A stretch of DNA of 64,000 nt from Rubritalea profundi (GTDB lineage: Bacteria; Verrucomicrobiota; Verrucomicrobiia; Verrucomicrobiales; Akkermansiaceae). Positions 1 to 64,000 of the stretch are shown here, in pieces. The number at the start of each line of letters is the position of its first letter. Within the stretch, counting starts at the first letter, position 1. Position numbers and translations under genes: made by a program. The DNA is taken from NCBI RefSeq assembly GCF_002954445.1, contig NZ_MQWA01000001.1, positions 3,865,780-3,929,779 on the forward strand. Reading direction: 5' to 3'. The notes under the pieces are model-generated. The model was not told the DNA's origin, searched no databases, and saw only the letters and a list, made by a program, of their open reading frames with translations.

Positions 1-1
1 A

Positions 2-85
2 GGAAGATTCGAACGCGGTGACAAGATTATCTTAGTCGTCTTCGGCGCCGGCCTCACCTGGGCTGCTACCGCAATCGAGTGGTAA
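2..85 (+). CDS. fabH: 3-oxoacyl-ACP synthase III, C-terminal fragment
   Basis: The window opens inside this gene, and only the last 27 residues are visible, ending in VFGAGLTWAATAIEW. The FGAGLTW block close to the C-terminus is the typical end of FabH, the condensing enzyme that starts fatty-acid synthesis from acetyl-CoA and malonyl-ACP in the cytoplasm. The catalytic Cys-His-Asn residues lie upstream of the window. A strong intrinsic terminator follows about 30 nt after the TAA, so this is the last gene of its transcript. The family call rests on a short but characteristic stretch. Confidence 0.8.
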   Translation, partial: GRFERGDKIILVVFGAGLTWAATAIEW

Positions 86-113
86 CTTCTTCTCCACTTG
101 CAAACTTTTTAGA

Positions 114-150
114 AACTCCGCATAGTCAATTTATGCGGAGTTCTTTTTTT
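114..150 (+). terminator. Rho-independent terminator after fabH
   Basis: A perfect 11-bp stem (114-124 pairing with 132-142) with a 7-nt loop is followed by CTTTTTTT at 143-150. It closes the fabH transcript. The T-run overlaps the proposed TTG start of the next gene, so that gene probably needs its own start signal or a different start. Confidence 0.9.
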
Positions 151-976
151 GTTAGCTTGTCTCACATTCTCGACTAGCTGGTTAGCCGCGGACACACTTG
201 ACGCCCCTAACATGGATGCTCAAGTAATCGATCAAGTGCCGATCCACGAACTTGCATGTGGCCCAGTAGCCCTGCTCAATGCCTATCAATTCAGCTCCGA
301 TGACTGGCGTGGCTCCACTCGTAAAATGACTGGCAGCCCACAGGAAAAATTCCACTACTTCACCAAGACTTATTGCTCACGATTTTCACGCAATGCGTAC
401 ATGAAGAGACGGTGGGATGATAAGAATGGTATTCGCCCAGACGACCTAACTGAAGCAATCAACGAGCTACACAAAAAAGCTCATCTCCCCACGGTGCGCC
501 TGGAGAGACTTTTCCTAACTAAAGATCAAACCCACCGAGAGCTTCTAGTAAAACTTCACGCTAGCATTACACAGTCACTGAAGAACGGGTTTCCTCCTCT
601 CCTTTACATATCGAGATTTGTTAAAATCACCTCGGCCACTGGCGGACACCGATGGTCCGAAGTCAGTAGTCACTTCATCACAATCACCAGCACCCCCCAG
701 AAGCTAGAACCAGATAGCCGAAGTTGCAGCTTCAGCTGTGTCGACCCATGGGGAGGCCGTAAAGGCTGCACGAGCTTCACCATTAGCGAATCTACATTCT
801 TCGCCAATGACATCACCAATCGGAAAAATAAACAGCTCCGCAAAAATCCCACACTCGTGGTTCCTCGAAACGCTTTTGGAGTTGGAGCTAGTTTCGTGGC
901 CTCAAATCTACCTCAAGTGGTAGCTACAACTCATCTACTAGTGGCGGAGTCCGCGCCAACCGCTATAGCTCCCTAA
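149..976 (+). CDS. Secreted C39-like (papain-fold) peptidase-related protein
   Basis: This 275-residue protein starts with a short hydrophobic stretch (LACLTFSTSWLAA) that could be a signal peptide. It then carries three blocks in the order expected for a C39-like cysteine peptidase fold: ACGPVALLNAY near residue 36 (candidate catalytic Cys), SSHFITI near residue 170 (candidate His) and VDPWGGRKG near residue 195 (candidate Asp). The family is known for peptide cleavage, and some members are inactive; the substrate here is unknown. The TTG start falls in the T-tract of the preceding terminator, and the frame is closed by a TAG at 110-112. The alternative is an ATG at 211, which would lose the signal sequence. 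It is an isolated gene with no functional partner nearby. Confidence 0.6.
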   Translation: MLACLTFSTSWLAADTLDAPNMDAQVIDQVPIHELACGPVALLNAYQFSSDDWRGSTRKMTGSPQEKFHYFTKTYCSRFSRNAYMKRRWDDKNGIRPDDLTEAINELHKKAHLPTVRLERLFLTKDQTHRELLVKLHASITQSLKNGFPPLLYISRFVKITSATGGHRWSEVSSHFITITSTPQKLEPDSRSCSFSCVDPWGGRKGCTSFTISESTFFANDITNRKNKQLRKNPTLVVPRNAFGVGASFVASNLPQVVATTHLLVAESAPTAIAP

Positions 977-1030
977 AGGAACCTATGGCAACTACCGCCC
1001 ATCGGAGTGCTCTGCAAAAGGATACTAAAA

Positions 1031-1135
1031 GCGATCCGTGAAAACTTGTGTAATTAGTGGTAAAAAAAACAGTTCCATCAACCACACAAGCTTTCGAACA
1101 TTTTGCAACTTTCGCGATAAAAAAACTCGAGTAGG
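1031..1135. repeat. Dispersed intergenic repeat, copy 1
   Basis: This noncoding stretch lies between two convergent genes. It contains TGTGTAATTAGTGGTAAAAA, then TTCCATCA, then ACTTTCGCG, in the same order as the stretch at 48080-48165 (GTGTAATTGGTG, CGTGGTAAAAAAAGCTTCATCA, ACTTTCGCG). It looks like a degenerate member of a scattered intergenic repeat family. No function can be assigned. Confidence 0.55.
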
Positions 1136-1136
1136 C

Positions 1137-2483
1137 CTAGAATTCTCCGTGCCACTGCAGGTAGATATTTGCGAAATTTGTGCCTCCAGAAATATCACCA
1201 AATGCTGATGAGCTTTCATACATCCCTGAGCGATGGTGAATACCATAACCTAACCAAAGGTCTTCAAGTTTGTTAGATTTAAACACATCACCGATATTGA
1301 GGTCCAGTGTGAGGTCTAGGTAGTTCATCAATTTACTCTCTTCGAAACCTTTTTGCTCTAACTCGGAGCTCTCATAGTAGGTGAGTGAATCAGCATAGGA
1401 AATACCCTCTGCGATACCGAGACGCAATCTCCAAGGTGTAGGGAATGTGTAGAACCCTTTGAAAGCCAACACCCACTCCGTGGAAGAGTCCTGAACATCC
1501 GATGAATAATGGTAAGAAAAACCTGGTGTGATGTACATTTCGATAGGCACTCCAAAAATACTATCTGCAAGCGGATGTCCGTAGAAAATAGAAGTCACAT
1601 TGACGTCTGCGCCATCGTCAGTCTTGTGCTCACCAAAGATCATGTTTTGGAAATCCGATGACGTACCCCAGCCTTGGGAAAGACGCCAATAAGGTTTCGC
1701 TTCCAGTGTGCTCACCTCAGCTCGCTCATCTCCATCATAAAACCCGAAACCTAAATAAAGTTCGTAGGCAAAATCATCTTCGACAGCGCGGCTCTTAGAT
1801 GCCTCTGACCCAAGCCAAGCGCCTTCGACTCGCCCTTCGAGGTGGAGGTTGCTGACTACACGGCGGCGAGCCTTGAATCGAGCACGCGCTTCGATTCCCT
1901 CACTCAAGTCGTAGGTGTCCACACCATAGTAGTGGGAGTTAAATTCTGAACCAGTGAAGCGGATCTCTAACTCAGGGAAGAACCTCCAGTTAGGTTTACT
2001 GTAATCGCCAGCCCAACGTGCAGCAGAATGGAATCTGCCTTGTGGATCACTGAGCACATCAAATTGTAACTGGGATTGCTCATCGAGCTTCCAGAACGCC
2101 TGCAAGCCCATGTCCAAAGTATTGCCATTCACCTTGTCGATAAACTCGGCGGGAATATCCGTGAACCGGTGACGTGCCAGTGCATTGAATCCATACTTAT
2201 CACCTTCCCAGAGTTTCACACCGCCGTAGTCACCACGGAGGAAGAAGCGCTCACCTTCGTAGTAGAATAGTGGGAAAATATCTGATGTCGCCTTGTCATC
2301 AGACGCATAAGGAACACTAGCATAGCGCACCCCCATAGCGACGCCCCACTGAGGCAATAGATCTTCGCCAGTCGAGAACTTAACAGGAGCCTTGGATGTA
2401 TCCTCCCGGCTTGCGGGTAAATCACCGGCAGTCAGAAATCCTGAACAAAAAAATGGTAGGAGAGTTAGCTTTGCTTTATTCAC
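1137..2483 (-). CDS. MipA/OmpV-family outer-membrane beta-barrel, long form
   Basis: The reading frame can start at a TTG (2519) or a GTG (2483). The GTG is preferred because it places a normal signal peptide (KAKLTLLPFFCSGFLTA) at the N-terminus. The next part, with PLFYYEGERFFLRGDYGGV and KYGFNALARHRF, is typical of MipA/OmpV proteins, which are outer-membrane barrels; some scaffold murein enzymes. Alternating aromatic and polar residues continue to an aromatic C-terminal end (YLQWHGEF), as in barrels inserted by the BAM machinery. At about 450 residues it is far longer than the usual 250-270, so a second barrel-like half follows the MipA part. That half contains GYGIHHRSG, which recalls PagL-like barrels. 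Confidence 0.7.
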   Translation of the reverse strand: MNKAKLTLLPFFCSGFLTAGDLPASREDTSKAPVKFSTGEDLLPQWGVAMGVRYASVPYASDDKATSDIFPLFYYEGERFFLRGDYGGVKLWEGDKYGFNALARHRFTDIPAEFIDKVNGNTLDMGLQAFWKLDEQSQLQFDVLSDPQGRFHSAARWAGDYSKPNWRFFPELEIRFTGSEFNSHYYGVDTYDLSEGIEARARFKARRRVVSNLHLEGRVEGAWLGSEASKSRAVEDDFAYELYLGFGFYDGDERAEVSTLEAKPYWRLSQGWGTSSDFQNMIFGEHKTDDGADVNVTSIFYGHPLADSIFGVPIEMYITPGFSYHYSSDVQDSSTEWVLAFKGFYTFPTPWRLRLGIAEGISYADSLTYYESSELEQKGFEESKLMNYLDLTLDLNIGDVFKSNKLEDLWLGYGIHHRSGMYESSSAFGDISGGTNFANIYLQWHGEF

Positions 2484-2712
2484 GCTGGAATTGCTAATGA
2501 AGTCTCCACTAATAGTCAACGGCTAGTTAAGTCTAAGCTCTAACTAACTCGTTGATCATTCTTGTTTTCTAACCTCAGACTACCCAAATTTTTCAGCTCG
2601 CGTGGTGAAAGGAGAAATGAAGCTACCAGACTTTGTCGCCGAACTTTCGGTACTTGCTTCAATTAGAACCTCCGTAGAACAATAGACCTCATCACTGTTT
2701 TGAGAGATTTAG

Positions 2713-3978
2713 CTACACGCTGTAAATCTTACTCACCTCTTCTGCAATGATTGCGATCCCATCCTTCACCACGTTTTCCTCCATGGTAAATGTCATGCGA
2801 ATACACTCGCTACGGTGCTTCCAGTCGGCATCACCGAGGCCGAAGAAGAAATAGTTACCGGGAACGATGAGAACGCCACGCTTCTTCAGTCTTTCGTAGA
2901 GTTCTTTCGCTGTAACGGGCATGTCTTCAAACCAGATCCACAAAAATAAAGCCCCTTCGCTCAGATGTACTCGGTATGGAATGTTAGTATCAAATGATTC
3001 AGCAACCCACTCTTGAGCTTTCCTAGATTTCTCCACATAGAATGGCTTAACTACCTCATTACTGAGTCGTAACACCTCACCACTTCGCACGAGCGGCTCC
3101 ATGATTGTTTGCCCAACATTGCTGTTCGCCAAGCCGACGATTGCGCTCATTGATGCCACAGCTGAGGCTATTTCCTCTGGAGCAACCACAATTCCTGTGC
3201 GCGTTCCGGGCAGACCAATTTTTGAAAGGCTCAGGGTTAGAATAGTATTCTCATTCCACAAAGGATTAGCATCGGCAAAAAAGATATTAGGAAACGGCGC
3301 CCCGTAGGCATTGTCGATAATAAGCGGGATTTCATTTTCTTCAGCTAAAGCAGACAGCTTTGCCATCTCATTATCTGTCAGGACATTGCCAGTCGGGTTA
3401 GTTGGTCTAGACACACAAATTGCCGCTATTTCATCGGTAATTTCAAGATTCTCAAAATCGACACGGTACTTGAATTGGTGCTCACCGATCAATTCAATCT
3501 TTGGCTTCACTGCAGTGAAGAAATCTTCCCCTACAGACTGGTTCGAATAACCAATGTATTCTGGCACTAGGGGCAAAAGTATTTTCTTACGGCGTCCATC
3601 GCGAGTGCGTCCCGCTAAGGCATTAAAGAGAAAGAAAAATGCCGTCTGGCCACCAGCTGTGATGGCTATATTCATCTCAGTAACATTCCAGCCCAGATGC
3701 TCAGAAAAGAGTTGTGCTAAGGCTGAGATGAATTTGGGGTTCCCTTTCGGTGGATCATAGTTTCCCACCATCGCCTCCATAGCTCCTGGAGTCTCCATTA
3801 TCTCTACCATCCGACGACGCCAAATCGCGTTCATCTCTGGAATACTACCAGGCTGGCCGCCTCCGAGCATCTTAATATCTGGTCCACCATGCACCATTGC
3901 ATTACCGAGATCATCCATGAGCTCCTCGATACCGCTCCCCCCACAGAGGTTATTTCCGAATATTGAAAAATCTATCAT
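2713..3978 (-). CDS. avtA: Valine--pyruvate aminotransferase
   Basis: This 421-residue fold-type I PLP aminotransferase resembles AvtA, which exchanges the amino group between valine and pyruvate (alanine) in the cytoplasm. The start MIDFSIFGNNLCGGSGIEEL and the block LGGGQPGSIPEMN are characteristic of AvtA. The PLP lysine lies in LSLSKIGLPGTRTG, and SRPTNPTGNV is the substrate/cofactor loop. The length matches the family. It is separated from both neighbours by 80-200 nt and seems to be a single-gene unit. It fits with ilvC at 11960 in branched-chain amino acid metabolism, although the two are not linked in an operon. Confidence 0.9.
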   Translation of the reverse strand: MIDFSIFGNNLCGGSGIEELMDDLGNAMVHGGPDIKMLGGGQPGSIPEMNAIWRRRMVEIMETPGAMEAMVGNYDPPKGNPKFISALAQLFSEHLGWNVTEMNIAITAGGQTAFFFLFNALAGRTRDGRRKKILLPLVPEYIGYSNQSVGEDFFTAVKPKIELIGEHQFKYRVDFENLEITDEIAAICVSRPTNPTGNVLTDNEMAKLSALAEENEIPLIIDNAYGAPFPNIFFADANPLWNENTILTLSLSKIGLPGTRTGIVVAPEEIASAVASMSAIVGLANSNVGQTIMEPLVRSGEVLRLSNEVVKPFYVEKSRKAQEWVAESFDTNIPYRVHLSEGALFLWIWFEDMPVTAKELYERLKKRGVLIVPGNYFFFGLGDADWKHRSECIRMTFTMEENVVKDGIAIIAEEVSKIYSV

Positions 3979-4066
3979 AATTATAAACGCGATAGCTAGT
4001 AGCGCCTATGGCGCTTATACTGCTAGAACAAAGGAAAACCATCAGAATTTAGCTATTTTTTAAGCC

Positions 4067-4537
4067 CTAAGCTCGCTTTCTAGCGCCAACTCTCAGTCGC
4101 GGGTAGCGCCAGATGAAATAAACCCATAGAAAAAAAGCAACATCTATAGGAATCCACCAAACAGCTGACACATAATAGTCACCAATCACTAAAGAATTCG
4201 CAGGGTAGAAAAATGTAATCCCCCCAGCTATGGCATCGCAGAAAAGGTGCAAAACATAGGCTGAGATAAGTATCCACCCACAGTTGAAATCGAGTTTGGT
4301 GGACTTCAATTTAGAAAGAATCAGCACAACAAGGCTAAACCCAAGCAAGCCAAACACACTGTGCGACCAACTAGACAACCGTGCCTCTAGGATGAAATGC
4401 GGATTGAGCAAATCAGGTGTAGCTCCAGCTAGGGCAATCATCATGTAGGTTTTCAAAGAAAGAGCCTCATGAGACTTAAGCTTCCTGTAGAGATAAACTC
4501 CCAGAACTGGCAAAAGTGCATGCGTGATCGTATTCAT
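4067..4537 (-). CDS. Membrane-bound metal-dependent hydrolase, YdjM/DUF457 family
   Basis: This 156-residue integral membrane protein starts NTITHALLPVLG, with the early His of the YdjM-like family. It continues with GATPDLLNPHF, the conserved Pro-Asp motif, and has about four hydrophobic segments. A later His-Asp pair (LHLFCDA) completes the putative metal site. Such proteins are annotated as inner-membrane metal-dependent hydrolases, but their substrate is unknown. It lies 7 nt downstream of a small two-TM protein on the same strand, so the two are probably cotranscribed. Confidence 0.7.
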   Translation of the reverse strand: MNTITHALLPVLGVYLYRKLKSHEALSLKTYMMIALAGATPDLLNPHFILEARLSSWSHSVFGLLGFSLVVLILSKLKSTKLDFNCGWILISAYVLHLFCDAIAGGITFFYPANSLVIGDYYVSAVWWIPIDVAFFLWVYFIWRYPRLRVGARKRA

Positions 4538-4544
4538 CTTAGTC

Positions 4545-4760
4545 TTACGAAATGTGCATCCTCATTGCTAACAAAACGGCCCCCAAGCAACTGCCCAATA
4601 ATGGAACTGAATAAATAAGCTGAAGCGATACAAAATCCAGCTGAGAAAGGTGCATCACAATCATGAAAATCATAGTGACCAGCATCAAGGGCAGTGCCCA
4701 AAAAATAGGATTCAACCAATACACACAACTAGGATAAGGATTTCGTGTAGTATACTTCAT
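4545..4760 (-). CDS. Small hypothetical membrane protein
   Basis: This 71-residue protein starts MKYTTRNPYPS and has two hydrophobic segments (about residues 15-38 and 45-65). The frame is preferred over an overlapping minus-strand frame because it has an ATG, a normal two-TM hydropathy pattern and close spacing (7 nt) to the DUF457 gene downstream. It matches no family that I recognise. Confidence 0.5.
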   Translation of the reverse strand: MKYTTRNPYPSCVYWLNPIFWALPLMLVTMIFMIVMHLSQLDFVSLQLIYSVPLLGSCLGAVLLAMRMHIS

Positions 4761-4810
4761 ACCAGCAGTTTACGGATTTACTCCCGCTCCACTAGCTAAA
4801 TTTATGGTGA

Positions 4811-5248
4811 CTACTCATCACTCGCTGCCACATCACTCTCGGAGAGTGGCAAATCCGCAGCTAGGAGTCCTTGCGGCACTACTGTCATTATGGACACATA
4901 GCCTTCATCCCCCTTCTCATTCTGAACATGCATATAGCTACCATTCAACCCGAGCACATTCAAAACTACTCCCTGACTTAAATGTTTTTGTGGTCTGGTT
5001 CTACCGCTTGGGTATTGAGAGTACATTGGAGTCTTTGGTTGAGCGACCTCGACATAATCACCTACACGGTAAGCTCCATCAGCAGTCTCTATAGCCTCTG
5101 TAGTACGGGCTCGACTAAAACTAACTGGGTCTAGTGGGTTCACTCCACTTGTAGGTAGTGAAATCTGAGCCTCTGACTCAGCAAAATTACAGCCAATCAT
5201 CGACACACACCAGCCAACCGACAAAAAAGACAAGATGAGCAGTTTCAT
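4811..5248 (-). CDS. Lipoprotein with SH3-like domain
   Basis: The 145-residue product starts MKLLILSFLSVGWCVSMIGC, a lipoprotein signal peptide with the lipobox Cys at residue 20. After a polar linker, residues about 60-125 (YRVGDYVEV, VVLNVLGLNGSYMHVQNEKG, GYVSIMTVV) look like a bacterial SH3-like domain. Such domains often bind cell-wall peptides, so attachment to an inner or outer membrane with a role near peptidoglycan is plausible but inferred. The neighbouring gene on each side is on the same strand at more than 50 nt, so an operon is uncertain. Confidence 0.6.
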   Translation of the reverse strand: MKLLILSFLSVGWCVSMIGCNFAESEAQISLPTSGVNPLDPVSFSRARTTEAIETADGAYRVGDYVEVAQPKTPMYSQYPSGRTRPQKHLSQGVVLNVLGLNGSYMHVQNEKGDEGYVSIMTVVPQGLLAADLPLSESDVAASDE

Positions 5249-5328
5249 ATCTCACATAATGCACCCGTTCCCTCTCACGTTCAAACTCTTAGCGTATCGG
5301 ACGCAATTGCCATGATCAGAGTAGATAC

Positions 5329-5360
5329 AAAAAATGCGCAACAGCAAAGCCGATGCGCAT
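5329..5360 (-). terminator. Intrinsic terminator downstream of the 5384-5692 gene
   Basis: Read on the minus strand, ATGCGCA (5360-5354) pairs perfectly with TGCGCAT (5340-5334) across a 13-nt loop and runs into TTTTTTG. This is a 7-bp stem with a U-tract, correctly placed to end the minus-strand gene whose stop is at 5384. Confidence 0.7.
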
Positions 5361-5383
5361 CTTACAAATGAGTGCTTAATCAC

Positions 5384-5692
5384 CTAGATTCCAATCTCGT
5401 CACTGTAGATATCCACATCAGGAATAGCTGCACCATCACGGATGTTCGCTAAAGTGCGCCGACTGCCACGACGTGTGCTTGGTCCCGCCACTTTTTTCTT
5501 CACCACATCAGCTACACATGGCGCAATTGCAGCCATACCAAGACAAAAGAGAGACACTGCCACTGGCCGACGCGCACCTCGGTGCATCATATCACCCAAG
5601 AAAATACCTGCAGCTGCACCAAATAATGCAGGCGCCGCAGCAGATGATTTATCAACCCATTTCTTTGAAGTTTCACTTTGTCCGTAATCCAT
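5384..5692 (-). CDS. Small hypothetical membrane protein
   Basis: This 102-residue protein starts MDYGQSETSKKW. It has two Ala/Gly-rich hydrophobic stretches (about residues 17-35 and 43-63) separated by a basic loop (RGARRP), then a basic linker (RRGSRRTL) and an acidic C-terminus. It is probably an inner-membrane hairpin protein. I recognise no family. The gene has its own downstream terminator and lies divergent from manC. Confidence 0.5.
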   Translation of the reverse strand: MDYGQSETSKKWVDKSSAAAPALFGAAAGIFLGDMMHRGARRPVAVSLFCLGMAAIAPCVADVVKKKVAGPSTRRGSRRTLANIRDGAAIPDVDIYSDEIGI

Positions 5693-5785
5693 GAATTCAA
5701 AGTAATCTCTATCAGCTCCAAAAAAAAGCCCAAATCTTCTACTTTTCTTATTTTATAGTCACGCGATGCATTGCAGGTTCAATCC

Positions 5786-6859
5786 ATGGCTGAAACATAC
5801 GCACTAATCCTCGCTGGCGGCAGCGGCACCAGATTCTGGCCGCTCTCACGCGACGCCAAACCTAAGCAATTACTAAACCTTTTAGGTGACACCACTTTAC
5901 TTAATCAGACTATTACTAGACTTGAGGGTTTGATCCCTAAAGAGAATATTCTAATTCTAACCAACGAGCTACAAATTGATGCGGTTAGGGAGGTCGCCAG
6001 TGAACTTCCCAAAGAAAACATTTTTGCGGAGCCCGCCAAGCGTGACACAGCTCCGGCTGTAGCCTTAGGTGTTGGACTTATCGCAGCACGCGACCCAGGG
6101 GCGACAATGATTGTCCTGCCCGCCGACCAATTGATCGATGATGTCGCGAACTTTCACGATGTCCTCACTGACGCCATCACCACCGCTCAGCAAACCGAGT
6201 CACTCCTCACAATCGGCATCAAACCCACTTGGGCTTGCCCATCCTATGGCTATGTAGAACGGGGTGCCCCAAGCGCTCTAGCTCCTGTTGGAATCAAAAA
6301 TATCCCGCACGACGTCACTTGTTTTAGGGAAAAGCCCGCGCCAGAGCTTGCTGAGAAATTCATCAAACAAGGAAACTTCGCATGGAATGCAGGGATGTTC
6401 ATCTGGTCGATTCCGACAGTTGTGCATGAACTCGAACTCCATGCGCCAGAGCTAGCAGGCTTTATTAGCCAGCTCATGGAATCCGACGACATCAAAGCCA
6501 CGGTTGCGGACAAGTTCTCAAAGCTCACCCCAATCTCTATCGATTACGCGCTGATGGAGAAAGCGGCTCACGTGCTCAATATCGAAGCTAGCTTCGACTG
6601 GGATGATGTTGGCTCCTGGGTTTCCGTTGCCAAATACCTCGATGACGCGGAAGGCGACAACAAATCCAACAGCCCTCTCAAAGTGGTAGAAAGCCATAAC
6701 AACATCATTTTCACTGAGTCGAAACAAACTCAGGTTGCTATGCTGGGCGTCAGCGATCTCATCGTCGTGCAAACTGGTGACTCCATCCTCATCGCAAATC
6801 GCCATCAAGCAGATGACATCAAAAAGCTCGTAGCATTGCTCCCTGAAGAGCTAACCTAG
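5786..6859 (+). CDS. manC: Mannose-1-phosphate guanylyltransferase
   Basis: This cytoplasmic nucleotidyltransferase makes GDP-mannose from mannose-1-phosphate and GTP, for glycan synthesis. The signature AGGSGTRFWPLSRDAKPKQ sits at the N-terminus, followed by VLPADQLIDD (metal/nucleotide site), SYGYVERG, FREKP and FAWNAGMFIW. The length (357 residues from the ATG) matches the short monofunctional form without the phosphomannose-isomerase domain. The frame extends up to a TTG at 5771, but the ATG at 5786 puts the family's usual MAETYALILAGG start in place. A small DUF3634-like gene starts 1 nt after its stop. Confidence 0.92.
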   Translation: MAETYALILAGGSGTRFWPLSRDAKPKQLLNLLGDTTLLNQTITRLEGLIPKENILILTNELQIDAVREVASELPKENIFAEPAKRDTAPAVALGVGLIAARDPGATMIVLPADQLIDDVANFHDVLTDAITTAQQTESLLTIGIKPTWACPSYGYVERGAPSALAPVGIKNIPHDVTCFREKPAPELAEKFIKQGNFAWNAGMFIWSIPTVVHELELHAPELAGFISQLMESDDIKATVADKFSKLTPISIDYALMEKAAHVLNIEASFDWDDVGSWVSVAKYLDDAEGDNKSNSPLKVVESHNNIIFTESKQTQVAMLGVSDLIVVQTGDSILIANRHQADDIKKLVALLPEELT

Positions 6860-6860
6860 C

Positions 6861-7151
6861 ATGTCAAAATTTCTCTCACTATTATGGGCTTCTCAGCCCA
6901 TTTATCGACTTGGCGAGAGAATCTCGACGAGAGGCACACCTTTGGTTCATTTACGAATCAAAGGTGGCAACTGTGTTTGGAAATCTGGCACCCTTTCATC
7001 AGCAACAACACGTACGATTACAGGTTTACTAAGAGAAGCTAACATCTCTAACGCCGTCGTTAAGAGGTATAGAGACAAAGGCTTCCATTTCTCACCTAGC
7101 ATTCCAGAAGCTATGCGACAAAAGTTGAGAAATGTCCTTTCGTTGTCCTGA
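6861..7151 (+). CDS. DUF3634-like small protein
   Basis: The 96-residue product starts on an ATG one base after the manC stop codon, so it is probably translationally coupled to it. A hydrophobic N-terminus (FLSLLWASQPI) is followed by a compact domain: VHLRIKGGNCVWKSG, then ITGLLREANISNAVVKRY, then GFHFSPSIPEAMRQKLRNVL. The last block resembles the end of DUF3634 proteins, whose function is unknown. The assignment is from memory of the family pattern. The stop lies 1 nt from the stop of the convergent xerD gene. Confidence 0.5.
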   Translation: MSKFLSLLWASQPIYRLGERISTRGTPLVHLRIKGGNCVWKSGTLSSATTRTITGLLREANISNAVVKRYRDKGFHFSPSIPEAMRQKLRNVLSLS

Positions 7152-7152
7152 T

Positions 7153-8037
7153 TTACCCTCTCGGGTGAAACTGCTGATGCAGCCCCTTCAGGCGTTTCTG
7201 ATCTACATGGGTATAGATTTGGGTCGTGGAGATATCCGCATGGCCTAGCATTTCCTGAATCACTCGTAAATCAGCACCATTCTCCAGAAGATGCGTGGCA
7301 AAGCAATGGCGGAACAAGTGCGGGTACATTTTCGTTTCTATCCCAGCGTTACTAGCCCGTTGTTTCACGATAGATCTCACTCTATCCGTACTTAAAGCCC
7401 CTCCCCTAACGGAGATAAATACGTGTGAGCTCGTTTTTGAAGTAACCAGATCCCCACGCTCGGCACGCAGGTACATCTCTATAGCATTCCGGGCGGCATC
7501 CCCCACTGGCACAAGGCGCGTTTTATTCCCCTTACCCGTGACTCGCACCACAGCCTCTTCGCTATCGTAATGCTCCAGCCTCAGCTGACAAATCTCTGAC
7601 AAGCGAAGCCCTGATGCATAAAATAATTCTAGTAAAGCACGGTCTCGCTTACCCAGCCGCTTCATTGTATCGATCGACTCTAACAATGATGTAAGCAGCT
7701 CAACTGAAACAGTATCCGGCAAGTAGCCTTCTACTTTTGGCGCAATCAAAGGCTCAGCCACATCCGCAATGACATGACCCTTGCTAGTAAGGTAGCGGAA
7801 AAATACCTTTAGGTGAACCACTAGGATCCTCAGTGAGGAATTCCCTAGCGACTCATCTTTGCGCTTTGCGACGAAGCTAGCCAACTCCTCAGTGCCGATA
7901 TCCTGCAGCAAATGATCCCCGTCGGCTGCCCACTGACGCAAAGCATCCAAGCTCTGCCTAACTGATGACTGATAGGACGTGGAGAGACCCCGCTCAACCG
8001 CAAGGTACATGATAAATTTTTCAATCTCCCCGTCCAT
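7153..8037 (-). CDS. xerD: Tyrosine recombinase XerD
   Basis: This site-specific recombinase would act with XerC (35102-36004 here) to resolve chromosome dimers at dif. It has an N-terminal SAM-like DNA-binding domain (about residues 1-85) and a C-terminal catalytic domain with the full set of residues: Arg in SGLRLSEICQL, Lys in TGKGNKTRLVPVG, HLFRH (His-x-x-Arg), GHADISTTQ (His) and the Tyr nucleophile in IYTHV. The ending LHQQFHPRG resembles E. coli XerD more than XerC. The frame extends to 8094 inside mpl, but the ATG at 8037 starts after the mpl stop and gives the normal length (294 residues). Spacing to mpl is 7 nt, so cotranscription is likely. Confidence 0.9.
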   Translation of the reverse strand: MDGEIEKFIMYLAVERGLSTSYQSSVRQSLDALRQWAADGDHLLQDIGTEELASFVAKRKDESLGNSSLRILVVHLKVFFRYLTSKGHVIADVAEPLIAPKVEGYLPDTVSVELLTSLLESIDTMKRLGKRDRALLELFYASGLRLSEICQLRLEHYDSEEAVVRVTGKGNKTRLVPVGDAARNAIEMYLRAERGDLVTSKTSSHVFISVRGGALSTDRVRSIVKQRASNAGIETKMYPHLFRHCFATHLLENGADLRVIQEMLGHADISTTQIYTHVDQKRLKGLHQQFHPRG

Positions 8038-8044
8038 AGAAGTA

Positions 8045-9430
8045 CTACTTGATAGCTGCCAATATTTTATCGTGAATCCCGCCGAATCCCCCATTGCTTA
8101 AAACAGCAACAACATCGCCAGACTTAGCCTCACTCGCAACGTGAGCCACAATCTCGTCTACCGATTCAAAGTACCAAGCTGGAGTGCCTGTCGCGCTCAC
8201 ATCTGCGATCAATTTCTTCGGAGACAATCGGTCATTTTCAGCAACCTTGTCTGGATCAGGAACGCCGGCAACCACAGCCTTGTCCGCATTTGATAGAGCG
8301 CTCGCTAATTCATTCTGGAAAATATTACGTCGCGTAGTGTTAGAACGAGGTTCAAAAATCACCCAGAGATCATTCGGTGCATACTTCTGCCGTAGCGCAT
8401 CAATAGCCTGATCAATAGCTGTCGGGTGGTGGGCAAAGTCATCAACGACCTTCACGCCATTTTTTTCGCCGCGCAGTTGCTGGCGTCTAGCAATTCCTTG
8501 GAAGCTCATCAAACCCTCACGAATAGCAGCGGCAGAGACTCCTACAAAAAGCGCGGAGCATACCGCCATAGCAGCATTGCGCACATTGAATTCGCCTGAC
8601 ATTGGTATAGAGTAGCGCTCGCCATTCATACTGAAATGGCTCAGTTCACCTGCATATTCCACGTTCTCGATTCGTACATCACAGCTCTCAGAAAAACCCA
8701 CTGACTGGATAGGAGCGGGAGCGCCCTCAGCGACTTCTAGGCAATTCGCATCATCACCATTGATGAACGCCACACCTGAGCGCGGTACGATGTTGAGTAA
8801 TCGGCGGAATGTCAGCTTAATCTCATCCAAGGAGTCATAGATATCCGCGTGATCAAACTCGATATTATTCACCACTACCACCTCGGGCAGATAATGTAGA
8901 AATTTGGATCGCTTATCAAAGAAAGCGGTATCGTATTCATCTCCCTCCAACACAACAAAGTCAGACTCAGTGAAGCGCGCGCCTTGACCTAGGTTCGTCG
9001 GAATTCCACCAATCATGTGGCTCGGGTTCACTCCCGCTGACTCTAACAACCATGTAAGAATAGATGCAGTCGTTGTCTTGCCGTGGGTGCCCGAAACCAC
9101 TAGATTCCTCTTACCGCGCAGAAAGTGCTCTTTCAGCACCTCAGGTAGGGAAACGTAGAGCAACTTCCGATCAAGTGCAGCTTCAGCCTCCTCGTTACCA
9201 CGGCTCACCGCATTACCAATGACAATGACATCGGTATCCTCAGGTATATGCTCGGCAGCAAAACCAGCCGTTATCTCAACCCCTTGTGACTCCAGAAAGG
9301 TAGACATCGGTGGATACACATTTTCATCTGAACCTGTAATTTTGTAGCCACGATTTTTCATCGCCGCAGCTACCGACCCCATTGCTGTCCCGCATACTCC
9401 CACAAAGTGGAAATTCTTCTTATCGCTCAT
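8045..9430 (-). CDS. mpl: UDP-N-acetylmuramate:L-alanyl-gamma-D-glutamyl-meso-diaminopimelate ligase
   Basis: Mpl attaches recycled murein tripeptide to UDP-MurNAc in the cytoplasm. The start HFVGVCGTAMGSVAAAMKNR and the block GSDENVYPPMSTFLESQG are diagnostic for Mpl rather than MurC. The Mur-ligase P-loop is VSGTHGKTTTASIL, the central domain has EGDEYDTAFFDKRSKF, and DDFAHHPTAI and EPRSNTTRRNIFQ belong to the C-terminal domain. The length of 461 residues is normal. It is followed by xerD (7 nt) and preceded by a HAD phosphatase (13 nt), so the three probably form one operon. Confidence 0.93.
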   Translation of the reverse strand: MSDKKNFHFVGVCGTAMGSVAAAMKNRGYKITGSDENVYPPMSTFLESQGVEITAGFAAEHIPEDTDVIVIGNAVSRGNEEAEAALDRKLLYVSLPEVLKEHFLRGKRNLVVSGTHGKTTTASILTWLLESAGVNPSHMIGGIPTNLGQGARFTESDFVVLEGDEYDTAFFDKRSKFLHYLPEVVVVNNIEFDHADIYDSLDEIKLTFRRLLNIVPRSGVAFINGDDANCLEVAEGAPAPIQSVGFSESCDVRIENVEYAGELSHFSMNGERYSIPMSGEFNVRNAAMAVCSALFVGVSAAAIREGLMSFQGIARRQQLRGEKNGVKVVDDFAHHPTAIDQAIDALRQKYAPNDLWVIFEPRSNTTRRNIFQNELASALSNADKAVVAGVPDPDKVAENDRLSPKKLIADVSATGTPAWYFESVDEIVAHVASEAKSGDVVAVLSNGGFGGIHDKILAAIK

Positions 9431-9443
9431 ATTCCTTATTCCT

Positions 9444-10325
9444 CTAAAATGATGGTGCAGCGACTGTGCCGCTGTCGGTCTCCTCCTGACGATTCAGGAG
9501 AATTCGATCCGCAATATCAGTCACCATTTGCTCTAAAATCAATCGTAAATGACTACCAGGACGATAATCAGCTGGCGCGATGTTCCGCACACGGTCAGAT
9601 CTCGTGCTGAGTTGATAGCATTTCTTGAAGCTTTTACGGCTTTTATCCTTCGGATTGTACACAGCAATCGCATTCCCGCCATTGCGCTTCATCACTGTAA
9701 AACAAGGGACATCCGTAGGACCGTCCCCTAAATACACCATGTTAGAAAATGGAATGGGTCGCAACTCCTTCGGCATGTGATCATTGACATCTTGGTCGTG
9801 ATTTAACAGGCCCTTATTAATTCTAAATAAGTACTGAGTCTTCGTCGTATGTGAAATCGCGCGCTTCGGGAAACTAATCACACCACTTTCATCTTCACCA
9901 TACTCACAGCCATAAATTTGCCTAAAATGCTTCGCGATTTTACAACCATCCATCAGAGCCTTCAAACCAGAGGAAACAATGTAATGCTCGATTTTTATTC
10001 CCGCCGCATGATGCGCCTCGCTGAGACAGGCTCCATCAATCTCATCAAACATGTCCGGGAGACCAGGGAAAAACGATAGATTCTGCCCCAATTCGGTGAG
10101 GCGCGCATTGGAAACTCCATCCATTGCCAAAATATCTAACAAACACTTCAGGTAGGCTAGCTCCCCATCCCACTTTTGCTCGGTAACAAGCGCATTACAC
10201 TTGTCCCAAAAGGAAGATGGGTTGATTCCAAACTCAGGGAAAATAACATCATCCTGCATGAAGCTCGGGCTGAGCGTTTGGTCGTAATCGTAAACAAGCG
10301 CAATTGTACTTTGGGGTATGGCCAT
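9444..10325 (-). CDS. HAD-superfamily phosphatase
   Basis: This 293-residue protein begins [13 protein letters not shown], the HAD motif I (Asp13 as the nucleophile and Asp15 as the acid/base). Motif II may be the Ser in HYIVSSG, and motif III/IV is [13 protein letters not shown], with the conserved metal-binding Asp pair. The layout resembles phosphoserine-phosphatase-like HAD enzymes. The substrate cannot be told. It lies 13 nt upstream of mpl on the same strand, which suggests cotranscription with cell-wall recycling, but no direct link is visible. Confidence 0.75.
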
Positions 10326-10568
10326 AAATGTATTACCTTAATAGTAAACAAAGCCTTAGTGTGGCAACCATATTAGCGTATTCTTAACCAATAGATACTG
10401 AAACTCACGCTCTCTTGTACTTCGCATCTTCCACAGTAACCTCAACGGGGTAAATCGAGTCAGATTGATGTTTCTTGCCTTTTTGAAGAAAACTTTCTAC
10501 ATCTTTGTAAGATTTCCTCGTAAACACGCTTATTCAAGTAGAAAATTCTCCCCACAACTAACATATCT

Positions 10569-11447
10569 ATGATAAAGAAAACCACACTATTTAGCTGCTT
10601 AGCTTTTGGAGCAAGCGCCCTAGTTTCAAATGCTGAAGCCAAGTCGGCGACTAACGACAGCAAATCCGACAAGATCAACGTCCTCTACGTAACCCACGAA
10701 CCTGGCAAGTATCACAAGTACACTCCTCAGCGCGAGATTTTCCAGGAAATAGCAAAGAAGAACAACTGGAACCTCAAAGTCATCTCAGGCAGCCACGCCG
10801 AAGTAGAAACAAAACTCGCGACCGAACCCAATTTCGGCAATGGCTCAGACGTCATTGTCTATAATATCTGCATGGCTGGCAGCAAAAAGCTCAATGCCCC
10901 ACACAACATCATTCAACAAACAAAGGAAAAAGGCATCCCAGCCCTCCTCGTTCATTGTTCACTTCATAGCTTTTGGGTGACTTATAAAGAAAATGGCAAG
11001 GACGCCGTCCACGCTGAAGGCGCTAACCCTAAAGCAAAAACAAAAGCAAAACTCCTCGCCGAGTGGAAAACTGCCCACCCTGGCGTTGCTTTTCCAGCAT
11101 GGCCTAACATGACAGGTATAGCATCCACTAGACACGGACCTAAACAGCCAATCGTGGCCACACCAATTGACGGATCGCACCCGATCTTCAAAGGCGTTGA
11201 TACTGGATACACCACACCCAATGCTGAACTCTACAATAACTTCATCACTGGCGCCGACTCTAAGAACACCAAAATCCTTCTCGAAGGTAAGCAAGGAAAA
11301 AGCCAAGCAGCCATCCTCTGGGAGCACCCAGTTGGTAAATCAAAGGCGATTTCTTTCTCTCTCGGCCATGGTCTTGAGGAATGGAAGCAACCAGAATTCC
11401 AAACAATCCTTGCTAACTCAGTGAAATACCTCGCTACAAGTAAGTAA
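10569..11447 (+). CDS. Secreted ThuA-domain protein
   Basis: The 292-residue product has a signal peptide (KKTTLFSCLAFGASALVSNAEA), so it is exported. The rest is a ThuA-like glutamine-amidotransferase-fold domain: NVLYVTHEPGKYHKYTPQR at the start, DVIVYNICMAG and ALLVHCSLHSFW in the middle, and HPIFKGV and AISFSLGHG toward the end. ThuA domains occur in trehalose or sugar-related proteins, and multiple paralogues are usual in Verrucomicrobia and Planctomycetes; the catalytic role is unclear. A candidate promoter lies at 10483-10511 (TTGAAG, 17 nt, TGTAAG). A strong terminator follows, so it is a single-gene unit. Confidence 0.82.
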   Translation: MIKKTTLFSCLAFGASALVSNAEAKSATNDSKSDKINVLYVTHEPGKYHKYTPQREIFQEIAKKNNWNLKVISGSHAEVETKLATEPNFGNGSDVIVYNICMAGSKKLNAPHNIIQQTKEKGIPALLVHCSLHSFWVTYKENGKDAVHAEGANPKAKTKAKLLAEWKTAHPGVAFPAWPNMTGIASTRHGPKQPIVATPIDGSHPIFKGVDTGYTTPNAELYNNFITGADSKNTKILLEGKQGKSQAAILWEHPVGKSKAISFSLGHGLEEWKQPEFQTILANSVKYLATSK

Positions 11448-11471
11448 GTTCACCTCAATTTTTAACTCTCA

Positions 11472-11507
11472 ATGCCGCGTCCATCACATGGATGCGGCAT
11501 TTTTTTA
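11472..11507 (+). terminator. Intrinsic terminator after the ThuA gene
   Basis: ATGCCGCGTCCAT (11472-11484) pairs with ATGGATGCGGCAT (11488-11500) with one G-U pair and a 3-nt loop, followed by seven Ts. Confidence 0.9.
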
Positions 11508-11959
11508 TTCTTGAGTAATACCATTTAAACATTTGTGTCAAAATGGTGATGCCCAGTGCGCAAGGACAAAGTTGAAGTCTCCTGAGCGATGCGAACTAGC
11601 GCCATAGATTGCCCTCATTGCATCGCTTGAGAAATCCGACCACACACTACACCACTTCCCCCCCCCTGTAGCTCACGACCATTGCCTTGGATTTTTAGAA
11701 ATACCAGCCTAACGATTCTTGATCGCTGTGGATTCGTGAGTGAGATGTTTCATCGTGTGGGCATTGACGGTGAAGCCCTGCCCTGTTGGCTTTTCCTTTA
11801 TTTCGTGGTTAGTCGTCGCTTCACGGGATTTAACCTCTTCTAGTCATTGCTAAAAACGCAATACAACTTGATGATTAATTCAATTTACGCAATCGATAAA
11901 TTAGGATTGAATGCGCGGGTAACAAATTTATCCCCCCACAAATAACAGAACTAAATATT
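11508..11959. other. Long intergenic region upstream of ilvC
   Basis: These 452 nt carry no convincing ORF. They include a C-run with TGTAGCTCACGACCATTG (11667-11684), which resembles GGTAGCTCACGACCA at 34359, and an AT-rich part (about 11850-11959) just before ilvC that probably holds its promoter. I saw no leader peptide with runs of Ile/Val/Leu codons and no recognisable riboswitch. Confidence 0.5.
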
Positions 11960-13429
11960 ATGGCTGAAAATTACTTCAACACACTTCCACTTCGCCGCCA
12001 GCTTGAAGAGCTTGGCGATTGTCACTTCATGGACGGATCCGAATTTGCACGTGGCACAGAAGCTGCACAGGGCAAGAAGATCGTCATCGTTGGTTGTGGC
12101 GCACAGGGCCTCAACCAAGGTCTCAACATGCGTGACTCTGGACTCGACGTTTCTTACGCACTCCGCGACGCGGCAATCACTGAAAAGCGTCAGTCATTTC
12201 TCAATGCTTCTGAGAATGGTTTCGCTGTAGGCACCTACGCTGAGATGCTTTCATCTGCAGACATCGTGATGAACCTCGCACCTGATAAGCAGCACACTTC
12301 TGTTGTTGAGACAGTGATTCCTCACATGAAGGAAGGCGCTACATTCACCTACGCTCACGGTTTCAACATCGTGGAAGAAGGCACACAAATCCGTAAGGAC
12401 CTCACCGTGATCATGGTGGCTCCTAAGTCCCCTGGTTCTGAAGTACGCGAGGAGTACAAGCGTGGCTTTGGTGTTCCAACTCTCATTTCCTGCCACGTAG
12501 AGAACGATCCTACAGGTGAAGGCATCGAGATTGCTAAGGCTCTCTGCGTTGCTCAAGGTGGCCACCACGCTGGTGTGCTCAACTCTTCATTCGTAGCGGA
12601 AGTAAAGTCCGACCTTATGGGCGAGCAGACTATCCTCTGTGGACTTCTCCAAACTGGCTCAATCCTCTGTTTCGACAAGATGGTCAAAGAAGGAATCGAA
12701 GAAGGTTACGCATCAAAGCTTATCCAGTTCGGTTGGGAGACTATCACTGAGGCTCTCAAGCACGGTGGCATTACTAACATGATGGATCGTCTTTCTAACC
12801 CGGCTAAGATCGTGGCATACAGCCTTGGTGAAGAACTTAAATTCATCATGGGTGACCTGTTCTACAAGCACATGGATGACATCATCTCTGGTGAGTTCTC
12901 CAAGACAATGATGGCTGACTGGGCTAACGACGACGTCAACCTGCTCCAATGGCGCAGAGAGACTGGTGAGACTGCATTTGAAAAGTCCACACCATCTGGT
13001 GAGATTTCTGAGCAAGAATTCTTCGACAAAGGCATCGTAATGGTGGCAATGGTGAAGGCTGGCGTAGAGCTCGCATTCGAAGCAATGGTTGATTCTGGCA
13101 TCCAGCCTGAGTCTGCTTACTACGAGTCACTCCACGAGACTCCACTCATCGCCAACACAATCGCACGTAAGAAGCTCTTTGAAATGAACCGCATCATTTC
13201 CGACACAGCTGAGTATGGTTGCTACCTTTTCTCACACGCTGCAGTTCCACTTCTCAAGAACTTCATCGAAGAGATCGACACAGACGTGATCGGCAAGGGC
13301 CTCGACTCCACTGACACGACTGTAGACAACCGCCTCCTTGTGGACGTGAACTACAACATTCGTAACCACGAAGTTGAAGAGATCGGTGAGATCCTCCGTG
13401 AGTCCATGTCCAACATGGCTGCTATCTAG
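11960..13429 (+). CDS. ilvC: Ketol-acid reductoisomerase, class II (long form)
   Basis: IlvC converts acetolactate or acetohydroxybutyrate to dihydroxy acids with NADPH and Mg2+ in valine, leucine and isoleucine synthesis. The start [19 protein letters not shown] and the length (489 residues) mark the long class II form, as in E. coli, with a duplicated C-terminal helical domain. The Rossmann site is [28 protein letters not shown] carries the catalytic His region, and acidic metal ligands lie in [13 protein letters not shown]. The codon choice is strongly biased and even, which suggests high expression. It is a single-gene unit with its own terminator. Confidence 0.95.
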
Positions 13430-13470
13430 TCTGTTCGTTAGAACAAAGAATCTAGAATTCTTATTAAAAG

Positions 13471-13504
13471 AGCTCAGGGTGTAAATCGCTCTGAGTTCTT
13501 TTTT
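13471..13504 (+). terminator. Intrinsic terminator after ilvC
   Basis: AGCTCAGGG (13471-13479) pairs with CTCTGAGTT with two G-U pairs across a 9-nt loop, then CTTTTTT follows. Confidence 0.75.
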
Positions 13505-13614
13505 GTTACTACTCAAGCACATCTAGCCCCATTGACTCATGACCATTGACCAATGACAGAAGCTTACCCGCTTCTACACTTGCAGTTCTGGGTAAATCCA
13601 TTTACTAGATATCT

Positions 13615-14703
13615 ATGTCCAGCACACTTGGCCAAATCTTTAAAATTTCTACATGGGGTGAGTCTCATGGCGTCGGAGTAGGCGTCAACATCGACGGCTG
13701 CCCACCACTTCTTGAAATCACTCAGGAAGACATTCAAAAAGAACTCGATCGTCGCCGTCCAGGCCAGTCCGATATTGTGACTCCACGTAAGGAAGGCGAT
13801 GTCTGCGAGATTCTATCAGGCGTGTTCGAGGGTAAAACTCTTGGCTCCCCTATTGGCATTCTTGTCCGCAATCAGGACCAACGCCCATCGTCGTACACAG
13901 AGATGAAGGACAAGTACCGTCCTTCTCACGCTGACTATACTTACGATGCTAAATACGGCATCCGTGCATGGCATGGTGGTGGACGCGCGTCAGCTCGTGA
14001 GACAATCAGCCGAGTGGCTGCTGCTGCAGTGGCTAAAAAAGTGATCGACTCAATTTGCCCTGGCATCGAAGTCATCGCCTATGTCAAATCTATCAAACAC
14101 CTTCAGGCAAACGTCGATCCTAACACAGTGAAGTTCGACGACGTGGAATCTAACATTGTCCGTACTGGCGACCCAGCAATGGTTGAGCCAATGATCGATC
14201 TGATCAAGCAAGTGCGCGGCGAAGGCAACTCCGTCGGAGGTGTGGTAGAGTGCGTGATCCGCAACTGCCCAGCAGGGCTCGGCGCTCCAGTCTTTGACAA
14301 GCTCGAAGCTGAACTCGCTAAGGCCATGATGTCGATCCCTGCTACTAAGGGATTTGAAATCGGCTCAGGTTTCGATGGAACTCAGCTCACAGGCGCGGAA
14401 CACAACGACTATTTCTATATGGAAGACGACAAGGTCCGCACCAAGACTAACAACTCAGGAGGCATCCAAGGTGGCATCTCGAATGGCGAGAACATCATCT
14501 TCCGTGTGGCATTCAAGCCAACTGCGACGATCATGACCGAGCAACCAACGATTGATACCGACCATAAGGAAACAGAGCTCAAAGGCCGTGGTCGTCACGA
14601 TGCCTGCGTTCTGCCACGTGCCGTGCCAATGGTTGAGGCTATGTCCTACTTGATACTAGTCGACCACATCCTCCGCCAACGCGCGCAGATGGGCTCAGTC
14701 TAA
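13615..14703 (+). CDS. aroC: Chorismate synthase
   Basis: AroC makes chorismate from 5-enolpyruvylshikimate-3-phosphate with reduced FMN, the last step of the shikimate pathway. Signatures are [20 protein letters not shown] at the N-terminus, [33 protein letters not shown] and the late [17 protein letters not shown]. The length (362 residues) is normal. It is well separated from ilvC and followed by a GC-rich hairpin. Confidence 0.96.
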
Positions 14704-14728
14704 CTGACCAAGTTTCTCACTACTTTTA

Positions 14729-14762
14729 AGCACCCCGCTCTAGCATCACGAGTCGGGGTGCT
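14729..14762 (+). terminator. Probable terminator after aroC
   Basis: AGCACCCCGCTC (14729-14740) pairs with GAGTCGGGGTGCT (14750-14762) with a one-base bulge. The tail is only moderately T-rich (TTACTTTC), so termination may be incomplete. Confidence 0.6.
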
Positions 14763-14780
14763 TTACTTTCAACCTATCAG

Positions 14781-15696
14781 ATGAAATCAACGCTCAGCTT
14801 AATCCTCGTCCTCTGTAGTTTTTCAGTAGCCGTTGCCCAAGAGCTCACCCCTCGACGCTGGAGTCATTTGCCACTGGACACTGACATCGCTGGCATTGGC
14901 TGCATATACGCACAGGCTGACATCTTTCTCGATCCGGTCCTTCAGGTGGAAGACCTAGAGCTAGAGATGAACACCGTGGCTGTCCGCTACATGCGTACAT
15001 TTGAATTTTCAGGCAAGTCATCACGCTTTGAGCTGGGTCAAGGATTTCAAGATGGCACCTATCGTGGATTACTTCAGGGGAAATCAGCACGGGCCCACCG
15101 GCAGGGACCTACCGATACAGTCCTACGCCTATCCTCTATCCTCTATCCTCTACGGCGCCCCTCCGCTGAAGGGAAAAGAGTACCAGCAACATCGGCAGTC
15201 CGTGGCAGATAGTGGCACCCTCATTGGCGCTGCTCTCATCGTCCAGCTACCCACTGGCGATTACTCCGAGGATCAACTCATCAACATCGGCTCTAACCGC
15301 TTCACCATTCGGCCTCAAGTTGGTGTCACCCACCGACGTGGAAAATGGACTTATGAGACCTCAACTTCGATGTGGTATTTTACTGACAATGACAATTTCT
15401 GGAATGGTAGCGAACGTCAGCAAGATGCCTTCTGGGCATTTCAAACGCATGTCATTTACACCTTCAAACTAGGCTTCTGGACGAGTGCTAGCGTTGGCTA
15501 TGGCATTGGTGGTCAAAATGAGATCAATGCCATCAACAAGGATGACACCAAAGAGAACCTCGCTTACTCGCTCGCAGCAGGCTATTCATTCACCCGCCAA
15601 TTTGGAGCAAAAATTGCTTATATCGGAACTCGCACCCAAACTGATAAAAGCTTCGATAGCGAGAATGTTGCAATTGGACTCTCGTGGGTGTGGTAA
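14781..15696 (+). pseudogene. Outer-membrane protein (phenol-MetA-pathway-like family), frame broken by a 7-nt repeat
   Basis: The first part (14781 onward) has a signal peptide (KSTLSLILVLCSFSVAVAQ) and reads to VLRLSSILY. The rest, ending with YIGTRTQTD and IGLSWVW, continues in another frame. The two halves look like one barrel protein of the family annotated as putative phenol-degradation MetA-pathway outer-membrane proteins, with QLPTGDY, NIGSNRFTIRPQVGV and FTDNDNFWNG typical of it. The break is exactly at three tandem copies of CTATCCT (15129-15149). With two copies the frame reads RLSSILYGAPPLKG without interruption and gives about 302 residues. It could be an inactive allele, a phase-variable gene or a sequencing artefact. 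Confidence 0.75.
15129..15152 (+). repeat. Heptanucleotide tandem repeat (CTATCCT x3 plus CTA)
   Basis: Three perfect copies of CTATCCT are followed by CTA inside an outer-membrane protein gene. The unit is not a multiple of three, so each gain or loss shifts the reading frame. Two copies restore the full-length frame. Confidence 0.9.
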
Positions 15697-15787
15697 ATAT
15701 TTTCGGCTAGATCCGTGCTGAACCTCATTTTACTTCTAATTCCTTTAAGATCGACGCGATGCTCTCAGTTCTATTTTATCTGACCTA

Positions 15788-16597
15788 ATGAATTTCGGCG
15801 AAATCGGTGCATCGGGAGTGATCATGCTAGTGATCCTCGTTTTTGCGGCGCTGGGATTTGCTAAGGGCGCACTCAAGTTATTTTACGGGTTTGTCTGTTT
15901 AGTCGGCACCCTCGTTGCTGGCTGGGCTGGTTACCAATTTGGCTACCCGCTGGTGCTCGAAAAATGGCCAAAGATTCCAGAGTACGGCCAATACTTCTGT
16001 GGCATTGTTTGCGGGATTCTCGCTTTCCTATTACTCAAAACTCTCACCGATTTTTTCTCAAACCCATTTGCTAAGGAACAAGAGGAACGGAAGAAGGGAT
16101 CTGGAATTTTCGGCTTACTCACGGGCTTCGCCTTAGGATTTGTAATCTGCCTATTGGGCATGCACCGCCTAGTAGATAAAGGCACCTGGGCTGAGATCGA
16201 TTACTGGATCGCCCAGGCGAGTGATGCCGCCCCCGAGGAGCTCCCCAACTTAGCTAAACTCAAGTATGACTTTCTCAACTCGGCCGTCGGCAAGCAGGTT
16301 GCACGGTTTATATCGCAAGATGAAAGCGGTGCACAAAACCTAGCCAAGCTTGCCATCATGCAGGTCGCTGCGCCAGAGAAACTCCAAGCTCTAGCCTCTG
16401 ATCCAGCAATCGCCAGCACCCTAGAATCCCCTAAGGTACAGGAATTCTTGCAAGATCCAGCTATCAAAGAAAGCATCGAAAAAGGTGACACAGCAGCGAT
16501 TCTCGCACACCCTGGCTTCATCGCTCTGATGGCCGACACCGAACTGAATCACGCAATCGCACAGATCGATATTGAACAAGCCCTCAAGCTCCGCTAG
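15788..16597 (+). CDS. CvpA-like membrane protein
   Basis: This 269-residue protein has about four hydrophobic segments in its first 135 residues (VIMLVILVFAALGFAKGALK, FYGFVCLVGTLVAGWAGY, YFCGIVCGILAFLLLK, GLLTGFALGFVICLLG). A polar, helical C-terminal tail of about 130 residues follows. The short basic loop after the first helix (FAKGALKLFYG) and the overall pattern resemble CvpA-family proteins, linked in enterobacteria to colicin V production and envelope homeostasis. The tail is longer than in CvpA. It lies upstream of gatB with an 80-nt gap. Confidence 0.55.
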   Translation: MNFGEIGASGVIMLVILVFAALGFAKGALKLFYGFVCLVGTLVAGWAGYQFGYPLVLEKWPKIPEYGQYFCGIVCGILAFLLLKTLTDFFSNPFAKEQEERKKGSGIFGLLTGFALGFVICLLGMHRLVDKGTWAEIDYWIAQASDAAPEELPNLAKLKYDFLNSAVGKQVARFISQDESGAQNLAKLAIMQVAAPEKLQALASDPAIASTLESPKVQEFLQDPAIKESIEKGDTAAILAHPGFIALMADTELNHAIAQIDIEQALKLR

Positions 16598-16677
16598 ACC
16601 ATCACCAACAAAGCACAGTTGAGCGTCCAGCTCACTCAATTTTAAATCTTAAATCACAAATCTTAAATTTCTTCATC

Positions 16678-18141
16678 ATGCCTAGAGAAGACTACATCGC
16701 AACCATCGGCCTCGAAGTTCACTGTCAAATCACAGCCCAAAGCAAAATGTTTTGCGCATGTCGCGCTGGTTACGGTCACGAACCAAACACCAACGTCTGC
16801 CCAGTTTGCCTAGGCCTCCCTGGTGCGCTCCCTGTGCTCAACAAGCACGCAATCGAGCAGACAATCCTCGCTGGCATGTTGCTCAACTGCACGACTCCGC
16901 CCATCTCTAAGTGGGACCGTAAGAACTACTTCTACCCGGACATGCCGAAGAACTTCCAGCTCACCCAATTCGACCTGCCACTCTGCGGCGGCGGCGGTGT
17001 GCCACTCTACGATCTCGCCTACCACAAGGACGCCCAGAAGCACATTCCAAAGCCGGGGAAAGTTGTCAAAATGGACCGCATCCACCTCGAGGAAGACGTG
17101 GCTAAGTCCACACACCTAGCCAGCTCATCCACTATCGATTACAACCGCGCCGGCACTCCGCTTATGGAGATCGTTACCGAGCCCGATATCGATTGTGCTG
17201 AAGAAGCATACGCCTACATCAAATCTCTCCAGCAGATTCTCCAATACGCAAAAATCTCAGATGCTGACATGGACAAAGGCCAGATGCGCTGTGATGTGAA
17301 TATCTCTGTACGCAAAAAAGGCACTACAGAACTGGGCACAAAACTTGAAATCAAAAACCTTAACTCTACCTCCTCAGTCCGCAGCGCGATCTACTACGAG
17401 ATCGACCGCCAGATCGAAGAACTCGACATGGGAATTGAGCAGGTACAGGCAACTCTAGCTTGGGATCCTAACACTGGGCAGACTTCAGTCATGCGCATCA
17501 AGGAAGACTCACACGATTACCGTTACTTCCCTGAGCCCGACCTCCTACCCGTCAACACGGCTGAAATGTTTGAGAAAATGAAAGCATTCGTCCCTGAACT
17601 CCCACACGACAAGCGTGATCGTTTTGTCAGTGACTACGGAGTTTCGGCCTACGACGCAGGCGTTCTGACGAGTGGCTTGAAGCTAGCTGACTACTTCGAA
17701 CTCGCAGCTAAGGGCTCCAATTTCGGCAAGAAAGTAGCGAACTGGATTATCAACACGCTCCTCGGCAAGCTCAATGAGACATTCCTCACCATCGGTGATA
17801 ACCCGGTCAAACCAGAATCACTTCGTGAATTGGTAGAGCTCGTTGAAGCTGGAACTATTTCCAATAATCAGGCGAAAGATGTTTTCTCAGCGCTCTGGGA
17901 TGCACCAGAAAAGAAGCCTGCTGACATTGCTAAATCAATGGGGTTCGAGCCTGCTGACAACTCAGCTATCGAGACAATCATTGACGAAATTATCGCAGCC
18001 AACCCAGAAAAAGTAGCCGAAATCCAAGGTGGCAACGCTAAAGCTGCCAACTGGTTTACTGGTCAGGTAATGAAAGCCTCTAGGGGCAAGGCGAATCCTA
18101 AAATGGTTTCTGACTACATCAAAGTGAAGCTCGGCCTCTAA
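16678..18141 (+). CDS. gatB: Asp/Glu-tRNA(Asn/Gln) amidotransferase subunit B
   Basis: GatB is the kinase/tRNA-binding subunit of the GatCAB complex, which converts mischarged Glu-tRNA(Gln) or Asp-tRNA(Asn) to the correct species. The N-terminus has IGLEVHCQI, FCACRAGYG and NTNVCPVCLGLPGALPVLN, with the zinc-binding cysteines. The catalytic cradle includes KNYFYPDMPKNFQLTQFDLP, and the tail YqeY-like domain ends KANPKMVSDYIKVKLGL. The length of 487 residues is normal. gatA and gatC are not in the window. A small TM protein starts 29 nt downstream. Confidence 0.96.
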   Translation: MPREDYIATIGLEVHCQITAQSKMFCACRAGYGHEPNTNVCPVCLGLPGALPVLNKHAIEQTILAGMLLNCTTPPISKWDRKNYFYPDMPKNFQLTQFDLPLCGGGGVPLYDLAYHKDAQKHIPKPGKVVKMDRIHLEEDVAKSTHLASSSTIDYNRAGTPLMEIVTEPDIDCAEEAYAYIKSLQQILQYAKISDADMDKGQMRCDVNISVRKKGTTELGTKLEIKNLNSTSSVRSAIYYEIDRQIEELDMGIEQVQATLAWDPNTGQTSVMRIKEDSHDYRYFPEPDLLPVNTAEMFEKMKAFVPELPHDKRDRFVSDYGVSAYDAGVLTSGLKLADYFELAAKGSNFGKKVANWIINTLLGKLNETFLTIGDNPVKPESLRELVELVEAGTISNNQAKDVFSALWDAPEKKPADIAKSMGFEPADNSAIETIIDEIIAANPEKVAEIQGGNAKAANWFTGQVMKASRGKANPKMVSDYIKVKLGL

Positions 18142-18170
18142 GCGACTCTTACCAAACCCCACCCGAACAG

Positions 18171-18734
18171 ATGGAAAAAAAGAAATCCTCCCTAATCGAG
18201 TATGTCAGCATGGCTATCGCTGTGCTGCTACTATTGTCGCTTGCCATCTATTTCGTTACCTACACGACCACTCACACGAAAATCGTCAGCGAACCGATTT
18301 ACCAGTCTAATGTCCCAGCCGAGGGCAAGTACGCAGCGGTCGACTCGATCACCACTCATTGGGTTGAGATAAATGAGGCGCTTTATCCAGTTGCTGTCAT
18401 CACTCTCGATCCTAGCAAGAGCAGGTCTGGATCACTCCGTATTTTCTTCCGCACCAACGTCGGAGCTCTAGCGGATATCAGCAAAATAGTCGGCGACTCA
18501 AACACCTCTAAATTTAAGGACGGTTTATTCGAGAATGGCGAAAGTACAATAACAGTCCAGTGCACTAAAGGGTTTGCCAACATGGCAGAATTCCTTGGTT
18601 ATAAGGCACAGGACGACTCACGCTGGGTCATTGAGATCCGTGAAGGCAAGGGAGGCTCACGCAGTTCTTCAGATTTCATCAAACTCGCACACGCCCCGAT
18701 TGAGCCCACACTACTTGCTGAGTCAAAAGGGTAG
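18171..18734 (+). CDS. Hypothetical single-TM protein
   Basis: The 187-residue product has a basic N-terminus (MEKKKSS) and one hydrophobic helix (about residues 12-31, MAIAVLLLLSLAIYFVTY). A soluble beta-rich domain follows, probably outside the cytoplasm; it includes SGSLRIFFRTNVGALADI and DSRWVIEIREGKGG. It matches no family that I recognise. It starts 29 nt after gatB and may be cotranscribed with it. Confidence 0.6.
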   Translation: MEKKKSSLIEYVSMAIAVLLLLSLAIYFVTYTTTHTKIVSEPIYQSNVPAEGKYAAVDSITTHWVEINEALYPVAVITLDPSKSRSGSLRIFFRTNVGALADISKIVGDSNTSKFKDGLFENGESTITVQCTKGFANMAEFLGYKAQDDSRWVIEIREGKGGSRSSSDFIKLAHAPIEPTLLAESKG

Positions 18735-18780
18735 ATAGCGAGATCAATCCTGCACTCGTTTGATCACGTGGGCTTTTGCT

Positions 18781-18948
18781 TTAGACCCTAGATCTGGAAT
18801 GAGAGTGTGGTCTTGGCCAGCTAAATGCACCCGCGTTCTCTCCACGACTACCCTGTATCGGCGTGCGACCAAACTCACCACCTAACGACTCCCTAAAGTT
18901 GCCACTTAGAGCCACGGGCAATTTCAAATTTGGTAAAACCAAGACTCT
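18781..18948 (-). pseudogene. Possible remnant of a DUF1501-type protein
   Basis: A 55-codon open stretch without a start codon contains GGEFGRTPIQG (GGEFGRTP at 18859-18882). This block is characteristic of DUF1501 proteins, which are abundant in Verrucomicrobia and Planctomycetes. No adjoining part of that family can be followed, and the frame closes at 18781. An overlapping frame also reads through with protein-like composition, so the assignment is weak. It occupies the gap between the 18171-18734 gene and a small convergent gene. Confidence 0.25.
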
Positions 18949-19052
18949 TCACGACTTCGTAGGTCTTCCACATGTCATCCTTCTATAGCCTGCTAGGTGT
19001 CATAACTTTCACAATAATATTGGGGGGTCTTCAGAAAATCTTTCAACTGATC

Positions 19053-19307
19053 CTAATACCCCTGCTTATCGAGATTTTTTAGTAACCTAGTTGAATCAAG
19101 GGGCAGAGCGAAATTACTCTTCCCACTCAAGAAAGACTTGTATGGCGTGTCCGAATCCCACAAATCTGTTAGGTTTTTACTATCCAACTCATCGTATTCC
19201 CCCTGAAAGAGCGTCTCCGACTTCCCTGTTGTCTTTTCCTTACCACTGGAATTTATCAAAAATAGGAAAAGGCAAGCAGCACCAATAGAGTAACGTTTTG
19301 CATTCAC
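19053..19307 (-). CDS. Small secreted hypothetical protein
   Basis: This 84-residue product has a basic start and a hydrophobic stretch (MNAKRYSIGAACLFLFLINS), consistent with a signal peptide or membrane anchor. A polar, acidic tail with no recognised domain follows. It has no close neighbour in the same direction. Its reality rests only on the ATG and the signal-like N-terminus. Confidence 0.4.
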   Translation of the reverse strand: MNAKRYSIGAACLFLFLINSSGKEKTTGKSETLFQGEYDELDSKNLTDLWDSDTPYKSFLSGKSNFALPLDSTRLLKNLDKQGY

Positions 19308-19725
19308 GCTAGAGCCACACTACGCAATCACTCTAAATCCTATAGAATTATATAGATGATTCTATTTTAACTAGGTGGCAGTCGCTATTCATCCATCTGA
19401 AGTCTCGCCGAGCTCGTCAAGTCGAGCCAACCGCGGCCCATTGGGTATTATTCACACTTCTGGAGTGATCTCTTGCTGGTCTGCAATTTTTTTTTGCGGA
19501 GTTGCGCTAGTTACTGCCGAGCTGTGACTCAGCGATCCCGGGAGCTTCATCGTGCTGGCAAGCATCCGTGAAATTTGTGAGACTTGTGAGACTTGTGAGA
19601 CTTGTGAGACTTGTGAGACTTGTGATCAAAATCATCCAAGCTTTCCATCTAAAGTCATCTAGAGAGCTTGCTTGTAAAGAAAAAGAATCTGTTTAATCTA
19701 GGTAATCTGTGGTTAGACAACTGCA
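19308..19725. other. Repeat-bearing intergenic region
   Basis: About 420 nt carry no gene. They hold a 9-bp tandem array (19575-19625), a ten-T-like run near 19488, and just before the next gene the stretch AATCTGTTTAATCTAGGTAA followed by TCTGTGGTTAGA (19686-19716), which resembles scattered intergenic repeats elsewhere in the window. Confidence 0.5.
19575..19625. repeat. 9-bp tandem repeat (TTGTGAGAC x5 plus 6 nt)
   Basis: There are five perfect copies of TTGTGAGAC plus a partial sixth (TTGTGA). The array is noncoding and lies about 100 nt upstream of a lipoprotein gene. The perfect copies point to recent expansion by slippage. Confidence 0.9.
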
Positions 19726-20271
19726 ATGAATTTGCTGAACTTAAAAAATTTTTGGGCTATGCCTTTAGTTGGCCTAGCCACCCTCACCCTTTCCAACTGC
19801 GTACCCATGGGGAATTCACGCAGTGCCAATATGAGCATGACTGAGGTGACTCCGCAGATGCGCCAACTTGAGGTATCGGCCGAAATTAGAGGCGATTACT
19901 TTTATGCCCGTCGCTACTTCGTGGAGAAGACGCGATTCTGGGGTTACGTGCGAAAGCCTGGCCAACCGTGGTCAGAGGCTCAACTTGTGGTCATGAATGA
20001 GAATTCGTCACCCCAGCCAGACCGCCGATCAGAATCAGGACCTGAGAGTAGTCGTCATGGTTACGACCAGAACTACACCTACCGCGTTAGAGGTCGATAC
20101 ACTGGGCGAGAAATCTACGAGCCAGCGAGCAATCTTTTCTTACCTGAATTCAAAGCGTCGAGCTACAGTGTAGTGCAGCGCGATTCGGGTTGGCTCTTCA
20201 CACCGCAAGACTACTACAATAAAACCCAGATTACTTTGGTGAATGGATCTGTTGCAAGGCAGACTCACTAA
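19726..20271 (+). CDS. Hypothetical lipoprotein
   Basis: This 181-residue product has a signal peptide ending in the lipobox LSNC (Cys at about residue 25). The mature part is rich in Arg, Tyr and Ser, has strand-like stretches (AEIRGDYFYARRYFVEKTRF, YTYRVRGRYTGREIYEP) and ends GSVARQTH. I recognise no family. It is monocistronic and convergent with obgE across a strong terminator. Confidence 0.6.
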   Translation: MNLLNLKNFWAMPLVGLATLTLSNCVPMGNSRSANMSMTEVTPQMRQLEVSAEIRGDYFYARRYFVEKTRFWGYVRKPGQPWSEAQLVVMNENSSPQPDRRSESGPESSRHGYDQNYTYRVRGRYTGREIYEPASNLFLPEFKASSYSVVQRDSGWLFTPQDYYNKTQITLVNGSVARQTH

Positions 20272-20450
20272 TTTAAAAAATCCATTTCATGCAGAAATCC
20301 AAGAATTCACGGAATTGAACTCTACTGTGGAAACTGTTCATTCTTAAAACTTCTGAAAGTACTAAAATCCACGAATCTCAAGATTGATAGCCCCCCCATA
20401 ATCCCACCGTGGCATTCATTTGAAGTGAATACGGTTTGAGCATCACACAA

Positions 20451-20491
20451 AAATCCCAATGAATGCTAATAGAGCGCATTCATTGGGATTT
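20451..20491 (-). terminator. Terminator between the lipoprotein gene and obgE
   Basis: A perfect 16-bp inverted repeat (20451-20466 with 20476-20491) encloses a 9-nt loop. On the minus strand it runs into TTTTT and so terminates obgE. On the plus strand it is flanked by fewer Ts but may also serve the convergent lipoprotein gene. Confidence 0.9.
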
Positions 20492-20530
20492 CCTAAAGGT
20501 TACACTTAGCGCGTAAAAATGGAAGTTAAC

Positions 20531-21655
20531 CTACTCCTCAGCAGTAACATCACAATTGGATGAATCACTATCTAGTGAATCTTCGTCGCGCCCTTCAGCT
20601 ATCTGTGTTCCGTGTAGGTGGTAGCCGACTGTTTCATCGAGATGGTCGCGCAAGTTGTCTAATCCTTCTTCTTTTTCAGCGGACATTGGGATGATTTTCA
20701 CCTTTGGGAAGCGCTGTTTGAATACTTCCAAATTCTCGGCAGCGCCGTCGAGATCCATTTTATTGGCGACAACTACCCATGGGAATTTCGACAAATCTTC
20801 ATCGTACATTTTAATTTCTGTACGTAGAGTCTGAAGATCTTCGATTGGGTCACGTCCGTCAAAGCCGGCCATATCGATCACAAAGAGAAGTAAGTGACAG
20901 CGAGTGATGTGACGTAAGAACTCGTGACCAAGGCCGCGGTTTTCGTGTGCCCCCTCGATGAGTCCAGGGATGTCGGCAACCGTGCAACGACGGAAGCCAG
21001 GAAATTCTACAACGCCTACTGTAGGCTTGAGCGTGGTGAATGGGTAGTTACCGATTTTGGGGGCCGCGGCGGAGAGTTTACCAACGAGTGTGGATTTACC
21101 AGCATTCGGAAAGCCAACCATTCCAGCATCCGCGATGTGGCGCAACTCAAAGTAGTAAACTGATTCACCACCTTCAGTCCCTAGAGTATGTTCCTCCGGA
21201 GCTCTGTTGGTGGAAGATTTATAGTGCCAGTTCCCTTTTCCGCCCACGCCACCTTGGCAAAGCACAAACTGTTGTCCGGGCGTTATGAGATCGACTACCG
21301 GCTCAAGGTCGATTCCATCTGTACGCTCCATCTCGACAGCGTCTTTGATATTTAGGGCTGGGCTCTTGTAGATCACAGTGCCCGGAGGGACAAGGGCAAC
21401 CACTTTCTTGCCGTTCTTTCCGTGTTTACGAGCACCTGATCCGTGCGCACCACCTGTGGCGACAAGCTTTGGGTCATAGAAGAACTGACGTAAGTTGTCA
21501 GTGTTTGGGCTACACTCAATAATGATATCTCCCCCGTCACCACCGTCACCGCCGTCGGGGCCACCTTTAGGGAGGTACTTCTCTCGGCGAAAGTGTACAA
21601 CTCCATTGCCACCGTCTCCGGCTTTACAGTATACGCGGACATTATCGATAAACAT
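20531..21655 (-). CDS. obgE: GTPase Obg
   Basis: Obg is an essential GTPase acting in large-subunit ribosome maturation and stress control. The Gly-rich N-terminal domain (about residues 1-158) is clear: MFIDNVRVYCKAGDGGNGVV, REKYLPKGGPDGGDGGDGGD. The G domain has P-loop GFPNAGKSTL, switch II VADIPGLIEGAHENRGLG, and VANKMDLDGA for guanine recognition. The acidic C-terminal tail is short, as usual in non-enterobacterial forms. It is divergent from rpsP with 236 nt between the starts. Confidence 0.96.
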   Translation of the reverse strand: MFIDNVRVYCKAGDGGNGVVHFRREKYLPKGGPDGGDGGDGGDIIIECSPNTDNLRQFFYDPKLVATGGAHGSGARKHGKNGKKVVALVPPGTVIYKSPALNIKDAVEMERTDGIDLEPVVDLITPGQQFVLCQGGVGGKGNWHYKSSTNRAPEEHTLGTEGGESVYYFELRHIADAGMVGFPNAGKSTLVGKLSAAAPKIGNYPFTTLKPTVGVVEFPGFRRCTVADIPGLIEGAHENRGLGHEFLRHITRCHLLLFVIDMAGFDGRDPIEDLQTLRTEIKMYDEDLSKFPWVVVANKMDLDGAAENLEVFKQRFPKVKIIPMSAEKEEGLDNLRDHLDETVGYHLHGTQIAEGRDEDSLDSDSSNCDVTAEE

Positions 21656-21891
21656 GGCTTAGTGGTTCTTAATTTAAAAGGTTCAGATTCTTCAAGGGTG
21701 GGTCGACGTCTTAACACTAATTCCTATATCAGCAACCCGCAATACAGTTGGATTCATACTTTTTTAACACGCTCATAGAATCTCTTGCGGTTTTTTGTTC
21801 GATTTCACTTGGCAAAACCCCTTGATCTGTGCAGCTTGCCGCTTCCCGCCGCTCTTTCTGAGCAGCGTTTATCTTATAAACATTATTTATT

Positions 21892-22143
21892 ATGGTAGCA
21901 CTTAGACTAAATCGCCAAGGCACGAAAGATCGTCCTTTCTACAAGATCGTAGCAGTAGACAGCCGCGCACGTCGCGACGGCCGTTACATCGAGCAAATTG
22001 GATCATACAATCCAATGCTTGAAGGTACAAACTTCTCAATCGACCTCGCTAAGGCAGATGCATGGATTGGCAATGGCGCTCAGCCATCTGACACAGTGCG
22101 TGACATCATCAAAAAGGCTCGTAAGGCAACTCTCGAAGCTTAA
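21892..22143 (+). CDS. rpsP: 30S ribosomal protein S16
   Basis: This 83-residue protein reads [19 protein letters not shown], then [20 protein letters not shown] and [10 protein letters not shown], the standard bS16 pattern. It is a structural component of the 30S subunit. The gene is not followed by rimM-trmD-rplS as in many bacteria; a terminator closes it at once. The 5' region (21860-21891) is AT-rich. Confidence 0.97.
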
Positions 22144-22165
22144 TTTACGAATCAACTGATTTTTT

Positions 22166-22198
22166 AGAAGCCGCTCATTTATATGGGCGGCTTCTTTG
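22166..22198 (+). terminator. Intrinsic terminator after rpsP
   Basis: AGAAGCCGCTCAT (22166-22178) pairs with ATGGGCGGCTTCT (22183-22195) with one G-U pair and a 4-nt loop, followed by a short T-run. Confidence 0.85.
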
Positions 22199-22332
22199 CG
22201 TTTAAGCTGAAAGTTGAATTTGGGTAATTGTCTGTACCACGTCAACCACTAGGTCTTTTAAATCTGCACTAAATAGTGCAGCAGCACCGAAAAGTGCTTG
22301 CACGCTAGCAGATCTGAATAGACTCTCCCGTC

Positions 22333-23409
22333 ATGGATTATGCCTCTCTTATTGAGAAACGACGCGAGCGCTTCGCCGCAGTAGAAGTACTCATTACAGA
22401 CCCCGATCTTTTTTCAGATCAGAAGAAGGCATCGGAGATTATGCAAGAGCATCGTCGGCTCAAGAAGTTGTTGGATATGTGGGAGGTTTTAGGCACAGCT
22501 AAAACTAATCTTATTGAAAATCAGGAGCTAGCCAAGGAGGACGACCCTGAGATGGTCGAAATGGCTGAAATGGAAATACCTGATTTAGAAGCAACCATCG
22601 AAGACCTTTCTGAGAAGATTCAGTACGCCCTACTCCCTCGTGACGCCAACGAAGACCGCGACGCCCTAGTCGAAATCCGCGCTGGTGCAGGTGGTGACGA
22701 AGCTAGCCTCTTCGTAGGCGAAGTAATGAACATGTATGAGCGCTACTGCACAAGTCGTGGCTGGAAACTTACGCACCTGGAGAGTAGCCCATCAGACGTT
22801 GGCGGCTTCAAGGAGGTTGTCCTAAAAGTCACCGGCGAGGAAGTATTCCGCTACCTCAAATACGAATCAGGTGTGCACCGTGTGCAGCGCGTTCCTGCCA
22901 CTGAAACTCAGGGCAGAATCCACACCTCTACCATCACCGTCGCCGTCCTCCCAGAAGCTGAGGAAGTAGATATAGAGCTGAAAAAAGAAGATCTTCATAT
23001 CCAAGCAACACGCTCAGGTGGATCTGGTGGACAGCACGTAAACACAACTGACTCCTGCGTGCAGATCACCCACCTCCCCACTGGACTTCAGGTGAAATGC
23101 CAGGACGGTCGAAGCCAAACTCAGAACCGTGAATTAGGTCTTCAAATCATGCGCGCCAAACTTTATGAAGCGAAGGTGCGCGAGGAGTCTGAAAAGTATT
23201 CAGCTCAACGTAAATCCTTGATCGGCTCGGGTGATCGCTCAGAGAAAATCCGCACTTACAATTTCCCACAATCTCGAGTCACAGATCACCGCATCAACTT
23301 CACATCCCACAATATGGATGGAATCCTGAATGGTCAGCTCGGAGAGATCACAGAGAACCTGATGAAGGAAGAAATGGAGCAACGTCTTGCTGACGCAGGC
23401 ATGGAGTAA
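22333..23409 (+). CDS. prfA: Peptide chain release factor 1
   Basis: RF1 reads UAA and UAG and triggers peptide release. The stop-codon recognition tripeptide of RF1 is present as PAT (residues 188-190, in HRVQRVPATETQ), which distinguishes it from RF2. The catalytic GGQ is at 232-234 (GGSGGQHVNTTDS). The length of 358 residues is standard. It is followed after 20 nt by prmC, the methyltransferase that modifies this Gln, a conserved pairing. The presence of RF1 agrees with UAG being a real stop in this genome. Confidence 0.97.
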   Translation: MDYASLIEKRRERFAAVEVLITDPDLFSDQKKASEIMQEHRRLKKLLDMWEVLGTAKTNLIENQELAKEDDPEMVEMAEMEIPDLEATIEDLSEKIQYALLPRDANEDRDALVEIRAGAGGDEASLFVGEVMNMYERYCTSRGWKLTHLESSPSDVGGFKEVVLKVTGEEVFRYLKYESGVHRVQRVPATETQGRIHTSTITVAVLPEAEEVDIELKKEDLHIQATRSGGSGGQHVNTTDSCVQITHLPTGLQVKCQDGRSQTQNRELGLQIMRAKLYEAKVREESEKYSAQRKSLIGSGDRSEKIRTYNFPQSRVTDHRINFTSHNMDGILNGQLGEITENLMKEEMEQRLADAGME

Positions 23410-23429
23410 CACCAATCGACTTTAGCACC

Positions 23430-24278
23430 TTGAAAACAATTCTCGAGACACTCGACTCCGGCACTCAGTGGCTTGAGAAAAAAGGCGTCGACGATGCGCG
23501 TCGGAACATGCAGCTATTGCTGTGCCATCAACTCGATTGCTCTAAAATCCAACTCTACACAAGGTTTGATGAGCCTATGAGTGAGGAGAGCTTGATCCCA
23601 CTACGTGGTATGCTGAAGCGCCGCGGCAATCGCGAGCCGCTGCAACACATTCTAGGTACAGTGGAATTTTACATGCGCGACTTCTACACGGACTCCCGTG
23701 CGCTCATTCCACGACCTGAGACGGAGGAACTCTGTGAAATCGTTCTCAAGCAGCTCAGTCCAGTCGCCCCCTCAAAGATTCTAGACATGGGGACGGGCTC
23801 AGGTGTCATAGGCATTACTTTAGCGCTGGAATATGGCTCACAATCTAAAGTGAGCTGCGTGGACATATCTGAAGATGCGCTCGAATTAGCTCAGAAAAAC
23901 ATCACATCGAACGGCGCTGAGAATTGCGCAGTTCAGCGGAGCAACCTATTTGAAGGGCTGGATTCGAAATATGACCTCATTGTTGCCAATCTCCCCTATG
24001 TCCCTGAAGTTGACCGTAGTTCACTAGCGGCCGAACTCACATATGACCCAGACATTGCCCTTTATTCAGGTAAAGACGGACTGGACATCATCCGCGAATT
24101 CATTCAGAAATGTCAATCCAGCCTTGAAGCTGGAGGCACCATCGCTCTCGAAATTGGCATTCATCAGAATGTCGAAGTTGAGAAACTACTCGCTAACGAA
24201 GGATTTTCCGACATCAAAACTTTCCCAGACCTCTCAGGCATCTATCGTTTCCCAACGGCGCGTTGGAGCGGCAACTAG
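23430..24278 (+). CDS. prmC: Release factor glutamine methyltransferase
   Basis: PrmC methylates the Gln of the GGQ motif in release factors. The N-terminal helical domain is followed by RREPLQ-like NREPLQHILGTVEFY and PRPETEELCE, then the SAM site KILDMGTGSGVIGITLA (about residues 117-133). The catalytic tetrapeptide, normally NPPY, reads NLPY here (187-190, IVANLPYVPEVD). The TTG start at 23430 is used because the next ATG would remove the start of the N-terminal domain. It sits between prfA and murA in an apparent operon. Confidence 0.93.
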   Translation: MKTILETLDSGTQWLEKKGVDDARRNMQLLLCHQLDCSKIQLYTRFDEPMSEESLIPLRGMLKRRGNREPLQHILGTVEFYMRDFYTDSRALIPRPETEELCEIVLKQLSPVAPSKILDMGTGSGVIGITLALEYGSQSKVSCVDISEDALELAQKNITSNGAENCAVQRSNLFEGLDSKYDLIVANLPYVPEVDRSSLAAELTYDPDIALYSGKDGLDIIREFIQKCQSSLEAGGTIALEIGIHQNVEVEKLLANEGFSDIKTFPDLSGIYRFPTARWSGN

Positions 24279-24311
24279 CTCATCACAACAACTTTTAAAC
24301 TCTGATTTATC

Positions 24312-25586
24312 ATGGATAAACTTATCGTACATGGCGGCCGCAAACTCAGCGGGTCAGTCAATATTTCAGGCGCAAAAAATGCGTCGCTCCCCATTTTAGC
24401 CGCAGCATTGCTTACGGATGAAGATGTTATCATTCGTAGAGTGCCTGATGTCTCAGACACTAATTATATGATTCAGATTCTCTCTGCGCTCGGTGCGCAA
24501 GTAGAGCGATCCAGTGGTACAGTTAGGATTAGCGCAAAAGACATCACTCACGATGCTCCATACGAGCTAGTGCGCAAAATGCGTGCATCCATCTGCGTTA
24601 TGGGTCCCCTCCTCGCCCGTCTTGGTAAAGCACGCGTCTCACTCCCCGGCGGCTGCGTCATTGGTGATCGACCTGTCGACCTCCACCTCAAAGGCCTCCG
24701 CGCTATCGGCACAGTGATCGACATGGAAGGCGGCAACATGGATATGACTACACCAAATGGACTTATCGGTGCCGAAGTTGATCTCCGAGGCAAGCAAGGT
24801 CCAACAGTGCTAGGCACTGACAATCTCATGATGGCTGCTGTTCTAGCTAAAGGCACAACAGTCATCGAATCCGCCGCTGCTGAACCAGAAGTTGTCGACC
24901 TAGCAAACTTCCTCATCGGTATGGGTGCCCAGATTGAAGGCGCTGGGACTCGGCGGATCACAATCGAAGGTGTCGAAAAGCTACACGGCGTTGAGCACAC
25001 CATCATTCCCGATCGTATCGAGGCTGGCACATTCATGGTCGCTGGAGCCATGGCTGCCGAAAAAGAGGGAATAACTCTCAACCGAATCTGCCGCGAGCAC
25101 CTAGCTCCGGTGGCTGAAAAACTTATCGAAGCTGGTCACAATGTTCACTTTAACGAAGCTGGAACAACAGTAACGGTTTCACCTGGTGCACACCCAACTG
25201 GGGCTAAAATCGTCACCGCCCCACACCCAGGCTTCCCGACGGACATGCAGGCGCAATTCTCCTCACTCTTCGCGGTAACCAAAGGAATTTCAGTCATCGA
25301 AGACACCATTTTCCCACAACGTTTTATGCACTGCGCTGAAATGGGTCGCATGGGTGCAAACATAAAGGTGGATAGCGGAACGGCCGTCATCGAGGGGGTC
25401 GAGTCGCTTTCAGCGGCACCTGTTATGGCTTCAGATTTGCGCGCATCAGCAGCGCTTGTTCTCTCAGCCCTGACAGCTAAAGGCTCCACTGAGATAAATC
25501 GAGTCTACCATATCGACCGCGGTTACGAGCATATCGACGAAAAACTTCTCACTCTCGGTGCTGACGTCGAACGCGTCCAAGAATAA
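24312..25586 (+). CDS. murA: UDP-N-acetylglucosamine 1-carboxyvinyltransferase
   Basis: MurA transfers enolpyruvate from PEP to UDP-GlcNAc, the first committed step of peptidoglycan synthesis. The start has NISGAKNASLPILAAALLT with the catalytic-site Lys/Asn. The active-site Cys, the residue attacked by fosfomycin, is residue 115 in LPGGCVIGDRPVDLH, so this enzyme is of the normal Cys type, not the natural Asp variant. Late signatures are FPTDMQAQFSSLFAV and DLRASAALVLSAL. It is 34 nt after prmC and is the last gene of the prfA-prmC-murA unit. Confidence 0.97.
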   Translation: MDKLIVHGGRKLSGSVNISGAKNASLPILAAALLTDEDVIIRRVPDVSDTNYMIQILSALGAQVERSSGTVRISAKDITHDAPYELVRKMRASICVMGPLLARLGKARVSLPGGCVIGDRPVDLHLKGLRAIGTVIDMEGGNMDMTTPNGLIGAEVDLRGKQGPTVLGTDNLMMAAVLAKGTTVIESAAAEPEVVDLANFLIGMGAQIEGAGTRRITIEGVEKLHGVEHTIIPDRIEAGTFMVAGAMAAEKEGITLNRICREHLAPVAEKLIEAGHNVHFNEAGTTVTVSPGAHPTGAKIVTAPHPGFPTDMQAQFSSLFAVTKGISVIEDTIFPQRFMHCAEMGRMGANIKVDSGTAVIEGVESLSAAPVMASDLRASAALVLSALTAKGSTEINRVYHIDRGYEHIDEKLLTLGADVERVQE

Positions 25587-25820
25587 CGAAATCAATTTCC
25601 TAGGTCGCTTATAGTGAGCGATCTATTGAAACATAGGAGAGTTTTATTCATATTGCATAAATATTTTGCTACTAAAAAGTATAGCGCACGCCTCGAAATG
25701 CCTTGACGAAGCTCTATCTGTAAAGGAGATTCCAACTCCTGATGCGCGCTTCAGCGTATTGACAGATCTTATGGGTGACGTGTGTATATGTCACTCACTC
25801 CAGCTCACCAACAGCTAATC

Positions 25821-27712
25821 ATGGCATCTAAAAAAGTAGCGAGAAAAATCGCAACAAAAACAGCAGCAAGTAAGTCTACTGTTAAGAAGGCTGCAGCAAA
25901 GAAAACTGCAGCCACAAAGACTGCAGCCACAAAGACTGCCGCGAAGAAAACTACGGTCTCAAAAAAGACATCCGTGAAGAAGGCCGCTCCCAAAAAAGCA
26001 GCCAAGGGCAAGAAGACTGTATCTGCCGCGCCAAAGTCAAAACTACAAGCCCTCCTCGATGCTGAAGCTGAAGCGAAAGCTAAGCGCGTAAAAAAAACTC
26101 CCAAAAACCGTATCGACACACCTGAGATTCAGGAAAAGGTACGTGAACTTATTAAGCTCGCTAAAGAGCAAGAGTATCTCACTTACGATGACATCAACGA
26201 TATTCTACCAAACAACCTCGTTGAACAGACTGACGTAGAAGCAATCCTCGAACGACTCCGCTCCATGGAGTTCGACATCATCGATGCATCGGAAGTCGAC
26301 CGCTACCGCGACAAGAAACGCGAAGGAGCCAGCGACGATGAGCCAAAAACTGAGCAAAAGTTAGACATCCTTGATGATCCAGTCCGCATGTACCTCAAGC
26401 AGATGGGTCAGGTTCCCCTGCTTACGCGTGAGCAAGAAGTGGAGATCTCGAAGCGTATTGAGGACGCTGAACTTACCGTTCAGAAGTTCCTTCACCGTTT
26501 TGGTTTCGTGCCTGATTCCTATCTCGAACTAGCAGACAAACTCATCAAAGGCAAAGAGCGCTTTGACCGCGTCATCCTCGATAAGAAGATTGAATCACGC
26601 GAGCGTTACATGAAGACGCTCCCTAAACTCTGCGATCAACTTCGTCAGTGCCACGAAGACACCGACGACATTTTCCGTAAGCTCAATGCTAAAAACCCAA
26701 GAGGCGTGGCCAAGCTCGAAGCTGAGCTAGAAAAGCAACTTGGGTTATCGCTAAAATCTACCAACGCTTTTTCTACAAGCAGAAGGTCGTGGAAGATTTC
26801 TGTGAAGTTGTAGAGGACTACCAGAAGAAATTCTGGAAGTACCAACGTAAAGTTGACGCACATCCCGACGAGAAAGAATTTGAAACAAAGATCCGTGAAA
26901 CTCAGCAGCACTCATGGTTCTCATCCGAAGGCTTCGCTCAGAACAACAAAGATCTGCGCCACTGGATGAAGATGGCTTACAAAGCTAAGACTGAAATGGT
27001 CGAAGCTAACCTCCGCCTCGTTATTTCAATCGCCAAGAAGTACACTAACCGTGGACTCTCCTTCCTCGATCTCATTCAAGAAGGCAACATGGGCCTAATG
27101 AAGGCTGTTGAGAAATTTGAATACCGCCGTGGTTACAAATTCTCAACCTACGCCACATGGTGGATCCGTCAGGCAATCACCCGCTCTATCGCTGATCAGG
27201 CGCGTACTATCCGTATCCCGGTCCACATGATCGAGACAATCAACAAGCTCATGCGTGTGCAAAAGCAGTTGGTTCAGGAATACGGTCGCGAACCATCTCC
27301 AGATGAAATCGCAGAGGAAATTCACCTCCCTGTCGAGCGTGTCCGCGCAGTTCTCAAGATGGCTCAACAGCCCATCTCACTCCAGGCGCCCGTCGGTGAT
27401 TCTGATGACACTTCCTTCGGTGACTTCATCGAAGATAAGGCTGCAGAAAACCCAATGGAAGAAGCTGGCTTCGCAATGCTCAAGGAGAAAATTATCGACG
27501 TTCTCGATACCCTCACTGAGCGTGAGCGCGAAGTGTTAGAGCAACGATTCGGACTCAAGGACGGCTATAGCCGCACGCTTGAAGAAGTTGGTCGCCAGTT
27601 CCAGGTTACCCGTGAGCGTATCCGTCAGATCGAGGCAAAAGCGCTGCGTAAGATGCGCCACCCTACGCGTATCCGCAAGCTGGAAGGCTTCATCGAGCTT
27701 CCAAACATGTAA
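25821..27712 (+). CDS. rpoD: RNA polymerase sigma-70 factor, interrupted by an apparent 1-nt deletion
   Basis: This is the primary sigma factor. From the ATG at 25821 it begins with a Lys/Ala/Thr-rich extension of about 90 residues. Region 1.1 follows ([20 protein letters not shown]), then region 1.2 ([21 protein letters not shown]). Regions 2-4 are [31 protein letters not shown] and [20 protein letters not shown]. The frame changes at about 26742. The sequence CTTGGGTTATC gives L-G-L-S in the first frame, while adding one base after CTTGG gives L-G-V-I-A-K-I-Y and joins the two halves into about 630 residues. Because the gene is essential, a sequencing or assembly error is the likeliest cause. 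A promoter candidate is TTGACA at 25759. Confidence 0.93.
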
Positions 27713-27745
27713 GACTAACTGCTTCTATCAAACATACTTTAAATC

Positions 27746-27778
27746 AAAAGCGCGTCGAATTACTCGACGCGCTTTTTG
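27746..27778 (+). terminator. Bidirectional terminator between rpoD and the dehydrogenase gene
   Basis: AAAAGCGCGTCGA (27746-27758) pairs perfectly with TCGACGCGCTTTT (27764-27776) over a 5-nt loop, with T-runs on both strands. It can end both convergent units. Confidence 0.92.
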
Positions 27779-27825
27779 TTACAAAAAAGCGTGACGTTTA
27801 CACGAGTTTTACGACGAAAAAAAAC

Positions 27826-29238
27826 TTAAGCGTCAGCAATCTCTTCAGCCGGGTAGGTCCAGATCTCGCTTAAGGTCGGGTGGTAGTGCGGAATCTTAGC
27901 TAACTGACCCGCAGTGGAATGGAATGCCATGGCGACCACGATCTCATGGATGAGTTCAGCAGCCTCAGGTCCGACTACTGAACCACCGAGGATTTCTTTG
28001 GTTTTAGCGTCACCTATCAATTTAACAAAGCCATGTTTAGATCCGTGAATCATGGATTTGCCATGATCATTGAATGGATGAGTTTCCACGATCACCTCGC
28101 GGCCAGCTGCTGAGGCTTCGATTTCAGTCATGCCAACTGCTGCAACTTGAGGATCGGTAAAAATGCCGTAGAGCTTGAGACGGTAGTCAATTTTGCCAAA
28201 GTCGCACTCCTTCTCAATAAATTTGATGGCATTCTCAGCAGCGAGTTCACCTTGCTCAATGGCGATGTGGACAATTTCATAGGGGCTACAGACGTCACCA
28301 CAGGAAAAAATATGAGAAACGGAGCTCTGCATATCAAGCCCTACAACCACTCCACCCTGCGAGTTGAGCTCGATGTTGGCTGCATCAGCTCCGAGGTTTA
28401 TTGTGTTCGGCTTCCTACCTGTCGCAGCGAGTATTGCGTCGGCATCTACAAAGGTCTCTACCCCACCTTTTTCATAAACAACACGCTTTTTGCCGTCGGG
28501 AGTTTTCTCAACCCGTAATAAGCGCGTGTCACACTCGATCTTCATTGTACGTGATGTGAGCGCAGTCTCTAACTCATCGGCTAGATCCACGTCCATCCCA
28601 GTCAGTAGGTGGCCGCTGCGTTGGATCACAGTCACCTGTTTATCAATTGCTTCAAAATAGTGAGCCATTTCCAAAGCGATTGCTCCTCCTCCTAACACCA
28701 CAAGAGAATCAGGAGCGTCAACCATATCTAACACGTCATCTGATGTGAGATACCCATGTTCATGTAGTCCTGGAATATCCGGAACAAAAACGCTAGAACC
28801 TGTAGCTATAATAAATGTCTTAGCTGTCACCATTGTTGAGCCACCATCCTTGAGCTGAACCTCTAGTGTGTGCGGATCTTTGAATGTTGCGTGACCGCGG
28901 ATGAGTTCAAATCTGCCGTCTTGCATTTGCTCGGATCGATAGTCAGAAAACTCCTTTATCAAGCGGCGCTTACGCTCGATAACTGTCTCAGTGTTCACCT
29001 TGCTTGATGTCACCTCAATACCAAACTTCGCAGCTTCTCTAACTACGAGATTGCGGTTAGCTGACTCAATGAGTGCCTTGCTAGGCATGCACCCGCGTAA
29101 AATACAAAGCCCACCGAGCTCGGCTGCTCCATCTATCACTACCACCTTCTTGCCAGCCGCTGCAGCAGTTCTCGCCGCGGCATAGCCACCACTGCCGCCA
29201 CCAAGAACGGCAATGTCAAATTCTGTATTTCTTTTCAT
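27826..29238 (-). CDS. Dihydrolipoyl dehydrogenase-family flavoprotein
   Basis: This 470-residue pyridine-nucleotide-disulfide oxidoreductase has an FAD site (DIAVLGGGSGGYAAARTAA), the redox disulfide Cys45-Cys50 (GGLCILRGCMPSK), an NAD(P) site (SLVVLGGGAIALEMAHYF) and a dimerisation domain with the His-Glu pair (HYHPTLSEIWTYP). The GCMPSK variant instead of the usual CIPSK places it among divergent Lpd/mercuric-reductase-like proteins, so the natural substrate may not be lipoamide. No pyruvate or oxoglutarate dehydrogenase E1/E2 genes are nearby. The App1-like gene lies 24 nt upstream on the same strand. Confidence 0.85.
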   Translation of the reverse strand: MKRNTEFDIAVLGGGSGGYAAARTAAAAGKKVVVIDGAAELGGLCILRGCMPSKALIESANRNLVVREAAKFGIEVTSSKVNTETVIERKRRLIKEFSDYRSEQMQDGRFELIRGHATFKDPHTLEVQLKDGGSTMVTAKTFIIATGSSVFVPDIPGLHEHGYLTSDDVLDMVDAPDSLVVLGGGAIALEMAHYFEAIDKQVTVIQRSGHLLTGMDVDLADELETALTSRTMKIECDTRLLRVEKTPDGKKRVVYEKGGVETFVDADAILAATGRKPNTINLGADAANIELNSQGGVVVGLDMQSSVSHIFSCGDVCSPYEIVHIAIEQGELAAENAIKFIEKECDFGKIDYRLKLYGIFTDPQVAAVGMTEIEASAAGREVIVETHPFNDHGKSMIHGSKHGFVKLIGDAKTKEILGGSVVGPEAAELIHEIVVAMAFHSTAGQLAKIPHYHPTLSEIWTYPAEEIADA

Positions 29239-29262
29239 AAATCTTGTTTTATTCGCTGTAGA

Positions 29263-30324
29263 CTACAGCAATCCCTTCGTTTGTAAAATTGTCCGCATCT
29301 CATCCGCCGACTTCGCAATGTTCGCGGTAGAATCTCCGTATTTGGCATTCACCGTTTTATATTTAGCGCGCACTTCGTTTGCTCGCAATGTTCCTGAGAC
29401 ACTTCTAATCAAAATAGCTAACACCTTTTCAGCTCCATAGGATTCCAAGGCTGCTGCATAAATTTCTGGGTCGCGCTGACTGTCATCTCCAATCAGGACG
29501 AATTTTGCCTGTGGGTACCAGGACGCGACCTCATCGATTGCCTGTCGCTTGTGTATATCATGACTTGGCGTCAACCATTGCTCGGGTGTGAGTCCCCAGT
29601 TGGTCATGAAAAGTCCTCCATCTGGTAGCTGAGCGCGGTGAAAAATTCGCTTCAAAAAGTTTGCCAAGTTCCACGGAGAACTTGTCACATAGAAAACTGG
29701 ATGCTCCCCTCCCCGGTTTAGCTCCGTGACTAAACTACCCACTCCAGGAACCAATTCACGTGTGAGCGAGTTTCCGAACAAAGTAGTTTCTAGCATCTTC
29801 CCCATAGAAATTGACCCAGTCTCCATCAATGTGTCGTCTACATCGCTAATGATCACCAAGTCCTTGAACTCACGGCTACCAATCAACTCCACTTCTGCAG
29901 AATACCCATGGTTCGGCAAACTCACCTGGACACTTTTGATTTCTTCGTCACAGGTGTCGTGGAGTTCGAAGTAGCCTTCTTTGTTAGAACGTACAGTGAT
30001 CACCCTATTTCCCATTTTCACCTCAACCCTAGCATTGGGGAAATCGAGAGTGAACCAATTACTAGCCATCCTCTTGAAATTCACCCACTTGTCGTCCTTA
30101 GCCTTTGGCGCGGTCATCACACGTAATGCCATCACTCTACCAAAAAGGTAAATCCCCCCTGGATGCTGGATCGCATTATACACATCTGCCACAGGGTGCG
30201 CCTTCTTACGCGGGATCCAAAATGTCATCAAGTACCAGATTACCCCGAGAAGCCATTCAACCACCAGCGCACCATGGCGCAGCCATATAATCAATCGTTT
30301 CATCGACACCACAAGACCTATCAT
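29263..30324 (-). CDS. App1-type phosphatase, DUF2183 family
   Basis: This 353-residue protein has a basic, hydrophobic N-terminus (RLIIWLRHGALVVEWLLGVI and following) that likely anchors it in the membrane. A beta-rich middle part follows, then the App1 catalytic domain. Its phosphatase motif is DLVIISDVDDTLMETG (Asp161 and Asp163), with FYVTSSPWNLANFL and FVLIGDDSQRDPEIYA as later motifs. In yeast, App1 is a Mg-dependent phosphatidate phosphatase; bacterial members are presumed to act on phospholipids. It is divergent from proA and probably cotranscribed with the downstream flavoprotein. Confidence 0.78.
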   Translation of the reverse strand: MIGLVVSMKRLIIWLRHGALVVEWLLGVIWYLMTFWIPRKKAHPVADVYNAIQHPGGIYLFGRVMALRVMTAPKAKDDKWVNFKRMASNWFTLDFPNARVEVKMGNRVITVRSNKEGYFELHDTCDEEIKSVQVSLPNHGYSAEVELIGSREFKDLVIISDVDDTLMETGSISMGKMLETTLFGNSLTRELVPGVGSLVTELNRGGEHPVFYVTSSPWNLANFLKRIFHRAQLPDGGLFMTNWGLTPEQWLTPSHDIHKRQAIDEVASWYPQAKFVLIGDDSQRDPEIYAAALESYGAEKVLAILIRSVSGTLRANEVRAKYKTVNAKYGDSTANIAKSADEMRTILQTKGLL

Positions 30325-30395
30325 ACGTCAGCACGATGACAAGCGAGCAACATAACAGACTAGGCAAAAAGGCTATTTTCAACTATAGCAAATCT

Positions 30396-31682
30396 ATGAC
30401 ACCAGAGGAAATTCACGCATCCATTTACACAATGGGCCAAAAAGCACGCAAAGCAGCTCATTCACTCTCACTACTGAGTGCTGAGAATAAATCTAGCATC
30501 CTGCGTGCGATGGCTCAGGGACTCCGTGATTCCTCTGCTGCTATCCTGACAGCCAATGCTAAAGATATTACTGCGGGTTCCTCTAAGGGCCTCAGTGGGG
30601 CTTTACTCGATCGGCTAAGACTCGACGCTGCCCGCATCGAGTCCATCGCTGCCGGTGTTGATCAGGTTGCGGACCTGCCTGACCCAGTCGGTGAGTCCTT
30701 GGAAACTGTGACTCGCCCTAACGGTATCATTATCGAGAAAGTTCGAGTCCCAATCGGAGTGATCGGTATCATTTTTGAGAGTCGCCCAAATGTCACTTCA
30801 GACGCTGCTGTGCTCTGTTTAAAATCAGGAAACGCCACTATCCTCCGTGGAGGATCTGAAGCGATTCATTCGAACAAAGCAATCGCTGAAGCGCTACAAT
30901 CTGGTGGAGAAAAAGCCGGTCTTCCCGAAGGTGCTGTCCAGCTTATCCCGTTCACTGACCGCGAGAGTGTCAAAGTCCTTGCCGGTATGGATAAATACCT
31001 CGACCTAATCATTCCACGTGGTGGCAAAGGTCTGATTGAGACTGTAGTGAGTCTCGCAAGAATGCCCGTCATTAAGCACTACGATGGCATCTGTCATGCC
31101 TACGTCGATACAGCTGCAGATCAAGATCTAGCCGTCGCCATCATTGATGACGCAAAAACGCAAAAACCGTCCGTCTGTAATGCGCTCGAGACTGTTCTCG
31201 TCAACAAAGACATAGCTGAAGCCTTTCTACCAAAGCTCGCTCAACGACTTCAAGTTCGCGGTGTTGAAATCCGTGGTGACGAAGCCACGCTTGCTATTCT
31301 CCCTAACATCATCGCAGCCAGCGAGGATGACTGGAGCACAGAGTACCTGGACCTCATTATTTCCGTGAAAGTCGTGGCTAGTCTCGATGATGCTGTTGCG
31401 CACATCAACCACTACAGCTCACAACACAGCGAGGTCATCATCACCACCGATGCCGCCGCCGCTGCTCGTTTTCAATCTGAAATCGACAGTGCTTGCCTAT
31501 TCCATAACGTCTCCACACGATTCGCTGACGGTGAAGAATTTGGCTTCGGTGCTGAAATTGGTATCAGCACGGACAAACTCCACGCTCGTGGACCAATGGG
31601 TCTCAAAGAGCTCTGTAGCTACCAGTACCGCATCTCAGGCACAGGTCAGATCAAGGACATCGCTCGGCAGAGTGGTCTATAG
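30396..31682 (+). CDS. proA: Gamma-glutamyl phosphate reductase
   Basis: ProA reduces gamma-glutamyl phosphate to glutamate semialdehyde with NADPH in proline synthesis. Signatures are VPIGVIGIIFESRPNVTSDA, ILRGGSEAIHSN, IPRGGKGLIETV and the catalytic Cys in KPSVCNALETVLV. The frame is open back to 30336, but the ATG at 30396 (MTPEEIHASIYTMGQKARKA) gives the normal length (428 residues) and leaves room for a promoter opposite the divergent gene. proB is not in the window. Confidence 0.95.
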   Translation: MTPEEIHASIYTMGQKARKAAHSLSLLSAENKSSILRAMAQGLRDSSAAILTANAKDITAGSSKGLSGALLDRLRLDAARIESIAAGVDQVADLPDPVGESLETVTRPNGIIIEKVRVPIGVIGIIFESRPNVTSDAAVLCLKSGNATILRGGSEAIHSNKAIAEALQSGGEKAGLPEGAVQLIPFTDRESVKVLAGMDKYLDLIIPRGGKGLIETVVSLARMPVIKHYDGICHAYVDTAADQDLAVAIIDDAKTQKPSVCNALETVLVNKDIAEAFLPKLAQRLQVRGVEIRGDEATLAILPNIIAASEDDWSTEYLDLIISVKVVASLDDAVAHINHYSSQHSEVIITTDAAAAARFQSEIDSACLFHNVSTRFADGEEFGFGAEIGISTDKLHARGPMGLKELCSYQYRISGTGQIKDIARQSGL

Positions 31683-31727
31683 TTTCGAACTTGCACAAAT
31701 GCACGCCGCAGCCACGCTCTGAAACTT

Positions 31728-32330
31728 ATGAAAACTCTTCTCTTTTGTTGTTGTGCTATCGCGCTAGGCTCACTTTCTCTTGTGGCTGAACCTACTCCAT
31801 CTACTCCATCTACTCCATCTACTCCATCTACTCCATCTGCTACAGTGGCGATCTCTATAGACGTCCCTAGCCCCGCCTGGTCGCTCAAGATCAGCAGCAT
31901 TCACACGAAAGAAAACAAGCTGCTCATCGTGTGCAGTGTTCAGAAAAAAGAGGGCTTGGCTCCATCAGTCATGTCAAAAGCTAAAGACTCAGTAAATATT
32001 CCCAGTAAGTTCACTAAGCTGCCTCGTAGAGTCTATGTTACGGGCCAACAGTGGAACTACAGTGACGGCTATGAAGCTGTCACTGCTGAGGAATTGAAAA
32101 AGCTGCTAGTTGGCGCTACAGAAGTTTATTCCGCTAGCAAACCGCTCACGAAAAAATCCTTCATTGGTTTAGCGGTAAAAGGCGCCCATGCTCTCGCTAA
32201 AAAAAATAATCTACCATCCCGGGTAGTAGAAATCGATGGCAAGCCGCAGATTGTCACTATGGACATGCGCCCAGAGCGCTTCAACTTTGCCATCAAAGAC
32301 GGCAAAGTTATTCGCGTCACTAAAGGTTAG
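31728..32330 (+). CDS. Secreted hypothetical protein with Thr-Pro-Ser repeat
   Basis: The 200-residue product has a signal peptide (KTLLFCCCAIALGSLSLVAE). A TPS repeat follows, encoded by five copies of a 9-bp unit, then a globular part of about 160 residues (SWNYSDGYEAVTAEELKKLL-like; WSLKISSIHTKENKLLIVCS). I recognise no family. The repeat is a flexible linker just after the cleavage site. Its stop overlaps by 4 nt the stop of the convergent DUF389 gene. Confidence 0.6.
   Translation: MKTLLFCCCAIALGSLSLVAEPTPSTPSTPSTPSTPSATVAISIDVPSPAWSLKISSIHTKENKLLIVCSVQKKEGLAPSVMSKAKDSVNIPSKFTKLPRRVYVTGQQWNYSDGYEAVTAEELKKLLVGATEVYSASKPLTKKSFIGLAVKGAHALAKKNNLPSRVVEIDGKPQIVTMDMRPERFNFAIKDGKVIRVTKG
31793..31837 (+). 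repeat. 9-bp coding tandem repeat (TACTCCATC x5)
   Basis: Five perfect copies encode Thr-Pro-Ser units next to the signal peptide. The unit is a multiple of three, so changes in copy number keep the frame and alter only linker length. Confidence 0.9.
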
Positions 32331-33562
32331 TTGTCGCTCACCCGCACCAAGCGTGTGATCACGCGGACCTTAAGTTTCCGCTTAGAGTGCGCATTTGCCG
32401 CGCTCTGTAGTAGCCCCACCATTTCGGCACTCACGGCTTCAGAGCTATCGATGGTGATTTCCACCACCTGCACTCCCGCTTTGTAAGGCATCTTCTTTAC
32501 CGAACTAACAACGAGTCCATCTACGGCTGCTACCTTTTCATAGGCCTCTGTGATGTCATCGCCACCAGCGAGTTGCTTCACGATCAATGACGACAAGGGG
32601 ACCATGAGACCAAACATCACCAAGGTGAAAACAATCATCGTGCGCTTTGCCCAGACTGTCGACTGGCCACCTTTGCCACGAATTCCAGCCATGAAGAAGT
32701 TCATAGCAGAGCCTAACACGATAGCCACAGCGTTGGTTCCAAATAAGATCGCGGCACCTTGAGCTACTTGGTATTTACCAAAGGCCAAACAAATTCCAGT
32801 GGTAGCAATCGGCGGAACTAAAGCAGCGCCAATCGCTACACCAGCCAGAGCTCCACTCAGTTTAGGCCTAGCCAAGCAATAACTAGCTGCCACACCAGAG
32901 ATGAAGGCGATGCCGAGATCTAACACGCTAGGTGCACCGCGAGCGATGAGTTCGTCGGTCAGACCGTAGCCGCATAGTCTAGCTAGGGTTCCTAGCAAGT
33001 AGCCAACAGCAAGCGCCGAAATGAATCCCAGCCCAACAGCCTTCTGACAACGCCTCCATAAAGGCCAATTCCCCTGAACCACAGATAATCCCCCGCCTAG
33101 CAATGGAGTCATCAGCGGCGCCACTAACATGGCCCCTGTCACCACCGCTCCACTGTCTGCGATCAGCCCCAAAGCTGTAATTGCTGTGGCTAATAACATC
33201 AAAGAGCCAAAATCAAACGACCAGCGACTCTTGTCTTCGATGTCCGCAAATAGGGCAACGCGTTCATCACGACGAAGCTGTGGCACCGAAAGCTGCAAAC
33301 TACGCTCTAGTCTATTCCGTAGGCGGTGGCCAATTGGCTTTTCCCCACGGATCACCGCAACACTCATGCCCTCAGTGCCTCGCAGTAATTTATCGGGAAC
33401 TGTGCCAAATAGTTTTCTCCTCACAGAACTCACCCCAGATGCCCCGATCAGCATCATGCCATAGTTATCCTCACTCACCTCCTCCCGAATCGCAGCATAC
33501 ACCGAATCATTGAGCCTTACTTTCCTAGAAACGGTTTCAGGTTTCACGCCTGAGCGTCGCAA
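32327..33562 (-). CDS. DUF389 membrane protein (C-terminal part of a split Usp-DUF389 protein)
   Basis: The first 75 residues look like the second half of a universal-stress-protein domain (NYGMMLIGASGVSSVRRKLF, MSVAVIR). They are followed by a DUF389 membrane domain with about six hydrophobic helices: DFGSLMLLATAITALGLIAD, VVTGAMLVAPLMTPLLG, VAIGAALVPPIATTG and NAVAIVLGSAMNFFMAG. The role of DUF389 proteins is unknown. The first half of the Usp domain lies in the upstream frame (33544-34062), and the two overlap by 19 nt at an eight-T tract. A -1 shift there gives one protein of about 578 residues. A TTG at 33562 could otherwise start this part alone. Confidence 0.8.
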   Translation of the reverse strand: MRRSGVKPETVSRKVRLNDSVYAAIREEVSEDNYGMMLIGASGVSSVRRKLFGTVPDKLLRGTEGMSVAVIRGEKPIGHRLRNRLERSLQLSVPQLRRDERVALFADIEDKSRWSFDFGSLMLLATAITALGLIADSGAVVTGAMLVAPLMTPLLGGGLSVVQGNWPLWRRCQKAVGLGFISALAVGYLLGTLARLCGYGLTDELIARGAPSVLDLGIAFISGVAASYCLARPKLSGALAGVAIGAALVPPIATTGICLAFGKYQVAQGAAILFGTNAVAIVLGSAMNFFMAGIRGKGGQSTVWAKRTMIVFTLVMFGLMVPLSSLIVKQLAGGDDITEAYEKVAAVDGLVVSSVKKMPYKAGVQVVEITIDSSEAVSAEMVGLLQSAANAHSKRKLKVRVITRLVRVSDN

Positions 33563-34062
33563 AAAAAACTTTCCAATCTTTGCTCACCCACCTCCAAGGA
33601 CACATCGTCTGTGTCAGGTTGCACAAAAAAGGCTGTCACATCTTCACCAAACGCATCGGCGGCTAGTTTTAAACCACGACGTGAATTAGGACCGCCAGCA
33701 CAGGGCAAAAGTACTTTCCCTATACCGGAATCACCATCTCCGATCCGCAGAACCATGATAGCGCAATGCACGGAATCAAGCAGTCCTTGAATTGCACTTC
33801 GGTAAAACTCAGGGTGGCTTATCCTGTCCTGTAGTACTAACAAGTTAGCCTTTGTATCAGTAAGTTGAGTCATCACCGATTTACGTATGTTAGCGGTTTC
33901 CACTTCTCCTAATTCGACAGCGATCGCATCCTGAGCCCCTATTACCTCTGAAATCCCCTCCCACCAATCATTCTGAACATCAGCACCCCACACGGCTTCA
34001 CCTATCGATGGTCCATCCTTCACGCGAAGAACGGATAACTTTGAAGCATTAGCTCTTGTCAA
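33544..34062 (-). CDS. Usp-like N-terminal part of the split Usp-DUF389 protein
   Basis: This 172-residue frame begins MTRANASKLSVLRVKDGPS. Its second half starts a Usp-like domain (IGKVLLPCAGGPNSRRGLKL, VTAFFVQPD) that stops abruptly after RLESFFCDAQA. The missing second half of the domain is found in the -1 frame directly downstream. The zero-frame TGA is at 33544-33546. Related DUF389 proteins with an N-terminal Usp domain are known, so a single product is the expected form. Either a T was lost (9 to 8) or the shift is made during expression. Confidence 0.75.
   Translation of the reverse strand: MTRANASKLSVLRVKDGPSIGEAVWGADVQNDWWEGISEVIGAQDAIAVELGEVETANIRKSVMTQLTDTKANLLVLQDRISHPEFYRSAIQGLLDSVHCAIMVLRIGDGDSGIGKVLLPCAGGPNSRRGLKLAADAFGEDVTAFFVQPDTDDVSLEVGEQRLESFFCDAQA
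33562..33568 (-). promoter_or_regulatory. Candidate -1 frameshift site U UUU UUU
   Basis: In the zero frame the mRNA reads AGU UUU UUU UGC, a canonical X-XXY-YYZ slippery heptamer. Slipping back one base gives UUU UUU UUG CGA, exactly the downstream DUF389 frame. A weak stem (CCUGAAA with UUUCUAGG, one bulge) lies about 20 nt downstream, farther than is usual for a stimulator. Transcriptional slippage on the eight-T run is an alternative. Confidence 0.5.
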
Positions 34063-34658
34063 ACCTCAACGACCATTGCACCAACGCAGCGGAGGACTCG
34101 CGATCCCTAACAACCAACAGAATATTCACGCCCACAAACTAACCACATACTTTCCCAATCCAAGAAAATTCCTCCCACCCGACATAGCTGAGTTAGTCAC
34201 CACTAAAAAGTTAGAAACAGCTGACATGGTGAAATGCTTCTACCGCGAAAAACACGAAAAACGCTAAAAGTCCAGCTCGATGAAGTACCTCTACCACGAA
34301 TATTCGCTAGCTCGATGAAGCGGTGAAGCCGCCCTCCTAGGAGCGCCTGGACCCCAACTTGGTAGCTCACGACCACAGTCGAACGGCCATTGTCTCAGGC
34401 TAACGAAAACTGCAGCACTGGTAGCCCAACGAGCTTGCGGAACTCAGCCCAGTGTCGTGACGCAGTCGCTGCGCTGGGATTCAAACAAAACCCTAGGCAA
34501 CTCTGAAGGAGTTGTGGAGCAATACCATCGTGAGCTCCGTTAAAGCTTATCCAATATTCTGACCGCACCACTGCAACTGAATTATTCATTGTTCCTTCTT
34601 AATTGGAGCGCAGCGACAAGGCTTGCATAAAAGTGGCTGACACTACACATTGATTTCA
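34063..34658. other. Gene-free region with degenerate repeats
   Basis: About 590 nt carry no convincing gene. They contain AGCTCGATGAAG twice (34275 and 34311), ACCGCGAAAAACACGAAAAA (34243), GGAGCGCCTGGACCCCAACT with TTGGTAGCTCACGACCA (34338-34374). Parts resemble stretches at 11667 and 44768. A short minus-strand frame (34395-34589) shows no domain or signal. Confidence 0.45.
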
Positions 34659-35087
34659 ATGCCACACACCACCGCCAGCATCATCAACCAGTGTCGGGAA
34701 TCTGGGCTCCGCCGCACCAAAGCGCTCGAGTTACTCATCGACACTCTGTTATCCTCCCCTAGGCCGATGACTCTGGCTGAGCTTTCGGAACACAAGAACC
34801 TCAACACCCAGTGTGATAGAGCGACAGTTTTCCGTCTACTCCAAAGGCTTACGGATAAAGCTGTGGTTCGTCGACTAGGCCTCCACGAGCGCGCAGCCTA
34901 CTTCACCCTTTTACTGGAAGGTCGCCATCAGGATTTTCTAATCTGCTCTGAGTGCGGCAAGATCGAGCCGATCAAAGCTCCCTGTCCAGTCCATGCGCTT
35001 GAGCGCGAAATTGCCAGCTCCACAGGTTTCACTGAACTCTACCATGAGCTTGAATTTTTTGGTATATGTCCAGCCTGCAGTAAGTAG
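34659..35087 (+). CDS. Fur-family transcriptional regulator
   Basis: The 142-residue product starts at the ATG 34659 (the frame is open back to a TTG at 34650). It has an N-terminal winged-helix domain (GLRRTKALELLIDTLL, DRATVFRLLQRLTDKAVVRR). A C-terminal metal and dimerisation domain follows, with DFLICSECGKIEPI and FFGICPACSK, the two CxxC pairs of the structural zinc site. The regulatory metal site HxH is reduced, so it may be Zur-like or Fur-like, and the metal cannot be told. It is followed after 14 nt by xerC. Confidence 0.85.
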   Translation: MPHTTASIINQCRESGLRRTKALELLIDTLLSSPRPMTLAELSEHKNLNTQCDRATVFRLLQRLTDKAVVRRLGLHERAAYFTLLLEGRHQDFLICSECGKIEPIKAPCPVHALEREIASSTGFTELYHELEFFGICPACSK

Positions 35088-35101
35088 CCACCCCATGAAG
35101 C

Positions 35102-36004
35102 ATGAGTAGCGACGATCAACTAAGCGATGGGTTTATCAACTTTCAAAGGGTTGAGAAATCAGCCTCTGAAAGAACTCTGCGGAACTACTCGCAAGCCCTC
35201 GCCGCCTTCCAAACCTACATGGAAGAAAGTAAGTTCCCCGGCTGGAAAGCTTGTAATAATGAAGACTTTCGCCACTACCTTTACCATTGTATGCAGTTAG
35301 AAATGGCGCGATCGACGATTCGATTACGATTTTCTGCTCTGCGCTCATTTTACAAGTACCTCATCCACCGCCATGGCCTAGCCAAGTCACCGCTAGTGGA
35401 GCTGCAGATACCTAAGCAGGAACGAAAACTCCCCACAATTCTGAATCAAACGCAGGTGGTCGAACTGCTAGAAGCACCACTCCAAGCTGAGCTCTCCAAG
35501 CAAACTCCAGAGTGGCTCCCACTGCGTGACACGGCGATTCTAGAGCTCTTTTACTCCACAGGACTGCGCCTATCGGAGCTCGCTAAGCTGCAAGTTAACG
35601 ACATCGACCACAGCCAAGGAGTTGCCAAGATTTTAGGCAAAGGAGCGAAAGAACGTATTGTACCCATTGGCAGCTTCGCCCTCACCGCTGTGCAGAATTA
35701 CCGTATTTTAGCTCGAGTAAATGAGGGTCCGCTCTTCATCAATAAGAGCCGCAGACAACTCTCAACCACCTCCATTGGAACTATGCTCAAGAAATACCTG
35801 CGCATGACCAGCATCCCCTTTCACATCACTCCCCACAAACTCCGTCATTCATTTGCTACGCATTTGTTAGATAATGGAGCAGACCTCAGGTCAGTCCAGG
35901 AGCTGCTAGGCCACGCTTCACTCTCTACTACCCAGATCTATACCCACGTCAGCACCAAGAGAATGAAAGAGTCCTACCAAAATGCCCACCCCCGGGCGAA
36001 GTAA
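35102..36004 (+). CDS. xerC: Tyrosine recombinase XerC
   Basis: This is the partner of XerD (7153-8037) for dimer resolution at dif. The N-terminal core-binding domain (SERTLRNYSQALAAFQTYM) is followed by the catalytic domain with Arg in STGLRLSELAKL, Lys in LGKGAKERIVPIG, HKLRHSFATHLL (His-x-x-Arg), LGHASLSTTQ and the Tyr nucleophile in IYTHV. The ending YQNAHPRAK matches XerC. The length (300 residues) is normal. It lies 14 nt after a Fur-family gene, so the two are likely cotranscribed. Confidence 0.92.
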   Translation: MSSDDQLSDGFINFQRVEKSASERTLRNYSQALAAFQTYMEESKFPGWKACNNEDFRHYLYHCMQLEMARSTIRLRFSALRSFYKYLIHRHGLAKSPLVELQIPKQERKLPTILNQTQVVELLEAPLQAELSKQTPEWLPLRDTAILELFYSTGLRLSELAKLQVNDIDHSQGVAKILGKGAKERIVPIGSFALTAVQNYRILARVNEGPLFINKSRRQLSTTSIGTMLKKYLRMTSIPFHITPHKLRHSFATHLLDNGADLRSVQELLGHASLSTTQIYTHVSTKRMKESYQNAHPRAK

Positions 36005-36221
36005 CAGCAGTGGGGGTAGTTTGAGTCTTAAAGTTTCGCTTCGCATTTGAGAGGTGAAATTAAGGGCTACAGGAAACTTGCTGTCCTTACCTGATCAGCC
36101 TGCAGATTACTCTGTAAGCCATATGGCATCAAGCTATTGGTTTGACTTGCATTGGGAGTATCTGTAGTTGTCATAATCAATTAGTCTATTGTTGTTCATA
36201 CAAACCTCGGCCATCTTTTCT

Positions 36222-37613
36222 ATGAGTTCCATCAATTCTCCTGTCCGTGCATCATTATATGGTGGTGTATTTTTGCTGACCTCATCGTCTGTGATGGCTG
36301 ATGCGATTCCAGAATATCGTAAAGCTGAGGGACCAGTCTCAGCAGACCTGAAAGGTCAGCGTACTGCTACGGATTCGATAGGTGTAATTCCTCAAAGCCT
36401 GCTCTATCAGTATGATCCGTTTGTGGTGTTGCCTAGGAAGTGGTTGCCTGAATTGCGTGAGAGGTATTTACCGAAAACAAACCAGCCGTTTGTCGATGAT
36501 ATTAAATTTTCGATTCATCCGCGCTTTTATTATCTTCACCGAAAAATCCAGGGTGGCGGTGTTCAGGAATCCGCTGCATTTGGAGGAGAACTAGGGGTAG
36601 AGAGTGGCTGGTATAACGATTGGTTTCGAGTTGGTCTGACCGCTTACACCTCTCAGAAAATTTATGGTCCAAGCGACCGTGATGGTATTGGTTTGCTGGC
36701 TCCAGGTCGGCTGGGATACACTGTGTTAGGTTAAGCTTACGCTGATATTAAGGTTCAGGATTCATTGCTTCGTGTGGGCCGGACTCGAGTCGATTTACCT
36801 TATATCAATGGTTATGACTTTAGAATGACACCTAACACCTTTGAGGCGATTGGTCTTAGAGTGGCTGGGATTGAAAATGTCCAATTGGGATTTGGCCACG
36901 TCTTTAGGATAAAGACAAGAACCTCGACTAATTTCGAAAGCATGTCGGACGTGGCGGGAGTGGCCGGGGAGGATAAAGGAGTGTCGGCCATTTCGCTGCG
37001 CTACAACTTTTCGGAGGGTAATTATATCGCTTTGTCTGAGCAATATGGCTGGGACATGTTTAACTCCATTTACTTCGAAGGGGAAAAATTGATCCAAATC
37101 TCTGACTGCTGCCGTGTAGGGTTAGGGGCTCAGTTTACGGATCAGCGCAGTGTAGGGAGTGAATTACTGGGGAGTTTTGACACGCAATCAGCAGCGGTGA
37201 AAGCTGCAGTTCAATACGGTAATTTGACCACCTCCGTTTCGTATCAATGGACAGCAAACGGCAGTGGTGTTGTAAAGCCTTGGGGCGGCACGCCGGCCTA
37301 TCATTCCTCGATTATTCAGGACTTTGATAGGGCCGGAGAGGAGTCGTTTCGCATAGGACTCACTTATGACCTAGAGCCGCATGGGCTTGAAGGTCTGTCG
37401 ATGGATACCAGTTGGGTCACGGCTGATACGCCTGATAGCGGTAAGCATGCCTCACCGGATCAGCAGGAATTTGACTTCACAGTCGACTACCGACCCAAGA
37501 TAGAGTTATTTGACGGTGTTTGGTTTCGTGCGCGCTACGCCAATAACTCGATTGATGGTGGAGCGGGCTTAGAGGATATCCGTTTTATTCTCAACTACTC
37601 GTACGACTTTTGA
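36222..37613 (+). pseudogene. OprD-like outer-membrane porin with in-frame stop
   Basis: Two open stretches in the same frame are separated only by a TAA at 36732-36734. The first has a signal peptide (LYGGVFLLTSSSVMADA) and barrel strands (ELGVESGWYNDWFRVGLTAY). The second continues AYADIKVQDSLLRVGRTRVD and LPYINGYDFRMTPNTFEAIG, a block typical of OprD-type porins, and ends with an aromatic residue (LNYSYDF). Read through, the product is about 463 residues, normal for the family. The stop replaces a residue between LG and AYADIK; CAA or GAA to TAA would do it. Codon choice is less biased than in neighbouring housekeeping genes. Confidence 0.75.
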
Positions 37614-37800
37614 GGCCCACCCTATCTCTCCTCACATTTGCTGCCTCAAGGATGCCACCAAAATGCAAACCCCTCGCATTGCAGTCGTCGGCCAAGCGTT
37701 TTAAATCTTCACCTTTTCCATTGCCAGCCCGCAGCCAGCTCGTCACTGTCCGCGCAACCTCCTTTGACGTTACTCTCGGCACCAACGCAGCTACATTAAT

Positions 37801-39015
37801 ATGAACGACCTCAACATCAACGGCGCTGACACGCTGATCATCAGCATTTTCGTACTATTCCTCGGCAGCCTACTGACGAGGAAAGTCGGCTTTCTGCAAA
37901 AGTACAGCATCCCCCAGGCGGTCACCGGCGGGCTCATTGTCAGCCTCGTTGTGCTAGCCATCGTGCTACTCGATGGACCGAAGATTATTTTTGACCTAAG
38001 CTTGCGCGACCTGCTTCTGCTAGCCTTCTTCAGCACCATCGGCCTGTCTGCGAAATTCGCCCGCCTCAAGGCCGGCGGTAAATCACTGCTAATCCTGCTG
38101 GTCTGCGCGATGGTGTTCCTAGTGGTGCAGAACGTCACCGGCGTGCTGATGGCTAAGCTGCTCGGCGTGCACCCGGGTATTGGACTGTTCGCTGGCAGTA
38201 TATCCTTCGCCGGCGGTCACGGTACGGCGATAGCCTGGGGCAATGAAGCTAAGGCAGCGGGCTTCGACCAAGCGGCCATCATCGGCATCGCCTTTGCCAC
38301 TTTTGGACTGGTCGCCGGTGGCATCATCGGCGGTCCGGTGGCCGAGCGCCTGATCAAGAAGAATAACCTAGCTCCCGGCTCGGATGCTGGTAAGGGCATG
38401 ATGACCAAGAAAGATGCACCAAAGACGGCCCTCGAGCCAGTGACGATGCAGCGTATCATGACAACAATTTTCATCCTCGCGATTTGCATCTCGGTCGGCG
38501 ACGTGGTCAATCGCCTATTCTTTGATGCCGGTGTGAAGTTGCCCGGCTTCCTCACCTCGATGATTGTCGGCATCGCCATCACCAATTTTGCCGATGTTTT
38601 CAAAAAGGAGATTCGCCAGCCCGACTTCGACAGGGTCGGCGAGGTCGCACTGCAACTATTTCTCGCCATGAGCCTGATGAGCATGGATCTCAACGCGTTG
38701 AGTGGAGCGATGGGTGCGGTAATGCTAGTGCTGTTCGTACAGGTGCTAGTGGTCACCCTCTTCGCAGTTTTACTGGTGTTCCGAGTGATGGGTAAAACTT
38801 ACGATGCCGCCGTGATCTGCGCTGGCTTCACCGGTCTCGGGCTCGGTGCCACCCCAGTCGCCATAGCCAACATGAACGCCATCACCTCCAAGTACGGTCC
38901 CTCCTTCAAAGCTTTCCTCATCGTGCCACTGGTCGGAGCCTTCTTCATCGACTTGGTCAACGCCATGGTAATCAAGTTCTTCATCGGTCTACCGTTCATG
39001 CAGGTGGCGATGTGA
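37801..39015 (+). CDS. gltS: Sodium/glutamate symporter GltS
   Basis: This 404-residue membrane protein has about ten hydrophobic helices and two inverted GltS-type repeats. SFAGGHGTAIAWG and FTGLGLGATPVAIANMNA are the two pore-loop motifs characteristic of GltS, which takes up glutamate with Na+ at the inner membrane. The start MNDLNINGADTLIISIFVLF is typical. The gene visibly uses more GC-ending codons (CTG, GTG, GGC, ATC) than the flanking porin and the T2SS genes, a hint of separate origin. It shares a bidirectional terminator with htpG. Confidence 0.92.
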   Translation: MNDLNINGADTLIISIFVLFLGSLLTRKVGFLQKYSIPQAVTGGLIVSLVVLAIVLLDGPKIIFDLSLRDLLLLAFFSTIGLSAKFARLKAGGKSLLILLVCAMVFLVVQNVTGVLMAKLLGVHPGIGLFAGSISFAGGHGTAIAWGNEAKAAGFDQAAIIGIAFATFGLVAGGIIGGPVAERLIKKNNLAPGSDAGKGMMTKKDAPKTALEPVTMQRIMTTIFILAICISVGDVVNRLFFDAGVKLPGFLTSMIVGIAITNFADVFKKEIRQPDFDRVGEVALQLFLAMSLMSMDLNALSGAMGAVMLVLFVQVLVVTLFAVLLVFRVMGKTYDAAVICAGFTGLGLGATPVAIANMNAITSKYGPSFKAFLIVPLVGAFFIDLVNAMVIKFFIGLPFMQVAM

Positions 39016-39017
39016 AA

Positions 39018-39052
39018 AAATCGGCCATTGCTCAGAGAACAATGGCCGATTT
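39018..39052 (-). terminator. Terminator shared by gltS and htpG
   Basis: AAATCGGCCATTG (39018-39030) pairs perfectly with CAATGGCCGATTT (39040-39052) over a 9-nt loop. The minus strand runs into TTTTTT, best placed to end htpG. Confidence 0.88.
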
Positions 39053-39074
39053 GATGATTTGTTAGTTTCTAGAA

Positions 39075-40922
39075 CTACTTCGCAACGCGCGCGAGGAGGT
39101 CGTTCATGCGAGAAACCATTTCTTGTGGATTCTCTAGAAGACCCGCTGCTAGGAGTGCGTTGTCAGTGAGCTGTTGAGCTACGAGAGTCGCGAGCTCGTT
39201 ATCTTTTTGCTGAAGACTGGAAAGATTCTTGATGACTTCTGAGCGTGGGTTGATTTCGAGAGTGACCTTTGGAGTAGGAACTTCCTGGCCCATTGCCTTC
39301 ATCATCGCCATCATCTGTGCGTTTGGTGCTTCTTTAGGTGCGAGTGCTGCGATCGGGCTGTCCACGAGGCGCTTGCCTGCTTCTACCTTCTCCACACGCT
39401 CACCGAGAGTGTCCTGCATCCAGCCTGTGAGAGCTGCGAGCGAACTCGCGTCGAGCGCTTCACCTTCAGCCTCGAGATCATCGAGTTCGATGTCTGCACG
39501 GTCAGCAGGAACGAGCTTCTTGCCCTTGAACTCAGGCATTGAGTCTAGAACATATTGGTCGACTTGGTCAGTGAAGAGAGCCACTTCGATTCCACGAGCC
39601 TTGAACGCTTCGAGGTATGGTCCTTTTGAGAGGATGTCACGTGAAGCTCCTGTGAGGAAGTAGATCACCTCTTGGTCGTCTGCAGCGCGCTCGATGTACT
39701 CGGCGAAACCTGTCTGTGTGCCAGCTTCTGTAGAAGTGGACTCGAATCGGATAAGTCCAGCGAGTTGCTCTTGGTGCTCGAAACTTGTTGCGATGCCTTC
39801 TTTAAGGAAACGACCAAACTTTGTGTAGAAGTCCATGTATGCTTCCGGCTCGTTCTTAGCCTGAGTCGCGAGGAACTTGAGGAAGCGCTTTGTGATGAGT
39901 TTGTTGAGCTTCTGGATAAGCGCTGTGTCCTGCATTGTCTCACGTGAGATATTGAGCGGAAGGTCAGCGGAATCGATCACACCACGGAGGAAGCGCAACC
40001 ACTCAGGGAGCAACTTCTGCGGCTTTGCGTCGATGAGTACCTTGCGGCAATAGAGAGAAACGCCTGCTTCCATTTGGCCCATGCCGAATTGCTCTTGGTT
40101 TTCACCAGGAACGAAAAGGAGTGCATTGATCGCGAGTGGAGCATCAGCACTGAAGTGCATGGTGAACTTTGGCTCGTCATAGGCGTGTGCCACGAACTTG
40201 TAGAACTCAGTGTATTGCTCAGTGGTGACTTCGCTCTTAGACTTGAGCCAGAGTGCTTCCACTTTGTTAACACGCTCGCCGTTGAGTTCGATCGGGAATG
40301 TGACGAAGTTAGAATACTTCTCAAGAATTTCCTTCACGCGGTCCGCCTTAGAAAATTCAGCTTTGTCTTCTTTAAGCTTCATCACCATCTTACAACCACG
40401 AGCTTGCTCGTCGATTTCTTCGATGCTGTAGCCAGTGGAACCGTCAGATGTCCACTTGAGGTTTTCTGCTGCTGGGTCCCATGAGTGTGTGGAAACTTCC
40501 ACTTCGTCAGCCGCCATGAATGCGGAGTAGAAACCAACACCAAATTGACCAATAACGTCAGCATTACCACCGTCACCATTTTTTTCCTTGAGTTGCTCGA
40601 GGAATGCTTTGGTACCTGAGTGTGCGATTGTTCCGAGGTTTTCAGTGAGTTCGTCACGGTTCATGCCGATACCGAAGTCCTGAATTGTAAGTGTGTTGTT
40701 CTCTTCGTCGGTAGTGATGCAGATCTTGAGCTCTGCGTCACCTTGGTAGACGTCGTTCTCAGTGAGTTGCTTGAGACGGGCTTTTTCAAGTGCGTCAGAT
40801 GCGTTGGAAACCAACTCGCGAACGAAAATCTCGCTGTCAGTGTAGAGTGAGTGGATGACGATATCGAGGAGCTGTTTTACTTCAGCCTGGAATCCGTGTT
40901 GTTGAACTTCTTTTGTTGCCAT
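39075..40922 (-). CDS. htpG: Chaperone HtpG (Hsp90)
   Basis: HtpG is the cytosolic Hsp90 chaperone. The N-terminal ATPase domain has FQAEVKQLLDIVIHSLYTDS, FVRELVSNASDALEKAR, IQDFGIGMNRDELTENLGTI and GQFGVGFYSAFMAADEV. The middle domain has the catalytic Arg region (LPLNISRETMQ). The length (615 residues) matches the bacterial family. Codon use is strongly biased (TTC, AAG, GAG), in keeping with high expression. It is a single-gene unit with a terminator downstream and 280 nt to the next gene upstream. Confidence 0.97.
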   Translation of the reverse strand: MATKEVQQHGFQAEVKQLLDIVIHSLYTDSEIFVRELVSNASDALEKARLKQLTENDVYQGDAELKICITTDEENNTLTIQDFGIGMNRDELTENLGTIAHSGTKAFLEQLKEKNGDGGNADVIGQFGVGFYSAFMAADEVEVSTHSWDPAAENLKWTSDGSTGYSIEEIDEQARGCKMVMKLKEDKAEFSKADRVKEILEKYSNFVTFPIELNGERVNKVEALWLKSKSEVTTEQYTEFYKFVAHAYDEPKFTMHFSADAPLAINALLFVPGENQEQFGMGQMEAGVSLYCRKVLIDAKPQKLLPEWLRFLRGVIDSADLPLNISRETMQDTALIQKLNKLITKRFLKFLATQAKNEPEAYMDFYTKFGRFLKEGIATSFEHQEQLAGLIRFESTSTEAGTQTGFAEYIERAADDQEVIYFLTGASRDILSKGPYLEAFKARGIEVALFTDQVDQYVLDSMPEFKGKKLVPADRADIELDDLEAEGEALDASSLAALTGWMQDTLGERVEKVEAGKRLVDSPIAALAPKEAPNAQMMAMMKAMGQEVPTPKVTLEINPRSEVIKNLSSLQQKDNELATLVAQQLTDNALLAAGLLENPQEMVSRMNDLLARVAK

Positions 40923-41202
40923 AATTTGTGGGCGGAATTTAGTCCAAAAAATCCCACATGCAAGCCCGATTCTTAGAGCAATCAGCGACTCGTCTTTAAC
41001 CGCGAAACTCGCGAGAATTTATAGATGAGTTCCATCACCACAAATCACAGTGCCTCAACAATACCCAGTATTGAGGTGAGGTGTAAAAATCGGTCACCGC
41101 TTCATCGTACTTGCAGCTTGCGCACTTTTCGTATTTTTCGCGGTAGAGTCCTCTGCAATGGAAAGTCGGTCTAGTCTGCGTAATAGACGTCAAACAAGAA
41201 CT

Positions 41203-42603
41203 CTAGAATTCCACAGTTTCCCCGAGCTCACCAAGACTCACTTCACCATCATGGACTGCATCCAACGCCTCTTTGAAGATTGCCGAGCGCTCGGCCTCGC
41301 CATGTACCAGCCAAGTCTTTGATTTAGCTCCAGTCATCGCCTTAAAGTATTCGAGCAACTCAGAATGGTCAGCGTGACCTGAGAACGAATCCATGATCTC
41401 AACCTTCGCTCTCACATGGTATTCCCCTCCGAGGATGCGCACCTTTTTTTGCCCTTCACGGATCTTCCAGCCCAATGTCTGCTGTGCGCAATAGCCGACA
41501 AATAGAATGGTATTATTAGGATTATCAATTTCATTTTTAAGGTGGTGGAGGATACGACCAGCTTCACACATACCTGAGGCTGAAATAATGATTGCCTGTT
41601 CTTGGCTAGCATTGAGAGCCTTCGATTTCTCGACCGAGCGTACAAGCGTCAACCCTTCGAAACCAAATGGATCACGTTTCTCAAACAGGAAGTTGTAGAT
41701 CTCGTGATTGAAACACTCTGGATGTAATCTAAATACCTCCGTCGCATTCACCGCCAACGGGCTATCCACATAGACCGGCACCCGCGGGATCCGCCCATCT
41801 TCAAAGAGTTGATGCAGCACATACAATACCTGCTGGGTCCGCTCAACAGCGAATGATGGAATAATCACCTTCCCCTTTCTCTCTAGAGCTCGGCGGAGCA
41901 CCTCTGCTATTTTATCATCGACCTCAGTTCCTAGCTCATGCTTACGCCCCCCATAGGTACTCTCCATTAGAACAAAATCGACACCCTTTGCTGCCACTGG
42001 GTCACGTAAAATGTCATTACCTCCACGACCTACATCGCCAGAAAATAAGAAGCGTTTGCTCTTACCATCATCTTGATCCTCTACATCTAGAATCACCTGA
42101 GCGCTGCCCAAAATATGGCCAGCATCGATGAAACGTAAGGTCACGCCGGGAGCTATCAACATTGGCCTATCGTAACCAACGTTAACGAATTGGCGGAGGC
42201 ATCGTTCAGCATCCATTTCATTATACAAGGGCTCCAGCGGGACTTCTTCATTCTTTTTACGTTTCTTGTTTAACCAACTCACGTCGTACATCTGGATTCG
42301 AGCACTGTCTGCGAGCATGATCTGGCAGAGATCGCGCGTGGCAAAGGTCGCGTAAATGTTTCCCTCGAATCCACTTCGAGTGAGATTTGGTAAATTCCCA
42401 CTGTGATCGATATGTGCATGTGAAAGCACCACAGTGTCGATGCTGGCGGGATCAAAGTGTGGGAAGTTTTTGTTGATCTCAAAGGCGTCGTTACGTCGCC
42501 CTTGATAAAGGCCGCAATCCAACAAGATCCTATTTCCATTCACCTCGAGTAAGTGTTGTGATCCAGTCGTTGTTCCAGCTGCTCCGCAAAATGTAAGTTT
42601 CAT
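41203..42603 (-). CDS. Beta-CASP metallo-beta-lactamase-fold RNA metallohydrolase
   Basis: The 466-residue protein has MBL-fold motifs 1 and 2 (GNRILLDCGLYQG and SHAHIDHSGNLP, with His62, His64, Asp66 and His67 as metal ligands), GHILGSAQV, and FSGDVGRGG for motif 4. The inserted beta-CASP domain has ESTYGGRKHE, IPSFAVERTQQVL and ISASGMCEAGRI, and the last His motif is FSGHADHSELL. This is the layout of CPSF73-like RNA endonucleases/exonucleases (YSH1-type), so RNA processing is likely. It has no operon partner. Confidence 0.9.
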   Translation of the reverse strand: MKLTFCGAAGTTTGSQHLLEVNGNRILLDCGLYQGRRNDAFEINKNFPHFDPASIDTVVLSHAHIDHSGNLPNLTRSGFEGNIYATFATRDLCQIMLADSARIQMYDVSWLNKKRKKNEEVPLEPLYNEMDAERCLRQFVNVGYDRPMLIAPGVTLRFIDAGHILGSAQVILDVEDQDDGKSKRFLFSGDVGRGGNDILRDPVAAKGVDFVLMESTYGGRKHELGTEVDDKIAEVLRRALERKGKVIIPSFAVERTQQVLYVLHQLFEDGRIPRVPVYVDSPLAVNATEVFRLHPECFNHEIYNFLFEKRDPFGFEGLTLVRSVEKSKALNASQEQAIIISASGMCEAGRILHHLKNEIDNPNNTILFVGYCAQQTLGWKIREGQKKVRILGGEYHVRAKVEIMDSFSGHADHSELLEYFKAMTGAKSKTWLVHGEAERSAIFKEALDAVHDGEVSLGELGETVEF

Positions 42604-42796
42604 AAATATATAAAATGACTAACACCTAACCTACGCGTTGAGGCTGATCATTGACCAGAACAAATAGATGGAGTATTCCTCCGACACAGTAAAATGACAT
42701 TTTTAGAACACAGAAAAGGTTCGTACTTGGCACGTGGACTGTTAGTTTCTCAAGCGTGAGTAACCTTGAAATTCCCACTCTCGTTCAAAACGACCC

Positions 42797-44761
42797 ATGC
42801 TACAGGATCAAACTGGAGCCATCCAGCAACGCATCGCAAGATTCCAGGAAAAGCTCTCGGAGATCGAGCAAAGCCACGATTCGCTCTACGCCTTTGCCAA
42901 TAGCCACCTAGATCTAGGAATACTCTACCACTCCGAAAAGGATACTTGGAACATTCGTGAGTGGGCACCCAATGCGAAATCTATCGCACTGGTTGGCGAC
43001 TTTAACAACTGGGACGGAGAATCATTTCCACTTAGTAAAGGTGACGACGGTTATTGGGACACTACCGTCAAAGGTTCAGCTCTCAAGCATGGCGACAAAG
43101 TAAAACTCCGCATCGTGGGTGCCGACAACTCGGTGCGCGACCGCATCCCTGCCACGATCTCCAGAGCGATCCAAGACCCAGATACCCACGATTACTCAGG
43201 CCAAATTTGGGCACCAGAGGACAACTACGTTTGGAAACACACATTCGATCCTAGCGCTGTCACATCCCCTCTCATTTACGAAGCCCACACCGGCATGGCT
43301 GGCGAGGAACCACGGCTTCACACTTATCGGGAATTTGCCGACACCGTCATCCCCCGCATTCTTCACCTAGGCTACAACACCATCCAGTTGATGGCCGTAC
43401 AGGAGCATCCTTACTACGGATCATTTGGCTACCACGTGTCTAACTTTTTTGCCGCCTGTTCACGCTTCGGCACACCAGAAGATCTCAAATACCTCGTCGA
43501 CACTGCGCACAGCCACGGCATCGCTGTCATCATGGACATCGTCCATTCCCATGCGGTGAAGAACCTCGCTGAAGGACTCAATGAATTTGACGGAACCGAC
43601 CACCAGTACTTCCACTCAGGTGAAAAGGGAAACCAACCCCAATGGGACTCGAAGTGCTTTGACTACGGGAAGGATGAAGTCGTCCGATTCCTCCTCTCCA
43701 ACGTCCGCTATTGGCTCGAAGAATTTCGCTTCGACGGCTTCCGCTTCGACGGAGTCACCTCGATGCTCTACGACCACCACGGCAGCGTGGCCTTCGATCA
43801 TTACGAGAAATATTTCACCAATGGTGTCGACCACGACGCGGTGCTCTACCTCCAACTCGCAACCACCCTTGCTGAATCGATCAGACCTGGAGTTCTCAAT
43901 ATCGCCGAAGACATGTCTGGTATGCCTGGGCTTTGCCGCCCAACGCACGAAGGTGGTGTTGGCTTCAGCCATCGACTCGCCATGGGACTCCCCGATTATT
44001 GGATCAAGTTGCTCAAAGAACAGAGCGACGAAGACTGGGACGTGAATGCAATCTGGGAAACGCTGACTAACCGTCGCCACGGCGAAGCAAATATAGCCTA
44101 CGCCGAGTCACACGACCAGGCACTCGTTGGCGACAAGACACTCGCCTTCCGCTTGATGGACCAAGACATGTATTGGCACATGAAAGCTGATGACACCCAC
44201 CCAGTCATCGACCGCGGTATCGCCATGCACAAACTCATCCGCCTTCTAACGTCCTGTATTGGTGGTGAAGGTTACCTCACCTTCATGGGCAATGAATTCG
44301 GCCACCCAGAGTGGTTAGATTTCCCACGCGAAGGCAATGATTGGTCCTACCACTACTGCCGCCGCCAATGGTCTCTCGTCGATAACCCAGAGCTGAAATA
44401 CCAGTTCCTCAACAACTTCGATAAAGCTCTCATTCATGTGCTCGGTGAGAGTAATATGCTAGCCGCTCCACAAGCCCAGCAACTCTGCTGCCACGGTGGC
44501 GACCATCTCATAGCCTTCGAACGAGCCAACCACATAGGAATCATCAACCTCCACCCGACGCAGTCGTACACCGATTACCACATTTCCGTTCCCTCCGCTG
44601 GCGAATACGAAGTAATCCTCAATTCAGATGACCCATCCTTCGGCGGCCACAACCGTATAAATAGCTCCATCAACATCCACAGCATCGCCGGCGAGCACGG
44701 CCCAGTTCTCTCACTCTACCTACCCTGCAGAACAGCACTGGTACTAAGAAAAGTCAACTAA
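42797..44761 (+). CDS. glgB: 1,4-alpha-glucan branching enzyme, eukaryotic-type (GH13_8-like)
   Basis: The enzyme forms alpha-1,6 branches in glycogen. A CBM48-like domain (about residues 45-150, WNIREWAPNAKSIALVGDFN) precedes the GH13 barrel. The catalytic residues are Asp318 (FRFDGVTSMLYDHHG), Glu371 (IAEDMSGMPGL) and Asp440 (AESHDQALVGDK). YEAHTGMAGEEPRLHTYREF, AHSHGIAVIMDIVHSHA and FMGNEFGHPEWLDFPREGND match animal, plant and fungal branching enzymes much better than the enterobacterial GlgB type. Length (654) also fits that group. No other glycogen gene is adjacent. Confidence 0.9.
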   Translation: MLQDQTGAIQQRIARFQEKLSEIEQSHDSLYAFANSHLDLGILYHSEKDTWNIREWAPNAKSIALVGDFNNWDGESFPLSKGDDGYWDTTVKGSALKHGDKVKLRIVGADNSVRDRIPATISRAIQDPDTHDYSGQIWAPEDNYVWKHTFDPSAVTSPLIYEAHTGMAGEEPRLHTYREFADTVIPRILHLGYNTIQLMAVQEHPYYGSFGYHVSNFFAACSRFGTPEDLKYLVDTAHSHGIAVIMDIVHSHAVKNLAEGLNEFDGTDHQYFHSGEKGNQPQWDSKCFDYGKDEVVRFLLSNVRYWLEEFRFDGFRFDGVTSMLYDHHGSVAFDHYEKYFTNGVDHDAVLYLQLATTLAESIRPGVLNIAEDMSGMPGLCRPTHEGGVGFSHRLAMGLPDYWIKLLKEQSDEDWDVNAIWETLTNRRHGEANIAYAESHDQALVGDKTLAFRLMDQDMYWHMKADDTHPVIDRGIAMHKLIRLLTSCIGGEGYLTFMGNEFGHPEWLDFPREGNDWSYHYCRRQWSLVDNPELKYQFLNNFDKALIHVLGESNMLAAPQAQQLCCHGGDHLIAFERANHIGIINLHPTQSYTDYHISVPSAGEYEVILNSDDPSFGGHNRINSSINIHSIAGEHGPVLSLYLPCRTALVLRKVN

Positions 44762-44917
44762 CCCCCTGCGAGCGCCAAGCCCCAGCTTGGCCACAACAAA
44801 CATTTAGACTGCGCGTGATTTGACACCACTCTGCGGCAAGATCGGCTCGACAACCGCGGCGGAGTTTCATCATCCAGGTCTGAAAACTGAACACTCCCAA
44901 CTGAACACTCTAGTCCC

Positions 44918-46741
44918 CTAGAGCTCACTAGCATTCTGTTGCCTAGCGATGTCATTGAGCGTGATCAACCCCAGCAGCTTTTGGGAATTAGTGGCGGAAA
45001 CCACAGTCACCTGCTGGTAGTTGTTCGCAATCATACGGTTGGCGGCGTCTCGGATAGAGGTATCTGGCTGCACTGAGAGCAATATCTGATCGAGAATGAG
45101 GTTATCTAACAATGCCTCACTTACCGATTCCTCTAACTCGTGGCGAGTCACTATCCCAATTAAGTCACCATGAGCATCCATGATCGGATAAGCGTGGTAC
45201 ACCATTCCTCTGGCACCGAGAGATTTGATATTTTCCTCCACAGTCACACCGGACTGCATGCTCAACACCTCATGGGACATGATAGCGGCGACGGGGAGAT
45301 TGCGGTAGTCTTGACTCCCGCGGAAGGCTGAAAACTTCTTCAAGTTGACACCGTCTTGGAGCAACAGCGCGTCGTACAAAGCAATGGGTCGGAATTTCTT
45401 AGCGATCGACCAAGCCAACATATTTCCAGCCATCAATGGTAAGATCAACGAGTAGTTGCCCGTCATTTCGAAGATAATAATCAGCGAAGTAAATGGGCAG
45501 CGAACCACGGCAGAGAACATCGCACCCATGCCTAACAACACACATCCACCAACAACTTGGTGGGTACCTGGCCAGTTGGAGAAATGCATCCAACCTTCTA
45601 GACCAACGAGAAGCATACCGATCAAACCACCGAGCATCCCCCCTAAGAAAAGTGTGGGCGAGAATAGACCACCGGAACCACCCGTCGCGTAGTTAACCAC
45701 CACTGCGATAAACTTACAGATAAGAAGCACTGCCAGCACCTGCCATACGAGACTATCCTCAAACGCCAGTTCGAGACTTTCGTAACCGATACTGAAAACA
45801 GAATTCTGTGGGTCACCGAAGTTCCCTGAGACTTGGTAAGCTAAAACTCCGAGCAGGCCACAGCTAAGTCCACCGACCGCTGGAGTGAGCCATGACATCT
45901 TTGCCATTTTCTCTTTAAATTTTAAGCGCAGCGTCAGCACGCAACTCACAAAAAAGTGACCTAGTAAACCAGCCATCAAACCCATAGGGATACCGACAAA
46001 CATCCAAGGTGAGGTGATGAACTCTTTGTTCAAATGACTCGCGAGAATAGGATCTTCTCCGAGTAAGCTCCGTGAAACTGCCGCCGCAATAACTACGGCG
46101 ACGACAATACCTCCGAGAGCCTTCATCGAAAAGTTATCGAGCAATTCCTCAAACACGAAGGTGATCGCAGAAAGTGGTGCATTGAATGCCGCCGCAATTC
46201 CTGCCGCCATGCCTACAGGTAAGGCCGACTGGATCCGGTTTGGGTCTTTAAAAATCCAACGCCCGAGTCGCGACGAAATAGCGGACGACAAGTGCACAGT
46301 AGGACCTTCACGCCCAAGACTGTTTCCCAAACCACAATACAGCGAGCCTAACACAAAACGCCAGAATCCAGTAGCGCTAGAGATGTAACCGCCGTGGTTA
46401 TAATAAGCGGCCTTGGTTTGCGGAATACCAGATCCTGCTGAGTCCGGCGCGAAGGTTTTAACCGAGATCCCGACTAACAATCCGCCGAGAGTAGGCGCTC
46501 CCAGCATAACGCCATAGAACTTCCAGCCACCTAGAGCAGTCGCCCAGTCCCACACGCTGTGGAATAAATAGTGGATAGACCAATGGAAAAGCACTGCCGC
46601 TATACCACAGCTCAAGCCAATTAAGATACAGAGCAAGAGGAAGCGCTGGCTGTCATCCAAGCGACTCTTGATCCATTCTGCTATGACTCCTTTGCTTGGC
46701 ATTCCTGTGCTGCGGGGTACCACAGTTTCTACAATAGCCAA
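44918..46741 (-). CDS. ClC-family chloride channel/transporter with CBS domains
   Basis: The first 430 residues form a ClC membrane core. GSGIP (103-107) and GREGPTVHLS (gating Glu145) line the anion path, and GSGGLFSPTLFLGGMLGG is the third selectivity block. FVFEELL (198-199) has the double Glu found where the internal proton-pathway Glu sits in ClC exchangers, so H+/Cl- exchange is possible. Residues about 470-600 hold two CBS domains (VAAIMSHEVLSMQSGVTVEE, VQPDTSIRDAANRMIANNYQ), which commonly bind adenine nucleotides. It is divergent from the 46799 gene (57 nt). Confidence 0.9.
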   Translation of the reverse strand: MAIVETVVPRSTGMPSKGVIAEWIKSRLDDSQRFLLLCILIGLSCGIAAVLFHWSIHYLFHSVWDWATALGGWKFYGVMLGAPTLGGLLVGISVKTFAPDSAGSGIPQTKAAYYNHGGYISSATGFWRFVLGSLYCGLGNSLGREGPTVHLSSAISSRLGRWIFKDPNRIQSALPVGMAAGIAAAFNAPLSAITFVFEELLDNFSMKALGGIVVAVVIAAAVSRSLLGEDPILASHLNKEFITSPWMFVGIPMGLMAGLLGHFFVSCVLTLRLKFKEKMAKMSWLTPAVGGLSCGLLGVLAYQVSGNFGDPQNSVFSIGYESLELAFEDSLVWQVLAVLLICKFIAVVVNYATGGSGGLFSPTLFLGGMLGGLIGMLLVGLEGWMHFSNWPGTHQVVGGCVLLGMGAMFSAVVRCPFTSLIIIFEMTGNYSLILPLMAGNMLAWSIAKKFRPIALYDALLLQDGVNLKKFSAFRGSQDYRNLPVAAIMSHEVLSMQSGVTVEENIKSLGARGMVYHAYPIMDAHGDLIGIVTRHELEESVSEALLDNLILDQILLSVQPDTSIRDAANRMIANNYQQVTVVSATNSQKLLGLITLNDIARQQNASEL

Positions 46742-46798
46742 GCCCCATCACTTTACCGTTGAACAATTTATGCATAGCCACCAGAAACATGCAGCACA

Positions 46799-47329
46799 AT
46801 GCCAGGCCAACCCGACATCCCCACTCGCACATTCTTCGAGCGCCTCTTCGGCCTCTCACCAAAATCGGTGGCGGAGTCCCATAAAGAACTTCGCTTCACC
46901 CGCACCCGTCAGGCTTCTCAATTTTTTATCCTCACGGCATTCCTCCTGATGCTTGGTGTGGCTAGCTTCGTGGCACTCTTTGCGAGCTGGGGGCCGAACG
47001 ATGTAGACTTCCATTTCTATGCTTGGTTCTGCCTGCTCCCACTCATCCCCTCCTATTTCACCCTCCGATTGGCGATCCACTGCGTGCGACACGCCTATAT
47101 ATTACTCACGCCAATGGGTGTGGAAGTCTTCCCCTTCTTTAAGCCCGAGAAAAACCTCCAGATCATTTTCTGGCAAGAAGTCCACAGCTTTGACATCACC
47201 GAAGCTCTGCTCACTCTGCATTCTTCCCCAGAAAAAACCAGCGGCACAGTACTCACGCTAAAACCTCTCGCCACAGCACAAATCTCCTTGCTTCAAAAAG
47301 CAATCAAAGCCAGAACCAGCAGCAACTAA
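46799..47329 (+). CDS. Hypothetical membrane protein with two TM segments
   Basis: This 176-residue protein has a soluble N-terminus (about 40 residues), two hydrophobic helices (FFILTAFLLMLGVASFVALF; WFCLLPLIPSYFTL) and a cytoplasmic-type C-terminal domain with a PH-like beta pattern (AYILLTPMGVEVFPF, IIFWQEVHSFDITE). The shape recalls bacterial PH-domain membrane proteins, but this is a guess from the pattern. The YbjN-like gene starts 16 nt downstream. Confidence 0.55.
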   Translation: MPGQPDIPTRTFFERLFGLSPKSVAESHKELRFTRTRQASQFFILTAFLLMLGVASFVALFASWGPNDVDFHFYAWFCLLPLIPSYFTLRLAIHCVRHAYILLTPMGVEVFPFFKPEKNLQIIFWQEVHSFDITEALLTLHSSPEKTSGTVLTLKPLATAQISLLQKAIKARTSSN

Positions 47330-47345
47330 GCACCCTTTCCATCCC

Positions 47346-47861
47346 ATGCGACCACCATCCATCCAGCTCACCTCTGTAGCAGACGCCTTCAATGAACATA
47401 ATTGGGCTCACGAAATCTTAGAAGGCCGCGAGGTCCTCACCACTGCATTCGAAGCGCATCACACGCGTGTGCAGCTCTTTGCCCAAGTCTTCACCCAGCT
47501 CAACTCGCTCACCATCGTCGGTGAAACTGCTTTTGATATCGATGAAATCCGTCAGCCACTCCTGCTTGAGATGCTACACCGTGCGAACAAGCAAATGAAC
47601 CTCGGCGGGCTAGAGTACGACCTCGACCGCCGCCGCGTCGTCTTCCGCATCACTAACATCTTCGAGCGTGAGAAATTCGACAAAGACATCGTCTCCACCA
47701 TGGTCCATTGCTCGATCGCCGAAGTCGACCGCATCATCCCCTTCTGTTCGATCATCCAGCAAACTGCTGAAGACCTCTTAGACGATCTCAGCATCGAGCG
47801 CCTCCTACTCCGTCAAGACCTGCTGCCACCAGTGCCAGGAGACGAAGAAATGGATATTTAA
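47346..47861 (+). CDS. YbjN-domain-like protein
   Basis: This 171-residue soluble protein has an alpha/beta pattern. The middle MLHRANKQMNLGGLEYDLDR followed by RVVFRITNIFE and the later SIAEVDRIIPF resemble the YbjN (sensory transduction regulator-like) fold, which is often described as type III secretion chaperone-like. The tail is acidic. It follows the two-TM gene by 16 nt and is closed by a strong terminator, so the two form one unit. The role is unknown. Confidence 0.6.
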   Translation: MRPPSIQLTSVADAFNEHNWAHEILEGREVLTTAFEAHHTRVQLFAQVFTQLNSLTIVGETAFDIDEIRQPLLLEMLHRANKQMNLGGLEYDLDRRRVVFRITNIFEREKFDKDIVSTMVHCSIAEVDRIIPFCSIIQQTAEDLLDDLSIERLLLRQDLLPPVPGDEEMDI

Positions 47862-47884
47862 GGGACACCACCCAAACCAATTTC

Positions 47885-47918
47885 AAAAAGCCAAGGGATC
47901 CCATCCTTTGGCTTTTTT
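47885..47918 (+). terminator. Intrinsic terminator after the YbjN-like gene
   Basis: AAAAAGCCAAGGGAT (47885-47899) pairs with ATCCTTTGGCTTTTT (47903-47917) with one G-U pair and a CCC loop. T-runs allow function in both directions. Confidence 0.88.
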
Positions 47919-48199
47919 GCTGTTCGGCAGGGGCTGACCTCCGAAATGCCCCCCTATCTCACGTACATCCTAGAATGGGCCGTTGAAAATAGTGTCATGG
48001 AGGAGGGTTAGATCGATGCCTTCATAGACTCGTCATTCAGCCAGTTGCCTCAGAGAGGCTCTACCCTGCCCCCACATTCGTGTAATTGGTGTCATTCGTG
48101 GTAAAAAAAGCTTCATCATCCAAGCAACCTCAAAACTTTCGTCACTTTCGTCACTTTCGCGGTCAGATTTTGCTTCAACTCCCCCAACCGAAAAACAAA
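47919..48199. other. Intergenic region between the YbjN-like gene and acnB
   Basis: No gene is visible. The region carries the dispersed repeat copy at 48080-48165 and ends in the acnB terminator. Confidence 0.5.
48080..48165. repeat. Dispersed intergenic repeat, copy 2
   Basis: TTCGTGTAATTGGTG, CATTCGTGGTAAAAAAAGCT, TCATCATCCAAG and CTTTCGTCACTTTCGTCACT then TTCGCGG occur in the same order as their counterparts at 1031-1135. CTTTCGTCA is duplicated in tandem within this copy. Confidence 0.55.
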
Positions 48200-48230
48200 A
48201 AAGTGCGGCCCCATTACAGAACCGCACTTT
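48200..48230 (-). terminator. Intrinsic terminator after acnB
   Basis: AAAGTGCGG (minus strand, 48230-48222) pairs with CCGCACTTT (48208-48200) over a 13-nt loop and runs into TTTTGTTTTT. Confidence 0.8.
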
Positions 48231-48283
48231 ACAAATTTTCAGGACCAACGGATCGTGTCAGCACACTTGTTGGATGAATCAAC

Positions 48284-51058
48284 CTAAGCCTTGGTGCTTA
48301 GCTCATTCAGAGGTGGAGCGAATGTTGTCAGGTTGATTCCTTCAACAGCTGCCTTGTATTCATCCATATTTGGAATTCTACCAAGGATTGCAGAAAGAAC
48401 GACTACAGGCGTGGAGGCGAGCAATGACTCACCTTTTTTACGATCTGAGTCAGCAACAACTCTTCCCTGGAAGAGACGAGTGGATGTCGCCATCACAGTG
48501 TCACCTTTTTCAGCTTTCTCCTGGTTACCCATGCAGAGGTTACAACCTGGGCGCTCGAGATACATCATGTTCTCATATTCTGTGCGCGCTGTGCTCTTAG
48601 GCGCATCGTCATCGAATTCGAAACCAGAATACTTCTCTAGCAAGTCCCAATCACCTTCAGCCTTGAGTTCATCAATGATGTTGTATGTTGGAGCGGCAAC
48701 GATGAGTGGTGCCTTAAAGGCAACCTCCCCTTGTTGTTCTTCAAGATTTCTAAGCATTTGAGAAACAATCTTGAAATCCCCTTTGTGCACCATGCATGAA
48801 CCAACAAAACCGAGATCAACATGCTTCTCACCACCGTAGTAGGAGAGCTCTCTGATCGCATCGTGAGTGTAACGCTTGGAGACATCGTCGTTGTTCACAT
48901 CTGGGTCAGCGATCATTGGCTCAACAATCTTATCGAGATCTACCACGAACTCAGCTGAATACTTAGCATTCGCATCTGGGGTCAGTGCTGGATTCTCTCC
49001 TGATCTGATTCCAGCAATTCTCTTGTTCGCTTTATCAATCAATCCCTGAAGAACTTGCGGCTCATTGTCCATGCCCTTGTCGATCATGATTTGAATTCTG
49101 CTCTTAGCGATCTCTAGTGATTTAATCAGCGTCTCATCTTCTGAAATACAGATCGATGCTTTCGCCTTCATCTCTGCAGTCCAGTCAGTGAACGTGAACG
49201 CTTGGTCAGCTGGAAGAGTTCCGATGTGCACCTCAATGATGCGGCTCTGGAATACGTTCTCACCAAACTTCTCAAGCATTTGTAGCTGGGTAGCGTGGAC
49301 CACGTCGCGGAAATCCATGTGGGCCTTCATCTCACCTTTGAAAGTCACTTTAACTGATTCAGGCATTGGCATGCTAGCTTCACCAGTAGCAAGCGCAAGT
49401 GCGACAGTTCCTGAGTCAGCTCCGAATGCCACACCTTTTGACATACGTGTGTGGGAGTCACCACCGATGATAACATCCCAGTCATCAACAGCGAGGTCGT
49501 TGAGCACCTTGTGGATAACGTCAGTCATCGCGTGGTACTTTCCTTTCGGGTCACGTGCTGTGATAAGACCAAACTTGTGCATGAAGCTCATCAACTTGGG
49601 GATGTTAGCCTGAGCCTTCTTGTCCCAAACTGAAGCGGTGTGACAACCTGATTGGTATGCACCATCAACGATTGGCGAAATGACTGTTGCAGCCATTGCC
49701 TCGAGTTCCTGAGAAGTCATCAGACCAGTCGTGTCCTGAGAACCGACGATGTTCACTTCAACCCGAACATCAGAACCTGCGTGAAGAACCATACCATCTG
49801 GAACTCCCACTGCATTTCTGTTGAAGATCTTCTCAACTGCTGTCAGGCCTTGGCCTTCGTGAGAAATTAATTTAGCTGGGGCGAAAACTGGAGTCACTTC
49901 TATGCCCAGTGTTTTAGCAGCGAAAGTCTGAAGCTTCTTACCAAATACAATAGCATAAGAGCCACCAGCCTTGATAAATTCCACTTTTTGCGGAGTGAGT
50001 GCGGAAGCAATATCAACCAGCTCCTGGTCACCATTATAAAGCTTCTTCTTCTTAGTGTTCACTGTCAGAACTGTGCCAGTAGCCACTGAGTAGGCTTGCT
50101 CAAGAACCGCGTCACCGCTCTCATCAAAAACTGTCTTGCCATCGGCATCAGTCTTCTTAACCCAGTTTTTAAGGTCTAGCCCTAGACCGCCAGTAACATC
50201 CACAGTTGTGAGGAAAATAGGCGAAATTCCATTGGTTCCTGCAACAACTGGCGCAATGTTCACAAATGGAACATACGCGCTCGCCTGCTTGCCAGCCCAG
50301 AGAGCCACGTTGTTGATGCCTGACATTCTGGATGAACCAACACCCATTGTTCCCTTTTCAGAGATCAGCATCACACGCTTGTCTGGATGAGCAGCTTGTA
50401 GTGCTGAAATCTCATCTTGTGCTTCGGTCGTGATGAAGCACTTACCGTGCAGTTCACGATCCGAGCGTGAGTGCGCTTCGCCACCTGGGGAAAGCAAATC
50501 AGTGGAGATATCACCTTCACCAGCAATATAAGTAACCAGCTCAATCTCTTCTGGAACGTCAGGAAGCCCTGTGAAAAACTCGGCCTTAGCGTAGCTTTCA
50601 AGAATCTCTTTAGCGATTGCATTGCCAGCCTTATAAGCTGACTCGAGTTGCTCCATGTCTGCTTCGTACAAGAAAACCTGAGTTTTGAGTACGTCTGCAG
50701 ATGGCTGTGCGAGCGATTGGTTACCACCTAAAGCGATGTCCAAAAGAACCTTCATTGATGCGCCACCCTTCATGTGGGACAAGAGCTCAAAAGCGAAAGT
50801 GGGTGTGATCTCTTCTAAGATGGACTCACCAAGGATGATCTCCTTCAAAAAAGCAGCCTTCACGCCAGCAGCGCTAGTGGTTCCCGGAAGAGTGTTGTAG
50901 ATGAAGAAAATAAGGGAATCCTTCTTATGTTCATTCTTCGAATCTTTGATTTGTGCAACGAGTTCAGCGACCAATGCGCCATCGTCAATAGGCTGTGGGT
51001 TCAACCCTTGCCCTTTGCGTTCCTCAATCTCTTTTAAATAGTCTAAATACAAGCTCAT
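48284..51058 (-). CDS. acnB: Aconitate hydratase B / 2-methylisocitrate dehydratase
   Basis: AcnB interconverts citrate and isocitrate in the TCA cycle, and many members also act on 2-methylisocitrate. An N-terminal HEAT-like domain (about residues 1-160) starts MSLYLDYLKEIEERKGQGL, which is diagnostic for the B form. The [4Fe-4S] ligands lie in FVGSCMVHKGD and in ERPGCNLCMGNQEK. Substrate motifs include IIGGDSHTRMSKGVAFGADS. At 924 residues it is somewhat longer than E. coli AcnB. Codon use is strongly biased, suggesting high expression. It is a single-gene unit. Confidence 0.96.
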   Translation of the reverse strand: MSLYLDYLKEIEERKGQGLNPQPIDDGALVAELVAQIKDSKNEHKKDSLIFFIYNTLPGTTSAAGVKAAFLKEIILGESILEEITPTFAFELLSHMKGGASMKVLLDIALGGNQSLAQPSADVLKTQVFLYEADMEQLESAYKAGNAIAKEILESYAKAEFFTGLPDVPEEIELVTYIAGEGDISTDLLSPGGEAHSRSDRELHGKCFITTEAQDEISALQAAHPDKRVMLISEKGTMGVGSSRMSGINNVALWAGKQASAYVPFVNIAPVVAGTNGISPIFLTTVDVTGGLGLDLKNWVKKTDADGKTVFDESGDAVLEQAYSVATGTVLTVNTKKKKLYNGDQELVDIASALTPQKVEFIKAGGSYAIVFGKKLQTFAAKTLGIEVTPVFAPAKLISHEGQGLTAVEKIFNRNAVGVPDGMVLHAGSDVRVEVNIVGSQDTTGLMTSQELEAMAATVISPIVDGAYQSGCHTASVWDKKAQANIPKLMSFMHKFGLITARDPKGKYHAMTDVIHKVLNDLAVDDWDVIIGGDSHTRMSKGVAFGADSGTVALALATGEASMPMPESVKVTFKGEMKAHMDFRDVVHATQLQMLEKFGENVFQSRIIEVHIGTLPADQAFTFTDWTAEMKAKASICISEDETLIKSLEIAKSRIQIMIDKGMDNEPQVLQGLIDKANKRIAGIRSGENPALTPDANAKYSAEFVVDLDKIVEPMIADPDVNNDDVSKRYTHDAIRELSYYGGEKHVDLGFVGSCMVHKGDFKIVSQMLRNLEEQQGEVAFKAPLIVAAPTYNIIDELKAEGDWDLLEKYSGFEFDDDAPKSTARTEYENMMYLERPGCNLCMGNQEKAEKGDTVMATSTRLFQGRVVADSDRKKGESLLASTPVVVLSAILGRIPNMDEYKAAVEGINLTTFAPPLNELSTKA

Positions 51059-51424
51059 AATTTCTGTGCGAAAATTCTGTGCGGAGTCTCTACTTAAGCA
51101 TCAATCTTTCAAGAATATTTTGCGATTCCCACTTCGCTAAATTAGATGATTTCATAAATCACACGAAAAATTACCATAATGACACTTGGTATCATCAGAA
51201 TATTCCCGATTGGCTCTGCCGCAGAGCCCTAGTAGACAAGCACTCAAGTTCACCAAACTGTACCCAGCAATGTACTCGATTTTGAGTCACCAACACAGAA
51301 CCAATGGTCACGGCAATCCAATTAAGAATTAAAAATTTCGCAACAGAGGAGCCGCCTCACTCAATTTGAGCGATTGGGAACCTTCACTCTTTTGGTGCTA
51401 CCTACAAAATTGGGCTCTTAGATC
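51059..51424. other. Intergenic region upstream of acnB
   Basis: About 365 nt carry no gene. The region holds a perfect 7-bp inverted repeat GGCTCTG-CCG-CAGAGCC (51212-51228) without a T-tract. It presumably contains the acnB promoter and the 3' end of the AraC-type gene. Confidence 0.45.
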
Positions 51425-52306
51425 TCACAAGAGCTCTGAAGGTAGTGTTCCAGTTTCTAACTTAAAGGCTTTCGTGAAGTGACTTAGACTATTGTAGCCG
51501 ACCTCTAGAGCTACTTCGGTAACGTTATAGTCCCCACTTTCGAGCAACTCTTTGGCTTTTTGAACTCTTAGTTCTCTTAGCTTTCGACTAATTGTAGTTC
51601 CTGTTTGTTCAGAAAAGAGGCGACTGAGGTATGAAGATGAGCAATTTGCATACTGTGCCATCAGATTTAGATCTAGAGGCTTAGTAAAATTTTCTTTCAG
51701 CCAAATTAATGTCTTATCGACACGCTGCTGCGCTATCCTTCTTTGACTAGAACAGAACATCTCCTTAGGCCCCAAACTTGGTGGTTTGAACAGATGAAGA
51801 GTTAATAATTCTATAATTTTAGCCAAATACCAAAAAGACTTAGCATCTTTATGAACTGGAGGATCTAGCAGACTAGCGCTTATTTCGTATTCCAAATAGC
51901 TCATCGACCTCACTTTATAAAGTAACAGACTATTGGAACCTTTTGTAGTGAGTAGATCTACTAAAGTTTCGTGTAGCGATTGCCTCTTGCTGCCGAAATG
52001 TTGAGTCACCCACTCTGGAGTTACACATAGAACAATAAGTTCGTGAATATCAGAACCTGGTAAATTGGTTGCTGTGAAGTTTGCCTTATCCCTGATCATG
52101 CAGCAACTTAGAGTTTTCGCTGCTAAAGATAGTCGACAGGCGTCACCAAAAATAAATGACTCTCCTGACAGGTTAAGAAACAGATGCAGAGCTCCAGACT
52201 CCAATACGGTCACAATGTCCCCGACTCCACTAGATTGGACACGGCGCAGGGAGACTCCACTCTTCTTGTAGTCCCCGTATAAATTGATCCCCTTTGTCTC
52301 TGCCAT
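51425..52306 (-). CDS. AraC-family transcriptional regulator
   Basis: The 293-residue protein has an N-terminal sensor-like domain without a recognised family, and a C-terminal AraC/XylS domain (about residues 200-293) with two helix-turn-helix units. The first is LNLMAQYANCSSSYLSRLFS. The second is VTEVALEVGYNSLSHFTKAF, the family signature. The N-terminal part contains LFLNLSGESFIFGDACRLSL, which could be a cupin-like fold. The target is unknown. It lies alone between acnB and the secretion operon and reads in the same direction as both. Low-GC flanks suggest an independent promoter. Confidence 0.85.
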   Translation of the reverse strand: MAETKGINLYGDYKKSGVSLRRVQSSGVGDIVTVLESGALHLFLNLSGESFIFGDACRLSLAAKTLSCCMIRDKANFTATNLPGSDIHELIVLCVTPEWVTQHFGSKRQSLHETLVDLLTTKGSNSLLLYKVRSMSYLEYEISASLLDPPVHKDAKSFWYLAKIIELLTLHLFKPPSLGPKEMFCSSQRRIAQQRVDKTLIWLKENFTKPLDLNLMAQYANCSSSYLSRLFSEQTGTTISRKLRELRVQKAKELLESGDYNVTEVALEVGYNSLSHFTKAFKLETGTLPSELL

Positions 52307-52668
52307 TAGCGCTCCTACTTGGCGGCGACGCTAGGATGCAGACATAGCGCTGGCAATGCCAAATAGGCTATTATATATGGATCGGACATTTAAGAGCTAA
52401 TTGGTGACATTTCAGCGATAGCGAGGACCATAATTTTTCTTTATTGGAGTTAATATACTCTATTCGCTTGAGACTCTCCGTTACGAAGTCTCCTCTTCAC
52501 CTTGATGTGTTATGTGCGTATAAATGTAATGCAGAGGCTTTGCAATGTATACATTTGGGAATACAAATCATAGCGAAAAACTCAACAACATAAAACCATA
52601 TAACATTTTATTTTAACTTGTTATACGCCTAAAACTCCTAAAAATTGAGCATTAAATTAACTATAACT
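52307..52668. other. AT-rich intergenic region upstream of the AraC-type gene
   Basis: About 360 nt, clearly AT-rich, carry no ORF. TATAACA (52599) and TGTTATA (52619) form an inverted repeat, and AACTATA-TATAGTT overlaps the gspE stop. The region likely contains the end of the secretion operon transcript and the promoter of the AraC-type gene. I could not pick a firm promoter. Confidence 0.45.
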
Positions 52669-54096
52669 CTATAGTTGAGTCAGGCCATCAACTCGACCGA
52701 TAACCCGTTCAGCAATCACAGCGTCTATTACACCCTCATTGACCTTTTTTTTGCCTTCTTGCCAAAGGCTACGAACCTTATTTTTTTGCAGATACCTGTG
52801 TAAGTCTATTTCGCTTTGGCCAGATACAACCATGCGACGGATCGTATTGTCTATCTCCATTATTTCATAGACCGCTGCTCTTCCAGCATAGCCAGAACCC
52901 ATGCAGTACTTACACCCATCCGTCCTGTATGAACGACCGTAACTAGTTGCATCAGTTTCCTTTTGGCAATGTTTACATAGCTTTTTTACTAATCTCTGAG
53001 ATATGACAAGGTTGAGCGTTGATGCTACCAAATACGCGGGAACGCCCATATCGACCAGACGCTGAGGTACTGTTACTGCTGAGTTTGTGTGTAAAGTGCT
53101 GAGTACTAAGTGACCAGTTAGAGCTGCTCTTACAGCAATAGAAGCTGTTTCAGCATCACGGATTTCACCCACTAAAATAACATCTGGATCATGCCTTAAG
53201 GCCGACCTAAGGGCGCGAGAGAAAGATGTTCGCTGGTGGTCAATACCGACCTGTGTGACTCCTGCCATTTCATATTCTACTGGATCCTCCAAAGAAATGA
53301 GCGAGAGGTCCTCGCTTTTGCGCAAGTGCTTCAGAAATGAATACAGAGTCGTAGATTTACCGCTTCCTGTTGGCCCAGTCACTAAAACTAATCCTTGCGC
53401 AATTTTTAGGTTTTCATGAATGGATTTGACTGATTTTTCATCAAATCCCAATGATTCTAGCTTATCTGGGAGCTCCATAGCTCCGATCAATCGTAGCGTT
53501 ATTTTCTCTCCGTGCTTAGTTGGTATGCTTGCCACACGAATATCAATCGACCTTGATTGTAGCTCTGAATAAAATGAAAATTTCCCATCCTGTGGTAACC
53601 TTCTTTCACTGATATTCAGGTCGGCTAGCACCTTAATACGAGACACCATCTGATGGTGGTCAGCTGAATCGTATTGCGAGTGACTTTGCATAGCTCCGTC
53701 GACTCTCATCCGGCACCTAGAAGACGTATCAGACGGCTCTAGATGAATGTCAGAAGCTTTATTGATGATTGCAGAACTGAGTAGCTCTCTCACCATACGC
53801 ACAGCTGTAGATTCCTCAGTTAGGCCTCCATCTCTATTCACTCTTTTCCCATAGACCTTATTTAGACTATTTTTGATAGTCTCAGTTTCCACGATCTCAA
53901 CCGAAATTGAGTCATGCTCTGGCAGGTATCTGAGGAGAGAATATTTCACCTCTCCAGCCGTATCCTCTGAGGCAGCTATATGGATAACTCCTTTGACATG
54001 GGCAAAAACAATTGCGCAATTTCTTTTGGCTATTGTCATCGGCACTTTCAAAGCCAATGCTGTATCGATTGCTACCTGACTGAAATCAAAATTCAT
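52669..54096 (-). CDS. gspE: Type II secretion / type IV pilus assembly ATPase (GspE/PilB)
   Basis: The 475-residue cytoplasmic ATPase powers pseudopilus assembly. After an N-terminal domain of about 90 residues come KASDIHLEP and the N2 domain, Walker A GPTGSGKSTT (241-250), the Asp box (LISLEDPVEYEM), Walker B DPDVILVGEIRD (303-314), the His box (GHLVLSTLHTN) and a zinc tetracysteine (Cys374, Cys377, Cys395, Cys398). The tetracysteine is typical of assembly ATPases and absent from PilT, so with the PilT at 57588 the locus has both types. It is the last gene of the operon, 20 nt after the secretin. Confidence 0.93.
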   Translation of the reverse strand: MNFDFSQVAIDTALALKVPMTIAKRNCAIVFAHVKGVIHIAASEDTAGEVKYSLLRYLPEHDSISVEIVETETIKNSLNKVYGKRVNRDGGLTEESTAVRMVRELLSSAIINKASDIHLEPSDTSSRCRMRVDGAMQSHSQYDSADHHQMVSRIKVLADLNISERRLPQDGKFSFYSELQSRSIDIRVASIPTKHGEKITLRLIGAMELPDKLESLGFDEKSVKSIHENLKIAQGLVLVTGPTGSGKSTTLYSFLKHLRKSEDLSLISLEDPVEYEMAGVTQVGIDHQRTSFSRALRSALRHDPDVILVGEIRDAETASIAVRAALTGHLVLSTLHTNSAVTVPQRLVDMGVPAYLVASTLNLVISQRLVKKLCKHCQKETDATSYGRSYRTDGCKYCMGSGYAGRAAVYEIMEIDNTIRRMVVSGQSEIDLHRYLQKNKVRSLWQEGKKKVNEGVIDAVIAERVIGRVDGLTQL

Positions 54097-54116
54097 CTAT
54101 AGAATATTGCGGATTA

Positions 54117-55919
54117 CTAACGTCTAATACGGAATGGGCGATTTTCTACTGGAGGCTTATCTTTCTTTGAGTGACGAGAATTGTTAGTTTTAAGTGTCTC
54201 TGAGGATATTTTTTCTCCTGACTTATTTTTATTAGGTAACCTAGGGAATAAGGAATCATCAGTACGATTCTGATAGAAATCTAAGCCTTTATTTTGCTTA
54301 TCTATAACCTCTATACCACCAGTAGTATAGCGATGCTTAGAATCTGAAAGAATTTCATCCGTGGGTCTAGTGTCGCCCCCATTGATAATATGCGGTGTTA
54401 TAAGAATGATTAATTCGGTCTTTCGTGAAGTAGTTTTATCCCTTCTAAATAATCTTCCTAGAAGTGGTATATCGCCTATCACAGGAACTTTATCTACGGA
54501 ATAGGAATTCTCAGTACGGATTAAACCTCCAATGGCTATAGTTTTGCCATTTCTAGCAACCACACTCACTTCAATATTAGACTTTTCTACAGAATCGACA
54601 GGAATTAATGACCCGCCAATTGGTATACTATTGTTACCAATTTTCACCGTAGAATTTTCCTGGTTTACAAACAATGCAACAGTACCATCATTATTCACAC
54701 GTGGAATAATTTTAAGAGTCGTGCCGATGTCACGCACCTCAGTTTCGGTGATTATTTGATCATTTACTGTACCGTTATCACCAGAGATCGTCGTATTTTG
54801 CGATGCTCCAGTTGTGATGACTCTCTCTTCAGCTGCAACGAATGTTGCTTCGCGGTTACTCACTGCCATCAGCATAGGAGTAGCAACTACTTCTACATCA
54901 TTATTTGTCGCCAGAGCCTGCACACGCGCTTGAATATCCCTACTTAAATAAGTATAAGCAAATGTAGAGGCAGCCTCTGTTGCAAAATTACCTAGTCCAA
55001 AACCGTGTTCTACACCTGAGTATTCATAGGATTGCGGAACTCCCTGTCCATCCCTATCGGCTGGACTAAACATTTCGTCACCCTGTACCACATTCCAGTC
55101 AACGCCGACATTTTCTCCGTCACCAACATTGAGTTCGAGGATTTTCATTTCGAGCAGAACTTGCCTAAGTGGAAGGTTCATCTGTGAGATTAGATCTTTA
55201 ATTTTGGACAATGCTGAAACATTCGCAGTTCGGATTATCAACTGGCTATGCTCCAAGCTAACCGTGATATAGATAGAGGTTCCTAGCTGTTGTTCGGTCT
55301 GTTCAATTGTCTGAGTTTCCAACATGGATAGCTGAGTACCGTCTGACTCACCAGCTACCCCACTGCTATTCTGGGAACTCGAAGAACCAGTGACCGTTCT
55401 ATTATTATCATTATTATCATTATTATTATTATTATCACTATCTTGTCCCTGACCACTGCCAGATGTGCTGCTAAAGTCTAGCACCCCTTCGGGGTCACTA
55501 AAGATTGCTTCGCCGGGGAAAAGTGATTCAATCGTCTTAGCTATTAACTCTAGATTCGCTGGTTCTACTTTGAAAACTTCTAAGCTCTCGCTGGCAGAAA
55601 AAACTGTATTTTCCCGAAATTCCTCCAAGGTCAAAATCTGAAACCCTTCGTAGATTGGATCCTTTCGATAGACTAGGCCAGATGACACGCACATAGTATT
55701 CAGCGCTTGCTCGAGACCGCCCTTCATAAATAGGAACGAGCACTCTACTTTCTGTGCATTTGCTGTAGCAGTCACATTATATTCGGTGACATGGGTAAGC
55801 ATCCTACAGACTGCTGCCACACTCATATCATTGACAGAAATGTAGTCCACAACTTCAGCGCGGACATGCACACTCGAAAATAACAGCGCGGCCGCTGTGG
55901 TTTTAATTATACTTTTCAT
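54117..55919 (-). CDS. gspD: Secretin (GspD/PilQ-type outer-membrane channel)
   Basis: The 600-residue product has a signal peptide (MKSIIKTTAAALLFSSVHVRA). Short N-domains follow; one holds IRTANVSALSKIKDLISQMN and LRQVLLEMKILELNVGD. The C-terminal secretin core has VVATPMLMAVSNREATFVAA and VPVIGDIPLLGRLFRR, then ELIILITPHII, the family signature. An unusual insert (about residues 165-195) is rich in Asp and Asn, encoded by a trinucleotide repeat. The tail after the core is polar and basic and could carry a pilotin-binding or S-domain function. No pilotin gene is recognised. Confidence 0.93.
   Translation of the reverse strand: MKSIIKTTAAALLFSSVHVRAEVVDYISVNDMSVAAVCRMLTHVTEYNVTATANAQKVECSFLFMKGGLEQALNTMCVSSGLVYRKDPIYEGFQILTLEEFRENTVFSASESLEVFKVEPANLELIAKTIESLFPGEAIFSDPEGVLDFSSTSGSGQGQDSDNNNNNDNNDNNRTVTGSSSSQNSSGVAGESDGTQLSMLETQTIEQTEQQLGTSIYITVSLEHSQLIIRTANVSALSKIKDLISQMNLPLRQVLLEMKILELNVGDGENVGVDWNVVQGDEMFSPADRDGQGVPQSYEYSGVEHGFGLGNFATEAASTFAYTYLSRDIQARVQALATNNDVEVVATPMLMAVSNREATFVAAEERVITTGASQNTTISGDNGTVNDQIITETEVRDIGTTLKIIPRVNNDGTVALFVNQENSTVKIGNNSIPIGGSLIPVDSVEKSNIEVSVVARNGKTIAIGGLIRTENSYSVDKVPVIGDIPLLGRLFRRDKTTSRKTELIILITPHIINGGDTRPTDEILSDSKHRYTTGGIEVIDKQNKGLDFYQNRTDDSLFPRLPNKNKSGEKISSETLKTNNSRHSKKDKPPVENRPFRIRR
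55401..55436 (-). repeat. Trinucleotide repeat coding an Asn/Asp run in the secretin
   Basis: ATT/ATC units repeat without interruption on the plus strand, which read as AAT/GAT codons (Asn, Asp) on the coding strand. The repeat keeps the frame, so copy number changes vary only linker length between N-domains and the core. Confidence 0.85.
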
Positions 55920-55927
55920 CTATTTAC

Positions 55928-56380
55928 CTATCTAATAATAATTTTCCCATCTACCCCCTTCGGCGTCACAATAACCTCAAATCGTGTGATCTCCGTGACC
56001 TCGACGTCTCGCCATTCTCTGCTTCCTCCCGCTTTCACGCTAAAGGTGGACCCGACTCTGACAAATAACGGGTTCAGTTGACCACCAATTTTCAACACTG
56101 CCATTTTACCCCCCTCTGAAGTATGGATAATACCCAGTATTTTAGTCACATTGAGAGAATCACGCACTAGTTTGTAGCTTTTATTTGTCACACCAGATGC
56201 TGCAACAAACGGGTTTCTTGGTTCACCCTCACTATCTTCCTCTGGATCTGTATCCACTATTTCATCATCAGCTGCTATTGGTGCCGGTGGCACGTTCTCT
56301 TCAGTTCTTACTTGCTGCGCGTTCGCCGAACCCGCCAGTGACACCACCATCGTTAAAAGTTTAATTATTTTTGATTTCAT
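55928..56380 (-). CDS. PilP/GspC-like periplasmic protein
   Basis: This 150-residue product has a signal peptide (KSKIIKLLTMVVSLAGSANA), then an acidic linker (DDEIVDTDPEEDSEGEPRNP). A small beta domain follows, with VTKILGIIHTSEGGKMAVLK and LFVRVGSTFSV. The sequence RNPF before a short beta domain is reminiscent of PilP and of the HR domain of GspC, which connect the inner-membrane platform to the secretin. Its place between gspF and the secretin supports this role, but the family call is by pattern. Confidence 0.65.
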   Translation of the reverse strand: MKSKIIKLLTMVVSLAGSANAQQVRTEENVPPAPIAADDEIVDTDPEEDSEGEPRNPFVAASGVTNKSYKLVRDSLNVTKILGIIHTSEGGKMAVLKIGGQLNPLFVRVGSTFSVKAGGSREWRDVEVTEITRFEVIVTPKGVDGKIIIR

Positions 56381-56395
56381 GATTATTTTTTACAA

Positions 56396-57583
56396 TCAAT
56401 TTACTGAAACAATAGCCAAAATAATGGCTATATACACAACAGCTACAATCGACCCGACGAAAATGATCAGAACGGGATTGAGCAGTGCTACGAGAAGGTT
56501 TATTTTATGCTGTAATACGGAAGAATAATGGCTCTCTAACTCGCCAAAAGCAGTCGGTAACGACCCAGATAATTCACCAGTTTTTATAATGGACCTCGCT
56601 GTACTTGGAATCAGGCGCTTATCCATACATTGCTGAAGCGACTTACCCTGTATTAATTTATCGTGGCTGTTATCTATCCAATCTGAATAAACCGCCGTAA
56701 TCATAGATTTCTTTAAAAGCGGCAGAGAAGATATCAGGCTATTGCCACTATCCATCATTGCTCGCAGAGTACTACTGAACATAGAGACCTCTGCATATGT
56801 CACTATCTTTCCAAATACTGGCAGACGCAATAGCATAGACTCCAGCAATCGCCTCCCTTTGTGCATTCTGTAAACAATTATAAATAATGTCACCAAGCTC
56901 ACAAAAACTACTACAATGAGTATCAGATTCTCTTTTAGTGTGTCGGCTACTTCAAAAACATTGCGGGTGAAGGTTGGCAATGGCTTGCCTAAGTTTTGTA
57001 GAAATTTAGCTAGTTTGGGAATGAATTTGAAGAACAATGCGTAGGTAACCAAAATCGAAATAATCAGCACTATACCCGGGTATAAAAAGCTTGAGATTAG
57101 CTGTTTCCTTACTTCATTACGAAAGCCTAAGATATTGGCCAGCCGCTCAAATGCCGGTGCTAGTTCACCAGTCTGCTCAGCTGCTTCAATTACACCACAG
57201 ACTAGCGGAGGAAATATTTTTGGGTGCTTGGCCATAGAACCTGTTAGTGATTCACCCGACTGCAGATTATTGCGCACATCCTCTACAGATAACTTTACTT
57301 TTGTTTTATAGACGCTGCTCGCCACCTCTGCTAGCGCCGAAGAAATAGTAATTCCAGCACGGGTCATCATTGCTAACTGCCTTAGTAGCATCGTGCGGTC
57401 AGCGGCAGTGACCATCCACCATGAAAATAGACCTTCGGCGCTCTCGACCACCTCCTCAATAGAAACGACTGCCAGTGACTTCTCTCGAAGCATTTTTGCA
57501 ACATCTTGGTCGCTAAATGCTTCGATGCTGCCCTGTTGTTGCTCTCCTATTGACGAGACTGCCTTGTAACTATAAATTGGCAT
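56396..57583 (-). CDS. gspF: Inner-membrane platform protein GspF/PilC
   Basis: The 395-residue protein has two copies of the T2SSF domain (LLRQLAMMTRAGITISSALA and SMFSSTLRAMMDSGNSLIS) and three hydrophobic helices, the last at the C-terminus (VLIIFVGSIVAVVYIAIILA). The start MPIYSYKAVSSIGEQQQGSI is typical. It is the platform on which the ATPase acts. It is 4 nt after the PilT-type ATPase gene. Confidence 0.92.
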   Translation of the reverse strand: MPIYSYKAVSSIGEQQQGSIEAFSDQDVAKMLREKSLAVVSIEEVVESAEGLFSWWMVTAADRTMLLRQLAMMTRAGITISSALAEVASSVYKTKVKLSVEDVRNNLQSGESLTGSMAKHPKIFPPLVCGVIEAAEQTGELAPAFERLANILGFRNEVRKQLISSFLYPGIVLIISILVTYALFFKFIPKLAKFLQNLGKPLPTFTRNVFEVADTLKENLILIVVVFVSLVTLFIIVYRMHKGRRLLESMLLRLPVFGKIVTYAEVSMFSSTLRAMMDSGNSLISSLPLLKKSMITAVYSDWIDNSHDKLIQGKSLQQCMDKRLIPSTARSIIKTGELSGSLPTAFGELESHYSSVLQHKINLLVALLNPVLIIFVGSIVAVVYIAIILAIVSVN

Positions 57584-57587
57584 TAGT

Positions 57588-58664
57588 CTACTTACCTGCT
57601 AAATATTTCATTTTATCCCTAAACAACTGGGGATTTCGGACATAAGGCAAAGCCACCTCTAACGAGATCTTGCGCGCGTGGACTCTGCCAGCTAGATGGC
57701 TATCCATGCTTATCATTCCCGGCTCAGAACCAATCTCTAGAAGGGAATAAATTTGCCTAAACTGGCCATTGCGAATAAGATTTCTGACGGGGGCTGAATT
57801 GACTAACATTTCAATAATCACGCAGCGCCCATCCTCATCCAAAGTTGGCAGCAGGGTCTGTGTCACCACTGCTTTGAGCACCATACTTAGCTGGCGTCGC
57901 AGTGAATCCTGCTCGTCAGCTGGGTACATTCCTAAAATTCTGTCCAGTGCACCTACTGTATCAGCACAGTGCAGCGTAGAGATCACCAAGTGGCCAGTTT
58001 CAGCTGCAGTTACTGCAGCACGCATTGTTGCCAAATCCCGCATCTCACCGACCAGAATCACATCGGGGTCTTCGCGTAATGCCTCGCGCAGGGATGAGGA
58101 AAAGTCCACCACATCAACACCTAGTTCACGCTGGTGAATCAATGACTTTTTATTCTCATGCAAGTATTCAATAGGATCTTCTACGGTAATGATATGGTAG
58201 GCCTTCATCCGGTTAATCTCATCGATCAAGGCTGCCATTGAGGTGCTTTTACCACTGCCAGTCGGCCCAGTAAAAAGTATCAATCCCGAATGAAATTTCG
58301 TCAACTCATAGACATGCTCAGGCAAGCCGAGTTCATCTATAGTCCGGTTCAGCGATTCTAACCTACGGATAGCTACTGCGTAGCCATTTCGTTCTTTATA
58401 AATGTTGAAACGAAATCGATGACGCCTGAGTGACGCCGAAGAATCGACACTAAACCGCACTTTCATTTCGCTTATTTCATCTTCGGTGAGGCAGTCTGTC
58501 ACAATATTATCTAAGTCATGCTGGCCCCATAATTTATCTGACAAAGGCTGCAGCTTTCCATGAAGCCTGCCTAATGGCTGGATGCCTGTGGTTAAATGCA
58601 CATCGGAAAATCCGTCTGCAATACAGATTTCCAATAATTCTGTTAGTAGGCTACTCAGCTGCAT
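57588..58664 (-). CDS. pilT: PilT-type retraction ATPase
   Basis: The 358-residue ATPase has Walker A GPTGSGKS (133-140), HIITVEDPIEYLH, Walker B EDPDVILVGEMRD and the His box HLVISTLHC. The late motif PVRNLIRNGQFRQIYS corresponds to the AIRNLIRE block that PilT needs for retraction, and the tetracysteine of GspE/PilB is missing. PilT disassembles type IV pili, so its presence inside a secretin/GspF/GspE operon suggests a retractable filament. Its end is 4 nt from gspF, and its start overlaps the upstream gene by 14 nt. Confidence 0.93.
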   Translation of the reverse strand: MQLSSLLTELLEICIADGFSDVHLTTGIQPLGRLHGKLQPLSDKLWGQHDLDNIVTDCLTEDEISEMKVRFSVDSSASLRRHRFRFNIYKERNGYAVAIRRLESLNRTIDELGLPEHVYELTKFHSGLILFTGPTGSGKSTSMAALIDEINRMKAYHIITVEDPIEYLHENKKSLIHQRELGVDVVDFSSSLREALREDPDVILVGEMRDLATMRAAVTAAETGHLVISTLHCADTVGALDRILGMYPADEQDSLRRQLSMVLKAVVTQTLLPTLDEDGRCVIIEMLVNSAPVRNLIRNGQFRQIYSLLEIGSEPGMISMDSHLAGRVHARKISLEVALPYVRNPQLFRDKMKYLAGK

Positions 58665-59259
58665 CGTCTTGGGATTTGTTAAATGTGTAAGTGAGCTTCA
58701 AGGTCAACTCACCGTCATCATCCACTTGCTTAATGAATAGCTCTTTGACAATCAGCCCCTCAATTACCATGCACGCTTTGATCGCTCCTAAGATTGATGA
58801 ATAAAGCCCTTGAGCCTCGACCTCCATAAATTGGAGCCCCTTTCTCCTTGATTTCACTCGCTTGAGGGAACTGACATGCAGTCCATTCTCTTCCATAAAC
58901 AGAGCAAGCATTGAGACACTTTGCTCCATCTCGGTAAAGTCTTGGGACTCCATGTCATCCAGCGCTATTTGCTCTGTCTCATCCGCGATATTACCCTTAG
59001 GAAGTTTCTCCTCATTTTCCAGCTTCTTTAGCCTAGCTTTGGCAGCAGCTAAAGAGCCAGACTTAGGCTGCCTCGACATATAGTTATTCGCAAACTCTAG
59101 CTCTTCACCTTGGTCGTCGATCTGTTCTGTTATATCATCTAATTTTTCTTCAGTAAGCTGCTTGCTCAACAACCAACCACACAGCGTCCCAGCTCCGACA
59201 CATACGATGAGAACTGCAAAAAAAACTATTGATAGTCCCTTACTTTTAGCTTTATCCAT
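58651..59259 (-). CDS. GspM/PilO-like inner-membrane protein
   Basis: This 202-residue protein has one N-terminal TM helix (GLSIVFFAVLIVCVGAGTLC), a charged coiled-coil-like stretch (LTEEKLDDITEQIDDQGEEL and on), then an alpha/beta C-terminal domain (LQFMEVEAQGLYSSILGAIK, LTLKLTYTF) of the size of the PilO/GspM ferredoxin-like fold. The gene overlaps pilT by 14 nt and the PilM/N-like gene by 8 nt, so translation is coupled. The assignment relies on topology and position rather than on a firm motif. Confidence 0.65.
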   Translation of the reverse strand: MDKAKSKGLSIVFFAVLIVCVGAGTLCGWLLSKQLTEEKLDDITEQIDDQGEELEFANNYMSRQPKSGSLAAAKARLKKLENEEKLPKGNIADETEQIALDDMESQDFTEMEQSVSMLALFMEENGLHVSSLKRVKSRRKGLQFMEVEAQGLYSSILGAIKACMVIEGLIVKELFIKQVDDDGELTLKLTYTFNKSQDDAAE

Positions 59260-60790
59260 TGGGTTTGATTATAAAGGTGTAAGTTTCTTCTTTAGCATCT
59301 TCTTCCACCTCGGCAATGTGCTCTGGTAGATCACGCTCGGCTAACAGCTTGGCAAATTCGTCTGTAAAACCCCTAGCTTCCATCAGATTATTAGCCTTAC
59401 CATTGAGCATTAGTTTGCCATTCCAGTCAGAAGAGAACGCTTTCAATTCGATGCTACTCCCTGACGCTCCGACACTTTTTGATACCGTATCTAAGAATGC
59501 TTTATGATCAGCAAGAAATGGAAATGGCACGGTGTTGCCACCCTTGGAACTGGTGGTCACCTTATACTTTTTTATCTCTTTATTGACCTTCTCTATCATC
59601 TCTTTCTCTCCATCGATCTTAGCTAAATCAGCGTTAATATAATCAATTTTAGCGACCAACTCCTCTAGTTCTATTGTTTGCTCTTGGATTTTAATGTAAT
59701 TGGGAACTACCATTGCTGCTGCAGAACATAGCGCACAGACACTGGCTAACACTATCCATGTCTTGCGGCTTTTGAACCATACTTCAGGAATCGATGACAC
59801 CCGATGCACATTGAAATCACGATCAACGGGAACCAAGCGCAGTCCATCAAGCGCTGCTAGGACTCCCGCTGCAATAAACTCCTCGCTAAACCTGGCAGAA
59901 CTCACATCAATACTGTGCTTATTGAGCACATATTTATCGGCATCACTGGCAACAACTCTGACACTCTCGTCATCAATCCCCGATACCTGAGAAAGCCAAC
60001 CGGATGGTGGGTCGATACCCAGCCTGGTAAACTCAGTGAAGTTTTCTATCTTTCCAGATTTCCAGTGCAACAAAGAAGCACTGTGGCTCTCGAGATAGGC
60101 ACAACTACCAGTCGATTCGGATCGAGCCAATACTTGTTCTGAGACGATCCCCAGTAAAACGAGCTTATTTTTCTCAAGAAAATCTCCCCACATTGCCAGC
60201 GAATCTAACGGCAAGAAGCTGGTCAGCACTTGGTCATGTTCTATCTCCTTAATAGCGATACTAACATCCCCTACACTTTTCACCAAATGCGTGCTAACTG
60301 GTGTAGAGGAATCCCAAAACCCCAAGCCTTTAACTGTCTGCTTTAGGCTACCCGTGGGGCTCAATTCTGGGAGCACACTAATAAGCTCTGTAAAATCAGT
60401 CTCGGTCAAGCGATCTTCTATAACACAGCAAACCTCTGGGTCTTGTTTATCGAACAGGCTTTCTACCACATCACTGGCAGCGAACTGAATCGCTCGTTCC
60501 AGCTGCTGTTTATCCTCTATATTTTCCAGTGGAGCAGCTAGCACGGTTTCCCTAGCATCTGAGCTCACCACCAGCAACCGCTTCGGAATTGGATTCTTTT
60601 GCTGCTTTAGAGCTTCGAGAATTTTCTCCATACTCTGGCTAAAGACATCATCAACTACCTGAATAAATGCCACAACCGCACCACTTTTCACGATAAGTGC
60701 CGAATAGTAATTCTCTTGCTGCACGATAACCAGCAGTGGCTTTGTATCCAATGCCACTAGACTTAGGTCTTGTTTTAGTTTTGTCTTCAT
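59252..60790 (-). CDS. GspL / PilM-PilN-like fusion protein
   Basis: The 512-residue product has a cytoplasmic actin-like N-terminal part (about residues 1-330). One TM helix follows (TWIVLASVCALCSAAAMVVP, near residue 350), then a coiled-coil (ELEELVAKIDYINADLAKID) and a small alpha/beta end domain. This is the GspL layout, equal to PilM plus PilN in one chain, which links the assembly ATPase to the periplasmic parts. It is 8 nt upstream of the GspM-like overlap and 8 nt from the pseudopilin gene before it. Confidence 0.7.
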   Translation of the reverse strand: MKTKLKQDLSLVALDTKPLLVIVQQENYYSALIVKSGAVVAFIQVVDDVFSQSMEKILEALKQQKNPIPKRLLVVSSDARETVLAAPLENIEDKQQLERAIQFAASDVVESLFDKQDPEVCCVIEDRLTETDFTELISVLPELSPTGSLKQTVKGLGFWDSSTPVSTHLVKSVGDVSIAIKEIEHDQVLTSFLPLDSLAMWGDFLEKNKLVLLGIVSEQVLARSESTGSCAYLESHSASLLHWKSGKIENFTEFTRLGIDPPSGWLSQVSGIDDESVRVVASDADKYVLNKHSIDVSSARFSEEFIAAGVLAALDGLRLVPVDRDFNVHRVSSIPEVWFKSRKTWIVLASVCALCSAAAMVVPNYIKIQEQTIELEELVAKIDYINADLAKIDGEKEMIEKVNKEIKKYKVTTSSKGGNTVPFPFLADHKAFLDTVSKSVGASGSSIELKAFSSDWNGKLMLNGKANNLMEARGFTDEFAKLLAERDLPEHIAEVEEDAKEETYTFIIKPNG

Positions 60791-60798
60791 CCTTAGTT

Positions 60799-61968
60799 CT
60801 AATTACCAGAACCCTCTGATTCACTTGAAATTAGCCAATTGAAATCCGGTGAACTACTGACAAGTGGCTGTGAATGTGTGTACCTAGGTGCGAAAAAAAA
60901 GACATCGGGGTAGACCGCATACAGCCTCTTGGCCAAGCTATCACTGTCGCTGGCTCCTATTTTGTAGAGGACTACTTGGTAGCGGTACGCTGTGGGGTGC
61001 CCTCTGAAGTAGGCTGTGAGCTCGCTAGATGAGTTAAGGATAGTAGTAGGAGCAGCCTCGGTCATCATTGGTACCATAATTGCATCATCAGACGAGTTTC
61101 TAATAACACTGGAGTGGTATGCCCCAACCTCACCCATTTCATCATTTAAATCGATACCCGGGTAAATAAGCCCCAATATAAGCTCTTCATCTGTATTATT
61201 TTCTATAATTAATGATGGTAAGGAGGTTTCAGCTAGATCGACCTCAAAACTCGTCTTTGCAACGACCCTCTTTGATGGCTGCGCTGGATAATCCACAGAG
61301 TATGGGTCAATATCCTCGGATTCTGGGCCATTTCCCGTCGCTTCTGTGTCCTCTTGTTGATCCTTTGAGAAAGAAAAGAATTCAATCCCGTCAGTGACCG
61401 AGTCGACACTAGTGCCGTCTTCATAATTCGCATCCCAGTCATTACCCCATGCATCATACAGTATTGCAGTACCATCGTTCTCACCCTCCGCATAATCACC
61501 ATCTAGATAAGGGCCACGCCAGCCATGCTTGAGCAAGATGTCAGCACGAGATTCTGGGTCATTAAAGGATGAGCTCCAGTCCTCATCGGCCACCTCGTCA
61601 CCCACTTTTCTCCACAGGCCTTTGATTGCAAGATACCTTGGTGCTGGGTACGTAAATGCTGCTGGTACTGGCTCGTTCGCATTAGGGTTAAGCAAGAGTG
61701 CAGATACTGTATTCGGACGTTCTCCAATGTCAGAAATATATCCACTGGATGTGACGACTCCACGTGGACTCACCGAATGACTGCCTAAGATAGCTGATCG
61801 AATAGCTGCGTGTTGCTGCTGAATAAGTGTCGAGCGCGCCTCCTCGCTGCTATCGTCAAGCGATACAAGCAAAGTACCTGCTAGTATCGTCATTATTGAC
61901 AATACTATCACCAACTCAAGTAAGCTAAATCCTTTAGCTATTGTATTAGGTGAATTATTTTTTTTCAT
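60799..61968 (-). CDS. Long type IV prepilin-like protein (pseudopilin)
   Basis: This 389-residue product has a prepilin signal, basic leader KKNNSPNTIAKG followed by FSLLELVIVLSIMTILAGTL with Gly at -1, Phe at +1 and Glu at +5. The rest is a large polar domain with many Asp/Ser/Thr and Gly-Pro-Tyr turns (GWRGPYLDGDYAEG), more than twice the usual pseudopilin length. Cleavage by a prepilin peptidase is expected, but none is encoded in the window. It is 8 nt upstream of the GspL-like gene. Confidence 0.85.
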   Translation of the reverse strand: MKKNNSPNTIAKGFSLLELVIVLSIMTILAGTLLVSLDDSSEEARSTLIQQQHAAIRSAILGSHSVSPRGVVTSSGYISDIGERPNTVSALLLNPNANEPVPAAFTYPAPRYLAIKGLWRKVGDEVADEDWSSSFNDPESRADILLKHGWRGPYLDGDYAEGENDGTAILYDAWGNDWDANYEDGTSVDSVTDGIEFFSFSKDQQEDTEATGNGPESEDIDPYSVDYPAQPSKRVVAKTSFEVDLAETSLPSLIIENNTDEELILGLIYPGIDLNDEMGEVGAYHSSVIRNSSDDAIMVPMMTEAAPTTILNSSSELTAYFRGHPTAYRYQVVLYKIGASDSDSLAKRLYAVYPDVFFFAPRYTHSQPLVSSSPDFNWLISSESEGSGN

Positions 61969-62135
61969 GATTGTGAGTTGGTTTACAGTTGAGCGCTTTA
62001 ACGAGAATGGTGGACATGGGAAACGGCCGAACTTGCGCTTGCAAAAAAAGCTTCCTCGTCACCCTCTGCCACAGAAAATTGCTATTCTAAGATCCGTCTA
62101 CTTAGCTAGTGTATTTAAGAATAATCTATTTAACC

Positions 62136-62906
62136 CTAAAGCTTCAATTTCCTCGAAACCACCACAGGTGGAATGACTGAATTCGTAGGATTCTCTGAGT
62201 CGTAATCATCTAACACCAACATGTATACCTCATACCGGTTGTCTGCTGAATCCTCTTTAATAAATCGTATCGGCCTCCCTAGCTTTGGGATATTTCTATC
62301 ATTGGGACGCTCAATTACAGCATCGAATGGGCTAAGATCATGATACCATGAATGATTTTTTCCATCATATGCATCTGGAATAGCTGAAACCCTGCGCAGG
62401 CCAGTGGCTTGATCTGTGTAGCTGTGGCTAGAATCATTTTTGAGATAGGGACCATTCCATCCCAATTTTATGGATGGCTTCCAGGTCCACCTATATTTAT
62501 CGATCGCATCATCATGGTCGTCCACATCGTTACTACCTATAGGTTGGTAGAATAATTGCCAAAAGTTACTCTCTAATCCTGCCCAGTCATGCAGCAAGTC
62601 ACTTGAGGAATTTCCCTCTGATTTGTTCTCATCATTGATGTAAAGAATGCCCGAGAGGTCTAGTTGCTCAGGCTGGAATGGCTTCCCGTGTATAGGTAAA
62701 TAACCAGTGTCTCTTTCAAACTCCAAGATAGCCGCCTTCAATGTATTGAGCCGGTCGATCGTCACAGCCGTATGCGCTCTTGAGTCCATTCCGTCTATAG
62801 CTACTATCGTAATGCCAGAGATCAGCGCCAGGATGCTAACTGTAACCAAAAGCTCCAACAACGAGAACCCATGCTTAGGGTGTCGCTTTCGGTTATTGGT
62901 ATTCAT
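62136..62906 (-). CDS. Type IV prepilin-like protein (pseudopilin)
   Basis: The 256-residue product has leader MNTNNRKRHPKHG then FSLLELLVTVSILALISGIT, with Gly at -1, Phe at +1 and Glu at +5. The C-terminal domain contains LGWNGPYLKNDSS, similar to GWRGPYLDGD in the next pseudopilin, so the two share a block and are probably paralogues. It sits 167 nt upstream of the 389-residue pseudopilin and 97 nt downstream of the partial one. Confidence 0.85.
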   Translation of the reverse strand: MNTNNRKRHPKHGFSLLELLVTVSILALISGITIVAIDGMDSRAHTAVTIDRLNTLKAAILEFERDTGYLPIHGKPFQPEQLDLSGILYINDENKSEGNSSSDLLHDWAGLESNFWQLFYQPIGSNDVDDHDDAIDKYRWTWKPSIKLGWNGPYLKNDSSHSYTDQATGLRRVSAIPDAYDGKNHSWYHDLSPFDAVIERPNDRNIPKLGRPIRFIKEDSADNRYEVYMLVLDDYDSENPTNSVIPPVVVSRKLKL

Positions 62907-62943
62907 GAAATTACTAAGTTTGATTGGGTTAAATAAAGGCTAA

Positions 62944-62971
62944 GGTGAGGCCCTAATACTAGGACCTCACC
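62944..62971 (-). terminator. Hairpin between the first and second pseudopilin genes
   Basis: On the minus-strand RNA a 12-bp stem with one G-U pair (62971-62960 with 62955-62944) closes a 4-nt loop. The tail is only moderately U-rich (TTAGCCTTTATTT). A leaky terminator or 3' stabiliser would raise the first pseudopilin relative to the rest of the operon. Confidence 0.7.
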
Positions 62972-63003
62972 TCTGGTTAATACCTGAAGATCACCAATAG
63001 TGA

Positions 63004-64000
63004 TTACTTCTTCTGTCCTGTAGACTCAGCAAATTCCTCGTCGAGGAAGTCACCACGTGAATCCACGATTGCGACGAATACTGCAGGAGATTGCGAAACA
63101 TCGAAGAGCGCGATGTAGTGCTGGTAAGAATTCTTCGCAACATCACCATAGAATGGTGCTGTAGCTAGGCTAATAGAACCAACTGCAGCTGACTGATCAC
63201 CTGCATTACCAGATGAATCAACTAATGTGTTTGCATTACCAATACCGAGCCCAACGAGCACTGCACCAGGATTTGCTCCCACTTTAATATTGTTGTAACC
63301 ACCGGTACCCGCTTCCCATATTGCAGCTGGGACACTTGTAGAGTCAGCACCAAACTGTAGAACAAATCCGCGACCACGGTTGCGATCAGTTCCGGCACGT
63401 GGAGCTTCGAAAGCGTGCTGAGGAATGGAGATCTCTGAAAGAGGTCCTACATTGGGATCAGCTTCATTTCCAGCTGTGAAGATGCCAGAGAGAGTGTTAG
63501 CTGTCTCGTCATCAGCATCAGCGTGAGTGTAACGTAGCTTTGTAATTCCAGCCTCCACAAGACTCTCAGCTTGAGCTGCAGTCAAAGGAGTAGCGAAGTC
63601 AAACTTACCAGCAAGCTTTGACGCTAGGATTCCAGCTACACCAGCATTACCCACCGCATTAGCAGCGTCGACTCCAGAAGTTAGCACCAAATTATCCGGG
63701 TTACCGTAACCAACATCAGTTGAATTCAATGTAGTAGTCGCACCCGCATCATCTGTGGTTTGGTAAACTTGTCCAACAGTAACCACGGAGTCTCCAGTAG
63801 ATGCATCATATGCAGCTGTGGAAACTGGAATCGCTGACATGAGTGACTCCCAGTTGTTAGGGTAATTACCCTCTACCACTTTGAACTGGCGTACTGAGTT
63901 TGTGAGCGAGCCAATTGTGTTAGTTGCTGTCGCTTTTTGCGACTGAGAAACCAGACCGTCGTAGGCTGTGATCACTGCACCACCGATGATTGCCATGATT
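63004..64000 (-). CDS. Major pseudopilin-like protein, N-terminus outside the window
   Basis: About 330 residues are visible, starting inside the N-terminal helix (MAIIGGAVITAYDG) that normally follows the prepilin cleavage site, which is beyond position 64000. GSLTNSVRQFKVVEGNYPNN is a typical alpha-helix to loop passage of GspG-like proteins. The rest is a large Ala/Gly/Asn/Thr-rich domain. Even codon bias and the hairpin just downstream suggest it is the most abundant filament subunit of the operon. The start codon is not in the window. Confidence 0.8.
   Translation of the reverse strand, partial: IMAIIGGAVITAYDGLVSQSQKATATNTIGSLTNSVRQFKVVEGNYPNNWESLMSAIPVSTAAYDASTGDSVVTVGQVYQTTDDAGATTTLNSTDVGYGNPDNLVLTSGVDAANAVGNAGVAGILASKLAGKFDFATPLTAAQAESLVEAGITKLRYTHADADDETANTLSGIFTAGNEADPNVGPLSEISIPQHAFEAPRAGTDRNRGRGFVLQFGADSTSVPAAIWEAGTGGYNNIKVGANPGAVLVGLGIGNANTLVDSSGNAGDQSAAVGSISLATAPFYGDVAKNSYQHYIALFDVSQSPAVFVAIVDSRGDFLDEEFAESTGQKK

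Follow-up and report, generated by a model that had tools for sequence, protein, structure and literature searches.

The ten genes at the end of the window, i.e., the whole stretch of 64,000 nucleotides analyzed here (G000:C1:3865780-3929779), probably encode a complete, self-contained, and retractable type IV pilus-like machine, which is probably accessory in the genome carrying it. The operon comprises three prepilin genes, genes for an assembly ATPase (GspE/PilB), a PilT-type ATPase, a platform protein, and a secretin, and three candidate PilM-N, PilO, and PilP-type genes. The simplest name for this system is a compact type IV pilus (T4P) rather than a type II secretion system (T2SS) that has gained PilT.

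Organization of the operon

The operon is located on the minus strand, where it runs from 64074 to 52669, and is flanked by an AraC-family regulator gene and by a divergent iron-ABC operon. The ten-gene run of the original prediction is real: in the ORF list and the sequence past the window end, all ten reading frames are intact and lie on the minus strand. Inspection of the sequence beyond the 64-kb end, which had been proposed as a check, completed the first prepilin gene, the start of which (64074) lies 74 nt outside the window. The features are as follows, in the order of transcription.

63004..64000 (start at 64074), minus strand: first prepilin, PP1, 356 aa in full; leader KRKG/FSLLE
62942..62973, minus strand: 14-bp hairpin with a T-rich tail in the PP1-PP2 gap, a possible partial terminator
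62136..62906, minus strand: prepilin PP2, 256 aa; PF07963 4e-6, TIGR02532
60799..61968, minus strand: prepilin PP3, 389 aa; PF07963 2e-4, TIGR02532
59252..60790, minus strand: putative PilM-N fusion/GspL-type protein, 512 aa; one membrane helix near 344-362, operon position
58651..59259, minus strand: putative PilO/GspM-type protein, 202 aa; N-terminal membrane helix, operon position
57588..58664, minus strand: PilT, 358 aa; TIGR01420 402 bits, motifs, solved PilTs at E 7e-80
56396..57583, minus strand: GspF/PilC platform protein, 395 aa; PF00482 1e-40, TIGR02120 249 bits, PilC model 214 bits
55928..56380, minus strand: putative PilP/GspC-type periplasmic protein, 150 aa; N-terminal hydrophobic stretch, adjoins the secretin
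54117..55919, minus strand: secretin, 600 aa; PF00263 1e-39, GspD 190, MshL 134, PilQ 131 bits
52669..54096, minus strand: GspE/PilB assembly ATPase, 475 aa; PF00437 9e-118, GspE 421, PilB 400 bits

The joins calculated from the ORF coordinates are 97, 167, 8, -8, -14, 4, 15, 8, and 20 nt in the order of transcription. The close spacing that had been claimed for most of them holds from PP3 onward, where the genes overlap or are 4-20 nt apart, but not for the loose joins between the pilin genes (97 nt from PP1 to PP2 and 167 nt from PP2 to PP3). The pilT gene occupies the position claimed for it, between the PilO-like (gspM) gene, which it overlaps by 14 nt, and the platform gene (gspF), which starts 4 nt after it. 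After the pilins, the gene order is MN-O-T-C-P-Q-B, and no second case of this order was found among the loci compared.

The prepilin leader of PP1 is clear (KRKG/FSLLELLVVVAI), and the N_methyl domain was identified by Pfam in two of the three pilins. PP2 and PP3 carry GWRGPYL-like motifs resembling those of GspG. All three pilins are long, and a small classical major pilin is absent from the operon. As in type IVa pilus systems, these prepilins are accompanied by a prepilin peptidase, a single A24 enzyme encoded elsewhere in the genome. The hairpin following PP1 is the strongest terminator-like site of the region, and the 66-nt stretch containing it was predicted to fold at -26.8 kcal/mol (z -4.5). 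Since it lies 3' of the PP1 gene, this hairpin suggests that PP1 is strongly expressed with lowered read-through to the rest of the operon; PP1 is the probable major pilin. In addition, an inverted repeat, GCTGACGCTC...GAGCGTCAGC, precedes the start of PP1 by some 45-76 nt (L011, about 899-930). The Rfam search yielded no match.

PilT and the other machine proteins

With 402 bits, PilT passes the cut-off of the PilT/PilU model TIGR01420 (319) by 83 bits, while it scores only 130 bits with the GspE model. Its alignment with the solved PilTs is nearly full length (E 7e-80), and the Walker A, Asp box, Walker B, and His box are all conserved. The predicted AIRNLIRE-type block is present in the form PVRNLIRN at residue 292, where the NLIR core is retained and the ends differ. 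This motif has been reported to be critical for retraction (PMC4471445) and to be absent from PilU (PMC6762196), and its presence places the protein with PilT in this respect. The family models and motifs rule out a GspE-like assembly ATPase devoid of retraction residues. A PilT/GspE phylogeny had been proposed to see whether this PilT forms a separate clade. In the trees, a branch with 100/100 support sets the protein on the side of the PilTs, where it stands alone on a long branch; the AU tests reject neither a basal position among the PilTs nor one near the resident PilTs of the same genome. Judging by its sequence, the protein is a genuine member of the PilT family and would be expected to retract a filament. 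The original idea of two opposed motors in one compact locus, one of them of the retraction type, stands.

Pfam assigned both ATPases of the operon to the T2SSE family. The assembly ATPase carries a tetracysteine motif (C..C/C..C) at 374. The assembly ATPase, the secretin, and the platform protein remain below the cut-offs of the pilus models (PilB 400/676, PilQ 131/284, and PilC 214/700 bits) as well as those of the T2SS models (GspE 421/630, GspD 190/351, and GspF 249/424 bits), and the secretin is also under the cut-off of MshL (134 bits). No match to the operon PilT or GspE above about 50% identity was found in the collections searched, and GspE had no match among the viral contigs. A grouping of the operon GspE with that of Persicobacter (96/81 in the tree) was not trusted because it involves the meeting of two long branches.

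The gene names proposed previously are borne out by family matches in the case of the ATPases, the secretin, the platform protein, and two of the pilins, but not in that of the GspL/PilM-N, GspM/PilO, and PilP/GspC-like proteins, which gave no Pfam or NCBIfam match. The GspC, GspL, and GspM models found no match in the operon, where the putative counterparts are positional candidates. Comparison of the PilM-N protein with the PDB gave nothing usable, and hhalign of the three proteins against profiles from operons of the L168 type (see below) gave nothing significant. The AlphaFold models built from the single sequences of PilM-N and PilO had a mean pLDDT of about 39; the PilO model was unusable, and the low-confidence PilM-N model gives at most a topology hint of an H-E-E-H-E-E C-terminal domain. 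The roles suggested here for the three proteins are based on their place, their size, their hydrophobic segments, and, for PilM-N, this weak hint. The PilM-N query had no match in the 387 other genomes of the phylum or among the plasmids, in single-sequence searches that reach fairly close kin only: the same search also misses the PilM-N fusion of a Nitrospirota locus (L038), and more distant relatives may have escaped it.

Comparable operons and the choice between pilus and secretion system

The presence of pilT in such an operon had been regarded as exceptional, and a search for the same gene order in other genomes had been advised. The same parts do occur together elsewhere, but the order differs, so that the locus resembles a known system in its content and not in its arrangement. 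In a genome of the same family (G362), all ten parts, three prepilins included, form one operon (L206), and in another (G019) the seven machine genes PilMN-PilO-PilP-secretin-PilB-PilC-PilT do so (L168). Like the window, with its candidate PilM-N, PilO, and PilP-type proteins, these operons have a PilM-N fusion, PilO, PilP, secretin, PilB, PilC, and PilT, with three prepilins in L206; they differ from it in their order (MN-O-P-Q-B-C-T-pilins, as against pilins-MN-O-T-C-P-Q-B) and in their pilins, which are short, whereas those of the window are long. Since the secretin, ATPase, and PilMN of L206 score best as PilQ, PilB, and PilM, this type of operon can be taken to be a compact T4P. Four additional genomes of the phylum (L208, L210, L211, and L212) have PilT immediately before the same module; a protein of 361-403 aa is encoded between PilT and PilMN in two of them (L210, 6372-7580, and L212, 8158-9240). 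In the trees, the operon PilT belongs to neither of the two clades of operon PilTs of the relatives, and the operon GspF falls outside the clade of their operon GspFs.

Adjacent PilT and PilC are nothing unusual in Clostridia and PVC-type loci. One locus of Clostridia (L018) has PilT immediately ahead of PilC, in the same run as PilB, pilins, PilM, PilN, and PilO, and blocks of the form PilB-PilT-PilB-PilC are frequently encountered in Omnitrophota, Nitrospirota, Auribacterota, and Verrucomicrobiota loci. The Nitrospirota T4P locus L038 combines such a block with a PilM-PilN fusion (PilM_2 and PilN domains in 561 aa), further genes, and a secretin, but it has two PilBs, another order, and recognizable PilM_2 and PilN domains, unlike the window. 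Among the other loci examined, lone PilT-like genes encoding about 480 aa were observed in L129 (9726-11153) and L130 (9676-11145), with no other pilus gene recognized nearby, and the Lentisphaerota loci L044, L046, L049, and L055 encode proteins, the longest of about 730 aa, that contain two PilT domains in tandem within a single chain.

The type IVa pilus and the operon share assembly and retraction ATPases, a platform, a secretin, and prepilins, and the operon has a candidate PilMNOP-type set, but the operon differs in that PilT alone among the window proteins passes a curated model, the PilM-N-type protein is one polypeptide, and the whole machine is in one operon, whereas diderms usually have their type IVa pilus genes at dispersed sites (PMC4471445). 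Classical T2SSs lack PilT, and the operon has one. It is unlikely, in our view, that the operon encodes a true T2SS whose PilT drives active retraction of a periplasmic pseudopilus in the course of secretion. The slightly higher scores of the T2SS models (GspE 421 vs. PilB 400, GspF 249 vs. PilC 214, and GspD 190 vs. PilQ 131 bits), the single-polypeptide PilM-N/GspL-type protein, and the GspG-like motifs of PP2 and PP3 would fit such a system, and with the unmatched PilMN, PilO, and PilP-like proteins and the uniformly long pilins, those scores also count against a pilus. Every Gsp score is nevertheless below its curated cut-off, the GspC, GspL, and GspM models are unmatched, and the corresponding operons of relatives give pilus-type scores. 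The frequent loss of PilT in T2SSs described by Denise et al. (PMC6668835) also speaks against such a system; the same authors see an early PilB/PilT duplication in the superfamily, with which a deep machine retaining PilT would be compatible as well. That the operon represents a distinct type IV filament lineage, neither type IVa pilus nor T2SS, in which a mobile operon combines a secretion-type core with a retraction motor and large (pseudo)pilins, seems quite improbable. A compact T4P is favored by the full list of parts in a single locus whose genes are closely spaced or overlap, by L206 (ten parts) and L168 (seven), the former scoring as PilQ/PilB/PilM, by the PilM-PilN fusion inside the PilT-containing T4P locus L038, and by the fact that a separate PilT-free T2SS-type locus (L013) is already present in the genome. 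The name of PilT-bearing T2SS implied by the original prediction is therefore not retained, and no evidence was found for the polysaccharide cargo it mentioned.

The genome also has resident T4P loci (L012 and L014) with their own PilT pair. In the tree, the PilBs of this genome cluster with Verrucomicrobiota records (97/94 and 98/93), on which basis it is assigned to Verrucomicrobiota, perhaps to the family of Akkermansia. In L014 (9550-11213), the first resident PilB is split into two ORFs (399 + 142 aa), due to a frameshift or a sequencing error. Another type IV filament locus, which is very divergent (L015, G000:C1:2873000-2892500, 3460-16376), contains GspF, GspE, a secretin, and prepilins, together with a second DotB/PilT-like ATPase (416 aa). 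The existence of the resident pilus, and the accessory, divergent nature of a locus undetected in relatives, might suggest that the assembly part is unused or decaying or that PilT mainly serves the resident T4P. This is very unlikely: the ten frames and the motifs are intact and the joins tight, the resident pilus is already served by two PilTs, and the resident platform is a less probable partner for a PilT as divergent as this one. The compact T4P remains the preferred reading.

Accessory character and proposed function

Of the 11 other genomes of the genus, 9 have the flanking acnB gene (80-90% identity), and none gave a match to the operon PilMN. In L161, the gene order is conserved on the other side of acnB, and the AraC gene and the operon had no match in the 20 kb compared. 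The G+C content of the operon is 44%, vs. 49% in the rest of the window, the adjoining ABC operon also having 44%, and the third-position G+C is low in several operon genes. Taken together, the lack of a match in the other sampled genomes of the genus, the divergence, and the lower G+C suggest that the operon is an accessory system of its genome, probably acquired horizontally beside acnB. Contamination was thought to be unlikely, as the operon is located on a 4.16-Mb contig between acnB and the ABC operon, which have homologs in the genus.

In the mechanism we propose, extension and retraction follow established T4P biology. PP1-PP3 would be processed by the prepilin peptidase of the genome and polymerized by GspE/PilB on the GspF/PilC platform, PP1 being made in excess as the probable major pilin via the hairpin-reduced read-through. 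The PilMN, PilO, and PilP-type proteins would join the platform to the secretin and keep them aligned, the filament would exit through the secretin, and PilT, acting on the same platform, would depolymerize it. The resulting cycle of extension and retraction may serve in adhesion, movement, or uptake.

The operon is special in its gene order, in the divergence of its ATPases, in the position of its PilT and PilC outside the operon clades of the relatives, and in not having been found in any other sampled genome of the genus, but not in its list of parts, which also occurs in one operon in relatives. It is an otherwise divergent example of a well-known machine. One-operon machines with extension and retraction motors recur in several lineages of the phylum, where the same parts are arranged in different orders. 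A portable ten-gene unit of this kind could be useful for finding out which components are sufficient for a filament to be extended and retracted.
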